This document shows, piece by piece, positions 1 through 64,000 of a stretch of DNA of 64,000 bases. The notes under the pieces are model-generated. The model had not been told where the DNA came from, did no database searches, and saw nothing but the letters and a program-made list of their open reading frames with translations. The first letter of the stretch is position 1. Each line of letters opens with the position of its first letter. The DNA is from Styela clava (Eukaryota > Chordata > Ascidiacea > Stolidobranchia > Styelidae), in assembly GCF_964204865.1 (NCBI RefSeq), contig NC_135260.1, forward strand, positions 7,812,001-7,876,000. Direction: 5' to 3'. The position numbers and the translations under genes were made by a program.

Positions 1-583
1 ATATATGCTTGTCCGAGTTTTATGAACCTTGGTTGTGCGTCACTCCATTTTTGGAAAAGTTTTATATCTGTAAGTATTTGAAATCTAAGATACGCACATA
101 CGAGTATGTTGTTACTTGAAAGAAAGCTATTTGAGCAGGCCAGTAATCGTTTTAGCTCGTAAACAAGGTAATAACCACAATAATAAAGAAACACTCAGCG
201 TCCTCGCTGAGAATTTCTCGCTATGAACCCGCTCTTTTGTTTCCTGAATATTTAGCGTTCTACGCCATCTGAAGCGGCATGTTTGGATTTGTCTGAAAGC
301 TTACGTAATTGTCTAATTCAAGAGACTTTGTTGTCGAGTCAGTTTCGCTTGAATTGATCACACCGATGAACAATACAAAACCTTTTTCAAAAAAATTTTT
401 TTCTCCCATTTACAACGCGCACGGTTAAGCGAATATCGCACGCATCAAAAGACACAACTGGCATAAAGCGGCAAAATACCGCTTTCCGATGAAATTAAAC
501 TGAAGGTTCTCGCACGTTCGAACAAAAAGTTATGACATTTTTCAGGAGGGGTATACAAAATTCTCCAGCCAGAAAGGTTAGAT
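1..583. other. Unique flank left of the palindrome; no gene seen
   Basis: This AT-rich stretch lies outside the left arm of the palindrome. I see no exon with credible splice sites and no repeat that recurs elsewhere in the window. If the left receptor copy is a full gene, its next exon would lie here or further left on the minus strand, but no cysteine-rich open exon is visible in these bases. Confidence 0.5.
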
Positions 584-953
584 TGGGTAATCTTCTAACT
601 GCGAGCAATTCCAATTCCTTTGCGTTGTAAAGGTTATACTTATGCTCGTGCAAAGCGACCAACGCATGCCAAATTATCAAAAACGAAATTTTTTGTGCCT
701 GCGACTGCCAGAAAGCATTTTTTAAATAAAGGTGCGGTCCGCGGTTTCACCCAGTTATTTGTATCTGGTCCTCCCTTATTGAAGGTCGCACCCCTGGTAT
801 ACACAACCGAGTACGTAAGTGAAACTGAACACTTCAGGTCTCGGCGAGTTGTACATTGGGAAAAATTTCACGATTCGTGCAATGGCAATCTACAGGCAAG
901 TGGTATTAAAGATTCAATATATACAAAAGTGATATTCATGTTCTCAACCATAC

Positions 954-3900
954 CTATTGGACAATCGCTTGTGGCGTGGCATTTTTCTTCATCACTAGAA
1001 TCTGCACAATCATCTCTGAAACAAAAATTCATCAGTTGTTTACGTTAACTCGAATGTTTAACGTTTTCTTTTTTATGTCAACTTACCTCCCGTCGCATAT
1101 CGAGGCAGTAATTCGCGAAAGACCCCCGGTCCGTGGAATACATGCAAACTCTTGTCTCAGTCGGTTTTCTGAATCTAGATTTAAAATTATGTAACTAAAC
1201 TGTGAATCTATGACTTTAAATCTTTTTACTCACCCCATGAAAACTTAGCGTGACCGCAAATTGGTGGAATTGCTCTTTTCCTGCAAATACACTCGTCTGA
1301 TGCGTCGGGACAGTTTATTGTGCCATCACATACTTTACCATTAAGTATAATAGTTGGGTGGTTCAAACATCGGAAGCATTTATCGTTGAAAAACTCTATA
1401 ATAAAAACAGAACCGAATATTATGAGAATGCAACATTTCTGCATTTCATCGATAACATGATATTTTACCTGAAAATGTGTTTTTTTCCTTCGAGCAGAGA
1501 CACTCGTCTTCTCCTGAAATTGTTCACACAATGGATATAATTTCTCGTGACTGTATTATTTATATATATGTAAGCTTACAAACAACATGGCATTTTTTTG
1601 GATAGATTAGGATTTACATATTTATCCCGGGAGAGAGGAAAACCAATAGGATAACTTAATCATATGGCGAACCACGGCCACTTGTCCAGTTACCAGTCCA
1701 TGTTGGGTATGGGATCAGTTATTTGTTTTCAGATGTATTGACTTTTATTATTAAGGTCTACAGCTATAGAAAAAGCAGCATATTTTGTCATTTTATACAT
1801 TTACATTCATAATAATATATTCAATCAAGAAATCGGTGAGTGCATAGACACAATATATGTGCATAAGTTAAGATTGAAGCATAATAGCGGTTACTGCGCA
1901 AGCGAAGGCGCATTGTGCTAAGTCATTCCCCCAGCAAACCCCCCCCCCCCCCCCCCTGATTATCCTGCGCGGTTTCGCAGGTTCGAATCCCGCGAGATGA
2001 TAATATGTGAGCAGATCGCTGGTCGCCGTAGAATGTTTCACGTAATCGCTGGTCGGTTACGACTTCTCTGTCATCAAGCCCTTGCATCTGAAACGAATAA
2101 CTGGCTAACTAATCGGACGAGAGTCTGTGGTGCGACATATGGTTAAATACTTCGAATATAAAAAGTTTTCTATTTTTGTTTGGATTGAGGGAAGACAACC
2201 ACGCGGTTATTCTTAGATGTTTTTGACGTTTTTTTTTAACTTTTACCTTTCAGATACATATCATTCAGAGTAATTGGTTTAACGTGCGGTATGACTTACT
2301 GGGCTAACTGAATGTCTGTTTTGATGTCATAAATCTCAACTTCAGAGGCCGCGCAGTTGCTTTTTATTATCACACTATATAATCATTCAGCAACCTAATA
2401 TGTGATTCGCAGAACATCGGTCGAAAATCACTCATTCAGTTAAAGAATTACCTCCAATACAATCGAACTTTCCGTCACATATATTTTGTTCAGGAATCAG
2501 GCATTCAGAATTTTCTCCAATCATAGTTATGCAAAACAACCCGCCCTGTGTCTCATTGTATTGTTCCGTGGTTCCTATTTCGTCGCTTCCATCTCTTGTA
2601 ATCAGGTAATCAAAATACTTTAATTCATTTTATGACATTTTTTTTTTCATAATGGAGATATTGAACTGATACGAATAAACTGAAAACGACAATGCATCAA
2701 AGTGGTAGAAATTACACAAATATATATGGTAAAATTACAGAACAAACAGACAGACGCAATCAAAGTTTCAGCCAATGCGTCTCATGTTTCATTGATTCCA
2801 TTCGTAAGAATCGTCTTTAGGATATTACGAATATCTTACAGACGGTTAGAGTCACCGATTCGGTTCACGCAGGCCCGATTATGGAGGTACGTGTATAAAT
2901 AGGAGGCGAATCTACGGCTGGGCATTTTCGTATACCTCATAATTTCATGATTTCGATTATTTTTATGAGTCGAATCTAGCATACATGGGAAAATTTTAAT
3001 TGTATCTCCAGGTAATAAATTACTGAAGACATAGAATTTATCAGACAGAAAGTTTGCTGAGTGTTTACACAAAATAAGAAACATGTTGCATCAATAACTC
3101 ACTGGAAAGGAAACAGTAATTTGTCAGTATATATTGTATTGTGAAAACATGGCTTCAATAAATTAAATTGAGGGATTCTTTTCGAGAATTGAAGAACAAT
3201 GGAAAACAAGATTACCATGATTCGAAATTTTCGTCTGAACCGATTCTAATAATTTAATATTTGATTCGAATATTCGATTCGAAATACCCAGCTCTAGACA
3301 TAGCTCGATTGCCGATTAAACATTTATGTAATGGAATTATTCTATCATTATTATATATATCGTTGAATATTATCTTTTTTACCAAATACTTACGCGCAAT
3401 CTTTCACTCCATCACACAGTTGGTAATGATTGTAACAACCTGAACCATCGTTACATTTGAACCGATGGATGCATGCTGCTTCCGGCGTAGTTGACTCTGT
3501 TGTGGGAAAGAATAAAGCTATCATGAAACAGAAGGAATATCAAAACAGAAATACTAAAAATGAAGCGGCTAAGTAGTCTTCATTGGAACAAAATATTTAT
3601 TTTACTATTTACTATTTATAGCCAGTCTTTCGAATCTCCAATAAAATAACATTATTTTATTTTAAGATATTTTAATTTAGAACAGGGCTTAATGCGATTC
3701 GAATAAATATTTACCTAAAATAACTGCATACATAATGGTAGTTATAAAATAGGAACTGGAAAAAAGTTCTCGTGTAGATTGACAAAATCTGATTATAAAA
3801 TCTGATGGACGGGATGCATGTCTTATTGGGCGCGAAGTGGACCTACAGATCGTTTTGCTATTATTTTTTTGTTAGAATTCTTTTTCCTGTTGTTACAAAA

Positions 3901-4757
3901 AATTCGATTTTCTTTGTAACTGCTTGACTAACTGCTTTGCAATTTTCAGTAGTTAATGATTGCTGTTGTAACGTAGCAGTGATTTTTGAATGACGTAGTC
4001 AGGTGGGGGTCGGGAATGACACATGTAAATATTATTACGCCACGCCCGCTAGAAGTACTTGTGGTACGAAACTACACGGATATAAGGTAGCCGTTCTATA
4101 GTTTCGACCTCCCCTCGGAATATTATATTATTTGAGAGATTTATTATTTCCTACTAATGGGAACATGATTTTTGAGTGCCGAGTCGGCTTCGATTTTGCA
4201 AAATCTTGCGACGCGGAAGTCGAAAGTTTTTCGATAACGGTGACGCACAGTAGGTAGGTAAGTTACTGTAAAAGCTAAAGTACTTTAAATTAATCAATGC
4301 TATACTTGTGAGTTGAATAATTTAAAATCTCATTTCACGTTGGCGCAAGACACATAAATCAACGCTGGTAAAGCTGGGCAGTCCGGGTTCCGGTACTAGT
4401 AAGTGACAATAGTCGGTACTCCCGTATAGTGTGTGTACCTGGTTAGGATTGTGCCATAATTTTATTCCGATTTTTCTTATTTTAGTTCTATTACGAGTTC
4501 GGGAACTGTCTGTTGGCCAAGTGAATATACCCCCTGCCCATAGTCTTCCGTCCCTTTACATAATTCGGTGTAAAGTAGGCTAACAAAATTAGATATCTCC
4601 GTATCGGTACACACACCATGTTAGTTCCAGTAGCCTACTATTGATAGTTTTGTTTCAATATTGACTTACTCCTTCGTGATGCTCGCACCAAATGTACTAG
4701 AAAAATATCGCACATAAACAGAATAGTCAATGTCCAAATTATATCCAGTTTCTTCAT
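954..4757 (-). CDS. LDLa-module receptor, 5' partial copy (left palindrome arm)
   Basis: Seven minus-strand exons mirror the first seven of the right-hand receptor, with identical lengths: 4757-4670 (signal peptide), 3496-3394, 2594-2452, 1513-1469, 1395-1234, 1174-1087 and 1015-954. All have usable GT/AG sites and open frame. They encode a hydrophobic leader starting MKKLDIIWTL, then LDLa modules with the Cys pattern and acidic D-x-S-D-E ends (for example DGSDE, DASDE, DSSDE). The last exon reads RDDCADSSDEEKCH then TSDCPI, where the right copy reads AKRGCPK. No eighth exon or 7TM part is visible before the window edge, so this is either a paralogue continuing off the window, a truncated duplicate, or a misassembled second haplotype. 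There are no frameshifts or stops, so I do not call it a pseudogene. Confidence 0.7.
1606..1760 (-). repeat. tRNA-SINE tail fragment (left arm)
   Basis: Reverse complement of the SINE 3' body: cues are the segment reading CATATGGCGAACCACGGCC and the start of the tail near TAGGATTTACATATTTATCC. It is mirrored at 13570-13735, so it predates the palindrome duplication. Confidence 0.65.
1885..2155 (+). repeat. tRNA-derived SINE head with B-box (left arm)
   Basis: Contains a pol III B-box-like GGTTCGAATCC at 1980-1990 followed by the SINE body seen in other copies (GCAGATCGCTGG, then GCATCTGAAACGAATAACTGG). A poly-C run of about 18 interrupts the tRNA-like head. It is mirrored at 13165-13445. Confidence 0.65.
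2914..3297. mobile_element. Short inverted-repeat element in intron (left-arm copy)
   Basis: Bounded by GGCTGGGCATTTTCGTATAC on one side and its imperfect complement (GAAATACCCAGC) on the other. It is mirrored at 12016-12400 in the right arm, so insertion preceded duplication. No clear target-site duplication was found. Confidence 0.45.
4415..4620 (+). mobile_element. MITE family A copy (left arm)
   Basis: Begins GGTACTCCCGTATAGTGTGT and carries the family body (ATTTTATTCCGATTTT, TAGTTCTATTACGAGTTCGG, TATACCCCCTGCCCATAG). The right terminal repeat is eroded after GTACACACAC. It is mirrored at 10745-10961. Confidence 0.8.
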
Positions 4758-6325
4758 TGTTTTCAGGAAAATATGAATGCCACAAAAACTCCGAATCAGT
4801 TAGAGCAGTATTCTAATATTAAAAGATATTTTCCTCCTTGCCTCGTGAAGATAATATGGTTTGGAGTAAAAGACAAACAAAAATACCTGTTTGAAATAAG
4901 ATCAAAAAGATATTGTGAGGTCATCATACTGATTTAGATCACTATATTCTCCTTTAAACAGATTTGAATGAATATGAATGGCGTCTTAACACCTTTGTCA
5001 AGCTTCTATCACTTGCACTACTGATGCCATCTGCAGTAAACTTACTTTGCACCATACTCAGTGCACCTTGTACCCGTTGTTTTACATGTCATAATTTTTC
5101 TCAATTGTGTGTCTCACTTGCACTACATATATCTACTAAATGTACGCCATGAAAATTAAAGAATTTTTTCTAACATTTTCTATATAAGACAAATAAATGA
5201 ATGTTCCCCATTTTTTTTTTCAAATTTCCTATATAAGAGAATTAAATGAATGTTCCGCAATTTTTCTATAACAAGCCTATAATAAAGCATCGCCATCGAT
5301 TCGTATTGACGTTGCCAAATCCTGACCAACGCTTCCAGGAGGAACTAAGATGCGCGACCGTGACCGAATGAAGGAGGAAAATGTTACACAATTTTATATG
5401 CAGACTGTGCATGTTGGGTTGATCACGTAAATGACATTCTTTTTTTACGCACAGCGTAGTAAATATCATTGGATATATAATAGATTTTTTTGTATTTTCA
5501 AAAATATTTAGTATTCAATATTTAAGCTTATTTTTATTAATTGTGGACATTCCTAACAACACTGAAAATATTTAACATATATTAGAAAAAGATAAAATTG
5601 AAAAAAATAAAATTAGGGTTCGCCGCAAATGTCTCATTCTTCCTCCTTCAACTTACCCAGTCAAAAATAGTCACCGTTTTATAAAACTGCTCAGGCCTCT
5701 TCCATTATTATATCACGATTCAGCGAAATCGGTTTTCCAACATACTCGGTTTATTTCTGTATCAAGAAGTTCATATGTTAAAATCAATTTTACGAAATAA
5801 AAGAAAAAATTATTGCACTCACATGAAAGCGCATTATTTCATGTCTGAGAACTTCAAACAAACGATTTGAGCAAATTCAAGAACTATTTTATTTTATTTT
5901 TAGACATGTGTTTCGTGGTAGAATTTCTAAATTGCCAAGTGAAACTGTTGTTTTTTATTTCTTGTTTTGTTTTTTCAGCTAAGTGATGGCAATAAAACTG
6001 TTCCAGCGTAATAAAACGACATTATCGAAATTGCGGAAGACACATATTAAAGCATATTATATATATAGTTCTTGTCAGTGAAATTGCAAACAAAAAACTT
6101 GAGAAGTATTTCATCTTATTTCTCTTTTTCTGGAAAGCTATAAATATAACGGAAATGAATGAACACGCTATATCATTATAATAACACAGGGTTACTCTAA
6201 CTGAGTATCCGGATCCACTATGTTGCCATAAAGGGGTTCTCTGCGGTGCATGAGCAAAGACATTCGCTAGCTACCATTCGCGATGACTACATGACATGAC
6301 TAAATTGACTGTGAATTATTTAATT

Positions 6326-6535
6326 AGGCTTCCCGCTGCTTGTCAGCAGGGAACCTATTGTATTCCTGTGTTTTATTATTATTATTATTTATTTATTATT
6401 ATTATTTTTTCAAATTGGTCCTACAAACTTGAAATTCACCTCAAATGTGCAGAAGTTCTCAGCTAGCAATAAAATGCAAATTTTTTTTTACGCGGGAAGC
6501 CTGTTAAAGCTGCACGCAGCTCTAGTTCTTTGATT
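6326..6535. mobile_element. MITE-like insertion present only in the left arm
   Basis: The left arm runs GTGAATTATTTAATT, then this insert, then TTCTTTGATTGAAATGC. The right arm (about 8995-9030, read in reverse) joins the two flanks directly. The insert begins AGGCTTCCCGC and contains its complement near 6491-6502, with an ATT-rich stretch between. This marks an event after the arms separated. Confidence 0.7.
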
Positions 6536-7089
6536 GAAATGCATCTATTTTTCTCATTGGTTGAATTTTTCTTATCAAACGAACGAATAAAATAATCAAT
6601 GGAAATAAGATAAAAAAGCAAAACTACACATTTCATAACAGCAAAAAGGAGGACACTGATACGCAAAGTTTAAAAATAAGTAAAATAGCATATCGTAACA
6701 ATGTTTTAGAATTGGCATATTGTTGTATCATACTGACTTTATTTTTTAAAAACCTTTTAATAGTATTAACTATTTTATAGGAAAAAAAGAAATAAACCAA
6801 ATTTCGAAGCGGAGTAAACTTTATCTAATTTTCTTGACTATTTAAATACAATGCAAGTTTTTACGAATTGAAATTTTTTTATACAAAACAGGAACATGTT
6901 CCCACCAAATGTTTACAAAAAGAGTCTGATACGTCTGATAATAAGCTTCAGTACACTTTTTGCAGACTTGAACTTAATTCATTATCTTAGTTGGGTTCAT
7001 GCGCTTGTATTTTTGTAAAATGCAAAAGTCGGTTTGCTCATATTGTATTAGTTTCGTATATATTTACAAAAAATTAAATGCTGGATATA

Positions 7090-8448
7090 CAGTAATACCT
7101 CGGTAGTCGAACGAAACGATACTCGAACAACCCGGCAGTCGACAAAAAAATCCTATGCTGTGGTATTCAAAAATGCTGTGGTATTCGAACGGAAATTCGG
7201 TGTCAAATCTTGACTACTTTTAAATATCGCTTTCTAAATTATTTGCTGAAAAACTAACTTCCACGGTGGCGAATGCGTAAGTTTCATCTATGAAAGCATT
7301 CATGTTTTCGAACAAATATTCAGACAATAAGTCGTCTCGAGAAACTCCATTTTAATTTTTCATTTCACTTAACGTTTATATACCGCCATATTATGTTGAA
7401 TGCAATTTTCTTTATGAGCTTTACAAATTTCCACAATTTAAAACAATAAAATGGAACACTTTTTTGAAATGATAGACATTATGTTATTATATTACATTAA
7501 TATATATATATATATATATATATTACTCCAATTACCTCAAATGAACTCAGTTCAACACCACAGACCGGAACACCCATAAATGCTAAACAAATAAGATCAT
7601 CACGATAACGCAGTTTTTCGTCCGTTTTTGATACATTCTCTATGTCAATATCCATCCTGTTATCCCTTTACATACAGCCGCGGACCGCAATATGTATAAT
7701 AGTTCACTTTTTGGGGAACCGCCTGGACACCTAATAATTCAATATATGTGAAACTAGTATTTCACATATATTGAATTACGGACCGCTTAATTACATTTTT
7801 CCACCTCTAAAACGTTTTCTGCAATAATAGTTGTCTAAGCGGTTTCCCAAAAATTTAACTATACATGTCCTATTGCGGTCCGCGGCTCTAGTAATAAAAG
7901 GACAGCAGGATGGATATTGACATAGAGAATGTATCAAAAACGGCCGAAAAACTGCGTTACCGTGATGAACTTATTAGTTTAGCATTTTATGGGTGTTCCA
8001 TATGAGTCTGTGGTGTTGAACTGAGTTCATTTGAGGTAATTTGAGTAATATATATATATAATAATGTGAGATAATAACATAACGTCTATCATTTCAAAAA
8101 AAGTGTTTCATTTTATTGTTTTAAACTGGGGAAATTTGTAAAGGTCAAAAAGAAAATTGCATTCAACACAATAAGGCGGTATATAAACGTTAAGTGAAAT
8201 GAAAAAGTAAAATGGAGTTTTTCGAGACGACTTATTGTCTGAATATTTGATCGAAAACATGAATGCTTCCATAGATGCAACTTACGCATTCGCCACCGTG
8301 GAAGTTAGTTTTTCAGCAAATAATTTAGAAAGCGATAATTAGACACCGAATTTCCGTTTGAGTACCACAGCATTTTTGACTATTGGACTTTTTTGTCGAC
8401 TGCCGAGTTGTTCGAGTATCAATTCGTTCGACTACCGAGGTATTACTG
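7090..8448. mobile_element. Fold-back pogo/Tigger-like element at palindrome centre
   Basis: Both ends carry CAGTAATACCTCGGTAGTCG in inverted orientation, flanked by TA on each side. TA target duplication and CAGTR..ACCTCGG ends are typical of pogo/Tigger-type Tc1-mariner elements. No transposase reading frame is visible. The interior is itself an inverted repeat around 7757, so the element looks like one terminus plus interior copied in mirror image. Confidence 0.65.
7735..7778. repeat. Perfect short hairpin at the palindrome axis
   Basis: A 19-base stem, TAATTCAATATATGTGAAA at 7735-7753, is exactly complementary to 7760-7778 across a 6-base loop (CTAGTA). This is the symmetry axis of the whole 14-kb palindrome. 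Confidence 0.9.
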
Positions 8449-10527
8449 TATATCCAGCATTTAATTTTTTGTAAATATATACGAAACTAATACAATATGA
8501 TCAAACCGACTTTTGCATTTTACAAAAATACAAGCGCATGGACCCAACTAAGATAATGAATTAAGTTCAAGTCTGCAAAAAGTGTAATGAAGCTTATTAT
8601 CAGACCTATCAGACTCTTTTAGTAAACATTTGGTGGGAACATGTTCCTGTTTTGTATAAAAGTTTTTCAATTCGTAAAACTTGCATTGTATTCAAATAGT
8701 CAAGAAAATTAGATGAAGTTTATTCCGCTTCGAAATTTGGTTTATTTCTTTTTTTCCAATAGAATAGTTAATACAATTAAAAAGGTTTTTAAAAAATAAA
8801 GTCAGTCTACTGCAATATGCCAATTCTAAAACACTGTTAGGATATGCTATTTCACTGGATTTTAAACTTTGCGTATCAGTGTCCTCCTTTTTGCTTGTTA
8901 TAAAATGTGTAGTTTTGCTTTTTTATCTTATTTCCATTGATTATTTTATTCGTTCGTTTGATAAGAAAAATTCTACCAATAAGAAAAATAGATGCATTTC
9001 AATCAAAGAATTAAATAATTCACAGTCAATTTAGTCATGTAATGCAGTCATCGCGAAGGGTAGCTAGCGAATGTCTTTGCCCATGAACCGCAGAGAACCC
9101 CTTTATGGCAACATAGTGGATTCGAGTACTCAGTTTGAATAACCCTGTGTTATTATAATGATATAGCGTGTTCATTCATTTCCGTTATATTTTTATAGCT
9201 TTCCATAAAAAGAGAAATTAGCTGAAATACTTCTCAAATTTTTTTTTTTTTGCAATTTCATCGACAAGAACTAATATGCTTTAATATGTGTCTTCCGCAA
9301 TTTTGATAATGTCGTTTTATTACGCTGGAACAGCACTATTATTACCAGCACTTAGCTAAAAAAAAATAAAAAAAATAAAAAACAATAGTTTCACTTGGCA
9401 ATTTAGAAATTCCACCACAATACACATGTCTACAAATAAAATAAAATAGTTCTTGAATTTGCTCAAATCGTTTGTTTGAAGTTCTCAGACATGAAATAAT
9501 GCGCTTGCATGTGAGTGCAATTATTTTTCTTTTATTTCGTAAAATTAATTTTAACATATGAACTTCTTGATACAGAAATATACCGAGTATGTTAGAAAAT
9601 CGATTTCGCTGAATTGTGATATTTTAATGGAAGAGGCCTGAGCAGTTTTAAAAAACGGTGACTATTTTTGACTGGGTAAGTTGAATGAGGGAGGAAGAGA
9701 CATTCGCGGCGAACCATAATTTTATCTTTTTGAATTTTATCTTTTTCTAATATATGTTAAATTTTTTCAGTGTTGTTGGGAATGCCCACAATATATAAAA
9801 ATAAACTTAAATATTAAATACTAAATGTTTTTGAAAATACAAAAAAAAATCGTGAATCTATTCTATATCCAATCATATTTACTACGCTGTGCGTAAAAAA
9901 ATAATGTCCTTTACGTGATCAACCCAACATGCACTGTCTGCAAAAAAGATTGTGTAACATTTTCCTTCTTAATTTGGTCACGGTCGCGCATCTTAGTTCT
10001 TTTCGGAAGCGTTGGGCAGAATTTGGCAAAGTCAATATGAACGGTCGTGATGCTTTATTATAGGCTTATTATAGAAAAATTGCGGAACATTCAGGTAATA
10101 CTATTATATAGGAAATATCAGAAAACATGCTTTTTATGAAATACATTTAGTAGAAAACTGAATGATCTATGTGGTGCAAAAGGGACACACAATTGAGAAA
10201 AATTATGACATGTAAAACAAGAGGTACAAGATGCACAAGTGGTGGGTGAAAGGTGCGAAGTAAGTTTACTGCATATGGCATCAGTGGTGTAAGCGATAGA
10301 AGCGTGACAATAGTGTTAAGACGCCACTTCAGCCACTACATATTCATTCAAATCTGCTCAAAGGAGAATATAGTGATCTAAATCAGTATGATAACCTCAC
10401 AATATCTTTTTGGTCTTATTTCAAACAGGTATTTTTGTTTGGAGAAAAGGAGGAAAATATCTTTTAATATTAGAATACTGCTCTAACTGATTCGGAGTTT
10501 TTGTGACATTCATATTTTTCTGAAAAA

Positions 10528-13500
10528 ATGAAGAAACTGGATATAATTTGGACATTGACTATTCTGTTTATGTGCGATATTTTTCTAGTACATTTGGTGC
10601 GAGCATCACGAAGGAGTGAGTCAATATTGAAACGAAACTATCAATAATAGACTACTAGAACTTACATGGACAAATTAATTCAAAACTAAATTTTTTACCC
10701 ACGTTTTCCCCATATTCCGGATAAGGCTGAACCTGTGGAATATTGGGCGCTCCAGACGTGTGTGTACCAATATGGAGATATCTAATTTTGTTCGCCTACT
10801 TTACATCAAATTCTGTAAAAGAACGGAAGCCTATATGGGCAGGGGGAAAATCCACTTGACTAACACAGACAGTTCCCGAACTCGTAATAGAACTAAAATA
10901 GGGAAAATCGGAATAAAATTGTGGCACAATCCTAACCAGGTACACACACTACGGGAGTGCCGACTATTGTCGCTTACTAGTACCGGAACCCGGACTGCCC
11001 AGCTTTACCAACGTTGATTTATGTGTCTTGCGCCAACGTGAAATGAGATTTTGAATTATTCAACTCACAAGTGTACCATTAATTAATTTAAAGTACTTTA
11101 GCTTTTACAGTAACATACCTACCTACAAGCAAAATCGAAGCCGTTGCACTTGGCACCTAAAATCTTGTTCCCATTGATCGGAAATAATAAATCTCTCAAA
11201 TAATACTTTACTTTGGGAACTTTAGAACGGCTACCGTATATCAGTGTAGTTTCGTACCACAAGTACTTCTAGCGGGCGTGGCGTAATAATATTTACATGT
11301 GCCCCCCCCCCCCCTGACTAGGCCATTCAAAAATCACTGCTACGTCACAACAGCAGTCATTAACTACTGAAAATTGCAAAGCAGTGAGTCAAGCAGTTAA
11401 AAAGAAAATCAATTTTTTCGTAACAACAGGAAAAAGAATTCTAACAACAATATAATAGCAAAACGATCTGTAGGTCCACTTCGCGCTCAATAATACATGC
11501 ATTCCGTCCATCAGATATTATAATCAGCTTTTGTCAATCTACACAAGAACTTTTTTCCAGTTCCTATTTTATAACTACCATTTTGTATGCAGTTATTTTA
11601 GGTAAATATTTATTCGAATCGCATTAAGCCCTGTTCTAAATTAAAATATCTTAAAATAAAATAATGTTATTTTATTGGAGATTCGAAAGACTGGCTATAA
11701 ATAGAAAATAGTAAAATAAAAATTTTGTTCCAATGAAGACTACTTAGCCGTTTCATTTTCAGTATTTCTGTTTTGATATTCCTTCTGTTTCATGATAGCT
11801 TCATTCTTTCCCACAACAGAGTCAACTACGCCGGAAGCAGCATGCATCCATCGGTTCAAATGTAACGATGGTTCAGGTTGTTACAACTTTTACCAACTGT
11901 GTGATGGAGTGAAAGATTGCGCGTAAGTATTTGGTAAAAAAGATATTATTCAACGATATAATAATGATAGAAGAATTCCATTACATAAAATGTTTAATCG
12001 GCAATCGAGCTTCGTCTAGAGCTGGGTATTTCGAATCGAATATTCGAATCAAATATTAAATTATTAGAATCGGTTCAGACGAAAATTCCGAATCATGGTA
12101 ATTTTGTTTTCCATTATTCTTCAATTCGCGGAAAGAATCCCTCAATTTTATTTATTGAAGCCATATTTTCACAATACAATACTGACAAATTACTGTTTCC
12201 TTTCCAGTGAGTTATTGATGCAACATGTTTCTTATTATGTGTAAACACTCAGCAAACTTTCTGTCTGATAAATTCTATGTCTTCAGTAATTTATTACCTG
12301 GAGATACAACTAAAATTTTCCCATGTATGCTAGATTCGACTCAAAAAAATAATCGAAATCATGAAATTATGAGGTATACGAAAATGCCCAGCCGTAGATT
12401 CGCCTGCTGTTTATACACGTACCTCCATAATCGGGCCTGCGTGAACCGAATCGGTGACTCTAACATTCGTAATATCCTAAAGGCGATTCTTACGAATGGA
12501 ATCAATGAAACATGAGACGCATTGGCTGGAACTTTGATTGCGGCTGTCTGTTTGTTCTGTAATATTACCATATATATTTGTGTAATTTCTACCACTTTGA
12601 TGCATTGTCGTTTTCAGTTTATTCGTATCTGCTCAATATCTTCATTATGAAAATAAAAATGTTGTGACGTCATAAAATGAATTAAAGTATTTCGATTACT
12701 TGTTTACAAGGGATGGAAGCGACGAAATAGAAACCACAGAACAATACAATGAAACGCAGGGCGGTTTGTTTTGCATAACTATGATTGGAAAAATTACTAA
12801 ATGCCTGATTCCTAAACAAAATATATGTGACGGAAAGGTCGATTGTATTGAAGGTAATTCTTTAACTAAATGAGTGATTTTCAACCGGTGTTTTGCGGAT
12901 CACATATTAGGTTGCTCAGTGATCCTATTGTGTGATAATAAAAAACAACTGCGCGGCCTCTGAAGTTGAGATTTATGACATCATAACAGACATTCAGTTA
13001 GTCCAGTAAGTCATACCGCACGTTATATCAATTACTCTGAATGATATGTATTTGAAAGGTAAAAATTAAAAAACGCGAAAAACATCTCAAGAATAACCAC
13101 GTATTTGTCTTTCCTCAATCCAAACAAAAATGGAAAACTTGTTATATTCGAAGAATTCAACCATATGTCGCACCACAGACTCTCGTCCGAATAGTTAGCC
13201 AGTTATTCGTTTCAGATGCAAGGGCTTGATGCCAGAGAAGTCGTAACCGACCAGCGATTACGTAAAACATTCTAAGGTGATCCGCTCCATGTGAGCGATC
13301 TGCTCACATATTAGCATCCCGCGGGATTCGAACCTGCGAAACCGCGCAGGGTGATCAGGGGGGACTTAGCACAATGAGCCGCGCATGACTTCGCTTGCGC
13401 CGTAACCGCTATTATGCTTCGATCTTAACTTATGCACAGATATTGTGTGTATGCAATCACCGATTTCTTGATTTAATATATTATGAATGTAAATATATAA

Positions 13501-16500
13501 AATGACAAAATATGCTTCTTTGTTGAAGTTTTCGTATTTTTCGTCCCTATAGGTGTTGACTTTATTCATACAAGTCAATGCATCTGAAAACAAATAACTG
13601 GCTAACTTATCCCATACCCGCCATGGACTGGTAACTGGACAAGTGGCCGTGGTTCGCCATGATATGATTAAGCTGTTCTATCGGCTTTCATCTCTCCGGG
13701 ATAAATATGTAAATCCTACCCTATCCAAAAGAATGCCCTTGTTCGTAAGTTTACATATATATAAATAATACATTCGCGAGAAATTATATCCATTGTGTGA
13801 ACAATTTCAGGAGAAGACGAGTGTCTCTGCTCGAAGGGAAAAAACACATTTCCAGGTAAAATATAATGCTATCGATGAAATGCAGAAATGTTGCATTCTC
13901 ATAATATTCGATTCTGTTTTTATTTTAGAGTTATTCAACGATAAATGCTTCCGATGTTTGAACCACCCAACAATTATAATTAATGGTAAAGTATGTGATG
14001 GCACAATAGACTGTCCCGACGCATCAGACGAGTGTATTTGCAGGAAAAGAGCGATTCCACCAATTTGCGGTCACGCTAAGTTTTCATGGGGTGAGTAGAA
14101 AGATTTAAGCTCAAAGATTCACAGTTTAGTTACATAATTTTAAATCTAGATCCAGAAAACCGACTGAGACAAGAGTTTGCATGTGTTCCACGGACCGGAG
14201 GTCTTTCGCGAATTACTGCCTCGATTTGCGACGGGAGGTAAGTTGATATAAAAAAGGAAACGTTAAACATTCGAGTTAACGTAAACAACTGATAAAATTT
14301 TGTTTCAGAGATGATTGTGCAGATTCTAGTGATGAACAAAAATGCCACGCTAAACGCGGTTGTCCAAAAGGTATGGTTGAGAATATAAATATCACTTTTG
14401 TATATATGTATATTGAATCTTTAATACCACTTGCCCGTAGATTGCCATCGTGAAATTTTTCCCAATGTACAACTCACCGAGACCTGAAGCGTTCAGTTTC
14501 ATTTTTGTACAAGAAACGGTTGTGCATACCAGGGGTGCGACCTTCAATACGGGAGGACCGGATACAAATAACTGGGTGAAACCGCGGGCCTCACCTTTAT
14601 TTAACAAATACTTTCTAGTAGTCGCATGCACAAAATTTTTTGTTATTGATCATTTGACATGCGTTGGTCGCTTTGCGCGAGCACAAGTATAACCTTTACA
14701 GCGCAAAGGAATTGGAATTGCTCGCACGTAGAAGATTAAACTAGATCAAAAACTCGTTTCGCGGGCCGCACACCATTCAAAATTGACACTTCTCCGCGGG
14801 CCGCACAATCTTTCCTTGTGGGTCGCAAGTTGCACACCCCTGTACACTGTATACCATTGATTTATGAAAACGATTAAATACCAATTGGCATGGGGCTTGA
14901 ATAAAAATTTCAAATATCATAAGTTCAATGCAAATGTTGATAAACATAAATCGCACGAAATATTAAAGTACGGTACTAAATGATCAGTTGAAATTGGTTC
15001 GATGACGTTGCTCGCAGGTAAAATACTTTCTGGATATGTACAAACTTAATAACTTTCTATGAATATAGTAGACTCTGGGGTGGGCAAGGTTTTTGGATCA
15101 GGGGTAAGTAAGTTCGGACCAATGTAAGTGTGACGTAAAAAGATACATTTTATGAACAATATTTACAGTGTTACAAAAGTAAATGCGGAAAACAATAGGC
15201 CTCGTGCCAATAGGCCAAATCTAAATTTAATCGCAATCTCAACAACTTCCTTGAGAATAAACATCAAAATTTGGTTTTAGTTGGGATTGTGACAGGCCGA
15301 GTTTGGCCCGCGGGCCGTAATTTGTTCATGTCAGTAAGTAGATTCTCGTGAATAAATCGATTTGATTTTAATAAATAATTGATTTTAAATGTACCAATTT
15401 AAATGTGTCTATCATAAGCTCATATTTCATGGTCTTCCAAGAATCTGTTTTTAAATATTGTATCTAGTATATAAAAATGTCAAATACATGAATTTTAAAA
15501 CACGTTTTCCCTCATTTGCCCTAACAAGGTTTTGCTATTTGTAGAAGTGCCGTTTATCCACCACTTCACACACCAATCAATATGCAAAATTATTTGTGTT
15601 TTTTTAGGTTTAGGGAACAACCGCTCACCGGATGAAAAATGCGGTTTCAAATGTCCTAACGAACGTGAGTCTTTATACTTTTCACGAGGATTTTTTCCAT
15701 TGTTAAATACATATATTATTGTACTGACTACTGGACCATCTATTTTTGTCAATTGCATATCCAAATTTCATCCGTGGTGCGGGTTGTGCTAAAAAATCAA
15801 TTTTTTTACCAAAACATTCGCCCCAACAACAACAAGACTAATAATACCAGCTTTTCAACAAATCGATCCATATACCCACTTTGTAGTCGATAACTTTGGT
15901 GAAAAAATCGGCCAAGAAACAAAAGGAGGAGAGGGATCATTCGTAGAAAGTTTCCCGCCACTAATGCAAAAAGAGTTGAGTAAAATATCCCCGCCGCGTT
16001 TTAAGTACTGTGGATTGCGCCCCCCTCATTTTAAGTAATGGCGCGTTCGCCTATCTAACCCTGACATCGCTGAATTCCACCAATGAATGAAAATTGTAAC
16101 TGAACGATTACTCTTTTGAATTTGAGAGGTGGCGGGGCTGTTTTTTGGTCGGGCGTTCTGCAAAATATCCGAGAAGAGTGTAAAACATGACAGTTTATTT
16201 TGGGCAGCCCTGATTGTTTTTGCTGATTGTTGTGTTTGCATGGCATATTCTGTTTAGTCATGTTTTGACCACAATCTATTTCTGGTAATGGGATATAAAT
16301 GTAATTTCAGCGAAATGGTCAACAAGATGTGACGGAATTCCTCTCTGCACCGAATTCCGATATGAAGAATGTGAGGGATGTCCGAACAAACCTCAATTCT
16401 GTGTTAATATTGAGTAATATTATTTAGTAATTAGGAAAATGAATCAGTTTTTACTTTGTATTTCTATTCAAATTTGTAATTGTGAAGTTAACCAGTAAAA

Positions 16501-19500
16501 CAACACGAACTCATATTTCGGTACTCCCGTTTTGTGTGTACCAGTTTAGGGTTAGACCATAATTTTATTCCGATTTTACTTATTTTAGTTCTATTACGCG
16601 CTTGGGGACTGTCTGTATTAGCCAAGTGAATATATCCCCTGCCCATAGGTTTCAGTCGCTTTACACAACTTGATAAAGTAAGCGAACAAAATTAGTTATC
16701 TCCATATTAGTACACACACTTCTGGAGCGCCGACAAATTAGTAATATTACGTAGTAATTATTAAAATGAATCAGTTTGTATTATTATTCAAATTTGTAAT
16801 TGTAAAGTTAACCAGTAAAATAACACGCACTCATATTTCTGCCGTCCAGTTAATCTTGTTCAATAATTTTATCAGGGATAGTAGAGAAGACAAGTTTAAA
16901 TGTAGGGAATGTGATGAGAAGCACTACATGGATGGTCCATGGATCGAATGTAACCGAATCGATGATATATTGCTTGGCTCCAAGATTTGTAACGGATATA
17001 GAGATTGCATAAAAACTAAAACTACCAAAACTAACGACGAGTTGAATTGCACAAAAAGGTAATTGTATGCTCACCTAAATTTGTTCAAAAATATGACAAA
17101 AAGGATGCTAAGGATGCTTTAAACAACAACTAAAAACTTATTAGTTTGGAAGCAAACTTGAACCCGTCGTGCTATATAGTTTATAACTTATAGTATCTTT
17201 TTGTCACAGTTCCTCTTGGAAAATGTTGTTGATCTTTCCCAATACATCAGTTGCTAATTTCTATCATATGTTGTACAGATCATTCTTTTCAATTACATTT
17301 CATTACCTCTTTACCAAGTCTTTTTGGTACTCCCGTAGTGTGTGTACCAGATTACAGTTAGATCATAATTTTATTCCGATTTTCCTTATTTTAGTTCTAT
17401 TACGAGTCTGTGTTAGCCAAGTAAATATACCTCCTGCCCATAGGTTTCTGTCCCTTTACACAACTTTATGTGAAGTAGGCGAACAATATGAGACACCTCC
17501 ATATTGGTGCCCATACTTCTGGAGCGCCGTCTTTTTTTATCAAAACTTTTATTTTTCTCCATTTTTCTCTATAGTAATAATTTGAAGATTTTTGTAAATA
17601 AAAATTACTGGAGCTTTGTAGAAAGGATAACCCAATATGCCGTTTATTATGAAATGTAATATACAGCATATTTGAGCATAATGATTGAATGCGATCGAAT
17701 TCTATCAAAATTAGCAAACATAATCTCATTCAGATTTTACTGTAAAAGCGGATTACCGATCAACATTCCCGATTCAAAACTATGTGACACGATTCAGGTA
17801 GGATTCCTATATCGTCCTTTATTAGTATCATTATCTATATAAAAAGAATATTCTCAATTTAAACATTTAATAAGTGACTCTTTTTCTGTATTAACGTTAA
17901 TTAATATTAATGTATCTATCACAATAAAATTGTGGAGAGAAAAATAATCAACTGGAAAATTACGTAAATATAGAATAACTGTAAAGGCTGTAAAATATGC
18001 CCACACTAAAAAAAGAAAAACTTCGGAAAATTAAAAAAATTGTAAGGATAAATATAAACTATTGCTAATAAATTTCATTAAAAGACTAATAAAATTGGAA
18101 TCGCATTTTCGTATGCGGAAAGTAGAAGTATTTTATTCATAATATGAAATTGAAAGAAATCTGGGAAAACAAATCCAAAATATTGAAAAAAATAAAATTT
18201 TATTTTAAATTTATTTTCTACATACTTCTTCCATTCGTATACGATACAATTGTGTAGTGTAGTAAAATATTGGTACTCCTTTTTATCACGAGTTCGGGGA
18301 CTGTCTGTGTTAGCTAAGTGGTGAATATCCCCTTGCCCATAGATTTCAATTCCTTTACACAACTTAATATAAAAATAGGCGAACAAAATTCGTTATCTCC
18401 GTATTGGCACACATACTTCTGGAGCGTCAATTAATTAATTAGTAATATTTGATTTTTCAGGATTGTGATGACGATAGCGATGAAATGTACTGTACTGACG
18501 AAACACATTTTTATTGCGAAGATGGCGGGAAAGTGTTATACATAAACAGAAATAAGGTTCGAATCATTTCTAAAGTTAATGACTCGTGATCGGAACGATC
18601 TGAATAGCAACTTTGTTTAATATTTCTTAAGCGGCAACTTCAATTTGTGATGAAGCTTGCAATACCAATAAAGATATATCGATTTTAAAAATAAATTTGA
18701 AATAACATCGAAAATATGAATGCTTTTGATACTCTAAAATAGAATTATTATAATGCACAGATCCAAATATATTTATAAAAAAGAAAATTATTCAATCTCA
18801 TTTTATTGCATTATGCTTTCTTTGAATGTATTGGATTATTGGTACTCCCGAAATATGTGAACTAAGATGGCGGACAACGGAACGTAGTATGTGTACCAGG
18901 TTAGGGTTAGGCAATTATTTTGGGTACAAATACTACGGGTGTCACTTGCCTAATCCCCGAACTCGTAATAGAACTAAATTAAGAAAAATTGGAATAAAAT
19001 TATGGCCCAACTATAACCTGGTACACATATTACGTTCCGTTGTCCGCCATCTTGGTTCACATACTTCGGGAGTACCGGATAATTTCCGACTCAATTTAGG
19101 CTTGTGATGGGGCCAAGGACTGTACCAGCGGGAAAGATGAAGTGAAATGTCGTCAGGAATGCACAAACAGCGTTTTTTCAAACGAAAAATATATGATTGA
19201 AAATAAATACTTTTTGATAGCAGCATGGATAATTAGTAAGTACTTTTCATGATCAATATGATTTTAATGCTATTTTGTGTGTTATTACAAGCAGGAAATT
19301 TTTGCCGCATTGAAAATCGTCGCAAGAGCCGTTTTATTGTAAATCAAGTATTTGTGATAAAAACAGTTAGGTTTTTGAAGTACTTTTTTATTTAAAATAA
19401 GATACGTTATTCAAGAGCATACCCTAACCTTATAAATATAACTGTTTTCGAACTGTTATCACAAATAGTTGTTTTAAAGCAAAATGCTCTTGCGACGATT

Positions 19501-22500
19501 TTTCCTAGGCAGCGAAATTTCCTGAGGCGCGATTTTCTACGGCGAATACTGCGGAATCCGGACACTTACAAACACAACTTCAATTGCAATAAGAGTGAAA
19601 ATATAGAGAGTGGAAATATTTAAAATAGTTTATTTCTATATTCATCCAGGTATATCAGCTGTTGTAGGAAATATTCTTGTCATCATCTGTTCTGTTCATG
19701 ATTTTTTCTGTCGCCGGGGGAGACCAAAAGGAAACGAACGAAAAAATAAATTGCTGTTGTTGAACCTTTCAATTTCTGATCTATTAGTTGGGGTAAGCAT
19801 GTGTTTCTTAAAGTCGAAGCTATATTTTATTTATTATAAGAAATGTTATGCGCTCTGCGATATAGTGAATTGTGCTAAGGCTAAGCGTTAGGAGTACGCT
19901 TGCTATCGCACCTCGGATTACCCTGTGTGGTTTTGAATATCGTGAAGGGTAATTATGTGCAAGAGGATTTCTGGACTTCTCACTGCCGTAGAGTGGTTAC
20001 GGCTTCTCCCACCATCGAGTCCATGCATTTGGCTAAGTAATCCATTACTCAACATTGAATGGTAACCGGACCAGAGGCCGTAGTATGTCATATGATTAAG
20101 TCGTCATATCGACCTTCTTCTCCCCCGGAATACATTTGAAAATTCTATCTTCATAACTTTTCCGATTTTCATGCTTATCAGATATACAACCTTTCTATCT
20201 GCATCCAATCTCTTCTATCTTCCGGTCATTACTGCCAAGAGGACCAGGAATGGCGAAGTGGAATAACTTGTTCAGCTCTGGGAGTTATTTTAGTCATCGG
20301 TTCAGAATCGTCAGTTTTTACATTAATTTTGCTTAGTTCTTTCAGAGCAAGATCAATATCAAAGTAAGTCAGATTTGATACAATTTCGGGCGCTCAAGAA
20401 GTGTGCGTACCAATATGGAGGTAATTCATTTTGTTCGTCTACTTTACATCAAGCTGTGTAAAGGGACATAAGCCTGCTATGGGCAGGGGGTATATTCACT
20501 TGGGTAACACAGACAGTCCCCGAACTCGAAATAGAACTAAAATAAGGAAAATCAGAAAAAAATATAGCCTAACCTTAACCTGGTACACACACTACGGGAG
20601 TACCCAATTTGGTAATAGAATATAGGAGATTTTAGTTGTGATCATTCGTCTTTAATTCAAAAGGCAACGTTGGTGTTTTATATTAAATTTTAAATGTTAA
20701 TAAAAGCAGCATAAGAGAAACTTAGTTATACCATGAGCAAGAAAAGTTGGCTGGTTGTTAGATTTTTCGGATACGGGTTACGGGCTTTCGTAACCGTTCG
20801 ATGACTATACTATTTGAATCGCATGAAAACTCATTTTTGCAAAAGTGAAATCATGTTTTGAAGCTTTCGAAGAAACGAACTATGCGAAACCAAAATACCG
20901 AAGATAAATACCGGTTTGTTTTTGTTCATGTTTTCTTGTTAATTATAAAACAATCTTCAACTTTGCAGATCATTCGAGAGATTTCCACTGAATTGGTTCT
21001 TCAAAATTATAGCATTATCTTGGATTACTTCAATCATCCTTGCCTTATTTCCGCTACTCCCCTTTGCAGTTTTTGAAGATTATTTCATTGATAGTGTCAG
21101 GTACGTGTGGTGTGGCGGACTTTATTATTGCGTCATTCATTTTATTGCGGAAGTGCTGCTGTAGTAGAATATAATTACTATAATTTGTTTATTTCTTTGG
21201 TATTCATATTATGTTTTCATAATATATACTCAGCTAATCCCATACCCGATATGAAGTGGTAACCGGACGAGGGGCATTGGTTCGTCATATGAATAAGCCG
21301 CCTTATCGGCTTTCCTCTTTCTCGGAATATATATATATATATATATATATATGTAAATCCTATCCTATCTTTTTCCTACTCTGGTCTAAGCCAGTAGTCA
21401 ATTTATGAAAATGTTCACGAATAGAAATTCCGTATTCGAAACGATATATCCAGGTCGTCTGAAATCTCATTTTATAACTCTATTCTCATTATTGATAACT
21501 GTTTTTCACATCCTATAGGACTAGTTGACTTCCCCTATAAATTATATAGAGTTTTGGAATGAAAGATGTATTTGATTTATTCCAAATGCGAATTAGAGTA
21601 GAAAAGATTTATATACATACCAATTCATGTCATGATTTACAACGACTAGACTGCGAGTGAAAAATCTATCCCATTCTTATATTTAATAGCTTAATACAAA
21701 CGAACTATGTTTTCTTGGTTACAGGTTTGCTGCCAATCCGTTTTTTGCAACTGTCAAAAGTACTGAAGTTGATGAACTGAACAATTGGTTTCTCGTGACA
21801 GGAATTATCAACACTAATAATTCCACGTAAACGATTTTACATTTTAACATCCATTTACCATCGTTATCCTTAAATCAAATTAGATCAATTGATGTAAATT
21901 GTCGTCAATTGAAGGAGACGTAACCATCTAATGAGTGTAAATTTAAACATATCAATGGGTGAAAATGGAACATTTACATTACCGCGTTTCCCCAAAAATA
22001 AGACGTGGTCTTATTTCAATTTCTGTCAAAAAATAACACTGGGGCTTATTTTCGGGGGATGTCTTTTATTTTCATTATTTTAAAACATAATTACAAAGTT
22101 AAAGAATTACGAGATTTTCAAATACACAACCTATGAAAACCGATATAAGTTTACTTATAAATAACACGTTTTTATTTTAAAAAAAGCTGCTAAACATAGA
22201 TTATTCAAAAATGACCATATCATCATCCATTGGAAAATCTCGCAAGTCACTAAATTCATAAATTTTGAATGAAGATTTCATTGAACTGAATTTTCTGGCA
22301 AATTTTTGAATCTAAAGTTTTATGTCGAGCTATAAAGGCCTCATTGAATGAGAATTTCCTATCTAGGTAGACCGATTTCAGTGCGTTGTTAATTAACACA
22401 GCCGTCTGTGATTTTGTTCCACGAATTTGCCACCCAAGTTAAAATCTCGACTAGATCTTATTCTATGGGGAGGTCTTATTATTAAAATCATTTTTAAAAT

Positions 22501-25054
22501 TCAGGCTAGGTCTTATTTCCAAGCTAGGTTTTATTTTCGAAGAAACACGGAGCAATAGATAGATGACTGTTTAGCTCAACTATTATGAGTCATCAAAGTG
22601 TCAAAATAGATGAGCTCGTATTCAGACGATGTTTCCTTTTAGACTCACAAGTTACTCTAAATCATTCTATCAGCTGTTTCTCATGCTATACTTTTAAATC
22701 CTCCGGTGGCCTAAAACGTGCTGTCCGAAAGGTCAAGTTAGGAAGATATTGGCAAGGTAGCTGTTACTACAACAAGGCGTGAATTCATTTAACACTGTAA
22801 AGATGATCAGCTCAAAACGGGGGTACTTTGCTACTTTCTATAAATACCCGGCAATTGCTATTTTCCCAAAGAATCGTTCATCAAAATATTTAACAATTCT
22901 TATATATATTATATGTGCTTTCTTCGGTGACCGTACATTTGAACCCACGTACATTTGAACCCATGCGTATATCCACGGGTTCAATCCATATGCGGGTGCT
23001 AAAGCCCATGGGTTAGGGTGAGTATGGGTTTAACTATCCGTGAAACAAAAAAAAATCCATAGGTGCAATAGCATACAGGTGCAATTGTCATGGGTTCAAA
23101 TGTACGTGGGTTCAAATGTAATGGAACCGCTTTCTTCTTATGCTTTTCAGAATTACTGGATCCTGGGATATGCTTGAACATTTTGCAATGCAAATAAATC
23201 CAAACTACACAATAGTTAAGAAATTTGGATATTACTCAGCACACAGCGTTTGTCTCCCTCGTTTGCTTCCGGACCCCAAAACAAACAAATCATGGGGTTA
23301 TTCGCTCATATTTATGTTGATAAATTTCTCCTCTTTCTTCGTTATTTTCATTAGTTACGTCATAATATACAGGTAAACAGATTTATGTCTACTTTAAGTT
23401 CAATGGTTCCCAATCTTTTTTCAAGCGACCCAAATTGTTAAAAAAATGATTTTTGTAAAATTACGCCACCGAAGGATTTGTTTAAATAATAGGCGGCATG
23501 TAGTGCTTGTATGGTCGCAAAATTTAATTATTAATACAAAACTATCGATTTTACATGCTATTTATTTTACCAGAAATTACTTCAAGTTGCTTGTTTGCTC
23601 TCAACGAGTTTGAATCCGTAGCGTGGCTTTACTTGAGCAAAATAAATCCTTCCAACGTTTTCACACTGTCATATTTTCCACATATACAATTGACCAACAC
23701 TTCAATACCAAATGAAAACCAAATAAAAAAAATTTAATATAAATTTAAATTAATAAATGAAAGTTTTAGAAAAACAAGTGACCCAGGGGAATTTTGAGGC
23801 GACTCAGTTTTGTGTCGCGACCCATAGGTTGGCAAACAATGTTCTAGTTTTGCTAGTTTAGGACGAGACAACCATTTTGGTCTGAAATAGTTGACTGCCT
23901 AAGTCAATATGTTCCAGAATATTGATCTGCGTTTTTATCTTGCCTACCGCTAATTAATAACACAATAACGTCGGAATATAATTGATAAAATATTTCTAAA
24001 GCAAATGTAAAATTTATATTTAAAGATTATTGTGTTTTAAGGAAATCTGTAAAAACCAACCGAGCGGTGGAATCAACTAGTTCAGGCAGATCTAAGGCTT
24101 TGCAAAAAAAAATCAGCTTCATCTTGTTAACGGACTTTTGCTGCTGGATGCCAGTTTGCATTATGGGAATTTTACAAGTGATCGGTAGGTGGAAAGGCTA
24201 TATCGGCGATTGGCTTGTGCTTTATACGCAGTAAACTATAGTTTATAAAGCAATAATGAGCAAATGTTCCCGAAAGCACGGTTCAAGTTGTATTCCATGT
24301 AGGTTGAAATAAATATTCCACTTGGTTTACTTGTGAGGTAAGTAGCCAAGTACCTCACACTTTGATAATAAGCAAATATTTCCACCTCCTTTCTGCAAGA
24401 TATCTCATATATAATAAATAAATACTCTGTTCAAATATAGAAAGTTTCCCATTCTACCAAATTAATGTATTTTTATACGCATAACTAATTCTTTAAAACC
24501 TTCTATCATTTCACAATTACTCAGCAGATTTGTATTCATAGTCTTCTATGCACCGAAATTGTCTTATTATCAACTATCTCGACTACCTTGCATATTTTCG
24601 TATATATATACAATCCATTTGACAGGTATGTTTATCGATTTTTTAAATATTCATATAGGCATTGATATATCACTGGATGGCTACCTTGCAATTTCTCTTA
24701 TATTGATCCCCATCAACAGTGCATTTAATCCAGTAATCTACTATTTGGAGCCTACAGTTGTATGGAAGAAATTGAGTTCATTCTGTAGGCGCCGGGCGAA
24801 AGGTAAAGTGTATCTTAGAATTGATTGCGTCTTTTATTGAAAACGTGCTATATATATATGTATCTTTTTATTAATTATGCTTTTTTCTAATAAGTTTAAA
24901 AAATCAACTGATAATCACAAGTTTAGTGTTAGATGAAATCGACCAAATGGAAGCTCATGAAGGATCAGGAACTCGAAAGAGTGAAATCGGCGTGGGAATT
25001 CAACAATCATCAACCACAGGAATACGGAAGCAAGATGGCATGGCGAATATGTGA
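10528..25054 (+). CDS. LDLa-rich, LRR-less LGR/RXFP-like G-protein-coupled receptor
   Basis: Model of 21 exons, 839 aa, in frame throughout: 10528-10615, 11820-11922, 12711-12853, 13811-13855, 13929-14090, 14150-14237, 14309-14370, 15608-15664, 16311-16413, 16876-17058, 17734-17797, 18461-18556, 19100-19235, 19650-19792, 20182-20363, 20969-21100, 21725-21826, 23151-23372, 24042-24184, 24659-24802, 24933-25054. It encodes a signal peptide, then about eight LDL-receptor class A modules to about residue 415 (DGVKDC..DGSDE, DCPDASDEC, CDDDSDEMYC), then 7TM from about 436. Class A/LGR cues: GNILVII in TM1, NLSISDLLVG in TM2, SESSVFTLILL in TM3, YSAHSVCLPRLLPDP before TM5, LLTDFCCWMPV in TM6, NPVIYY at 775-780. 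The TM3 end reads SSFRARS, with no E/DR(Y/W). The tail is short. Family knowledge: RXFP receptors have one LDLa plus LRRs; here no LRR exon is seen. The last exon is the least certain. Ligand unknown. Confidence 0.85.
10745..10961 (-). mobile_element. MITE family A copy in intron 1
   Basis: Ends GGCGCTCCAGACGTGTGTGT and ACACACTACGGGAGTGCC, with the family body in minus orientation. It is shared with the left arm (4415-4620). Confidence 0.85.
12016..12400. mobile_element. Short inverted-repeat element in intron 2
   Basis: Starts near GAGCTGGGTATTTCGAATCG and ends near AAAATGCCCAGCC, imperfect inverted ends with AT-rich internal sequence. Mirror of 2914-3297. Class not determined. Confidence 0.45.
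13165..13445 (-). repeat. tRNA-derived SINE head (right arm)
   Basis: Complement of the B-box appears as GGATTCGAACC near 13333. The flanking body matches 1885-2155 in mirror orientation. Lies in intron 3 of the receptor. Confidence 0.65.
13570..13735 (+). repeat. SINE tail fragment (right arm)
   Basis: Plus-oriented SINE body: AATGCATCTGAAAACAAATA, CATGGACTGGTAACTGGAC, GTGGTTCGCCATGATATG, ending in AAATCCTACCCTATCC. Mirror of 1606-1760. Confidence 0.7.
14750..14841. mobile_element. hAT terminal fragment next to palindrome edge
   Basis: GCGGGCCGCACA repeats and the end TGCGACC/GTTGCACACCCCTG are typical of one terminus of a nonautonomous hAT element. The partner terminus is not evident. It starts within about 10 bases of the right palindrome boundary. 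Confidence 0.5.
15070..15340. mobile_element. hAT-like nonautonomous fragment in intron 7
   Basis: Begins near CTGGGGTGGGCAAGGTTTTT and ends around GGCCGAGTTTGGCCCGCGGG, the ends commonly seen in hAT MITEs. Target-site duplication not resolved. Confidence 0.4.
16520..16731 (+). mobile_element. MITE family A copy in intron 9
   Basis: Starts GGTACTCCCGTTTTGTGTGT, contains the family body and ends TACACACACTTCTGGAGCGCC. Lies between receptor exons 9 and 10. Confidence 0.85.
17336..17528 (+). mobile_element. MITE family A copy in intron 10
   Basis: Starts GGTACTCCCGTAGTGTGTGT, carries the CTGCCCATAGGTTTCTGTCC body and ends CTTCTGGAGCGCC. Confidence 0.85.
18272..18428 (+). mobile_element. Internally deleted MITE family A copy in intron 11
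   Basis: Starts GGTACTCC, lacks about 50 bases of the family interior and ends CACATACTTCTGGAGCGTC. Its right end lies 32 bases before the exon 12 acceptor. Confidence 0.8.
18841..19076. mobile_element. Long-terminal-repeat variant of MITE family A in intron 12
   Basis: Both ends start GGTACTCCCGAA.TATGTGAAC and run through AAGATGGCGGACAACGGAAC to TATGTGTACCAGGTTA. This gives inverted repeats of about 70 bases, much longer than in other copies. The right end stops about 23 bases before the acceptor of exon 13. Confidence 0.85.
19870..20155 (+). repeat. tRNA-derived SINE filling intron 14
   Basis: Nearly full-length plus-strand SINE: AGCGTTAGGAGTACGCTTGC (A-box region), GCACCTCGGATTACCCTGTG, eroded B-box, CCACCATCGAGTCCATGCAT, then ATGATTAAGTCGTCATATCG and a short AAATTCTATC tail. 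It occupies most of the 389-base intron between exons 14 and 15. Confidence 0.8.
20389..20604 (-). mobile_element. MITE family A copy in intron 15
   Basis: Starts GGCGCTCAAGAAGTGTGCGT and ends ACACACACTACGGGAGTACC, with the body in minus orientation. It starts 25 bases after the exon 15 donor. Confidence 0.85.
21230..21375 (+). repeat. SINE tail fragment with TA microsatellite, intron 16
   Basis: Body segment AATCCCATACCCGATATGAA through TTATCGGCTTTCCTCTTTCT, then an AT dinucleotide run and the tail GTAAATCCTATCCTATC. Confidence 0.75.
21980..22557. mobile_element. DNA transposon remnant with GTTTCCCC/AATAAGAC ends, intron 17
   Basis: Left end CCGCGTTTCCCCAAAAATAA with AAGAC, right end AAGCTAGGTTTTATTTTCG..GAAACACGG, imperfect inverted ends. 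Minus-strand coding traces near 22320-22205 end in DLRDFPMDDDMVIFE then a stop, resembling a transposase C-terminus. Elements with these ends are widespread in animals; assignment to the pogo/Tc1-mariner group is from memory and uncertain. Confidence 0.5.
22926..23128. mobile_element. 203-bp MITE family B with 9-bp target duplication, at exon 18 acceptor
   Basis: Inverted ends of about 40 bases (GGTGACCGTACATTTGAACC and, complemented, GGTTCCATTACATTTGAACC). Flanked by a perfect 9-base duplication GCTTTCTTC (22917-22925 and 23129-23137). A 9-base duplication is typical of Mutator-like elements. The right duplicate is part of the polypyrimidine tract of exon 18, whose first base is 23151. Confidence 0.9.
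23401..23841. mobile_element. Nonautonomous hAT-like element, intron 18
   Basis: Left end CAATGGTTCCCAATCTTTTT, right end complement CATTGTTTGCCAACCTATGG, both followed by GCGACCC-type sequence typical of hAT MITEs. Flanks TTTAAGTT and TTCTAGTT match at 6 of 8 positions, an eroded 8-base target duplication. Starts 28 bases after the exon 18 donor. Confidence 0.6.
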
Positions 25055-26348
25055 CGGTGATATAGTGGAACTGTCCCACGAGAATGCCGCAAACCAGTTG
25101 CAACAAAAGAGAATACATATTCACTTTTGATATGAATTTTTTTTCCACCTTGATACAAAAAAGACGTAGGAAATATGTTGATAAAATTGCACAACTTCAC
25201 AGGCATTGTTTTAATCATTTCTTGGTTGATACGGATTTAAATTTGATTTGTAAGCTATGCTTTTGTTTGAGTACATATATAAATGTCAAAACACCAATGC
25301 AAATAATGTAGCATTGTCATTTAAAAACTTTATATCATATTATTAAATAAATTTTTACTCGAAATAACTTGATATTAGAAATTATCGGCGGATGGTAAAG
25401 TTTACGGCTTTTTTTGTATAAACATCTCATGAAATAAATATTCGGGTATTAACGTAATTACATTCGTGCATTAATATTAATAATCTAAACTATTTGTTTG
25501 GATTCTAAATTTGATTGTGTAATAATTTCAATATAGCTTCCATGCATATAATTCGCAGCTAGTTGGTAAAATTTGATTCACGATGGTTTTTTTTCATATA
25601 TACCTATTTTTTGACATTTGTAGATATTAGTTGATGCGTCTCAAAAATAATAAAGACATTTCTCTTGGAAAGTTTATACCTTTTTTACAAGAACAATTTA
25701 TTCTTGTGCGATCCAAATTAGATGTAGATAAGCGTAAAAAAACGTTTACACGATGTTTTTGTAATATTCGACGTTTGATCACGTTCATTGCTAGTAACGT
25801 CATTGGAGCTTTTAATCATCTATTTGGTGTCTTTAAACATTAAGTTATTAACTATAGTTTACTTTTTCATTCACACCTTGCAAGCATATTTAGCATTAAT
25901 AAAAAGCACAAAAGACACTTTGTATTTTCTTTCGAAAATGATGTCAAAATCGTACTTTAAACTAGCTTTGGTGCAACCACCGACTACACATTCCCTAGGC
26001 ATTTCGAGAGACTTTATACTGGAATAGATAAAATTCCAGTTTTATATCAGCTTAAGATCAAGCTTATTTCAAAACCACAATTTTTCAATTCCTCAGTACT
26101 GTAGTTTGCAATAGCCAGGGATGACAATCCTTGCCCCCACTACTCGAGAATGTGAAATTAGCAACCATGAGGTAGCGTGAGAACGAGCAGACCATGCTAA
26201 GCCAGAAGGACAATCTTTTTGTTTCGTCTTAGCTGTTCACAAATCAGGTTAAAGAGTTGAATATTTTGAGCAGACGTTTTAACAGAATTTACCCCTTTTG
26301 ATAAATCGGTTTAAGCGCAATAACCTCCACGATGGGATCCCTCCAGGC
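25055..26348. other. Receptor 3' flank
   Basis: Contains the probable 3' UTR, with AATAAA at 25346-25351. AT-rich beyond that. Short open frames at 25631-26027 lack family resemblance or splice context, and I call no gene here. Confidence 0.5.
25346..25351 (+). terminator. Candidate polyadenylation signal of the LDLa receptor
   Basis: AATAAA about 290 bases after the proposed stop codon at 25052-25054. A second AATAAA-containing site occurs near 25434. Confidence 0.45.
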
Positions 26349-29300
26349 CAGTGGTTCTTAGACTGGGGGGCGCGAGGGGTCACAAGATGGAATCGGAAAT
26401 TTTCATGCAACAGCTTCTGAAACGGTTTTCGCGTTCGTTAAAAATGCCTTTTCCACAGTATAATAAATTTTTCTGTCTCGTAATATTCAATCTATGACAC
26501 ATACGAGAATGCAAAATGTTTCTATTTTAATTCATTTGTGTTCAAGGCAAGGTAACTCGCGTTTGCGGCAACTCACAACAAAATAAACTCATTACCGATC
26601 TAAAATACCACAATAATACGCGGACATAATAATGTGAGATCAACTGCCCGATTATTTTTAGTTTTGATATATATTGCGTTCAAGCGATTCCTTATGGTCG
26701 TTAGAAAGATCTGGTATAATATCCCAGGAAGTATATTAAATTTAGTATAATCTGTAATTGTTGTGTATTTTTAATTAATACACAGTAAATAATTTTTGCA
26801 TTGCTCAATAGGGATGAGATGAATAATTGATTGTAATTTCACGTGTCTTATGTAAACATTTAAGCAGAAAATACATTGAAGCGCAAAAAGCATACGTTCA
26901 TTGCGTGTTTAGTTTTACCTAAAACTTAGTTTGATTTTACCAGTAATTGCAAACTGAGCGGAAAAGGAGAATGTATAATGAAGTCGATGACCACTATTTG
27001 AGTATGGCTTTATGCATACGACATTGAATGGCGAAGTTGTACTCCGATGCGTTTTATGCAGGGGAGGATTAAGCTCCTTCAGTGCCCTAAGCACTAAAGA
27101 CTTTGGTACCCTCTCATGTGTAATTCAATTATAAAAACAATAAACCACATAGTTGTTAGTTTGGATTTCTGCCCATTGACAAATCACCCTTGCCTACTAT
27201 GTCTCTTTAACTAATATCCCGAAATGAAACAAATAGATTTCTCCCAAAGTGATTTAATCCAGATATCAGTAAGACAAAGTGACCTGACAAACAATAAAGA
27301 TAAATATGAAAATGAGTGCAGGCAACAAGGCACAATACAAAGCAAGAATATACCAATTCACTTACATTTAAATGAGGCTTTGTCAGAACAGATTATCCTA
27401 ATGTAAGAAACTCAAGAAATAGATTATTCATACCCAATGACTATAGCACCATTAATAAGCTATTGAGAACAGATCTAAAGACAGACTAAAGCTCTAGACA
27501 GTTAACCATAAAAGGAAGTAATCAAGCAATCAGCCAACAATCGCGATGCAGTGAACCATACGTAAACACACCAATAGTAAGTAGTACCAAGATAAATCAG
27601 TCAAATGTTCAAACCAAGTGTATTATCCATTAAAAATAATCACAACCAACAGTAAATAAAACAACTTTTAAAACATTTTTAGGTTTTTTAACTGTTATAT
27701 ATAGACGATATATCGTCACGCTAATAACCGAATTGCGTAAGTCATTTTTGGCGATTTAGATTTTTTTTTATAAAATAGGTATTTATGTAATGCTGCGCAC
27801 CTGTCTGTTAATTCAGATTTTTATTTTAAGAATTCCGAAACCCATAAAATTGGAGATTTAGTATGACATGCACATTTGTGCAATTGTTCGTCATAAGGAA
27901 TTATCATTGTTACCGCAGGACTATTGTGACGTCACAAAGACAAAATAACCTCGGCGAAGTATTTTCGAGTTTTCGCATCTCGGATTCTAGCCTAGCGCGT
28001 ATTAATTTGAATTTATACTACAGTATAGGAAGACGTGCACTTGTGATATTCACTGTCCGAGTCCAATTCACCTTGGTTGGCTTTTATATTGGGTGCATTG
28101 CTGTTTTATTCTTTATATTTAATCTTAGTCTTATTTCGGTGGGTGTGCAGAACGTGTTATATTGATGGAATATATATTTTTAAACATAAAAAATAATGTA
28201 ATTGAAACTGATTAGCTATTTTGGAGATTAGACATTGTAGATACTGAGAATAACATTCGTTTTTCGAATGTTTAGTTTTCAGGACTGGTGCATATAGTAA
28301 ATTTGCAAAATTGCGTATGTCTCCAAGTCATAGACACATTTCTGCCTAAGTCACAGTGCGCCATTATGACGTCACTTAACTGCGTCATACAAATTAACTT
28401 AAATCCGGCTACGATCAAAAAATTGAACCATGGCAAATTATTGACTCTCAATGGCATAACAATATCCTTAGGAAGTTTTTTACGTTTTTCTCAAAACTGC
28501 CAAAAATGACTTACGCAATTCGGTTATTAGCGTGACGATATATATATCGGCAAACACGCATCTTCTTTTAAAGAAGATATATAAAGCATTCAGTTATTTT
28601 AAAGTTAATTCCCGAGAATTACCGTTGGATTTTGCGCATCTCGCGTTTAATGTCGCTTCAAATTATATTCTTTTGTGACAGATATTACTTGAAATCAAAC
28701 TAGACACTGTGTGATGGGCGAGGAAATACGTTTCCGCCGTGTTTTTCCTTATGTCACCTCCTTGCGACACTCATTTTATTACGAATTGTTATATTGAGTT
28801 GTTTAAAAATTTGCAGCGTGAGCAAGCTTAGTGCCATACTGCCATCATCAAATACCAACCAAGTCCGTCCAAGTTGGTATTTCGGGACCTATCTAAAAAA
28901 AACTGGATTGCGCGGCGTTAAGTCGGCTCTGCGTTTTGTCACTACTACAGTCACATGGCCGAAGCTTAAAAACAGAGGAGTGTTTTTACTAAAATAAAGG
29001 CACAAAGCGTTAGAAAACGCGTTTGAATCTTGGGATCCCAACCCTAGTTGGAATAGCTAAAAAAACTCAAAAGCGTTCCTCCATTAGATACAAATATACG
29101 CTAAAATTGTTTGGGGAGCCGCACGGAATGTATCAGCATGACAGGGTTTGGACCACCCTGGTCAACCTTATCAAAAAACTACCAACTTCACTGACCACTA
29201 GATCGTTGAAATGCGACCGCCACATAGTCTAAATATAAAGAAAAAACAACAACAATTTAAGAAAATGACTCATAGGCCCATTTCGTGTCCAAAAAACCTG

Positions 29301-29402
29301 CTCATCACAAAAGAATTTTTTCAAAGCAAGAAGGGAGGGGAGGAGCAAAGTTTGTAAAAATTGTCAAAGGGGGGCGCGGCTCAAAACGTTTAAGAATCAC
29401 TG
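26349..29402. mobile_element. ~3.05-kb nonautonomous hAT element
   Basis: Ends CAGTGGTTCTTAGACTGGGG and, complemented, CAGTGATTCTTAAACGTTTT, both followed by GGCGCG-type sequence. Flanks CTCCAGGC (26341-26348) and CTCTAGGC (29403-29410) match at 7 of 8, the expected hAT 8-base duplication. No transposase frame survives. It contains a nested inverted-repeat element (27706-28549) and another hAT terminus reading TTTGGACCACCCTG near 29147. Confidence 0.8.
27706..28549. mobile_element. Nested ~844-bp inverted-repeat element inside the hAT
   Basis: About 45 bases at each end are inverted copies: left CGTCACGCTAATAACCGAAT then TGCGTAAGTCATTTTTGGC; right is the complement. Ends sit in TATA-rich sequence, so the exact target duplication cannot be read. 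No coding capacity is recognised. Confidence 0.7.
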
Positions 29403-29937
29403 CTCTAGGCTAAGGGTGAATATGTGCATCGCATCTGCACATTCTATGGCGCCACATATGCGAGGAAAAATACGTCAACCCCATCTCAACCAAGAACTCC
29501 CTTTGGTGGCATAAAGAACAGAATGTACTCGCTTACCACCTGAAAGGCCTTCGCGTACCACTGGTTGGGAACTTGTATAGGATTGATACCTTTGATCAGT
29601 TATATGTTTTTGACTTGCTTCAAGAATTATGAATCTACCAAATGTTGTTTGCAGTTGTAATTAAGTTCATTATTGTAGCTGAGATTTAAGCAATCTTTCA
29701 ACATTGAGTTTCGACTTCATTTGGACTGTTAAATATTGTAGATGTGCGGGTGGATTTTTGCAAATTTCAACTCAGAATACAATAGTATGGGGCAAAAGGC
29801 TACTCGGTAAACTAGAAGTTGAAAATTTGTATCCTGAATCTCCAATAGTACCGGTAACTGGTGCGGTTTAGCAGCGAGATATCATAATATTGAAAGGATA
29901 GGCAGGCGTGGGTCAGGAGATGGTCATGCTCGAGAAA

Positions 29938-30110
29938 TGAAAACAGTGTTACCGAAAATGAATGTCCGAGCAACGATTTCCGTGTTTATTTCCGCAACAA
30001 ATACAAGTCAGCAATAGATCATCAATGACGTAACAATTGGATTTGATGGCGTTGCTCGGACAGATAAACACTACTCTTTTTGCCTTTCGGTAGTGCTGCG
30101 TGTTAGTCGT
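29938..30110. mobile_element. Short MITE with TACCGAAA ends
   Basis: CAGTGTTACCGAAAATGAAT..TGTCCGAGCAACG at the left is complementary, imperfectly, to the right end CGTTGCTCGGACA..TTTCGGTAGTGCTG. About 170 bases. No matching flanks found. Confidence 0.55.
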
Positions 30111-30416
30111 CCGTTTTTAGTTGTGATTCCAAACAATAGCTGTAAAACGAATAACGAATGGTCATTATGTCTTCCGAGGATCTTCAGTTTAGTTACAATA
30201 TTTCAAATATTGATACCGCAAACGCTTCGATAGACGAGCCTCAAATGAGCTATCCGTGCCCATAATCAATACGTTGTTTATTGTTTTGAATGAAAATGAT
30301 AGAATGTATGTAAGCGTCAACTCTCTAAAACACTGTCAAAATCAACGTTGAAAATTTTGCGATGATAAGATATAAGAAGAATTTTTTAGAGGCCAAGGTC
30401 GGGAAAACGTTCATTA

Positions 30417-31829
30417 CAGTAGAAACCCTACCTACAAAAGGCTCTCGATACGAAAAATTCAATTTACGAAAATTATTTTCGCAAAAATATTGCTTCACCT
30501 ACTTAAGATTTTCCTCGATACAAAAGGCAAAAACTTGCCCAAATCGAATTTAATATTCAAATATTGCGACCTTCGAATTACAGCCGACGTTAAAGGAATT
30601 CAAAAAGGGCCTACATGAAGTGTTTATAACACGTAGTTGATGTTTTTGATTGAAAATATTTTACAAATACTGTAGTATATTTAATTTTGTCGAGATAGTT
30701 TGTGCGTCCTCGGCAATAAATCTAAAAGCAAATTGTGTCGTAGGCCTAATTAATTATTTTCATCCTCAGTTTCGATACTGACCGTACCCAACGAGAATTT
30801 TTTTCATTTTAATGCAATTTAGTTTACTTTAGAGCGTATATAAAATAGCTCTTAAATATTATTTAGTATCTATCGCGGATTTTATCGTTATCCTGAAGCA
30901 GTTGATGACAATATCGTCCAGTTAAAGTTGGCGGTAATTAATGAGCAAAAATAAAATCGTAGCAGCCGACATGAAATATTTAAATCAGCGCCGACTCGAA
31001 ATTTTACGGTCTTAATTCTCCATCATTGGCGGATGGAAATTTGCGATTCAGATTCACTCATTTTATTATGACGACGGTAAGCAGAGGTACACAAACATAC
31101 CGTTTGTAATTTTTACACGTTATTTCTCTTTTCTTTCTTCTTTCCTTGTGTACGTTTTCTATTTATTATGCAGTGATTCAATTCTAACATGTAGCTATTC
31201 GTTACGAGTTTTACCCATTATGTTCGAGTTTTGTATGGGCTTGAAACGGATTAGGTCATTTACCAGTAAAATGCGTCTCTACTTGCGGAATTTTCTAACA
31301 ACGAAGGCTCTCCCGGAATGAATCAATTTCGTAGAGTTTCTATTGTATTGTAAAACGGTAAATTTTTACTGAAATAACGCATCTCATACGGATATTCGGC
31401 AAAATGGAACATGTGATCATTTCGTCTACTACGAAGATACGAAACGCGCTCCTGTCCTAAATTTGCAATGCAAGGCTAATACCAATTTACGGTCGATTCA
31501 CGTATGGTTTACTAAAAAAAATCAATTTCGCGAAATAAATCGATTTCAGAGAATTACGGTATGTTTCAAATCCATCAAACAAAGCTTTCTGTGACATTTA
31601 ATATCGACGAGGACGTAATTTTCGATGAGGACGAAATTCTCACTTTGCACTTTCTCGCTTCGCCAATGGTGCACCAATGCGCCGAAAGTTTGCACGAGGG
31701 ACGAAAGTGCGAAGTATGAAAAGTTGGAGCTCTGTTCTAATATCAGGAGCTCAAAGAAAGCGATGGAATCTTGAGTAAAAACATCGTTAGTTTCGCGTCA
31801 AAATGCCAATCACAGAAAAGGGCCCACTG
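30417..31829. mobile_element. Possible pogo/Tc1-like relic
   Basis: Left TA-CAGTAGAAACCCTACC and right GGGCCCACTG-TA give weakly matching inverted ends with TA on both sides. No transposase trace found. Low confidence; it could be coincidental. Confidence 0.25.
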
Positions 31830-32477
31830 TAGAGTACCAGTAACGTGCTAGCATTTAATATTTGAAAATCATTCCTACATTTAGAATATCGAATATTTAA
31901 CAGCATAAATTTGTATAATTTATATCTATTTTAGTGTTTGGTATATACTGTCAGTTTTATAAAATTACAAATATTCAGAGTTCCTTAAACCGAAAACTGA
32001 TTGAATTTGAGTTTTCAATTATTTTATTATCACACTACTTGATCATATCTCAATATCTACCGGTATATTCGGACCTTGTATCTATTCCACTTAATAAATT
32101 GGATTGCTTTGTTGTAGCACAGTGCCCTAAACTGCTCAAGTTAATAAAGTCTCTCAATAGAATCATATTTAGGGACGAAGTTTACTTGGACAAAAATTTA
32201 CGGGCAGGAGTCAAAGGTAACAACAAATTATGCATATATTGGTACTTCTTATAGCCCGTGTGCAGCTACTGCTACTGCTTAATCTACGGATTTGCATCTG
32301 TTTGAAACTATTAACTGTGTAAAATGGTGGGTTTCATGTTTTTGCTGGCGAATTTCGTAAAATCAAGTACCAAAAATCGCTTCACTCTTGAGTGATATTT
32401 CCATCCGGAGTTATTCGATTTGACGCCATTATGGGGCTCAATTGCTTACGTTGCCATATTCGTGTTTCCCAATATGC
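31830..32477. other. Gene-free AT-rich stretch
   Basis: I see no splice-supported exon, RNA gene or repeat end here. A 106-codon open frame at 31934-32254 has no recognisable composition or motif. Confidence 0.4.
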
Positions 32478-32941
32478 CAGTGGTTCTCGAACTTTTTATG
32501 CTCGCGGCGCACTGAGCAAATAAAAAAATCTTGCGGCACACTTTGAAAAAATAAAGCTAGCCCTAGACAAATTATTCTGCAAATGTTAATGCGATGTAAG
32601 TGGCTGTTTTGAGAAACTATTGAAAACAAGGTTCCGTCGCTCCCTTTTTTGCTTTTAATTTTAGTCAGTCAAAACAGAAAATACGTGTTTACAGTGCCAT
32701 GAAGATGCGAATGGCTATAATATTTTGATAGCTTTTGCACCGACGATTGAATATAATTTATAAGCGGATAGCCAAAACTCTTCCAAACTTACTTTCCTGT
32801 TGCCAACTGAAAGCGCAAGTCAACTTGGTGGAAGATGGACGTCCTGTTTACAAAAACCTTATGATATCACAATACTATTATGTCGGCACCTTCCTCCTTA
32901 CTACAACGACGAGGCAAATTCAGTAATATTATCATTTATAT

Positions 32942-33942
32942 CAGGGGTCGGCAAACTGCGGCCCGCGAACTATTTTCTGCGGCCCTAGGACGTCCCTACT
33001 TTCAATGCGAAAAACAAAAATTGGAACAACTAAATAATCTCCCCCAGAGTACCCAACTGTAGAATCTCCACCCCAACTAAGACCATCTAACCCTAACCCT
33101 ATCAAATAATTAGTCAAATAAAGGATCAACTGGTATTATCGACTTAGGTGGGTTGGGGAGGGGGGGTATTCTTCAGTTGGGAAACGGGATCAACTGAAGA
33201 ATCGTCACCCCAACTCAGACCAACTGAAGAATTCCCCTCCCAGGTTAGTCCAACTGTAAAATCTTCTCCCCAGGCGAGTCCGGGGGGGGGGGGTAATTCT
33301 TTAGTTGATCCAAAAAAATTTATATAGATTCATTGTTGTCTCGACGCGGATGTACGTGGTAACAAGGGCTGATGTGTGGCGCTTTTTCGTAGTAGGTAGC
33401 GTCAGTTGTAGCCTGTGTCGTTTACTTGATGTTGAATGTCGAGTTTATTTTGAATTTTGAAAATATAAAAAATGTCCGGGAACGTAGGGAAATTTGCGAT
33501 GAGGGTCGTGCTTGGACGGAAAATATTTTTCCTTCTTGCGTATTACAAAACCTGTTTGAGAGTCAGCATTGCAGTTATTATGGGATCCAATGTTAAACGT
33601 CATTATGAAAAGTGTCATTGCAAATACGAAATTTGACCCCAAGACTGCTCAACTGATCGATCATCTGTGCGACAGTGCGAAACGTGTAATGTGCACGTTC
33701 GGAAGCACATACCGCTGTGAGCAACTTCATCTAAAATGCATTACACTAAAAATAAGTTTCGTACTCGCCTGTCAGATCGGCAGTTGGACGACTGTTGCAC
33801 AGAATGGAAGGTGCGAGTGTGCATTATTTGAAGTTTAATTTGGCGATTGTTCGCAGGCGGCAACTTAATGCGGCCCGTGCGCTACTGTAAAATGTGTATA
33901 CCGGTATGTGGCCCGCGAGTACCTGAAGTTTGCCGACCACTG
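32942..33942. mobile_element. 1,001-bp nonautonomous hAT element with perfect TSD
   Basis: Ends CAGGGGTCGGCAAACTGCGG and, complemented, CAGTGGTCGGCAAACTTCAG. Flanked by the identical 8-base duplication ATTTATAT (32934-32941 and 33943-33950). Contains a degenerate tandem repeat (33040-33310) but no transposase. Confidence 0.9.
33040..33310. repeat. Degenerate minisatellite inside the hAT element
   Basis: Units of roughly 30 bases recur with the core CCAACTGAAGAAT or CCAACTGTAAAATC followed by CCCC-rich spacers. At least five imperfect units are readable, ending in a poly-G run near 33282. Confidence 0.6.
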
Positions 33943-34086
33943 ATTTATATAATGGATAGTGCGCACTTAAGTCTCACAAACTTGCCCGTTGCATGCATGC
34001 CTATGTGCAATACAAACAGCTTATTTTTTAAAATTGCAAAAAGATCCGCGGAACACTTGAAAATCTCTTGCGGTGCACTAGTTAGT

Positions 34087-34180
34087 TAGTGCAGGAGTCC
34101 GCAACTACCTTTTGGCGCGACCCAAAAAAATTTGATCCAATTCCTCGCGACCCAAGCATTTGGTAAACTTGTAATTAGTT
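34087..34180. mobile_element. hAT terminus fragment
   Basis: CAGGAGTCCGCAACTACCTT followed by GGCGCGACCC and a second GCGACCC is a hAT-type terminus. No partner end was located downstream. Confidence 0.35.
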
Positions 34181-35726
34181 ATCAATTTGAAGACTATTAT
34201 CGACAATAGCAACACACGTGAAACAAAGCTTTATAAATTCCTCGCTGTACTCCCGCTTATAAGGATGGTTTGAGTGATGTATTTATATCCGATGAGGGTG
34301 AGGAGATGAGTCTTTTGTCGGGCGTTGATCCCCACTGCTTGAAGACACAAATATTTATGAAGCTACATGTAGTGTTCTATTCTAATTTTTCTGATATATA
34401 GGCTATTCCGTTGGCGACTTTTTGGAGTATTCTTCAGTAACCAGTTTGTCAACATTATTCGTGACTAAAAGTATCTTCAAAATTCTTAACCCTGCTAAAT
34501 TTTAAATTCAATCAAGAATACCTAACAATAACAAGTGCAACAGCACCCTAACTACTTAATTTAAAATAAACAAATCTTATTATCTGTTTTATCAAGCAAA
34601 TCCACGCGGCTACTACCAACCTCGCATCGTTACGAAATAATACAATCGACTACGTAAAAGGATAATAACAATGCAAACAACATACGTAATGAATGTTTCC
34701 CCGACTTCCGATCCCCACAATGGTCTTCCTCTATACTCTACCATTGCAAAATTGTTGGTACTCATTTCAAGAGTGCTTTTACAATTTGGCGTCTATAAAC
34801 CTGCATGGTCATATGTTTCAACCCATCATTTTAATTCAAAACATTTAACCTTTCATTCAAATGTACCGGTAGAAAAGTTTAAACTACTCTATCACAGCTA
34901 TTTATAGACTAATTTTTGATTACTGCATTTAAAATAAAACTCCTACAGAAACAAAATGATCATTGGGTTTTTCAATAGACTTTTATTTACCAAAACACAA
35001 CTAAAAACTAATGGCACGCAAAACCGCGAAAACGAGGTAATACTCACAACCATAGAAATATGTCTGAGTGACAAAAGTGTCTGAGCGGCTGTTAAAAAGT
35101 TTATTGTTACGTCAAATTTTACACGTATCCTGATTGGCCGGCGTTATGGAGGTAAATAAGAAAGTCGATGCTCGGGGAAGCATCCATAAGTTTAAAACAA
35201 GGCCAGGAAATTTTAAAGCAGGATTTAGTACTGGGGATATAAAATTTTCGTAATGTATTTGATTACCCAGCGGGTAGAGATCTAAACCGGTTGAGGTGCG
35301 AATTATAAAACCATATTAATATTATTTCATAAATATCCCGCACAATCCACTCTAACCTGATGGCTCTTTTTTTCATTTGTGACGTCAACTATGAAGTAAA
35401 TTATAGTTTCGGTAGCGTGATACTGAATAACATCGAATTGATTCTAGTTTGATTTATTTTTCCATTAATGTTATAATTCATGCATGGTTTCACAAGTGAA
35501 AATATTTCGTATTTTTCGATAAACCACGCAAATTTATCAATAGGAAATTATGGCACCGATAAACAATTTCAGCCATTGTCAAATTAGCCCCGGGCGATAA
35601 GAATATTAATCAATATTCCTGCAGTGTATGCACCTGATAAACGAGAATCGACATTATCAGGGTACAGTTTTACGAGATACCAATTTGGAATGTTTTGACA
35701 GTGCGATTCTAATCGGCAAAGTGTTG
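34181..35726. other. Upstream region of the cytokine receptor
   Basis: No exon is supported. The region presumably includes 5' regulatory sequence of the gene starting at 35783. I could not identify specific factor sites with confidence. Confidence 0.4.
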
Positions 35727-35734
35727 TATAAATA
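35727..35734 (+). promoter_or_regulatory. Candidate TATA box of the cytokine receptor
   Basis: TATAAATA lies 49 bases upstream of the proposed start codon at 35783, predicting initiation near 35757. An upstream ATG at 35743 with a 10-codon frame would fall before that start and so probably outside the mRNA. Confidence 0.45.
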
Positions 35735-35782
35735 ACTACAAAATGGCTTCACATTATTTTAATCAAGCGAAATAGACAGAAC

Positions 35783-38700
35783 ATGGATAAGTATGTTCAG
35801 ATATTGTTACTGCTGTATTGTGGGCTGATGGCTTCAGCAAGTCAAGGCGAGGTTGTACTTACTAATTCGACAATCGAAGTACGGGTTGATAGTAGCCTTA
35901 TACTGGTCTGCAATGGCAGGACTTCTGATAGATTTGACGAATCTTCAACATGGATTTGGAGAATACGACAGGTAAAGTTATACGAGTAGACGAGTAATCC
36001 GTAGACACAGGCATTTTACTTTACTTGAGTATTGTATACTAAATAAGATATAGTGTTGTTACATTTTTGGAAACTTTCCATACACCTTTCATTTATCTTG
36101 TTTCTTACAGAACAATGAATCATATATTTTACCGAAGACCAAAGATCGGAATTTAATTTTCAAAAATGTACAATTCAATGATACGGGAAGATACGAATGC
36201 TCGAACACTGGACAAAGTTATTCTAGTTGGATTAATCTGTTGGTCGGAGGTAAGTTATACTTTGCTATAATTGCACTCGATTTTTTCCGTGATGTAACCT
36301 CTCATGCATGGTTAGTTCTTCTAATGAAGAGATTGCAATAGTAAAGTAATATTTAATGCCCAGGAATTGTGGTCATTGCATCTTCAGAATCCACCATATT
36401 CCAAAGCGGATTTGTTAACCATGAATGCTTACAAAAGCGAATACTTAGATAATGCTTATTAACGTCTGGAAACTTTCCATTTGTTAATATATAGTTTGGC
36501 GAGAACGACCCCAGGGAAATTTAAATTCAATTTTTTGAAAATTCAATTAGATTCCTCTCGAAATGTGAAAAATTTGTTTTTGTTCCTCATATTGAAAATA
36601 CAACGTTGTATATTTTTGAATGAATTAAATGACTACTGGGATTTGTGATAATTAATGGGAAATCAATAATGTTCACTTCCCGGAAACATTGTTTGCTTAA
36701 CCTATACCTAGCATTGGGAGAGAATGGACGAAACGTAAAGAAGTGATTTTGTTGGTCATATTCCTTTCATTATACACTTTTAATTTTCAACAAATAAGAT
36801 TCATGTACTAGTTTTGTTGAATCGTATCATTTTGTCCTGTTTTTACTCGAACTATGAAATGAAGTTTATGGACCGAAATATCAATCGTGACTCGTCTGTA
36901 ATCCAGTTTACTCATTGCTCTTCTGTCTTTTCCAGAACCCCCTGATAGACCTCAAGATCTATACTGCATAACCCACTATTCGTTTTCTTACACGAAATGT
37001 TGTTGGGATATTGGACGATCCACCCGGATCACAACGAATTATACCTTGAAATATGTAGCTGAGTAAGTAGGCCAACAGAAATCTTATATTTTTGTATTCC
37101 AAATCAATAGATATTGTCATAACATTTATATATATATAATTGAAGGATTTAACAGATTTTAGTTTTAATGAAATTAGATGATTTGCTTTATTTTTTTGGG
37201 GCTTGGTGCGTTGATTCAAGCAAACTCATATGAGAAAGAAGTTATGTTCAAAAAATACGGACATTATCAGGAATAGAAAATCACGATCAAACTCATTTTT
37301 TTGTGTTTATTCAATCAATTTTAAACAATTTCAAAATACATGAACATAGTATACTATATACAACTCATATATCAAATTAAATTCCAATCAATTTTCTCAG
37401 GCAAGGTGTACTGGACACCCATACCCGGAAATGGAATACGACGAAGACAAATGGTAGCTGTTCATCAATACAGTCAGGGCAAATGGCGAAGAAAATCAGT
37501 TCAAAATGTTGTGATCTTCCAATCGAAGGAAATCCAAATAATCGTGATGAAATCGTACAATTTAGCATTCAATTGATATCAGAAAATTCTCTTGGAACTG
37601 CAAAATATAAAAATTCAGAACTAGAGAATCCTTTATCATGGGGTAAGAAATTTAAGTGTTTTGGCGGCGTTTGCCCAAATTTATAATATATCACAGCATC
37701 GGGTGAAGCGTTAGGAATACGTTTTCCATCGCACCTCTGATTACTCTGCAAGGACTGGGAGGTTAGAATCCAGTGGGGGATGATAATGCGCAAGAGATTG
37801 CTGGACTTTTCACAGTCGCGGGGTGGTTCACGTAACCACACGTCGGCTTTATTCACCCCCAAGTCCATGCATCCGTTCAAATATTCTCATACCCGAAATG
37901 AACCGGTGATATGACGAGAGACCGTGGCTTGCTATTTGATTAAGCCGTCTTATCGGCTATCCTCTCCCCGAAGTAAATTTGAAAAATCATATAATTTTTC
38001 TCTACCGTGCATCAAATAAATAGTAATAGACTTCCGATTTCACAGTCATTGCACTTATTATTATCTCTTAAAATAGGTCAAAACATCGATGTACGCAAAA
38101 GAGTATAATATATAATAAAATGTTTATCATATTTTAATTTGCAGTGAAGCCATTAACACCAACCAATATTACATTGCAAATAAGGAAGAAAACCAATATC
38201 TATTTAATAAATGCAAACTGGAATCCTCCTAACATGACTTCAACTAAATTTGAATATAGTTTACGATACAGAATTTCTCGAGATGAAACGACGGCTTGGC
38301 ATGTGAGTTCTTGCAGCAAATTTTACTGATATAAATATTTTCACCTATATATATATAATACCTATATACCTAAGTTTTTTGTTATCAAATACATTATTAA
38401 TTTAATATTTCAACTCAATTATTTTATTAAGCTGTACTTTCATTGACCATTGCTCATCTTAGGATTGGGAGTACACCAAATATTTTTATCTCTTAGTGCA
38501 TTTGAAAATTATTTTTATTTATAAAAGCTAAGCAATTCGATAATTACAAATAATATGCACGATTTTATGTATCTTACCATTTTCAATATAACTGTACTGC
38601 ATATGATCTACTTTGTGACTTGAAAATCACAGTTTAATGTCATACCCCTTTTTAATAATTGTATGCTAATTTTTATAAATTTAGTGCATTTTTGCTTTGG

Positions 38701-41700
38701 TGTGGTGCCATTATTCATTATATTTCAAAATAAATTGAACGTTTACATGCAATCAAGATCATCGAAAGAATACCCAAACAGAAATACACCTTCCAAATAC
38801 GTCGGTCACATTCATTGGTTCAAGTTCAAGTTTCTGCTAAACCTGTTGGATTGATTGTCGGACCTTCCAGTGAATGGAGTAATTCCGCGTTCATCAGCAC
38901 TGGCGATATTCGTAAGTATATACTGACACTGAAAGCCTATTTCTCTACCTTTCGTCCGAAAATAAAATTTAATTTCGGACGAAGAACGACTTCGCTATGC
39001 TCATATTAAAATTGACATTCGATGTTCAACTATATGTAAACAAAAATAAATAACAGTATTTTTATTTTCCAGCACCGATGTCAACACTACGATTCAATGA
39101 GATTACGACTGATATTTCGTCCGATACTGGACCCACAATAGCAGTTGAATGGGCTAAATATGCACGACAGGATGAACCTGGATTTTATTATAGAATAATT
39201 TACACGTATTGTAACCAAAGTGTGTTTGCTTCGGTAAGAGTTAGATTTCATAAGTTTTGTTTGATGGAAATATATATTGAATCTTTATGTTCACCTTATC
39301 AAAATAGGGGTTTTCTTAAAATCTGTGATTCAATTTTTTACAATTATTTTTGTAGTATAACTTCACGGCTTCTCAAACAACGCATATTCAGTCGGTTAAC
39401 ATAAGTGACTGCATATCTATATCTGGAACTAATTGCAACAACGTAGGATGTTCAGAAACGACAAACGCACAAGTATTTCCATCAGAAGGTAAGTAATGAT
39501 GTACTCATCTTAATCAAATCTTATCTACTTTTGAAAACGCTACTCGGAATCAATGTGATTGAATAAGAAATCCTTACGTCTCAAATTTTATTTTTTTATA
39601 TTTTTCAGTTCCAAAATACAATTTTAGTGTGGAGTTGAATGTTTTGGAAGACGATTTTATCCTAAATTGGAACTACATGAAAAATTCTTACGAAGACTGC
39701 CGTATCAACATATTTGAAACCAGCAGGTAATAAACAATTTCCGGTGACGATGTAAAATGTGATTTTATTGTGTGTTCATGGTGCAATCTATATCCAGTTG
39801 TATAAACCTTTATCAACACCGAACTAAAGGGCCGCAATATATTCTACTTCTGATTGGTTCAAAATATTACTCAGGCTGAGATAATGTAAATTTGGTAATG
39901 AAGAATTAGTTACTGTGAAATATCAGTTACGTTCACTGTTAAACTGTAACATCGTGTATATGCATATTGTCCCATTGTTCAATATTTGAGTCATATTTCA
40001 AAGAACTCACTCTCATACTATTTCTCGTGAGAAAAACACGATCGTGTTGTGCATACTGACCGATAAACTCAGTAATTCTGATAAATAAATAACTGATTAA
40101 TAGTTCGCGGCGAAAGAGAGTGGATTTTCGTAACACGCTAGTGATTCTCGTAACATGCTAGTCATAAAATTGTTGTTTTTCGGCGATCAGAATGCGGATG
40201 TGCGTCCGCGAAAGTAGCACATTGTCAATATCTCGGACATCATGATGTGAACGCATGTTACATATCAGATTCCACACTCGTTAGGTAAATAAACTATTAA
40301 CTAGTATATTTTATCTAGTGTAATATTTAATTAGTTGATACCTAGAAATTTAACACCTAAGTCAATGTTTAAGGTTTTCTAAGATCACAATAGCTGTAAT
40401 AAAACATAAACATAACGGCAAGGATCAAATATTTGGACATGAAAGCCATGTATCAGTCATAGGTACCATTACAGAAATCGACTTGCTTAGCAACGAGTTT
40501 GTAAAAGACCGACTGACAGACGCAAAATTTAATCTATCCCACGCGTCATTAAAAATGTTCTCCTGAATCAAAATATTAATTTTGTATGAAATATAGGATC
40601 TCATTGTAATCGGAGGGAATTCGAAAATAGCGATAGTCTTCTAACGGCTTATTCTATCTTTAACTATTGAAAATTTGGATTGATTGGTTGCGAATAAAAG
40701 CCGATTTCTTTCGAACGTCAACAATTTAGAAAAAAATGTACATGTCGATGTACAATGTTGAGGCAACAACAGTATAAACATACGATCTTGGCCGATACGA
40801 TTGTTTATTTGGCCGTAATCTAATTCTCTCTTGCACGGTCGACACTGATAGTCTTCATCCATAATGCATTATTTTACTTTCATGGGACCTCTCGAAGTAT
40901 GCGCACCAAGATGGCGCACAACCTGAACTCAGGTTGTGTACCAGGTTAGGGTTCAGGTTATGCGACACCTCGGCGTGTATACTTCAGGAGTATCCTTTCA
41001 TGTTAATTGAACCATTTGCTAACATTTATGCTTTAATCACATCGACAGATTACAAGTGAACGAAACATCATTTGCCGTACGAAAAATTATAGCATCAGAA
41101 AATGTGTTATGTACCAAAGAAAACATTCAAATATCGAAATCTTCATCTATGTGTAAGGAATATGTCGGCGTCGTGAGCGCGATAAAAAGACACAATGATG
41201 TAACATACGCACGGACTGTTACATCCTCTCCGGAAACTACAAGTTAGTTCGAGCTTTTTTTTGTATAATTGAACTTTTCATGACACTGTAAAAGGCAATT
41301 TGTTTGAGAGAAAAACTTTTGTGAGTCGTATAAATTTTTACCAGTAAATTAAAATTTCATCATTTTAATCAAAATATTGGTTTAAATGACTCAAATAAAT
41401 ATGGCATTATTTATACGATGTCATGCTTTCGATAATCGATAGACCGGATAAGCTGATACAAAAGGACAACTTATCTGTATTTTTATTTACTAATGCTAGG
41501 TTTACCCACATGACATGTGCTTGTAATATCTGATCAAAGCGCTAACACAAATAATAACAAGGAAAAGAAAAATTAATTTGCCCGCAACAGCGGAAAACAC
41601 CATGTCCTCTTTTTACTTACTCAAATTTTTTTTTCAGGGATAGGCAATTTATCAAACATCGAAAACTTGGAAGTCAATTTTACTTCTTATCCCGCTCAAC

Positions 41701-44700
41701 TACAAGCTAGTTGGTCGCTGCGTGAAACTCTAAATTGCACATCGTATTTACAACCAAGAATTAGTTACACAGCAGTTGATGGTGCTGAATGTCAGGGGTT
41801 TGGACGAGGTTGCAAACGCGAATACTTTTCTGAGGTGAGTGAAGACGCGAGGTCCCAACGCAAACAAATCTATAAATCTGCAATAGTCAGGATAAAAACA
41901 TGTTACTATTAACTTGAATTTATGTCGTTTACTTATAGCAGCAGATATTGATACATAAATCAATTTCTGAAATACTTCTATTGACATACTGTGCACTGCA
42001 CAACGTAGTCTGCACATTGATGCAGAATTTATTTATTTTATCATGAACATAACATGAATCGTGTCATGGGCTGCTATTCCATGTTATTGATAAAGGAGTT
42101 TGCAAACTTGTTTTAATTATCTTATCCTATTTTTCGAAAATCGATTTAACTTACAATTACCAGGCCGTCGGTTGCAACGCCATCACTACAAACATCACAG
42201 ACAATATTTATGGCGACACCGTCTATGAAGCTAGAATGGGGATGTGCTGTCCCTCTGACACTTCCCATCACACACATAAGCCAATATGTCATTTCCACAA
42301 AAACGAGGAAGCCGTAGTATACAGAACCCCTATATCAGGTTTGTTTTCTATTTCAAATTTTTATTATGAAATACTACAGTTCAACACTCGGCAGTCAGCA
42401 GCAAACATTCGTAACAAATGGCGCGATAAATTGCTCTTTGTTGCTCCTATATACATTTACCAATACCAATATTTCATTCAGCTCCAGGTCCACCCACAAA
42501 CTTCCAATGGAACAAAAAGGACAAAGATGACGTTTTATCCTGGTCAATGCCATTACATCCGAATGGGCCAATCTCCGGATATCGTATATCCGTTAATTCT
42601 GGCAACGATTCTGCAATAATTCGCAACATCAGCACTGATAACAGTAACGTTAAACATTCTGATATTTGTGAGAAGGATATTCACACCAGAAATGTTAACA
42701 TAACTGCTTATACTATAAATGAAGCTGATGAAGTTGTTCTATATGGTGAATCGATGACGTTCATGTCCGTTGAATGTGACATAGGTGAGTGATATTAAAT
42801 AAAGATCAGGATAACGGATATTGGGATTCTTTTCTTTGCTTATTTAATGGGATCGCAATGCAAAAGTACAATCGCATGAAAAAACCATTCAACATAGGAT
42901 AGGATTTACATATTTATTCCTGGCGGAAGGGAAAGCCAATAAGATGGCTTAATCATAAGGCGAGCCTCGGCCTTTCGCCCAGTTACCAGTCCATGTCGGT
43001 GTGGGATACGTACATACGTTACATATGTAACTATCAATAGTAAAGAAAAACATGATTGAATTGTGTTTCTTGTACATAACCTTGACCAACAGAGTTACGC
43101 AAAACAATAATGGCGTGTTCAGGATTTTTTTGTTTAGAGAAGGGCCATTTATACTTGAAATGTATGACGTAATAATATGATGTCATATTTGTATTCTAAT
43201 TCAAGTAAAATGACCAAATGACCCCAGGCACGCATATATAAATATAAACTCTAAGCTTTACGTATCTCTGCTAGTACCAATGAACGGTCTTGGTCTTGTA
43301 AATGGATAATTTAAACTATTTGAGCGAGCAGCTGCAAGATCAGCAACGCTTACCGACTTGATACAAACATGGTGAACAACAGGGTAATGAAGCTCAACCA
43401 GTGGTGTCCTCATTTGAACATAATAATAATTATTCCAGTCATTCAAAATTATGTTTTTTCTATTCCAGGTCAGCTAATACATAGAGATTCCGTCCCTGTT
43501 ATCATTGGATCTACAGTTGGAATTCTTCTTGTTATAATCAGTGCTCTGGTAGTTTATTATCACAAAAAACACATAAAAAATATTATTACCAGAACTATAT
43601 GGCCATCTGTTCCTCGACCCAACGTTATAGTAACGTTTCAAAGAATAAATACATCGAACGAACATGTAATAAATTTTACTTTTGATGAAGCGCAAAGTAA
43701 TCAGGACATAAGGTAAGTTTTGTACTGGACTATTATTTATCATATTCTATTGAATTCAGATGGAACCATGAAGTAGTTTACGATTTGGGATAAATGCGAA
43801 AATTATATCCCCCCGTGCCCAAAACGTTTGTGAACATCGGTATTACATTGCGAAATCAAAGTATTTTATTATCTCTTGCCGACCATCTCTCCAGGGATAT
43901 CATATTTGAACAATATACTTTTGATGATTTCGGACCTCTACTATAGCATTGGTTATCTCGTTTAATGCAATGTCTGGAATATTGTCCAGGCGTTTTTTGA
44001 TATTGGACACAAAGTGCACATACGGATCGTTATGCTAAATTCTTGTCGTTGTTGAATGATTTTTGTCGTTTTCGCAAAAATCGCTTTTCTCCCCAACTGC
44101 TGTATCAATCAATCGATTTCAAGTTTTAAGTATATATATATATATAGTTTTTAAAATTTCCAAATCTCCCATTGGACATGATATTTCACCCAAAATTTTG
44201 CTGTTTTGTTTTGATTAACGGAGGCACTCTTTTATTCGCCACGCGTAACCGCCACTGCTGCGTTTGTTTGCCGATCTTTCCAGCAAATTCGATGCTCTAA
44301 GTTTTTAACGAACCGGTACCGAAGTGCGAGAGCCATATATTTGAGCATTGCTCTTTTGTTTTACATTAGTTATTTTTTAACATTGAGTATTATATTCTTT
44401 ATTCTACACAGGGAAGAAAACTTTGATGAAATTAGAGCTCCTCTGTTACCTGAAAGTGAAATAAATCACCAGACTCGACAACCTTCTACGCCAGATCAAA
44501 ACAATTCTAATGCAAGGGAAGAAAATCCAGCAGGGATAGCAGATTCATCTCACATACACACGGAAGGTCGAGCGCGGCAAGAAACCGCAAATCAATGCCA
44601 ATATAATAGGAATCCTGATCAATGCGAAGTTCCAAATTTATCAGCAACATTCCAACAAAATCTGGAAAATCGAGAACAGACGATTTTGTCTCCTAAATCA

Positions 44701-46079
44701 AGTGCCGGGTGTCCACATTCTTACATTAAGACAACTGAAGACTTTCAGAACCAAACGGAATTACAGTTTTACAATAGTTCATTATGTGGTGGTATGAGTC
44801 GATCCATTAGACATGGTTCTACACCTTCAATCCCGTCGTATTTATCATGCTCAACTAACTACCCGTTCAGCATATCTACAGCTAGAAATAATTCGGATGT
44901 TGGATCAGTGTACGCAAGATTACCGGATATGTATCAGTGGACTCTTCCGGATTACACAGCTTTCAGTGTACGTAGTACCTATAGTGACTATTCATGGGTG
45001 AGTCCGATTGAATACATAAAATCATATCTATATATTAATTTCGAATATCTCTATTGCTTGACCACATCAAAAAAGGTTAAACTCTATCCGATCCATTTCT
45101 CAAAGATAAACCTTTCATATTAATATGTATGACGATATATTTTGAGGAATACTTTTCTATCCACAATACATTACTCTTGTTGACTAATTCGGTATCCAAT
45201 TTGGCAATCTTCATAAAATTATTAATTTGGTGTGGCAAAAGAATTTATTCATTTTTTTTTATTTGTTTGTATATTTTCCTTCCTTTTTACTTTCAAGTCT
45301 CGCTTTTTTCGCTTCCGACAGTATCATGTCTCGATGATTGTGTGTGTGTGTGCGTGCGTGCCTTCATTAGTTTTTTTTTACTTTTGGGTGAGCGAACACG
45401 TACTACTTCTTTTATCAATACCTTTCCATCTAAAATCTGTACGTTTCAAACCTTACTCTAGGTTTTGTTCGCCTTCCCGATCCTATAATCAGTTACTTTT
45501 ACTTTAATCTATTTTTTTTTATCGTCTATTGCTGATTATGGAGTCGAAATAAACTTATAACTTAGGTATTTTTATACAAAATACATAAAATTACATCTAC
45601 CTAAGAATGAGTTTGTGTATCGTAATTGGCTCAACGATAAATTATCTGCGAAGTTGAGTTGTTGCAACGCAATCATCTTAAAAACAAATTTGCTCAAATC
45701 AAAAACGGAGCAGTTCTTAGTCACACGCAAACAATTCTCATTATTAAATGCGCGTAGCAGAGTCGAAATAACTCGAGGAATCATTCTGCATTGAGATGCA
45801 CTTCCAACATGACAGCCGTATGATCGTTTCAACCTCGAAACGTTCCAAATCTCATCAACCTAGCGACGTCGCTAAATGCGTGCTGCTCCAACAGTTCTTG
45901 TTAAATTAATGAAAACTTGAATTATCATTTTTCAGACAAAGCTCCCACAGACCAGCACACCTTTTGATTTAAGAACTGGATGTCGAATTTTCTTTGACGA
46001 CGTTTCTCCCGAAAAGAAAGAAAGCAACATCCAAGAAGTTTTCCAAGCTGCTAGCTATTCAGGGTTCAGCCAGAAATAA
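35783..46079 (+). CDS. gp130-like class I cytokine receptor
   Basis: Model of 16 exons, 1087 aa, in frame: 35783-35971, 36111-36249, 36936-37062, 37401-37642, 38145-38302, 38758-38911, 39073-39233, 39356-39488, 39609-39726, 41049-41242, 41638-41834, 42164-42338, 42482-42784, 43469-43712, 44412-44997, 45936-46079. A signal peptide (about 1-21) is followed by an Ig-like domain (Cys 43; NDTGRYEC near 94), a cytokine-binding module opening PPDRPQDLYCITH with CCW, a degenerate WSXWS site (WSNSA, 325-329), about three further FnIII-like domains with many N-glycosylation sites, a TM helix at about 773-794 and a JAK-docking box 1 (IWPSVPRP, 807-814). The tail is about 290 aa, with tyrosines but no YxxQ that I could find. 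This order matches gp130/G-CSFR/LIFR-type receptors, which signal through JAK-STAT at the plasma membrane. The exon 6 acceptor (after AATCAAG) has a poor pyrimidine tract and is the weakest boundary. Confidence 0.87.
37695..38010 (+). repeat. Near-complete tRNA-derived SINE, intron 4
   Basis: Head GTGAAGCGTTAGGAATACG, degraded B-box GGTTAGAATCC near 37762, then GAGATTGCTGGACTTTTCAC, CAAGTCCATGCATCCG, GATTAAGCCGTCTTATCGGC and a short AT-rich tail. Best full-length copy for defining the family in this window. Confidence 0.85.
40885..40995. mobile_element. Short MITE related to family A, intron 9
   Basis: GGACCTCTCGAAGTATGCGC and the end ACTTCAGGAGTATCC, with the inner ACCAAGATGGCGCACAAC and GTGTACCAGGTTAGGGTT of the family A long variant. 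About 110 bases; most of the interior is missing. Confidence 0.65.
42893..43012 (-). repeat. SINE tail fragment, intron 13
   Basis: Starts ATAGGATAGGATTTACATAT (tail in reverse), then GAAAGCCAATAAGATGGCTT and CCAGTTACCAGTCCATGTCG of the SINE body. Confidence 0.75.
45290..45565. repeat. Interspersed repeat piece with GT microsatellite, intron 15
   Basis: Contains a (TG)n run at about 45341-45360. The stretch 45390-45490 resembles sequence after the hAT transposase at 62330-62430 (shared TGAGCGA.., AACCTTA.TCTAGGTTTTGT-like blocks). The end GATTATGGAGTCGAAATAAA recurs in reverse at about 56452-56480. An old dispersed element is likely; class unknown. Confidence 0.45.
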
Positions 46080-47454
46080 TATTATTATTTTACCGTAACG
46101 CCAACGAATATATTGTTTTTCATTAAATTTTGACATGTGTTGCAAATAATGATTATGTCCTTTTTTATACTTCGTTCAAAAACAATATTGTGCGCTTGAC
46201 GCTTGCCCACGTCTTGCGCGCTATCCATGTCGAGCAGAACTTTTCTACAAAACCTTCCTGCGAGAGGTGTTTGGTGCATATATATATATAGGTAATTTAG
46301 AGAGATATTTTGCATTGAGCGGAGCAGGTAGAACTTGCAGATGAGAGCGCCAATAATTAAAACAACAAAATCAAATCATACCACAGTGAATGCATATAAT
46401 TGACAATTGAAGAAATGCAGCATATTTAGTAAATAAAGAAAAATCAAGATCAATCATAGTTATTCACACCGGTCATTATTATCAATTATTATTACAGAGG
46501 ATTATGAAATACTTGATTCATTGTCACACAATACAAAAAAGAATATACTCAACAATCTAAACTAAATAACTAATAATCGACAACTCAAGTGAGTGGATGA
46601 TAACCATAGATGTTGTCCAACTAGAATCAAACTGATGTATATTTTCTAATTCAAGATTATTACAAAGGTTGAAGGTTAAAACAAGGAGCGTATTCCGCTC
46701 TTAGCAACATTCCGAATGCTTTGAGATTTGCAGTAAAAATTATATCCTATCCTACCCACTTCTTTTGATCAGATTATGATTTTAAATTGATTTTCATCAA
46801 CAAAAATGTTATTCAACATAAACTATACAGTGAAAAGATTGAAGACAACAGTCTTTAATTTCATTAGGTTCAAACAGTGGTTCAGCTAAGTCAAAAACAG
46901 TGTCAACATATAAACATTAAAAAATATCTCTTATATAAAAATATATATCAGGGACTGGTTACATGAATATGAATGAAAAGATTATAGTGATTAACATCAC
47001 AATCAACTGTTGCAAGGCTAATTATGGAAAAAAAATTCACACAAACAGACATGAATATATGAGTAGTTGAAAGTCAAATCACTATTGTGATTTTGAATCC
47101 GGTTCTAATGAGCTGGAGCCAAGTTTACGATAATAGATGAGAGCTACCAGAAAATTTCAGTGGCTTCCATCTCTTAACCGCTTGACATTTTTATCGCATG
47201 TATTATTTTTTAATACTTATCTATCGCTTTTCAATTTATAATTTTTTTAATATTTAATTTCTAATATTAGTTCATAAATTTCAAGTTGAATTTGTATAAT
47301 AAATTTTAATTTTAAAACCCTTATATCATGGTTTTGAGTCCTGCTACCACGAAACTGCATTTGGACTGATGTTTCGTGGTGGTGGCCATACCAAGTCACA
47401 GTTTGAAGGAGCCATTGTGAACCGACTCCCCAATCCTGCAGATTAAAATACTTT
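46080..47454. other. Convergent intergenic region
   Basis: Separates the tail ends of the cytokine receptor (+) and CLIP-like gene (-) and must hold both 3' UTRs. Plus-strand AATAAA at 46432-46437 is the best signal for the receptor. No exon is recognised. Confidence 0.5.
46432..46437 (+). terminator. Candidate polyadenylation signal of the cytokine receptor
   Basis: AATAAA 353 bases after the stop codon (46077-46079), in an A/T-rich context. Confidence 0.5.
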
Positions 47455-50400
47455 TTACAGCAAATTATCCCCACTGATGCCATTCAAAAAAATACGACTG
47501 GGTTTCAACATGATTCCACAATTTGGTTTACATTTGAAGTACTGTCGTCCTTGAACTGTTCCATTGTTTTTTCCAACTGGTCTAGGTAAAGCTAATCCAA
47601 CCCACACTCCATCAGCAAAATCTGTTCTTCCAATGTATCTGTGTTCGTATATAACAAATGAATTGGAATTAAAAAAAAAAAAGATTTATTTATACTTTTA
47701 AGTTGAATAGTTCAAAACTTGGTCATAATTTTGTTGATGAATAAAATCTTCTGAACAATACATTCATAGAAACTCATATATATATATATCAAGAACAAGC
47801 GCTTATTAATACACACTGATATCACAATATTTAAAACATTCTCACACACTCTGCTGAAAGAACATTGTAATGCAAAAGTCACCAAAACCTTATACTATAG
47901 TTCATTGTTGTTGAGGATGACTTTATGATATCGTCATCAGCTTTACCTTATTTCTGCTCTTTCCTTAAGATGTTCCAAGTAAACAATTGTTCCAATTCGA
48001 AGTCGAGCATTGAATGTTCTGTAAGAATTAGTAAAATTTTTTATGTGAAAGAGTATTGCATTTGAACATCATCATTAGCAAATACAATATAATTTATGCA
48101 CTCAACAGCAACATCATTAAATTAAAGTTGGATAAATATTTCAATCAACTGTACGTCGAAAATAAATTGAATTGAAATTGCTTAAAATGAGACCAGTTGA
48201 TCAAATGTTCACGTCACCATACACTAGTTCCTATAATAACTGTGACTAGTCATCGGTTTATAGCACATAAGTGGGTCTTCGTTTTCATCTCCCATACTTG
48301 CAGTACCCGCTGACTCAACTGATCTCATTCAGACTGCTTGACACATACGTCATTTACAAGAACACAGCAAATAGGCTTTGGGTATGGACGTGCGAGAGAA
48401 ATCTGACGGTTGGGGACAGCTTTTCCTGGCCGTCTGACTTGTCACCAATCAGGCATGTACAAAAAATTGAAAACTTTTATTGAAAAGTAAAAATAGGCAG
48501 ATAAAATGTAAAAGCATAAGGTTAGGAATAAAAATACTCTCAAGATTTAAAAAGCATGAAGATTTTTAGCAAGAACTAAAATAAATTCATGACTAATACA
48601 CCACATTGCAATTTTGCCAATTTAGTCAGATTGCAACAAAAATCCGTCACCAAATAGTTCAAGACCAACACAGCTTTTGCCCAGAAGGCTGCGTTTAAAC
48701 AGATGTACCAAAAGAAACCATACGCTCCACCTTCAATGAGATAATGAAATAAAAAACTTACGGAGACAATTCTCTTGAACTCGTTCCACTACTTGAACAA
48801 GAATGAATAGGCGGCTGACGTCCAACAGATCTTGACCTTGCATGTTTAGTTCTTGCTAAAAAGGATTAAAAAAAAAATTGATTGCTACGATGTGAATGAA
48901 GCTTATTAACCACTAATATGGTGTATGAGCCTGACAGTTCCAATGCAGATTTTTTTTTTCTATATCATGTTCATATTCTTTTTTCTCTAAACAAAGCTCT
49001 GGAAAACAATGACCACTAAGTAATAAGCTACTATAGTTTGAAACGGAAAACATCAGTTAATAACTTTCAAAAAAGACAATAGGTAAAGTTGAGGCAGAGG
49101 TGGTTGTTTTACTGGCTTTACAACTTCGTTTATGGCAACAGCTCAAATTCATTTAGGCATAAGAGTTGAATGAAACACTAATATTCACAACTTCATCGTT
49201 CATTGGAACTTAATTTTCTGAACATCTTTCATGAGAATATATCCTTTCTTCTATTGCTTTGCTATTTCAACATACTATAAATCTATAACTTCTTGAGTTA
49301 CAAATTATTTTTGTCAATACAATAAATTTTGTTTATGATTCAAACAAGGAAAAGTATTACCAAAACACTCTTACAATACACAAAAGAATTGAAACAGGAT
49401 CGAATTATATTATGTAAACAGAAAGTGATCATATCCAAAAAAATATCGTGAAGTGAAGAATATCGGATTTTGTTAAGCTAAATAATGAGAACAGAGGATA
49501 TGACTTTATCGTAAACTGGTAAACAAAAATCAGTTATCTGAAATAACAGGGGTTATATAAGTTTATATTCAAATCAGAGAGTCTATATCAGGGTGGTCCA
49601 AGGTTGTCGACTCCGCCAGCCTCAAAATTATTTTTGCATTGTTCGCAGGCCACAATAGTGCCAAGAATAGGTAAACAGTGCAATACAAAACAAACACCTT
49701 TATTGTGCAAACACATACTTATCAGGCATAGCCATTCTAGGCTAATAGAATCCGCATTCGATTTTTAGTTTTCTATGATGCCTATATTGTTTGCATATAA
49801 TTCCCGACCAAAAAGTTAAAAAGCCAGATAACAATTTAGACCGCCAAGCACATCATTCAACTTCGCTAGTTTCCCCAGCTATCCATAACAGTATTTAATT
49901 CAGTGACAATAGTGATGACAATAATTATGTCAAAAGATTTTTCTGATTAATTTTATGACGAAACAACACGAAATGCGTTTTTTTGATTACTCTCCAAATG
50001 AGACACGGGTCGCATGTGGCCCGCGGGCCTGGGTTTGGACCACCCTGGTCTATATTATTACATGTGAATTATTTAAATATAATCAAATACACAGGTATAA
50101 TATATCCTTCAGGTGTTCCAATTCAAATTCGTCTCGCATATTTTGATTGGCGTATTTTATGGTAACAAATATAATTGTATATACCGGTACATATAACCAA
50201 TTACACAAGCTTAACGGTTCCACCCCATCAGAAAGTGGAAAATCACTGTTCTAGACAATTTATGAGACCAAAAATTTACTCTGATGCATTGTGGATTCAT
50301 ACATATTACCAATAATTGAAACTCTGCAGCTTATTTATCCACTTATAGGGTATTACTTTAAATACTACTGACTAATTAAATTAATATCCAGAAGGAAATT

Positions 50401-53400
50401 AATTCTTAATACATATTAATTAGTCGAGTATGTGCCATAGATGGAGCGTGCACCTAAGCACGTTCCATCCATGGCCCATGCTCGACATATAATTATTTAA
50501 TCTCGTACTTACAATTACTTCTCCTTGGTAAAGAATTTGTAGTCACATGAGAAAGCTTATTGATTGGAGCAAAAACACCTCGTGACGAATCACATGAAAA
50601 ATAACGAACATCGTTTATACTTCCGTCGTTCTTTCCGATTCGTTCATGAAGCTCGATTCCGCACCATGTGCCTGGATTAAAAGCAATGAAATATTGTTTT
50701 GTATCACAATATACTACATAAATTTCCTATGGCGCCAGATTTTCCACCCAAAACTTTGCCAGTTTTTAATAAATGGGAACACTTTTTATGAAATATGGGA
50801 TGAATTTGAATCATCACTCTTGTCCGCTGATCTTTATAGCGCAACTGTTATTACACAGCACTTATCACAATACCCTCACTGCGCCACCACAGTGGCCTTC
50901 ATTAGATCATTACTCTTCAATTTTAAATTTCAATGATTGGGAAATTTCTGTGTCGATTTACTAGTATATTAATCTAATTTCAAAATATCAAAAACATTTA
51001 CATGGTTCGCCAAATGATTAAGCTCCTTAATGACTTTTCTCTCCTTCAGGAAATTTATAAAAACCCTATCCTATTCAAATAGAATATTAACCTGAAGCAA
51101 ACTTAGTTGTTCCAATGAATCTGATTATTCCTTTTTTTGTTCCCGATACAAACACATGATCACCAACGTTGAAGTTCCATTTATTATCAATGGCATCTTT
51201 ACCTAAATAAAAGATAAGGTTTTTAATCAGGAAAACAATTTTTAGTTGAACAGGTGTTTTTTGTTTAGTTCGAACATCAAAACAAGAATGATTTACCGTA
51301 ATATATATAATCAATTACATTTTTTATTTTGAGGAGATAAACAAAATGTGTGGTATGATTTAATTCATACCTCAGGCTGTAGAGTCTAAAGAAAATTATA
51401 TTGACTCAATTTTCAACTATTGACTTCAGCTACAAACTCTCGAAGAAATTAAACATTAATCGAACAAAATTATGAATATGGATGTATTCTTTAGTAATAG
51501 ACGCGTTAAGAAAGCTTAAAAATTTGAAATAAGCATGTCTTGTTTAATAATAGACTCGTTAGGAAAACTTGAAAATTTGGCTAAGCATGTCTTCCTTAGT
51601 AATAGCTTCTTTATTGGGAACGCTTGCTAAACTAACGTTTTTAGAGTTTCTGTAAAAATTTTTTACGGGGATCGTAAGTCTGAAATACCAACTTCAATGA
51701 AAACATAACACAATCTAACAACATACTCATGCACGAAGAAAAACTTTATTCTAGACAACAAAACCGTAAAATAGCATTAAAGTTATTTTGAAATAAACCT
51801 ATTTTAAATTTGATATTTAATGTTATTTCATGGAAAAATACAAATTATAATGACGTGAATGAACAAACCTGTTGTCAAATTCTTTGATTCGTGCCATGAA
51901 CTTGCTTTCAACCCTTTGTTTACCGTGCTCGGCTTATGCTGATCTACGTTGATTTTTGATGATTCCTTCAAAATCTTCTTGTCTGGGCTAGAAATAATAA
52001 TAACGATAATAGAAAAAAAGTTCAATAGGATTGCATTTCTCAGTCACTAGTTAACTCATACAAAGTTTTTAACAATCGACTTTATCTACTTCTATATTTA
52101 AAGATAAATTCCAACCTCTGATTATCATTCCGAACAAAAGTTTCTGAATGCAAATTATTTCCTCAATAGTGTAAAAAGATATTGAGAGTGATCAAGCAGA
52201 AACTGGGATAGTTGGACTTGAGATCCCGGTCAGACTGCATTGGGATAGGGTCATATTTATTGGACTAACCCACAGTCTAATATCTTGGAGTAGATAATTT
52301 ATACCCCTAATCCTACCACCAGATCCTAAAAAACTTTCAGCACTTGCGCATATATACAAAAGCCTCTGTAAGAGAACAGAAGTTATTCAAGGATAAGCAA
52401 AAATCTCCAGTGACTATAACTCGCCTATCACTGAGAATTAATCGTAATCTCTCTGCATTTCTTCTCTCCTCATTATTATGTGTGTTCTGGGGAATGCAAT
52501 ACAATGGAATTCTTCCTAAATCATCCTTAAGATTGATGTCAGCACCATGCTGAAACGAAAGAATTGTAAGTAAATCAGTAAAAAATAGAGAATCTATTTG
52601 AAATATGTAATTAGTATTGATAAAATAATTGGCAATTAATCAGTTCCATTCCCATGTAAAGAAGCAAGTCATGTGCAAATTTAGGATAGAATTTTCATAT
52701 TTATCAGGGGGGAGAGTAGATAATCAGACATCATAAATATGGTGTATGACTTGCGATTACCTGTCCATGTCAGGTGTGGAAATAAAATTAACCAAATGTT
52801 TGTTTCAGATGCATGTACTTGAAGGTGGAGGAAGGAGCTATGTAAGACCCCCTATTGCCGAACCCAGCTATTGCACATAATCATCTCCCAAAGGATTCGA
52901 ACATGCGAACTATAGCGCAGGGTGATCAGAGCTTTAATGGCAAGCTTGTCCGTAACTTGATTTGCAAGCTTGTCCGTAACACGATTTGCCAACCAGTTGG
53001 TGCTTTCTACACTCGGACAGTTGACTAATCACTTTCAGAGTTATAGTGGATATGATGACATATTCTGGGTTCGGATTGATATGAAACTAGAAAGCTTTGA
53101 AAACTGGTTTGTCACAAAACCAGTGGTTCGCTCATAAGGTTTTTTTTTTGTAAAAGAAAACAACCACAAAGTTACTTTGGTTTATCCTTGAACAGTGTAT
53201 ACTTTCTGTTTCTGTATATATTACTTATTCCAGATGAAATTGAGAATACAGTCTGTTGCAAAATAGGTCAACCAAACTACTATAACATATGAGCATATAA
53301 CATAACATAACATATTTACGGAAATAAGAGGTAAAACAACATAAATAAAGCGTGATTTTTTATCCGCAACTGAAGACTTTACCTTTAATAAAATTTCAGC

Positions 53401-55884
53401 AGCATTAACACTTAAATTCATAGCAGCAATATGTAAAGCAGATCCAAATTCAAATTCACTACAAAGGCTGTTCAATAAACAATCAACATCGTATTTAGAA
53501 GAACTTCCATGATTAATCATTGTTTCAAGAGAAGATGGACAATCAAAATAAGCAGCGAAATGAAATCCATTCATGTCTGTGAGCAACGATCTTTGCGATG
53601 GATCAGCTCCATAACATAACAAAGTACTGAGCGCTTCAACTGGAGCAAGTTTATCTGAAAATAATAGTTTATTAATTAAAACTGAGTTATTGTACCGTTA
53701 CTTAAAAGTAATGTGAATCATTCAAAATATACATAGCTAAGGTAGGGATGACGGTTAACTCAAAATAAACAAAATTCTTAACTATGGATATTATGAAAAA
53801 ATCTATAATAAAATAAGATTTAAGATTATCTCTTAAAATTATTTCTACAACGAAATCATGAATGTGGCAAAGGACACTGAGCTTCAATGACCTATGACTT
53901 CAATCGTGATAAAAAATGACAAAAACGGAATGCAATCAATTTACTGAGCGTTTTCATATCTCTTAATAAGAAAGCTTGTTATCAAAAGGTCACTGTCTCA
54001 GAGTTCGAAGTTGTATTCAAGAGTCAGAGCCTTAGCTTTTTTGATGTGAAGTTCAGGGATCAATTGTAAATTTTCTTCACAGCTCTGTGTTTTACCCACA
54101 GCTGCTTTCACAGAGAATTCAAATACCTGAAGCTAAAATTTCAGCTCTGACAGCATAATGTAACAAAGTCATTCCAGTTGTTGCATCAATATCATTTACT
54201 CCAATATTACGATTAATAATCTAAAAAATAAATATTATAAGTTGTTAAAATAAATCATTATTGACATTTCTCTTTGTCAAGTTGAAGTAGCACTTCATTC
54301 TGATATTATTAAAACAGTTGAAATTGATTATATGAAGAGTCATCACATGCAGTGTGACCGGATCACTTTGAAAGGCATGTTTATCTCTTGTGAAAAATTC
54401 AAAACACAACAAATGCCAGTTGTCCAGTGATATTGGCTCAAGCAAAATTGGAAATAAAAACAAATGGAAATAAATATAATATAAATGTTGTACATATCTG
54501 CTGACCTTTGCGGTTGAAGATTAGACACGTAAACTATGGATAATTGAATAAATTAAATATACAAATCAATATAGTATGGATTTGTAATTAACATAATTTA
54601 TTGAGTATCTCATTTTAAATTAATATATGAAAGCTTCACTAAACGCTGGTCTTACCTCATTGATAATCAGTCTAATATTATCACACACTGGAGAAACAAA
54701 TTGTCTTGCTAAAGCATATAATTCTGGCACACTTGTCTCAGGATCAGATAAAATTCTTTTCCCTTCACCGGAATTTAAATCAATGAAAATAACTTCATCT
54801 TTTTCTTCCTTAAAAAATAAGAAAATGGTATCAATATATATATATATAGGGGTTCCATTACATTTGAGCCCACGTACATTTGAACCCATGACAATTGCAC
54901 CTGTATGCTATTGCACCCATGGAATTTTTTTTGTTTTTCGGATAGTTGAACCCATACTAACCCTAACCCATGGGTTTTAGCACCCGCATATTGATTGAAC
55001 CCGCGAATATACACATGGGTTCGAATGTACGTGGGTTCAAATGTACGGTCACCATATATAGGTACCTGCTGTGACCAGCCAGCAGTTACGGTACATAAAA
55101 TTATCCCACATAGGTCACAAGATTCGAAAACAGGGTAATCAGATGTGCGATGGCAATCAGATTCCAAAAGCTTAGCATAATGTGCCATCCGCCAACCTTA
55201 GAAGTTACTTCAGCAAAACGGTAAACGACAGCAGAGTAACTAAGATTAAGTATCAAAGTGAAGATGAAAAACTATATAGTATATATTGACCCTGTAGCAT
55301 GGGTGAAAATTCGCACTAGAACCATGTTTGATCAACCTGGTTTGTTCAAGAGATGCACAGTTTTATACATATATGGTAATAGCATGAAAATTCAATTTAT
55401 TACAAAGTGTATATAAATCTGTTATAGCACAGAATAATGTTATCATCCAAAAATTTAAGATTGATTTATTGTAGGCAATATTTGTATATTCTCGAAAAGT
55501 GTAAAATCATGGGATTGCCATCATATGTTTATTTCAGTTATAATATTTTATTCAATGGACTGGTTTACCAACTTTATCCAAATTAATGCTTTCGACATCA
55601 TATTTGAGTACCAAATACATGAATGGCTAAAAGTTGATTGCATTATTTTTCGACCTTCAAAGAAATCCAATTTGCAATCTTGCGTCTAAGGGGTGGATGG
55701 CAAACATGCATTTTAGCAAAAACTGAGCTAAATGTAGAAAAAAGCTTACCACACCAAATGGGAGTGGAATAGAAGCTGATGGATGTACAATAATATTCCC
55801 TTCTTTTTCTACTTCAAGCTCATCTTCAGCTTTCGAATCTGATACAGACGTTTCAAATGATTCCGTTTGCGAAGAGCACTCCAT
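47455..55884 (-). CDS. Ankyrin-repeat CAP-Gly linker protein (CLIP3/CLIP4-like)
   Basis: Model of 11 exons on the minus strand, 505 aa: 55884-55750, 54808-54656, 54220-54127, 53654-53383, 52549-52425, 51987-51869, 51202-51092, 50671-50513, 48855-48762, 48018-47947, 47638-47455. An acidic N-terminus (1-45) is followed by ankyrin repeats at about 97-250 (TGMTLLHYAVRAE, NGFHFAAYFD, GSALHIAAMN, HGADINLKDDLGRIPL), CAP-Gly 1 at about 306-375 (VGDHVFVSGTKKGIIRFIG, GKNDG 349-353), a Ser/Arg-rich linker, and CAP-Gly 2 at about 424-490 (RIGTIVYLE, GKNNG 467-471). CAP-Gly GKNDG loops bind EEY/F tails of tubulin and EB proteins. CLIP3 and CLIP4 have ankyrin repeats before CAP-Gly domains and act at microtubules and the trans-Golgi. 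The protein ends soon after CAP-Gly 2, so a CLIP4-type third CAP-Gly is absent. Intron 5 appears to use a GC donor (AG|GCGAGT). The 5' UTR is not resolved. Confidence 0.88.
49589..50047. mobile_element. 459-bp nonautonomous hAT with perfect TSD
   Basis: Ends CAGGGTGGTCCAAGGTTGTC and, complemented, CAGGGTGGTCCAAACCCAGG. Flanked by the identical 8-base duplication GTCTATAT (49581-49588 and 50048-50055). Sits in the intron between exons 8 and 9 of the CLIP-like gene. Confidence 0.9.
51003..51080 (+). repeat. SINE 3' tail fragment
   Basis: GGTTCGCCAAATGATTAAGC with the terminal AAACCCTATCCTATTC. Lies in the intron just before exon 7 of the CLIP-like gene (minus-strand sense). Confidence 0.6.
52683..53045 (-). 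repeat. tRNA-derived SINE, intron 4 of the CLIP-like gene
   Basis: Reverse orientation: tail near TAGGATAGAATTTTCATATT, body TTACCTGTCCATGTCAGG, and B-box complement GGATTCGAAC near 52894. The head is degraded, with a local duplication of GCAAGCTTGTCCGTAAC near 52941-52981. Confidence 0.7.
54851..55053. mobile_element. 203-bp MITE family B, second copy with 9-bp TSD
   Basis: Same length and ends as 22926-23128, in opposite orientation: GGTTCCATTACATTTGAGCC at the left and the complement of GGTGACCGTACATTTGAACC at the right. Flanked by the 9-base duplication ATATATAGG (54842-54850 and 55054-55062). Located in intron 1 of the CLIP-like gene. Confidence 0.92.
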
Positions 55885-57537
55885 TGTACATTATATCCAG
55901 TATTAGAAACGTACGAGCCCCTTATTTTCAGTTTCACTCTAATCCAATGAATGAAATGTTTCTCTATTTGTGGTACTCCACATCTATTTTGTATTAAAGT
56001 TACCAAAAAAAATAGAAAACAGGCACTGGTTATATACCGGTATTGATTAACACTGAACTAATTCAGTAAATTTCGAATGGGATTTTCATTTTTATCCCGG
56101 CTGCCTACCGATGAGGAAGAAAGTCAAAAAGACGACTTATTTAGGCTATATGTTGTACCAAGGCGGGATTAAAAATTTTACAATGTTATAAATAAATTAA
56201 AATGTTAAATTAACTGAATACACATGGACGCCAGTAGAACATCTTTTTTATTGTATGTTTATCCAGTTATTTCTCATCTCAGCATCTTGTCTCTCTTATC
56301 AACTTATTTCTATTGTCTTTTTCTAATATCTGAATATTTCTGTATATAGGCTACGTAGTTTATATGCAAGCTAAAATTATACCTTTTTATTACGAAATAT
56401 TGCTGCATTATTTGCCCTAGTGCCAGAGAGACACAGCAAACAATTAATAATTATAAGTTTATTTCGACTCCATAATCAGCAATACAGTTGGATACGACCC
56501 GATGTCATAGACGCAACAACTTTTGAACTTTCACTTTAAAAATAACATTCTGCATACGCCGAGTCAGGACATAGATATAAACCCAATGTACAAATAGCTG
56601 GACACGGAATACAGTAATAGTACGGTACCTGTGTAGTGAATATGAATACTGACCCTCTGTGATAATACATATCACACGACAGAGTGGGTGATCACTGCCG
56701 TCTGGTTCATGTTTAAAATGAATTAAAGAAAAATCACATGAGGTTATTAGCGTCTTCGGCGTGTTTTTATATCTCGTTGTCTTTGAGCGGAATACAGAAA
56801 GAAGTATTATTTTGTATTAAGCTCAGTTTTACTAATATTTTTCAGGCAGTATTCTTGTAAAACAGCAAAACGTGAGTACATTATAAATTATTCAAACTAT
56901 AAAAGCCAGAGGGCCACTTGTGACATCACTTGAAAATGACCTAAAAAATTGAACAAATAGCGAAAACAGGGCTTAACGGAGTTTTGTGCGTAGTAAGGGA
57001 AGAATTTATCAAAAAAGGTTGGGGTTCGCGTGCAGGCTTATGCTATGCCGTTTAGTTTACGCTTCACGTTTTGCGAGTAGCCTAGTTCCTGTAGTTGTTG
57101 GCTCATGGCGTCAGAACTGTCTGTATTGATACGAATAAGTAGATACTGTACATTTTCAACGCCGCGATTCCTTTCGACGTTGATCAACAGGACCGAGTCG
57201 AAGCGGTGGTTTGCTGTGGTGGGTATAGCCTAGATAGCGCTGCGCAGTACTGTAGGCTGCGATGCTGTTTGTATGGTACCGGTACCGGTATATCAGTGTC
57301 ATCAATTACCGTAACCTGTTGACTTAGGGCTTTGGTTACGGTAATTTTAAGATAAAAATATGGAACAAAGATATAAAATTTAAAAAATTATAGCATATTT
57401 TGGGGAAAGTATTAATAATCTGTTCAATCAAAGATATCTCTAGTTTTTATCAAGATAAATACCAGCATGTTCTGACTTGTATTTGTATATATCTGTATAT
57501 GAAATCTTTGAATTATATTTAACAGAAAAGAATAAAA
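55885..57537. other. Divergent promoter region between CLIP-like gene and PCBD
   Basis: About 1.65 kb between two divergent start codons. It holds a SINE fragment (56078-56150) and a repeat piece near 56452-56490 matching 45530-45565 in reverse. A donor-like AAAAC|GTGAGT at about 56879 could end a noncoding first exon of PCBD. No TATA box is convincing. Confidence 0.45.
56078..56150 (-). repeat. SINE tail fragment
   Basis: TGGGATTTTCATTTTTATCC then GAAAGTCAAAAAGACGACTT, a degraded reverse copy of the SINE 3' body. Confidence 0.5.
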
Positions 57538-58793
57538 ATGAAACTTAATGAAGAAGAAAGAAATACACAACTTGGTCCATTGTTAAATTCTGGATGGGCA
57601 ATGGATTCAAGTGGGAGAGATGCTATCAAGAAAGAATATTTATTTAAAAACTTTAACGAAGCATTTGGATTTATGACGAGAGTTGCTCTGAAAGCAGAAA
57701 AAATGGATCACCATCCTGAATGGTTCAATGTCTATAACAAAGTTAGTTCTATACAATCTTTCAAATTTTATGCGTATTAGGCTTATTTATTGTGCAACCT
57801 ATTATAATCTTTAATGAAATCTTCAATAAAAGTTCAATTGGTTTCAGGTGTTATTCTTGAATTGTCTATACAGCTATATTTTCGGAATATTGAAATTGTT
57901 TAAACTGATGGAATCTGTGAAGTATCACATTACTTCTGTACTTCCATGAAAGCAAATGAAACTCATTTAGTATTTTTAACCAATGTGCTCAGAATGTTTA
58001 TTTCAATTTTTTTACTGGAACCAAACTTTGGTGCTGAAGTGTCACTTCAATCAGTCATTCGAATGTTTGTTTCCTTCACAACAACATAGCCTTACCCCAG
58101 GATTAATTTGTTTTCAAATGCTTCATTATTTTTTGAATAACCCTTTTACTAGTTAAATGTATACAAAGAAGCATAGCACATTTTGCTAATCAAAAAAAAG
58201 TTTATTTTACATGACTGACATGGCTTTTTTATTTTTCTTCAATTTTATTAATGATTTTATAAACAAATCAGAAGGGAAAAAATGTCAGCTGCTATTCGTA
58301 GGCTTGATATATATATTTATATAAATACTTGTTTTAATTTTAAGAAATACAGCACTATGGCCTCTGCTCTTTATCATAATAATATGTTATCAATATTCAC
58401 ACCAAAAAAATTCGGACTTCTCTGTTAAGTATAATTCTGTATACCGGTACATGTTTAGCTCTTTGCACAGCAGTGATGGTTTTGACTCATCTATCAGTAC
58501 ACTTTCTCCTTGTGTAGTTTAAGGCCAAGCGGTATAAAAAAAATTTGATATTACAATCATATTCAACTGTAAAACCAACTCAGTCATTTTATTTGCTGTA
58601 TATGATTATGCTTTTCAATATTGATGGCTGATTTATTCTGCCAGATTCAGCAGTTAATATTTGCTTGTTTTAACTTCGACTTTTTTGTCAGGTGCAAATA
58701 ACATTGAGTACTCATGATGTTGGAGGACTTTCTGCAAAGGATGTAAAACTTGCAACATTTATTGAAGAGGCTGCATCATCGTTTACAAAATAA
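57538..58793 (+). CDS. PCBD1: Pterin-4-alpha-carbinolamine dehydratase (DCoH)
   Basis: Two coding exons, 57538-57741 and 58692-58793, phase 0, 101 aa against about 104 in vertebrate PCBD1. The enzyme dehydrates 4a-hydroxytetrahydrobiopterin during tetrahydrobiopterin recycling after aromatic amino-acid hydroxylation; vertebrate homologues also act as HNF1 dimerisation cofactors. The family signature is intact: [15 protein letters not shown], then [13 protein letters not shown] (the paired active-site His), then VQITLSTHD with the third catalytic His and a [16 protein letters not shown]-terminus. The first in-frame ATG sits 14 bases after an AG acceptor, so a 5' noncoding exon is likely. PCBD1 versus PCBD2 cannot be decided; the symbol is by closest resemblance. 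Confidence 0.92.
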
Positions 58794-59561
58794 TACTGTA
58801 TTTTGATATCTATCTGGGCCAAAAAGTATGGGTGATAGGTGAAAAGTGATACTTTGTTTAGAGATGTTTTTCTCTTTTTTTTGCAAGCAATCAGGTCTGA
58901 ATAAGTATGCTAAAGTACGCCAAAGCTTCTCATGCACCAGAATAGCACAGGCCTAAATTTGTTCGTTTGATACTGCTATTACTAAACTCTTTCGAATGGA
59001 TAATTCAAGCTTTTTTTGTAATTGAATGGGGAGAAATTTTAATTGTTGGTTGCGTGGTTGTAGTTATCTTTAGCATCGTTTTACAACAGCAATTCAAAAA
59101 TATAACTTCCAGTTTTGGTTGTGAATTGTGCAATAAACTCTCACTGGTTACTATTGTGTATTTTGTTTGTATGATTGGTATCTAAATTTGAAAATAGTGA
59201 AACCAAGGTTGGTAACACACTGTTAGCTTTTTGTGCAGTCACTTTAATTTCAAGTTGCTCATTTTAGATGTATATTTAGGTAGCTCCTACTTGTGAGCTT
59301 ATTCTGGATAAAAAGGATTAAAACGGTAAATGATGTGTGTTCACTAAACTCTCGATATGCGTTCCATACATAATGCATTGGTCCTTCAATTCACGAATAG
59401 GCCGAAGTCGTTCCTCTTACCTGGTTCTTTTGTTTCAGAAGAATTTAACATAAGCCCATATAAGCTTTTGCTTGGAGGTATTAATTCCACTTCTAATACT
59501 CCAATTCCAACCCAGACTAAAAGTCACAAAAAAATCAGTCCCGATCAAATTGTCCACTACG
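58794..59561. other. PCBD 3' flank
   Basis: Probable 3' UTR, with AATAAA at 59132-59137 about 340 bases after the stop. Nothing else recognised. Confidence 0.45.
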
Positions 59562-59600
59562 CCAGGGATACTCAACTGGCGGTCCGAATCCGGACCTTCC
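59562..59600. mobile_element. hAT terminus fragment
   Basis: CAGGGATACTCAACTGGCGG followed by TCCGAATCCGG is a hAT-type left end. The partner end was not found, and the larger hAT at 59702 lies just downstream. Confidence 0.35.
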
Positions 59601-59701
59601 GGGTATTCGGTCATAATTCTTTATTTTGGATCATTAGCCCTACTTTTGAAGTTTCCTTTTATAAAATCACTTTATATATTTAAAAACATATATGATAAAA
59701 G

Positions 59702-62700
59702 CAGTGGCGGCGCGTCAATAGAGCCAACCGGGCCAATGCCCCGGTTGTTTTTTCGGTATAATAAAAAATATTCGAAAAATACCTCAATATCGGTTGCACA
59801 GACTGTCTACACTAGCCATATTCTCCCGACATGGTTCATTTTTCGCTCGCAAAGCCTTCGCCGAACGTCGACGGGGCGACGCCGATTTTGCCCCGGTTGC
59901 TCATTGTATATAGTATTCTCTCTCTTTTATCTTCCACTCGCCGCGGTTGTCTCGTTTGTTTTCTGTTTTTCTTTTACTAAATCATCAGGGCTAGCACCGA
60001 AATTATGACGACACAATGCCGACGTTTCTTACAACAACGTGTTGACATATTCACGCATTCCTTCTCGTTCGTTGGTTGCTTGAAGAGTTGATAGTTTCCT
60101 CGCCTTCGTTTTTGTCGCTTGTTTCGCTATTTGAATCAGTTAGAGACCTTTAGTCCATTTGCTTTCGATTTTCCACATTCCTTTTGAGCTCCTCACTTCT
60201 TTCCGGCTTCGCATTTCTTAGCCTTAGACCTCATAATGAATAAGTTGATGCACTACTTCGCACTCCGTTTTCGCAGCTGCCGCTGGAACAAAAATTAGAG
60301 GTACAACGTCTTGGGCCTTATCAACCAAAAAATTGTTCACTGGAACAATCCCATGACGGAGGAAAGCGTCGGCGTACATTCTGCGCAGAAACTTGGTATA
60401 AAAAACACGAATGGTTGTGTTACAGCGAGGTCAAAAATGCACTTTTTTGTTTTTATTGCCTACTTTTTGCTATTGCCCGTAACTAACGTTGGTGTAAATT
60501 TGGTTTTAGAGATCTTAAACATCTTTCCGAGCGTGCCAGGGATCATCAATCTTCTATGGAGCATCTGGACAATGCAGTAAAATACCGAACATTCGGAAAT
60601 GTTAATATTGCAGCACAGTTGGATGAAGGACGCGCGGTTTCTATTCGTCGGCACAACCAAAACGTCGAGAAAAACCGCCATGTTCTCGGTCGATTGATAG
60701 ATGTTTTGAAGTTCATTGGTTGTCACGAGCTGTCCCTCCGTGGGCACGATGAACGGGCTGGCTCTTCTAATAGAGGGGTATTTTTGGATATGGTGGAATA
60801 CACCGCATCCCTAAATACAGTATTGAGAGATCATCTTGATGCCGCAACTGTTTCGAAAGGGACATCTAAGGATATTCAAAATGATTTGCTCGACTCAATG
60901 TATAAAATTTATTTACAACATTTGGCTCTGGGAATTGAGAATTGCCAGTTCCTTTCGATTCAGTCTGACGAGACAACTGACATCACGTGCGTTTCCCAAC
61001 TGGCTGTGATATTTCGGTTTGTGAAAGATTGTAAACCTACCGAGAGATTTCACAGCTTTGTACCAATCGTTGATCGCACGGCTTGCGGGATATCGGCTGT
61101 CCTGAAAGAAGTGTTACAGCCTTACAACGCGAAGTCAAAATTGATAGCTCAAACTTATGACGGCGCGGCAGTCATGAGTGGGTCGAAACATGGTGTTCAA
61201 GTTTATATCAAAGAAGATTTTCCTCGTACGCATTTTTTACATTGTTATGCACACCAATTTAACCTCGTTATTAAAAATAATGTGTCTTGATACCCCTCTC
61301 GTCCGTATTTTTTTGCAAATGTTTCGGGGTTTTCTTCATTTTTTTCCGTTCGCCGAAGCGCTCTGACCTCCTTCGCCAGATATGTAGCCGCCGTCTCCCA
61401 GCTTGTGCACCAACACGTTGGAACTTCAAATCACGCGTGGTGCAGGGCGTGTCCGAAATTAGGTCTGAGCTCATTGAGTGTTTCAATGGCATTCAGAGCT
61501 CTCCGGTTTGGGACGAACGCTCTGTGAGGGAGGCGGCAGGTCTAAAGCGTCTGCTAGAAGATGGTGAGTTTTCATTTTTTCTCCACAATATTCTATCACG
61601 TGGATGTATTATACGGCGCATTGCAGTCAAGGCTAATGGATGGAGCGTCTGTGCAGTCGTGTATTTCAGACTTCTGCGATGCTGTATCTCGTATCCGGCG
61701 ATCGTATACGACGACACATGGAGTGCTTCTTTACGCCGCGGGCAAACAACGCAGCGTTTGATTTTGTCTGCAAAGGAATGCTGTGACATTCTGGTGAATC
61801 AAATAGGCGATTGTCTGCGCACTGAACACCTTGCCGCGTTTTCTTTGATGAACCCCAAAAATTTTTCAAAATTTGCACGTCAATTTCCCATCCATTTGTT
61901 GGCTACTGTCTCCAAATTTTACCCCATGATTAACGTGGGTAAATTGGAAAATGAATTGCAATGTATATACACCAATCAAACTTTTTTGAACATCACATCA
62001 ACTTGCGCGCTCTATGGGTTCCTCATAGATAACACTCTAGTAACTACCTTTGCGGCGTCTGCAAAATTTCTGGACATCATTTTGACGACGCCTATTTCTT
62101 CCGCCGACGCAGAGCGAATATTCAGCACGCTGAAGCGTATTAAAACGTATCTCAGAAACAAAATGAAGCAAGATAGATTAAATTCCTTGGCTGTTTTATC
62201 CATTCACAGAGACGTTATTTCTGGGATGCATGACTTTAATCAGCGCGTTATTGAGCATTTTGCTTCCAAGAAACCGCGGCGTGTTGCATATATGTTCAAG
62301 CAGTAGAAGTCTAGCAACATATATATCTATGAGTGAGCGACGCATGTCCTTATCTTTGCATTAACTTTCCTTTCTTCATAGTAACGTTTTAAACCTTATT
62401 TTAGGTTTTGTCTGCTTTCCCAAAGTTTCTGTTAATATGTCATTGTATTTATCTGGGTAAATATTGCCCTTCCTTTTGAAAGAGGTTTCAAAATAAACTA
62501 TGTCTATATTTATTAATCCCTTGACTTGGACCGGTTTTAAAGACACTTTCTTATCGTTAAAAATTGTCGCTTTTGCCGATTGGTTGATACCGATGGAAGG
62601 GTTTTTATACTCATAAAATGATGGGAGAACTTACAGCGCTCATCCTGTCCCCGTAGATGGGGGTGACTTGGTCCCGCAGTAGCTTGCCCCGGTTGTCAAA

Positions 62701-62720
62701 ATGACCACGCGCCGCCACTG
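59702..62720 (+). mobile_element. hAT element with ZMYM/TTF-type transposase relic
   Basis: Left end CAGTGGCGGCGCGTCAATAG and, complemented, right end CAGTGGCGGCGCGTGGTCAT, each followed by ACCGGGGC-like sequence. Length 3,019 bp, consistent with a once-autonomous hAT. Flanking octamers (GATAAAAG and CAGTTCGA) do not match, so no target duplication is seen. Encodes the broken transposase at 60277-62306. Confidence 0.85.
60277..62306 (+). pseudogene. Broken hAT transposase (TTF zinc finger, DUF4371, dimerisation domain)
   Basis: Domains in order: a TTF-type zinc-finger start (LGPYQPKN, TWYKKHEWLCYSE, LFCFYCLLF), the catalytic-core segment (LSIQSDETTDITC, AQTYDGAAVMSG, HCYAHQFNLVI), the middle region (CAPTRWNFKSRVV) and the hAT C-terminal dimerisation domain (SADAERIFSTLKRIKTYLRN, RLNSLAVLSIHRD). 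Breaks: in-frame TAA at 60484-60486, TGA at 61288-61290, a frame change near 61350, and a further pair of frame changes between about 61580 and 61760, where the hAT-like sequence (YGALQSRLMDGASVQS) lies in the other frame. It resembles the ZMYM1-like/hAT proteins common in animals. Inactive as read, unless the breaks are sequencing errors. Confidence 0.88.
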
Positions 62721-63608
62721 CAGTTCGATAGGATAAGTTAACATTCTTATATTTCACCACCCATGGTAGACAAACCCCATGAGTTTTTTAATTGAACACC
62801 GAGATTACTAGTGTCAGTACACAATGCATCTGAATCATTAACTCATCTGGATCCCAAACATCAATTCCATTTCATGTGATGTATCTCTTTCAATCTAAAA
62901 TGGTGTGCACTATAAATAATGCTCAAAAATTACTGTTTAAACCCGTCTGCCCTTCAGACTTAATAATTACAATATTTATTTAATATCGGCTTTTTTGGAA
63001 TATCGGCATTTTAGCTGGTATCGGTATCGGCGACGAAAGTGATATCGGTACATCTCTAGTATATATATTATATCTACGACGCTTATAGTTGTCTGCATCA
63101 CGTCCTGTAGGCTGTGCACAATGTGTATATTCATTATGTATGTTTGAAAAATAAAATAATGAATGAATGAAGTATTTATTGTTCCATTTTGTAAAAATAC
63201 AGATTATCAAATCGGAAGAAGTTGCGAGAAACTGCATCGAGTTAGCAACGCCGTAGGCCTAAGATATGTGACAGAAAGAACAAGCAAAGAATAGTCATTG
63301 TTAAGTTTAGGAGACTTAAGAATAGATATTGCAAAATATATTTAAATATGGAGGGATATCAAGTAAATATTTTATTGTGAAAATTGTGAAATATAAGTTA
63401 TTATTGAGGTATGGTGAAACGTAAAAACAAAAAAAGTGTTAAATAAATTTTGCTAAGACATCGAAAGTCGATGATAAGTATTTCCATTCGAGTACAAAAC
63501 TATCTCGAAGATTTGATTGATGATGAAAATAGGATGCTGGAAATGTTTATGGGGAGCCTTTCTATATAGGTGCTCACTTGAGACTGGATTCAAGATGACA
63601 CATTATAT
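62721..63608. other. Gap between hAT element and NXPE-like gene
   Basis: Contains a possible repeat end near 62990-63058 (TATCGGTATCGGCGACG, GATATCGGTACATCTCTAG), resembling a transposon terminus. The minus-strand 3' UTR of the NXPE-like gene probably lies above 63370. No exon is supported. Confidence 0.4.
63371..63376 (-). terminator. Candidate polyadenylation signal of the NXPE-like gene
   Basis: TTTATT on the plus strand, AATAAA on the coding strand, about 230 bases beyond the stop codon at 63609-63611. Confidence 0.4.
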
Positions 63609-64000
63609 TCATTTGCAAACGAAAGACTGAAGAAGACCAAGCTGTAATTTCAACAATCGTGCTCCAGGGTGGTATGGACGATTATTGTAAACAGCCGACA
63701 TATCCCAAAATGGTAAATAAGTCACGCCGTCAGCGTTTTCAAACACTTGACGTAGCAAAACATTATATCTATAACTAAACCAATCTGACGGACAGAGTAT
63801 GGTTGATTGGGAGTGGGCGTGAAGTTCCCTGACAAATATTTTTATGTTGGGCGATCTCCGATGCAAATTTTCAACGGACGCACGTATATTTCTGATTCGT
63901 TGTAAATATATATCTGGATGAAATAAATTCATGTGCAGCCCAATCGAAAATATAAATATAATATTGTCTCTATCCGATGGAATTTCATCTAAAGTATCTG
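63609..64000 (-). CDS. NXPE-like protein, 3' end (5' part off window)
   Basis: Open from the window edge to a stop at 63609-63611, about 129 codons, with the frame continuing past position 64000. Readable cues: PSDRDNIIFIFSIGLHMNLF, then DIYLQRIRNIRASVENLHRR, SPNIKIFVRELHAHS, SDWFSYRYNVLLRQVF, YLPFWDMSAVYNNRPYHPG and a C-terminal LQSFVCK. The order (hydrophobic strand, H-x-x-x-F/Y-P, R-x-x-x-IR-x-x-V, D-W, D-M, final cysteine) fits the C-terminal NXPE domain, related to PC-esterases; NXPE proteins are mostly secreted or Golgi-associated. Function is not established here. The assignment is from memory of the family pattern and is moderately secure. Confidence 0.6.
   Translation of the reverse strand, partial: DTLDEIPSDRDNIIFIFSIGLHMNLFHPDIYLQRIRNIRASVENLHRRSPNIKIFVRELHAHSQSTILCPSDWFSYRYNVLLRQVFENADGVTYLPFWDMSAVYNNRPYHPGARLLKLQLGLLQSFVCK

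Follow-up and report, generated by a model that had tools for sequence, protein, structure and literature searches.

A 64-kb stretch of the Styela clava genome (C14:7812001-7876000 in an assembly of 376.6 Mb; hereafter the window) is built around a mirror, with two copies of a receptor gene pointing away from its centre. The question raised by this locus is whether the mirror is a genuine inverted duplication or two haplotypes joined wrongly, and the initial annotation had offered both readings for a 14-kb palindrome at 584..14741. Here, 40 kb of left flank taken from the same genome was added to the window (104 kb in total); positions left of the window start are negative in the same numbering.

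Extent and build of the palindrome

Comparison of the window with itself gave inverted matches (E=0) that pair 588-4616 with 14738-10758 and 4616-6325 with 10669-9009, and place 6523-9013 onto itself. With the left flank included, the homology restarts beyond this core at -166/14741 and ends at -17,659/32,251. The palindrome measures ~50 kb overall, in two inverted arms of ~25 kb each: a left arm on the minus strand (-17,659..7,753, or C14:7,794,341-7,819,753), of which the window holds 1..7753, and a right arm on the plus strand that is complete at 7760..32251 (24,492 bp). The palindrome first described is therefore real as a structure and wrong in its edges, 588 and 14738 being the limits of the core. 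The edge at 588 arose because a 753-bp insertion private to the left arm (-165..587, with 1..587 inside the window) and the window start together masked the continuation. A window edge and one insertion can thus disguise a 50-kb palindrome as a 14-kb one with half genes.

From the centre to -17,659/32,251 the arms are collinear in 17 blocks covering 19,623 aligned columns, with 92.9% identity and 158 gap events (stretches between the blocks are left out of both counts), and so lack the very close similarity of a gene-converted palindrome. Within the core the arms are ~93% identical over aligned columns. The six coding exons there differ at 30 of 640 nt (4.7%), in agreement with the earlier estimate of about 5%, and the non-coding part at 428 of 6,041 positions (7.1%). 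Each arm also holds sequence of its own. The largest such stretch is a right-arm element of ~3.06 kb (26344..29404) with hAT-like ends (CAGTGGTTCTTA.../...AAGAATCACTG), flanked by CTCCAGGC and CTCTAGGC, which agree at 7 of 8 positions; the terminal motif makes this element a candidate hAT transposon. A further 202 bp occur only in the left arm (6326..6527; inserted there or deleted from the right) and 89 bp only in the right (10669..10757; inserted there or deleted from the left).

The differences in the core are unevenly spread, with a dispersion index of 4.2 for counts per 200 columns, a value reached in none of 5000 permutations and due in part to one stretch that aligned poorly. Difference shows no trend with distance from the centre across the core arms (r=-0.009), and gene conversion increasing towards the centre was rejected on this ground.

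At the centre itself (7735..7778), the inverted-repeat search found a perfect 19-bp stem closed by a 6-nt loop, CTAGTA (7754-7759), so that the inverted arms meet in a short inverted repeat whose halves are separated by a spacer, as in a fold-back. It is the sole inverted repeat with a stem of at least 15 and a loop of at most 10 in the 64-kb window, and 20 first-order Markov simulations gave none. The pairing comes from inverted-repeat searches, and neither global alignment pairs the whole hairpin. The centre is not wholly symmetric: some 45-48 bp adjoining the hairpin (7779..7826, boundaries approximate and judged by eye) occur on the right side only, through either a left-arm deletion or a right-arm insertion, and if this stretch is counted the unpaired centre is ~50-100 bp as against the 6-nt loop. 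A near-zero spacer suits hairpin capping and sister fusion equally.

Two complete receptor genes

Each arm carries a complete receptor model of 18 coding exons, the two genes being divergent and head to head. The right gene (10528..24802, plus strand; 748 aa as modelled, with the 3' end beyond 24802 provisional) has its exons at 10528-10615, 11820-11922, 12711-12853, 13929-14090, 14156-14237, 14309-14370, 15608-15664, 16311-16413, 16876-17058, 17734-17797, 18461-18556, 19100-19235, 19650-19792, 20182-20363, 20969-21100, 23151-23372, 24042-24184 and 24659-24802. The left gene, on the minus strand, lies in the window with exons 1-6 only (954..4757: 4757-4670, 3496-3394, 2594-2452, 1395-1234, 1168-1087 and 1015-954), and exons 7-18 follow outside it at -2740..-12438. 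The two head-to-head copies proposed at the outset are thus present; the 14-kb part has six coding exons per copy where seven were given, and these are the beginnings of complete genes, not first-exon fragments. The left flank sequence likewise refutes a truncated left gene giving a secreted decoy. Conservation of splice sites and reading frame in the two copies was confirmed for the whole models, in which all 18 exons and all 17 introns (GT..AG) are intact in each copy. A candidate extra exon near 19291-19350, which would break the frame of the left copy, was dropped because exon 12 and exon 13 join in phase and the first helix is rebuilt without it.

Between the copies there are three coding indels, each of 3 nt, where 20.0 would be expected under neutrality from the non-coding rate (155 per 17,381 columns). 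Over the whole models Ka is 0.030 and Ks 0.062 (Fisher P 0.0025), and the resulting Ka/Ks of 0.48 is a sign of mild constraint; Ka and Ks do not differ significantly for exons 1-6 alone (P 0.068) or for the helices taken separately (P 0.20). The ectodomain has twice the Ks of the helix exons, and both Ka and Ks are about twofold higher outside the helices; selection of a different kind on the extracellular part and the helices is not supported (Ka/Ks 0.46 vs 0.48). Patchy gene conversion could account for both the uneven differences and the lower helix-exon Ks. In exons 1-6, 18 of 213 amino acids differ (8.5%), without significant clustering (P 0.09).

Upstream, a TATA-like box precedes the right gene (8180..8186, plus strand; one of five such matches there) and another the left gene (7376..7382, minus strand; one of ten). 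These putative promoter elements mirror each other in equal surroundings, 0.8 kb apart. A mirrored upstream region shared by the two genes may drive both, and both are presumably expressed.

Receptor family and host

Both proteins begin with tandem LDL-A modules (Pfam PF00057, E=5e-18 for the right and 5.9e-19 for the left, five stretches each) and continue into a seven-helix domain that exceeds the PF00001 cut-off of 30.5 with 63.4 and 64.5 bits. The best PDB match, 8w1z (E=2.4e-11), bears a generic name only; the other matches include the LGR/RXFP type (RXFP1 7tmw at E=4e-10, LGR4 and glycoprotein hormone receptors), and beta-adrenergic receptors are weaker. No leucine-rich repeat family was found at E<=1 in either protein as modelled. 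LDL-A modules followed by relaxin/LGR-like helices, with leucine-rich repeats absent, make up the layout of the Ciona "LDLRR-GPCRs". Protein relatives outside the palindrome reach at most 69% identity.

A tunicate host is indicated by the presence of both cellulose synthase and GH6: a single GH6 exon scores above its cut-off on C9, lying downstream of an exon for cellulose synthase (PF03552/PF13632), and none was found in the 14 control genomes. We take the cellulose synthase-GH6 fusion to be a tunicate marker. Rfam at its gathering threshold gave no match, nor did a plasmid collection searched with window 1-8000 or a phage collection searched with the exon 1-6 protein, as expected for animal DNA.

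A second inverted duplication of this receptor family, more diverged and tail to tail, lies on C4 (inverted matches of 120 bp or less were left out there), and such structures therefore occur elsewhere in the assembly. Inverted duplication may be one route of growth for this large family. A bolder and rather doubtful extension is that palindromes seeded at chance hairpins act as a recurrent engine of mirrored pairs of receptors, arranged head to head on C14 and tail to tail on C4. Head-to-head pairs would share one mirrored upstream region, and such a single control region would, if real, either co-regulate two receptors whose LDL-A ectodomains differ or allow only one of them to be used at any time.

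Duplication or mis-join

Could the arms be alleles of a single gene that the assembly of a very polymorphic animal has joined head to head in error? Divergence of 7% with many indels lies within the range between alleles of highly polymorphic tunicates, and to that extent the arms fit this reading; an amino-acid difference as high as that in exons 1-6 is large for alleles. In the old Ciona savignyi assembly alleles were often mis-joined, and those errors are described as tandem, read here as lying in the same direction (PMC1868934). Allelic homology should also extend past -17,659 and 32,251. It does not: at E<=1e-5, no match links the two outer flanks, of 21 and 32 kb. The error would require two base-level joins, a central one placed within 6 nt in both alleles and a second at one of the outer edges, and the 104,000 bases contain no N. 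Searched against the assembly, an arm query (3000-4000) gave 41 matches, of which the two at full length both fall within this palindrome, and a flank query (42000-43900) gave 41 with one at full length. Because the flanks share nothing, no N occurs, the queried flank piece is single-copy and only 6 nt separate the arms, a mis-join is unlikely.

A hairpin at the centre is also what a fold-back artefact of a single molecule, made during library preparation or amplification, would leave. Such arms would be identical, and these differ at 7.1% of aligned columns with the many gap events given above and kilobase stretches private to one arm, which makes the artefact practically negligible. The structure has the appearance of a genuine inverted duplication of long standing, not of a mistake in assembly, and from its sequence we infer that the palindrome is present in the animal. 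The genuine duplication with a divergent gene pair and mirrored upstream regions, the other reading originally offered, is thus supported in enlarged form, the copies being complete models in 25-kb arms. A variant compatible with it is a palindrome that not every chromosome in the population carries. Polymorphism is common among inverted duplications; the 7% divergence points to considerable age, and we consider the variant unlikely. What seemed an odd mirror is likely a real, old, gene-bearing palindrome.

Origin of the duplication

Very probably, a germline inverted duplication of ~25 kb, proposed to have been seeded by a hairpin and copied by fold-back, produced two complete divergent LDLRR-type GPCR paralogues in a 50-kb palindrome. 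The starting state would have been one tunicate LDLRR-type GPCR gene. A short hairpin would have seeded the duplication in the germline, and fold-back synthesis would have copied the arm into a head-to-head mirrored second copy, leaving both paralogues complete and transcribed divergently from the palindrome centre. The fold-back route is proposed by analogy, the match being one of shape alone. Another route, compatible with the main claim, is quite possible if less favoured: sister-chromatid fusion, template switching without a seed hairpin, or staggered breaks. The stem may represent only the most central conserved stretch of the arms and not a pre-existing seed; a staggered-break inversion, for its part, leaves the duplicates apart, not back to back.

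Comparison with known systems

The proposed hairpin-seeded duplication can be set beside several described cases. Yeast fold-back inverted duplications (an 11-bp imperfect repeat with a 6-bp spacer; PMC10622511) and ODIRA (short interrupted inverted repeats; PMC4689423) likewise have their head-to-head copies arranged around an interrupted inverted repeat of short length. In a human series, all 21 sequenced junctions have long spacers of 766-70,466 bp (PMC3907307), an unduplicated ~0.8-70 kb as against the 6-nt loop in Styela clava. Unlike these yeast, ODIRA and human cases, the Styela clava palindrome is old, diverged and interstitial, with the distal sequence present. Mammalian sex-chromosome palindromes likewise have arms of tens of kilobases with genes in each; those arms are kept very alike by gene conversion (PMC6790999), whereas the Styela clava arms stand at 92.9% with no distance trend in the core and possibly some patchy conversion. 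The locus is a clean natural case of an inverted duplication whose central hairpin remains and which has persisted for long enough that its two receptors diverged.

That divergence occurred in a family whose expansion in sea squirts is known. As described in PMC2396169, the Ciona LDLRR-GPCRs are a lineage-specific expansion with N-terminal LDL-A (one, or 2-10), helices like those of relaxin/INSL3 receptors and no leucine-rich repeats. They are likened to the Styela clava pair by this same domain layout, and the pair differs in being a head-to-head palindrome. RXFP1/LGR7 and the snail receptor GRL101 resemble the palindrome receptors in having LDL-A module(s) and in a seven-helix domain related to theirs, but carry the leucine-rich repeats that these, as modelled, are without.

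Extent and centre of the palindrome

The window contains a strong inverted self-match in which 588-7.75 kb mirrors 7.76-14.738 kb, and these core arms are ~93% identical in global alignment. The initial annotation had described a palindrome of 584..14741 carrying two copies of the first seven exons of a receptor gene. The inverted match and the presence of a copy in both arms were confirmed, but the edges were misplaced and each gene model is complete, with 18 coding exons. With 40 kb of left flank added from the same assembly (negative positions lie left of the window start), the left arm restarts at -166, opposite 14741, beyond a left-arm-private insertion of 753 bp (-165..587) that interrupts the homology. 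The outer arm ends lie at -17,659 (left) and, opposite, 32,251 (right), so that the arms span 25,413 bp and 24,492 bp, respectively. Alignment of the arms yields 19,623 columns with 158 gap events, arranged as 17 collinear blocks, at 92.9% identity; this figure counts block columns and leaves out the arm-private stretches between them. Besides the 753-bp insertion, arm comparison identified private stretches of 202 bp (left) and 89 bp (right), a hAT-like element of 3.06 kb in the right arm whose 8-bp flanks nearly match each other, and further arm-private sequence between collinear blocks.

The centre (7735-7778) is a hairpin with a perfect 19-bp stem and a 6-nt loop. It is the only inverted repeat in the window with a stem ≥15 and a loop ≤10, and none comparable arose in 20 first-order Markov simulations. 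By-eye reading of the alignments places ~45-48 bp adjoining the hairpin on the right side only. Differences between the core arms are patchy, with a dispersion index per 200 non-coding columns of 4.2 (one badly aligned window with 43 differences included) that none of 5000 permutations reached.

A repeat of ~170-220 bp occurs six times in the window's arm DNA (4413-4616, 10739-10961, 16517-16731, 17323-17528, 18281-18449 and 20389-20607). The first two copies occupy an equivalent place in both arms, and their insertion therefore predates the duplication. Another repeat, of ~115 bp, lies at 1602-1715, 13605-13724 and 42894-43007; at least 40 more genome copies were scored, mostly at 81-87% identity.

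Duplication or assembly error

The host assembly comprises 376,610,584 bases in 379 contigs, and the window corresponds to C14:7812001-7876000 in it. Under a haplotype mis-join, which the initial annotation had weighed against duplication, the arms would be alleles wrongly joined. There is a precedent of a kind in the Ciona savignyi assembly, whose known error placed alleles in tandem (PMC1868934), whereas the arms here are inverted. Homology between mis-joined alleles should continue outward, and it counts against this reading that the outer flanks (21 kb left versus 32 kb right) share no match at E≤1e-5. By eye, the left flank holds a P450-like exon and the right flank Ig/FN3-like cell-surface receptor frames (35732-45120, +). 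Further, no N bases occur in 104,000 bases. A flank query found one full-length place in the assembly among 41 matches (40 of 1,412 candidates scored), and the assembly therefore holds no second haplotype of that piece. The arm query found two full-length places among 41 matches (40 of 1,674 candidates scored), both in this palindrome; any third close copy should rank high among the scored candidates. Fold-back of a single molecule would also give an inverted structure, but its arms should be identical rather than diverged by several percent. Taken together, the evidence from flanks, N bases, copy number and arm divergence makes a genuine duplication the most likely reading of the sequence and the mis-join unlikely. 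Among the papers listed in open-licence literature on Ciona haplotypes, tunicate palindromes or inverted duplications, and inverted or divergent gene pairs, none described this locus or any receptor palindrome of the kind.

Elsewhere, the window contains ankyrin repeats (53224-53697, -) near CAP-Gly-like frames (by eye), a pterin carbinolamine dehydratase exon (57523-57777, +), hAT-type transposase pieces with DUF4371 and Dimer_Tnp_hAT in two open frames (60487-62303, +), and an NXPE4-like C-terminal exon (63612-63998, -).

Two complete receptor gene models

Open frames, splice sites and arm-to-arm comparison define 18 coding exons for the right gene (10528-24802) and a matching 18 for the left gene (4757 down to -12438). 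By eye, exon 1 provides an ATG and a signal-like sequence. All introns are GT...AG (17/17 in both copies) and the three coding indels between the copies are 3 nt each, in agreement with the earlier claim that every splice site and frame is kept. At the gap rate of non-coding sequence, 155 events over 17,381 columns, 20.0 coding indels would be expected, and 38 of all 158 gap events are multiples of three; constraint on one copy alone would still leave about half of the expected coding indels. The last exon, read on past 24802, stops at the equivalent codon in both copies, and another coding exon 3' of this position is possible. The modelled proteins (right 748 residues, left 747) are identical at 697 of 749 aligned columns.

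Over the whole coding sequence, the ratio of Ka (0.030) to Ks (0.062) is 0.48 (Fisher P 0.0025). Ka and Ks are, respectively, 0.040 and 0.085 for the ectodomain (P 0.0078) and 0.018 and 0.037 for the helices (P 0.20); that Ks is lower in the helix exons might be due to chance, to patchy conversion or to constraint acting locally. Considered separately, exons 1-6 show no significant difference between Ka and Ks (P 0.068), although their non-synonymous change falls below the non-coding rate (P 0.004). Because the frames of both genes have stayed open and spliceable, with mild constraint, both probably encode functional receptors.

Both genes would be transcribed outward from the centre. A distance of 5.77 kb separates their start codons, and their upstream regions are mirror images. 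Each side has a TATA-like box in equivalent surroundings, at 7382 for the left gene (one of 10 upstream matches) and at 8180 for the right gene (one of five). A control region common to both genes is a natural expectation rather than a result.

The receptor family in the genome

Pfam assigns LDL-A modules (E=5e-18, five stretches) and 7tm_1 (E=3e-17) to the right protein and likewise both to the left, with no leucine-rich repeat family in either up to E=1. Among 33 PDB sequences, the helices best match an unnamed family-1 receptor, glycoprotein-hormone receptors, RXFP1 and LGR4, and match beta-adrenergic receptors more weakly.

The ectodomain search of the genome gave 68 matches (146/146 candidates scored) and the helix search at least 144 (121 of 254 candidates scored), with several matches per gene because exons match singly. 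No ectodomain match beyond the palindrome exceeded 69% identity among all scored candidates, and the two copies are therefore mutual nearest relatives in that search. Both protein searches found family members in opposite directions on contig C4, where a further inverted duplication occupies a 44-kb region (C4:18056001-18100000); it is arranged tail to tail and carries two additional receptor genes of the LDL-A/helix type. It comprises 18 blocks (longer than 120 bp, E≤1e-15) of 72-94% identity around a spacer of ~5.5 kb; two 4.5-kb pieces compared are 86% identical over 3.6 kb. The homology extends to the right end of the region and to within 214 bp of its left end. This duplication looks older than the palindrome. 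Two such examples hint that this family commonly grows by inversion, although they fall short of proof; the helix search also found same-direction neighbours on C2, C13 and C19. Further receptor clusters lie at C13:15.53-15.88 Mb, C13 7.53/7.61 Mb and C19:10.98-11.06 Mb. The first of these and the C19 cluster carry copies on both strands, and the C19 copies are single long open frames of ~430-510 codons, perhaps intronless.

The host is a tunicate. Cellulose synthase exons with a GH6 exon downstream occur at C9:16172001-16182000; the GH6 exon scores over its cut-off, and GH6 was found in 0/14 control genomes. Such a cellulose synthase-GH6 fusion is a marker of tunicates.

Comparison with known systems

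In Ciona, 14 receptors without LRRs have LDL-A repeats followed by a relaxin-receptor-like helix domain (PMC2396169), a layout common to both modelled proteins here. Mammalian sex-chromosome palindromes have arms kept alike by conversion (PMC6790999), whereas the difference between the core arms here does not decrease toward the centre. When DNA breaks or fork errors occur, inverted duplications start at short inverted repeats with small spacers (PMC10622511, PMC4689423), and ODIRA is seeded at small interrupted inverted repeats (PMC4689423). The hairpin at 7735-7778 may have been the seed of the inverted duplication, or may be a remnant of the innermost arms. Spacers in a human series of inverted duplications measured 766-70,466 bp (21/21 sequenced junctions; PMC3907307), in contrast to the 6-nt loop here. 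In yeast, an 11-bp imperfect inverted repeat seeds inverted duplication across a spacer of 6 bp (PMC10622511).
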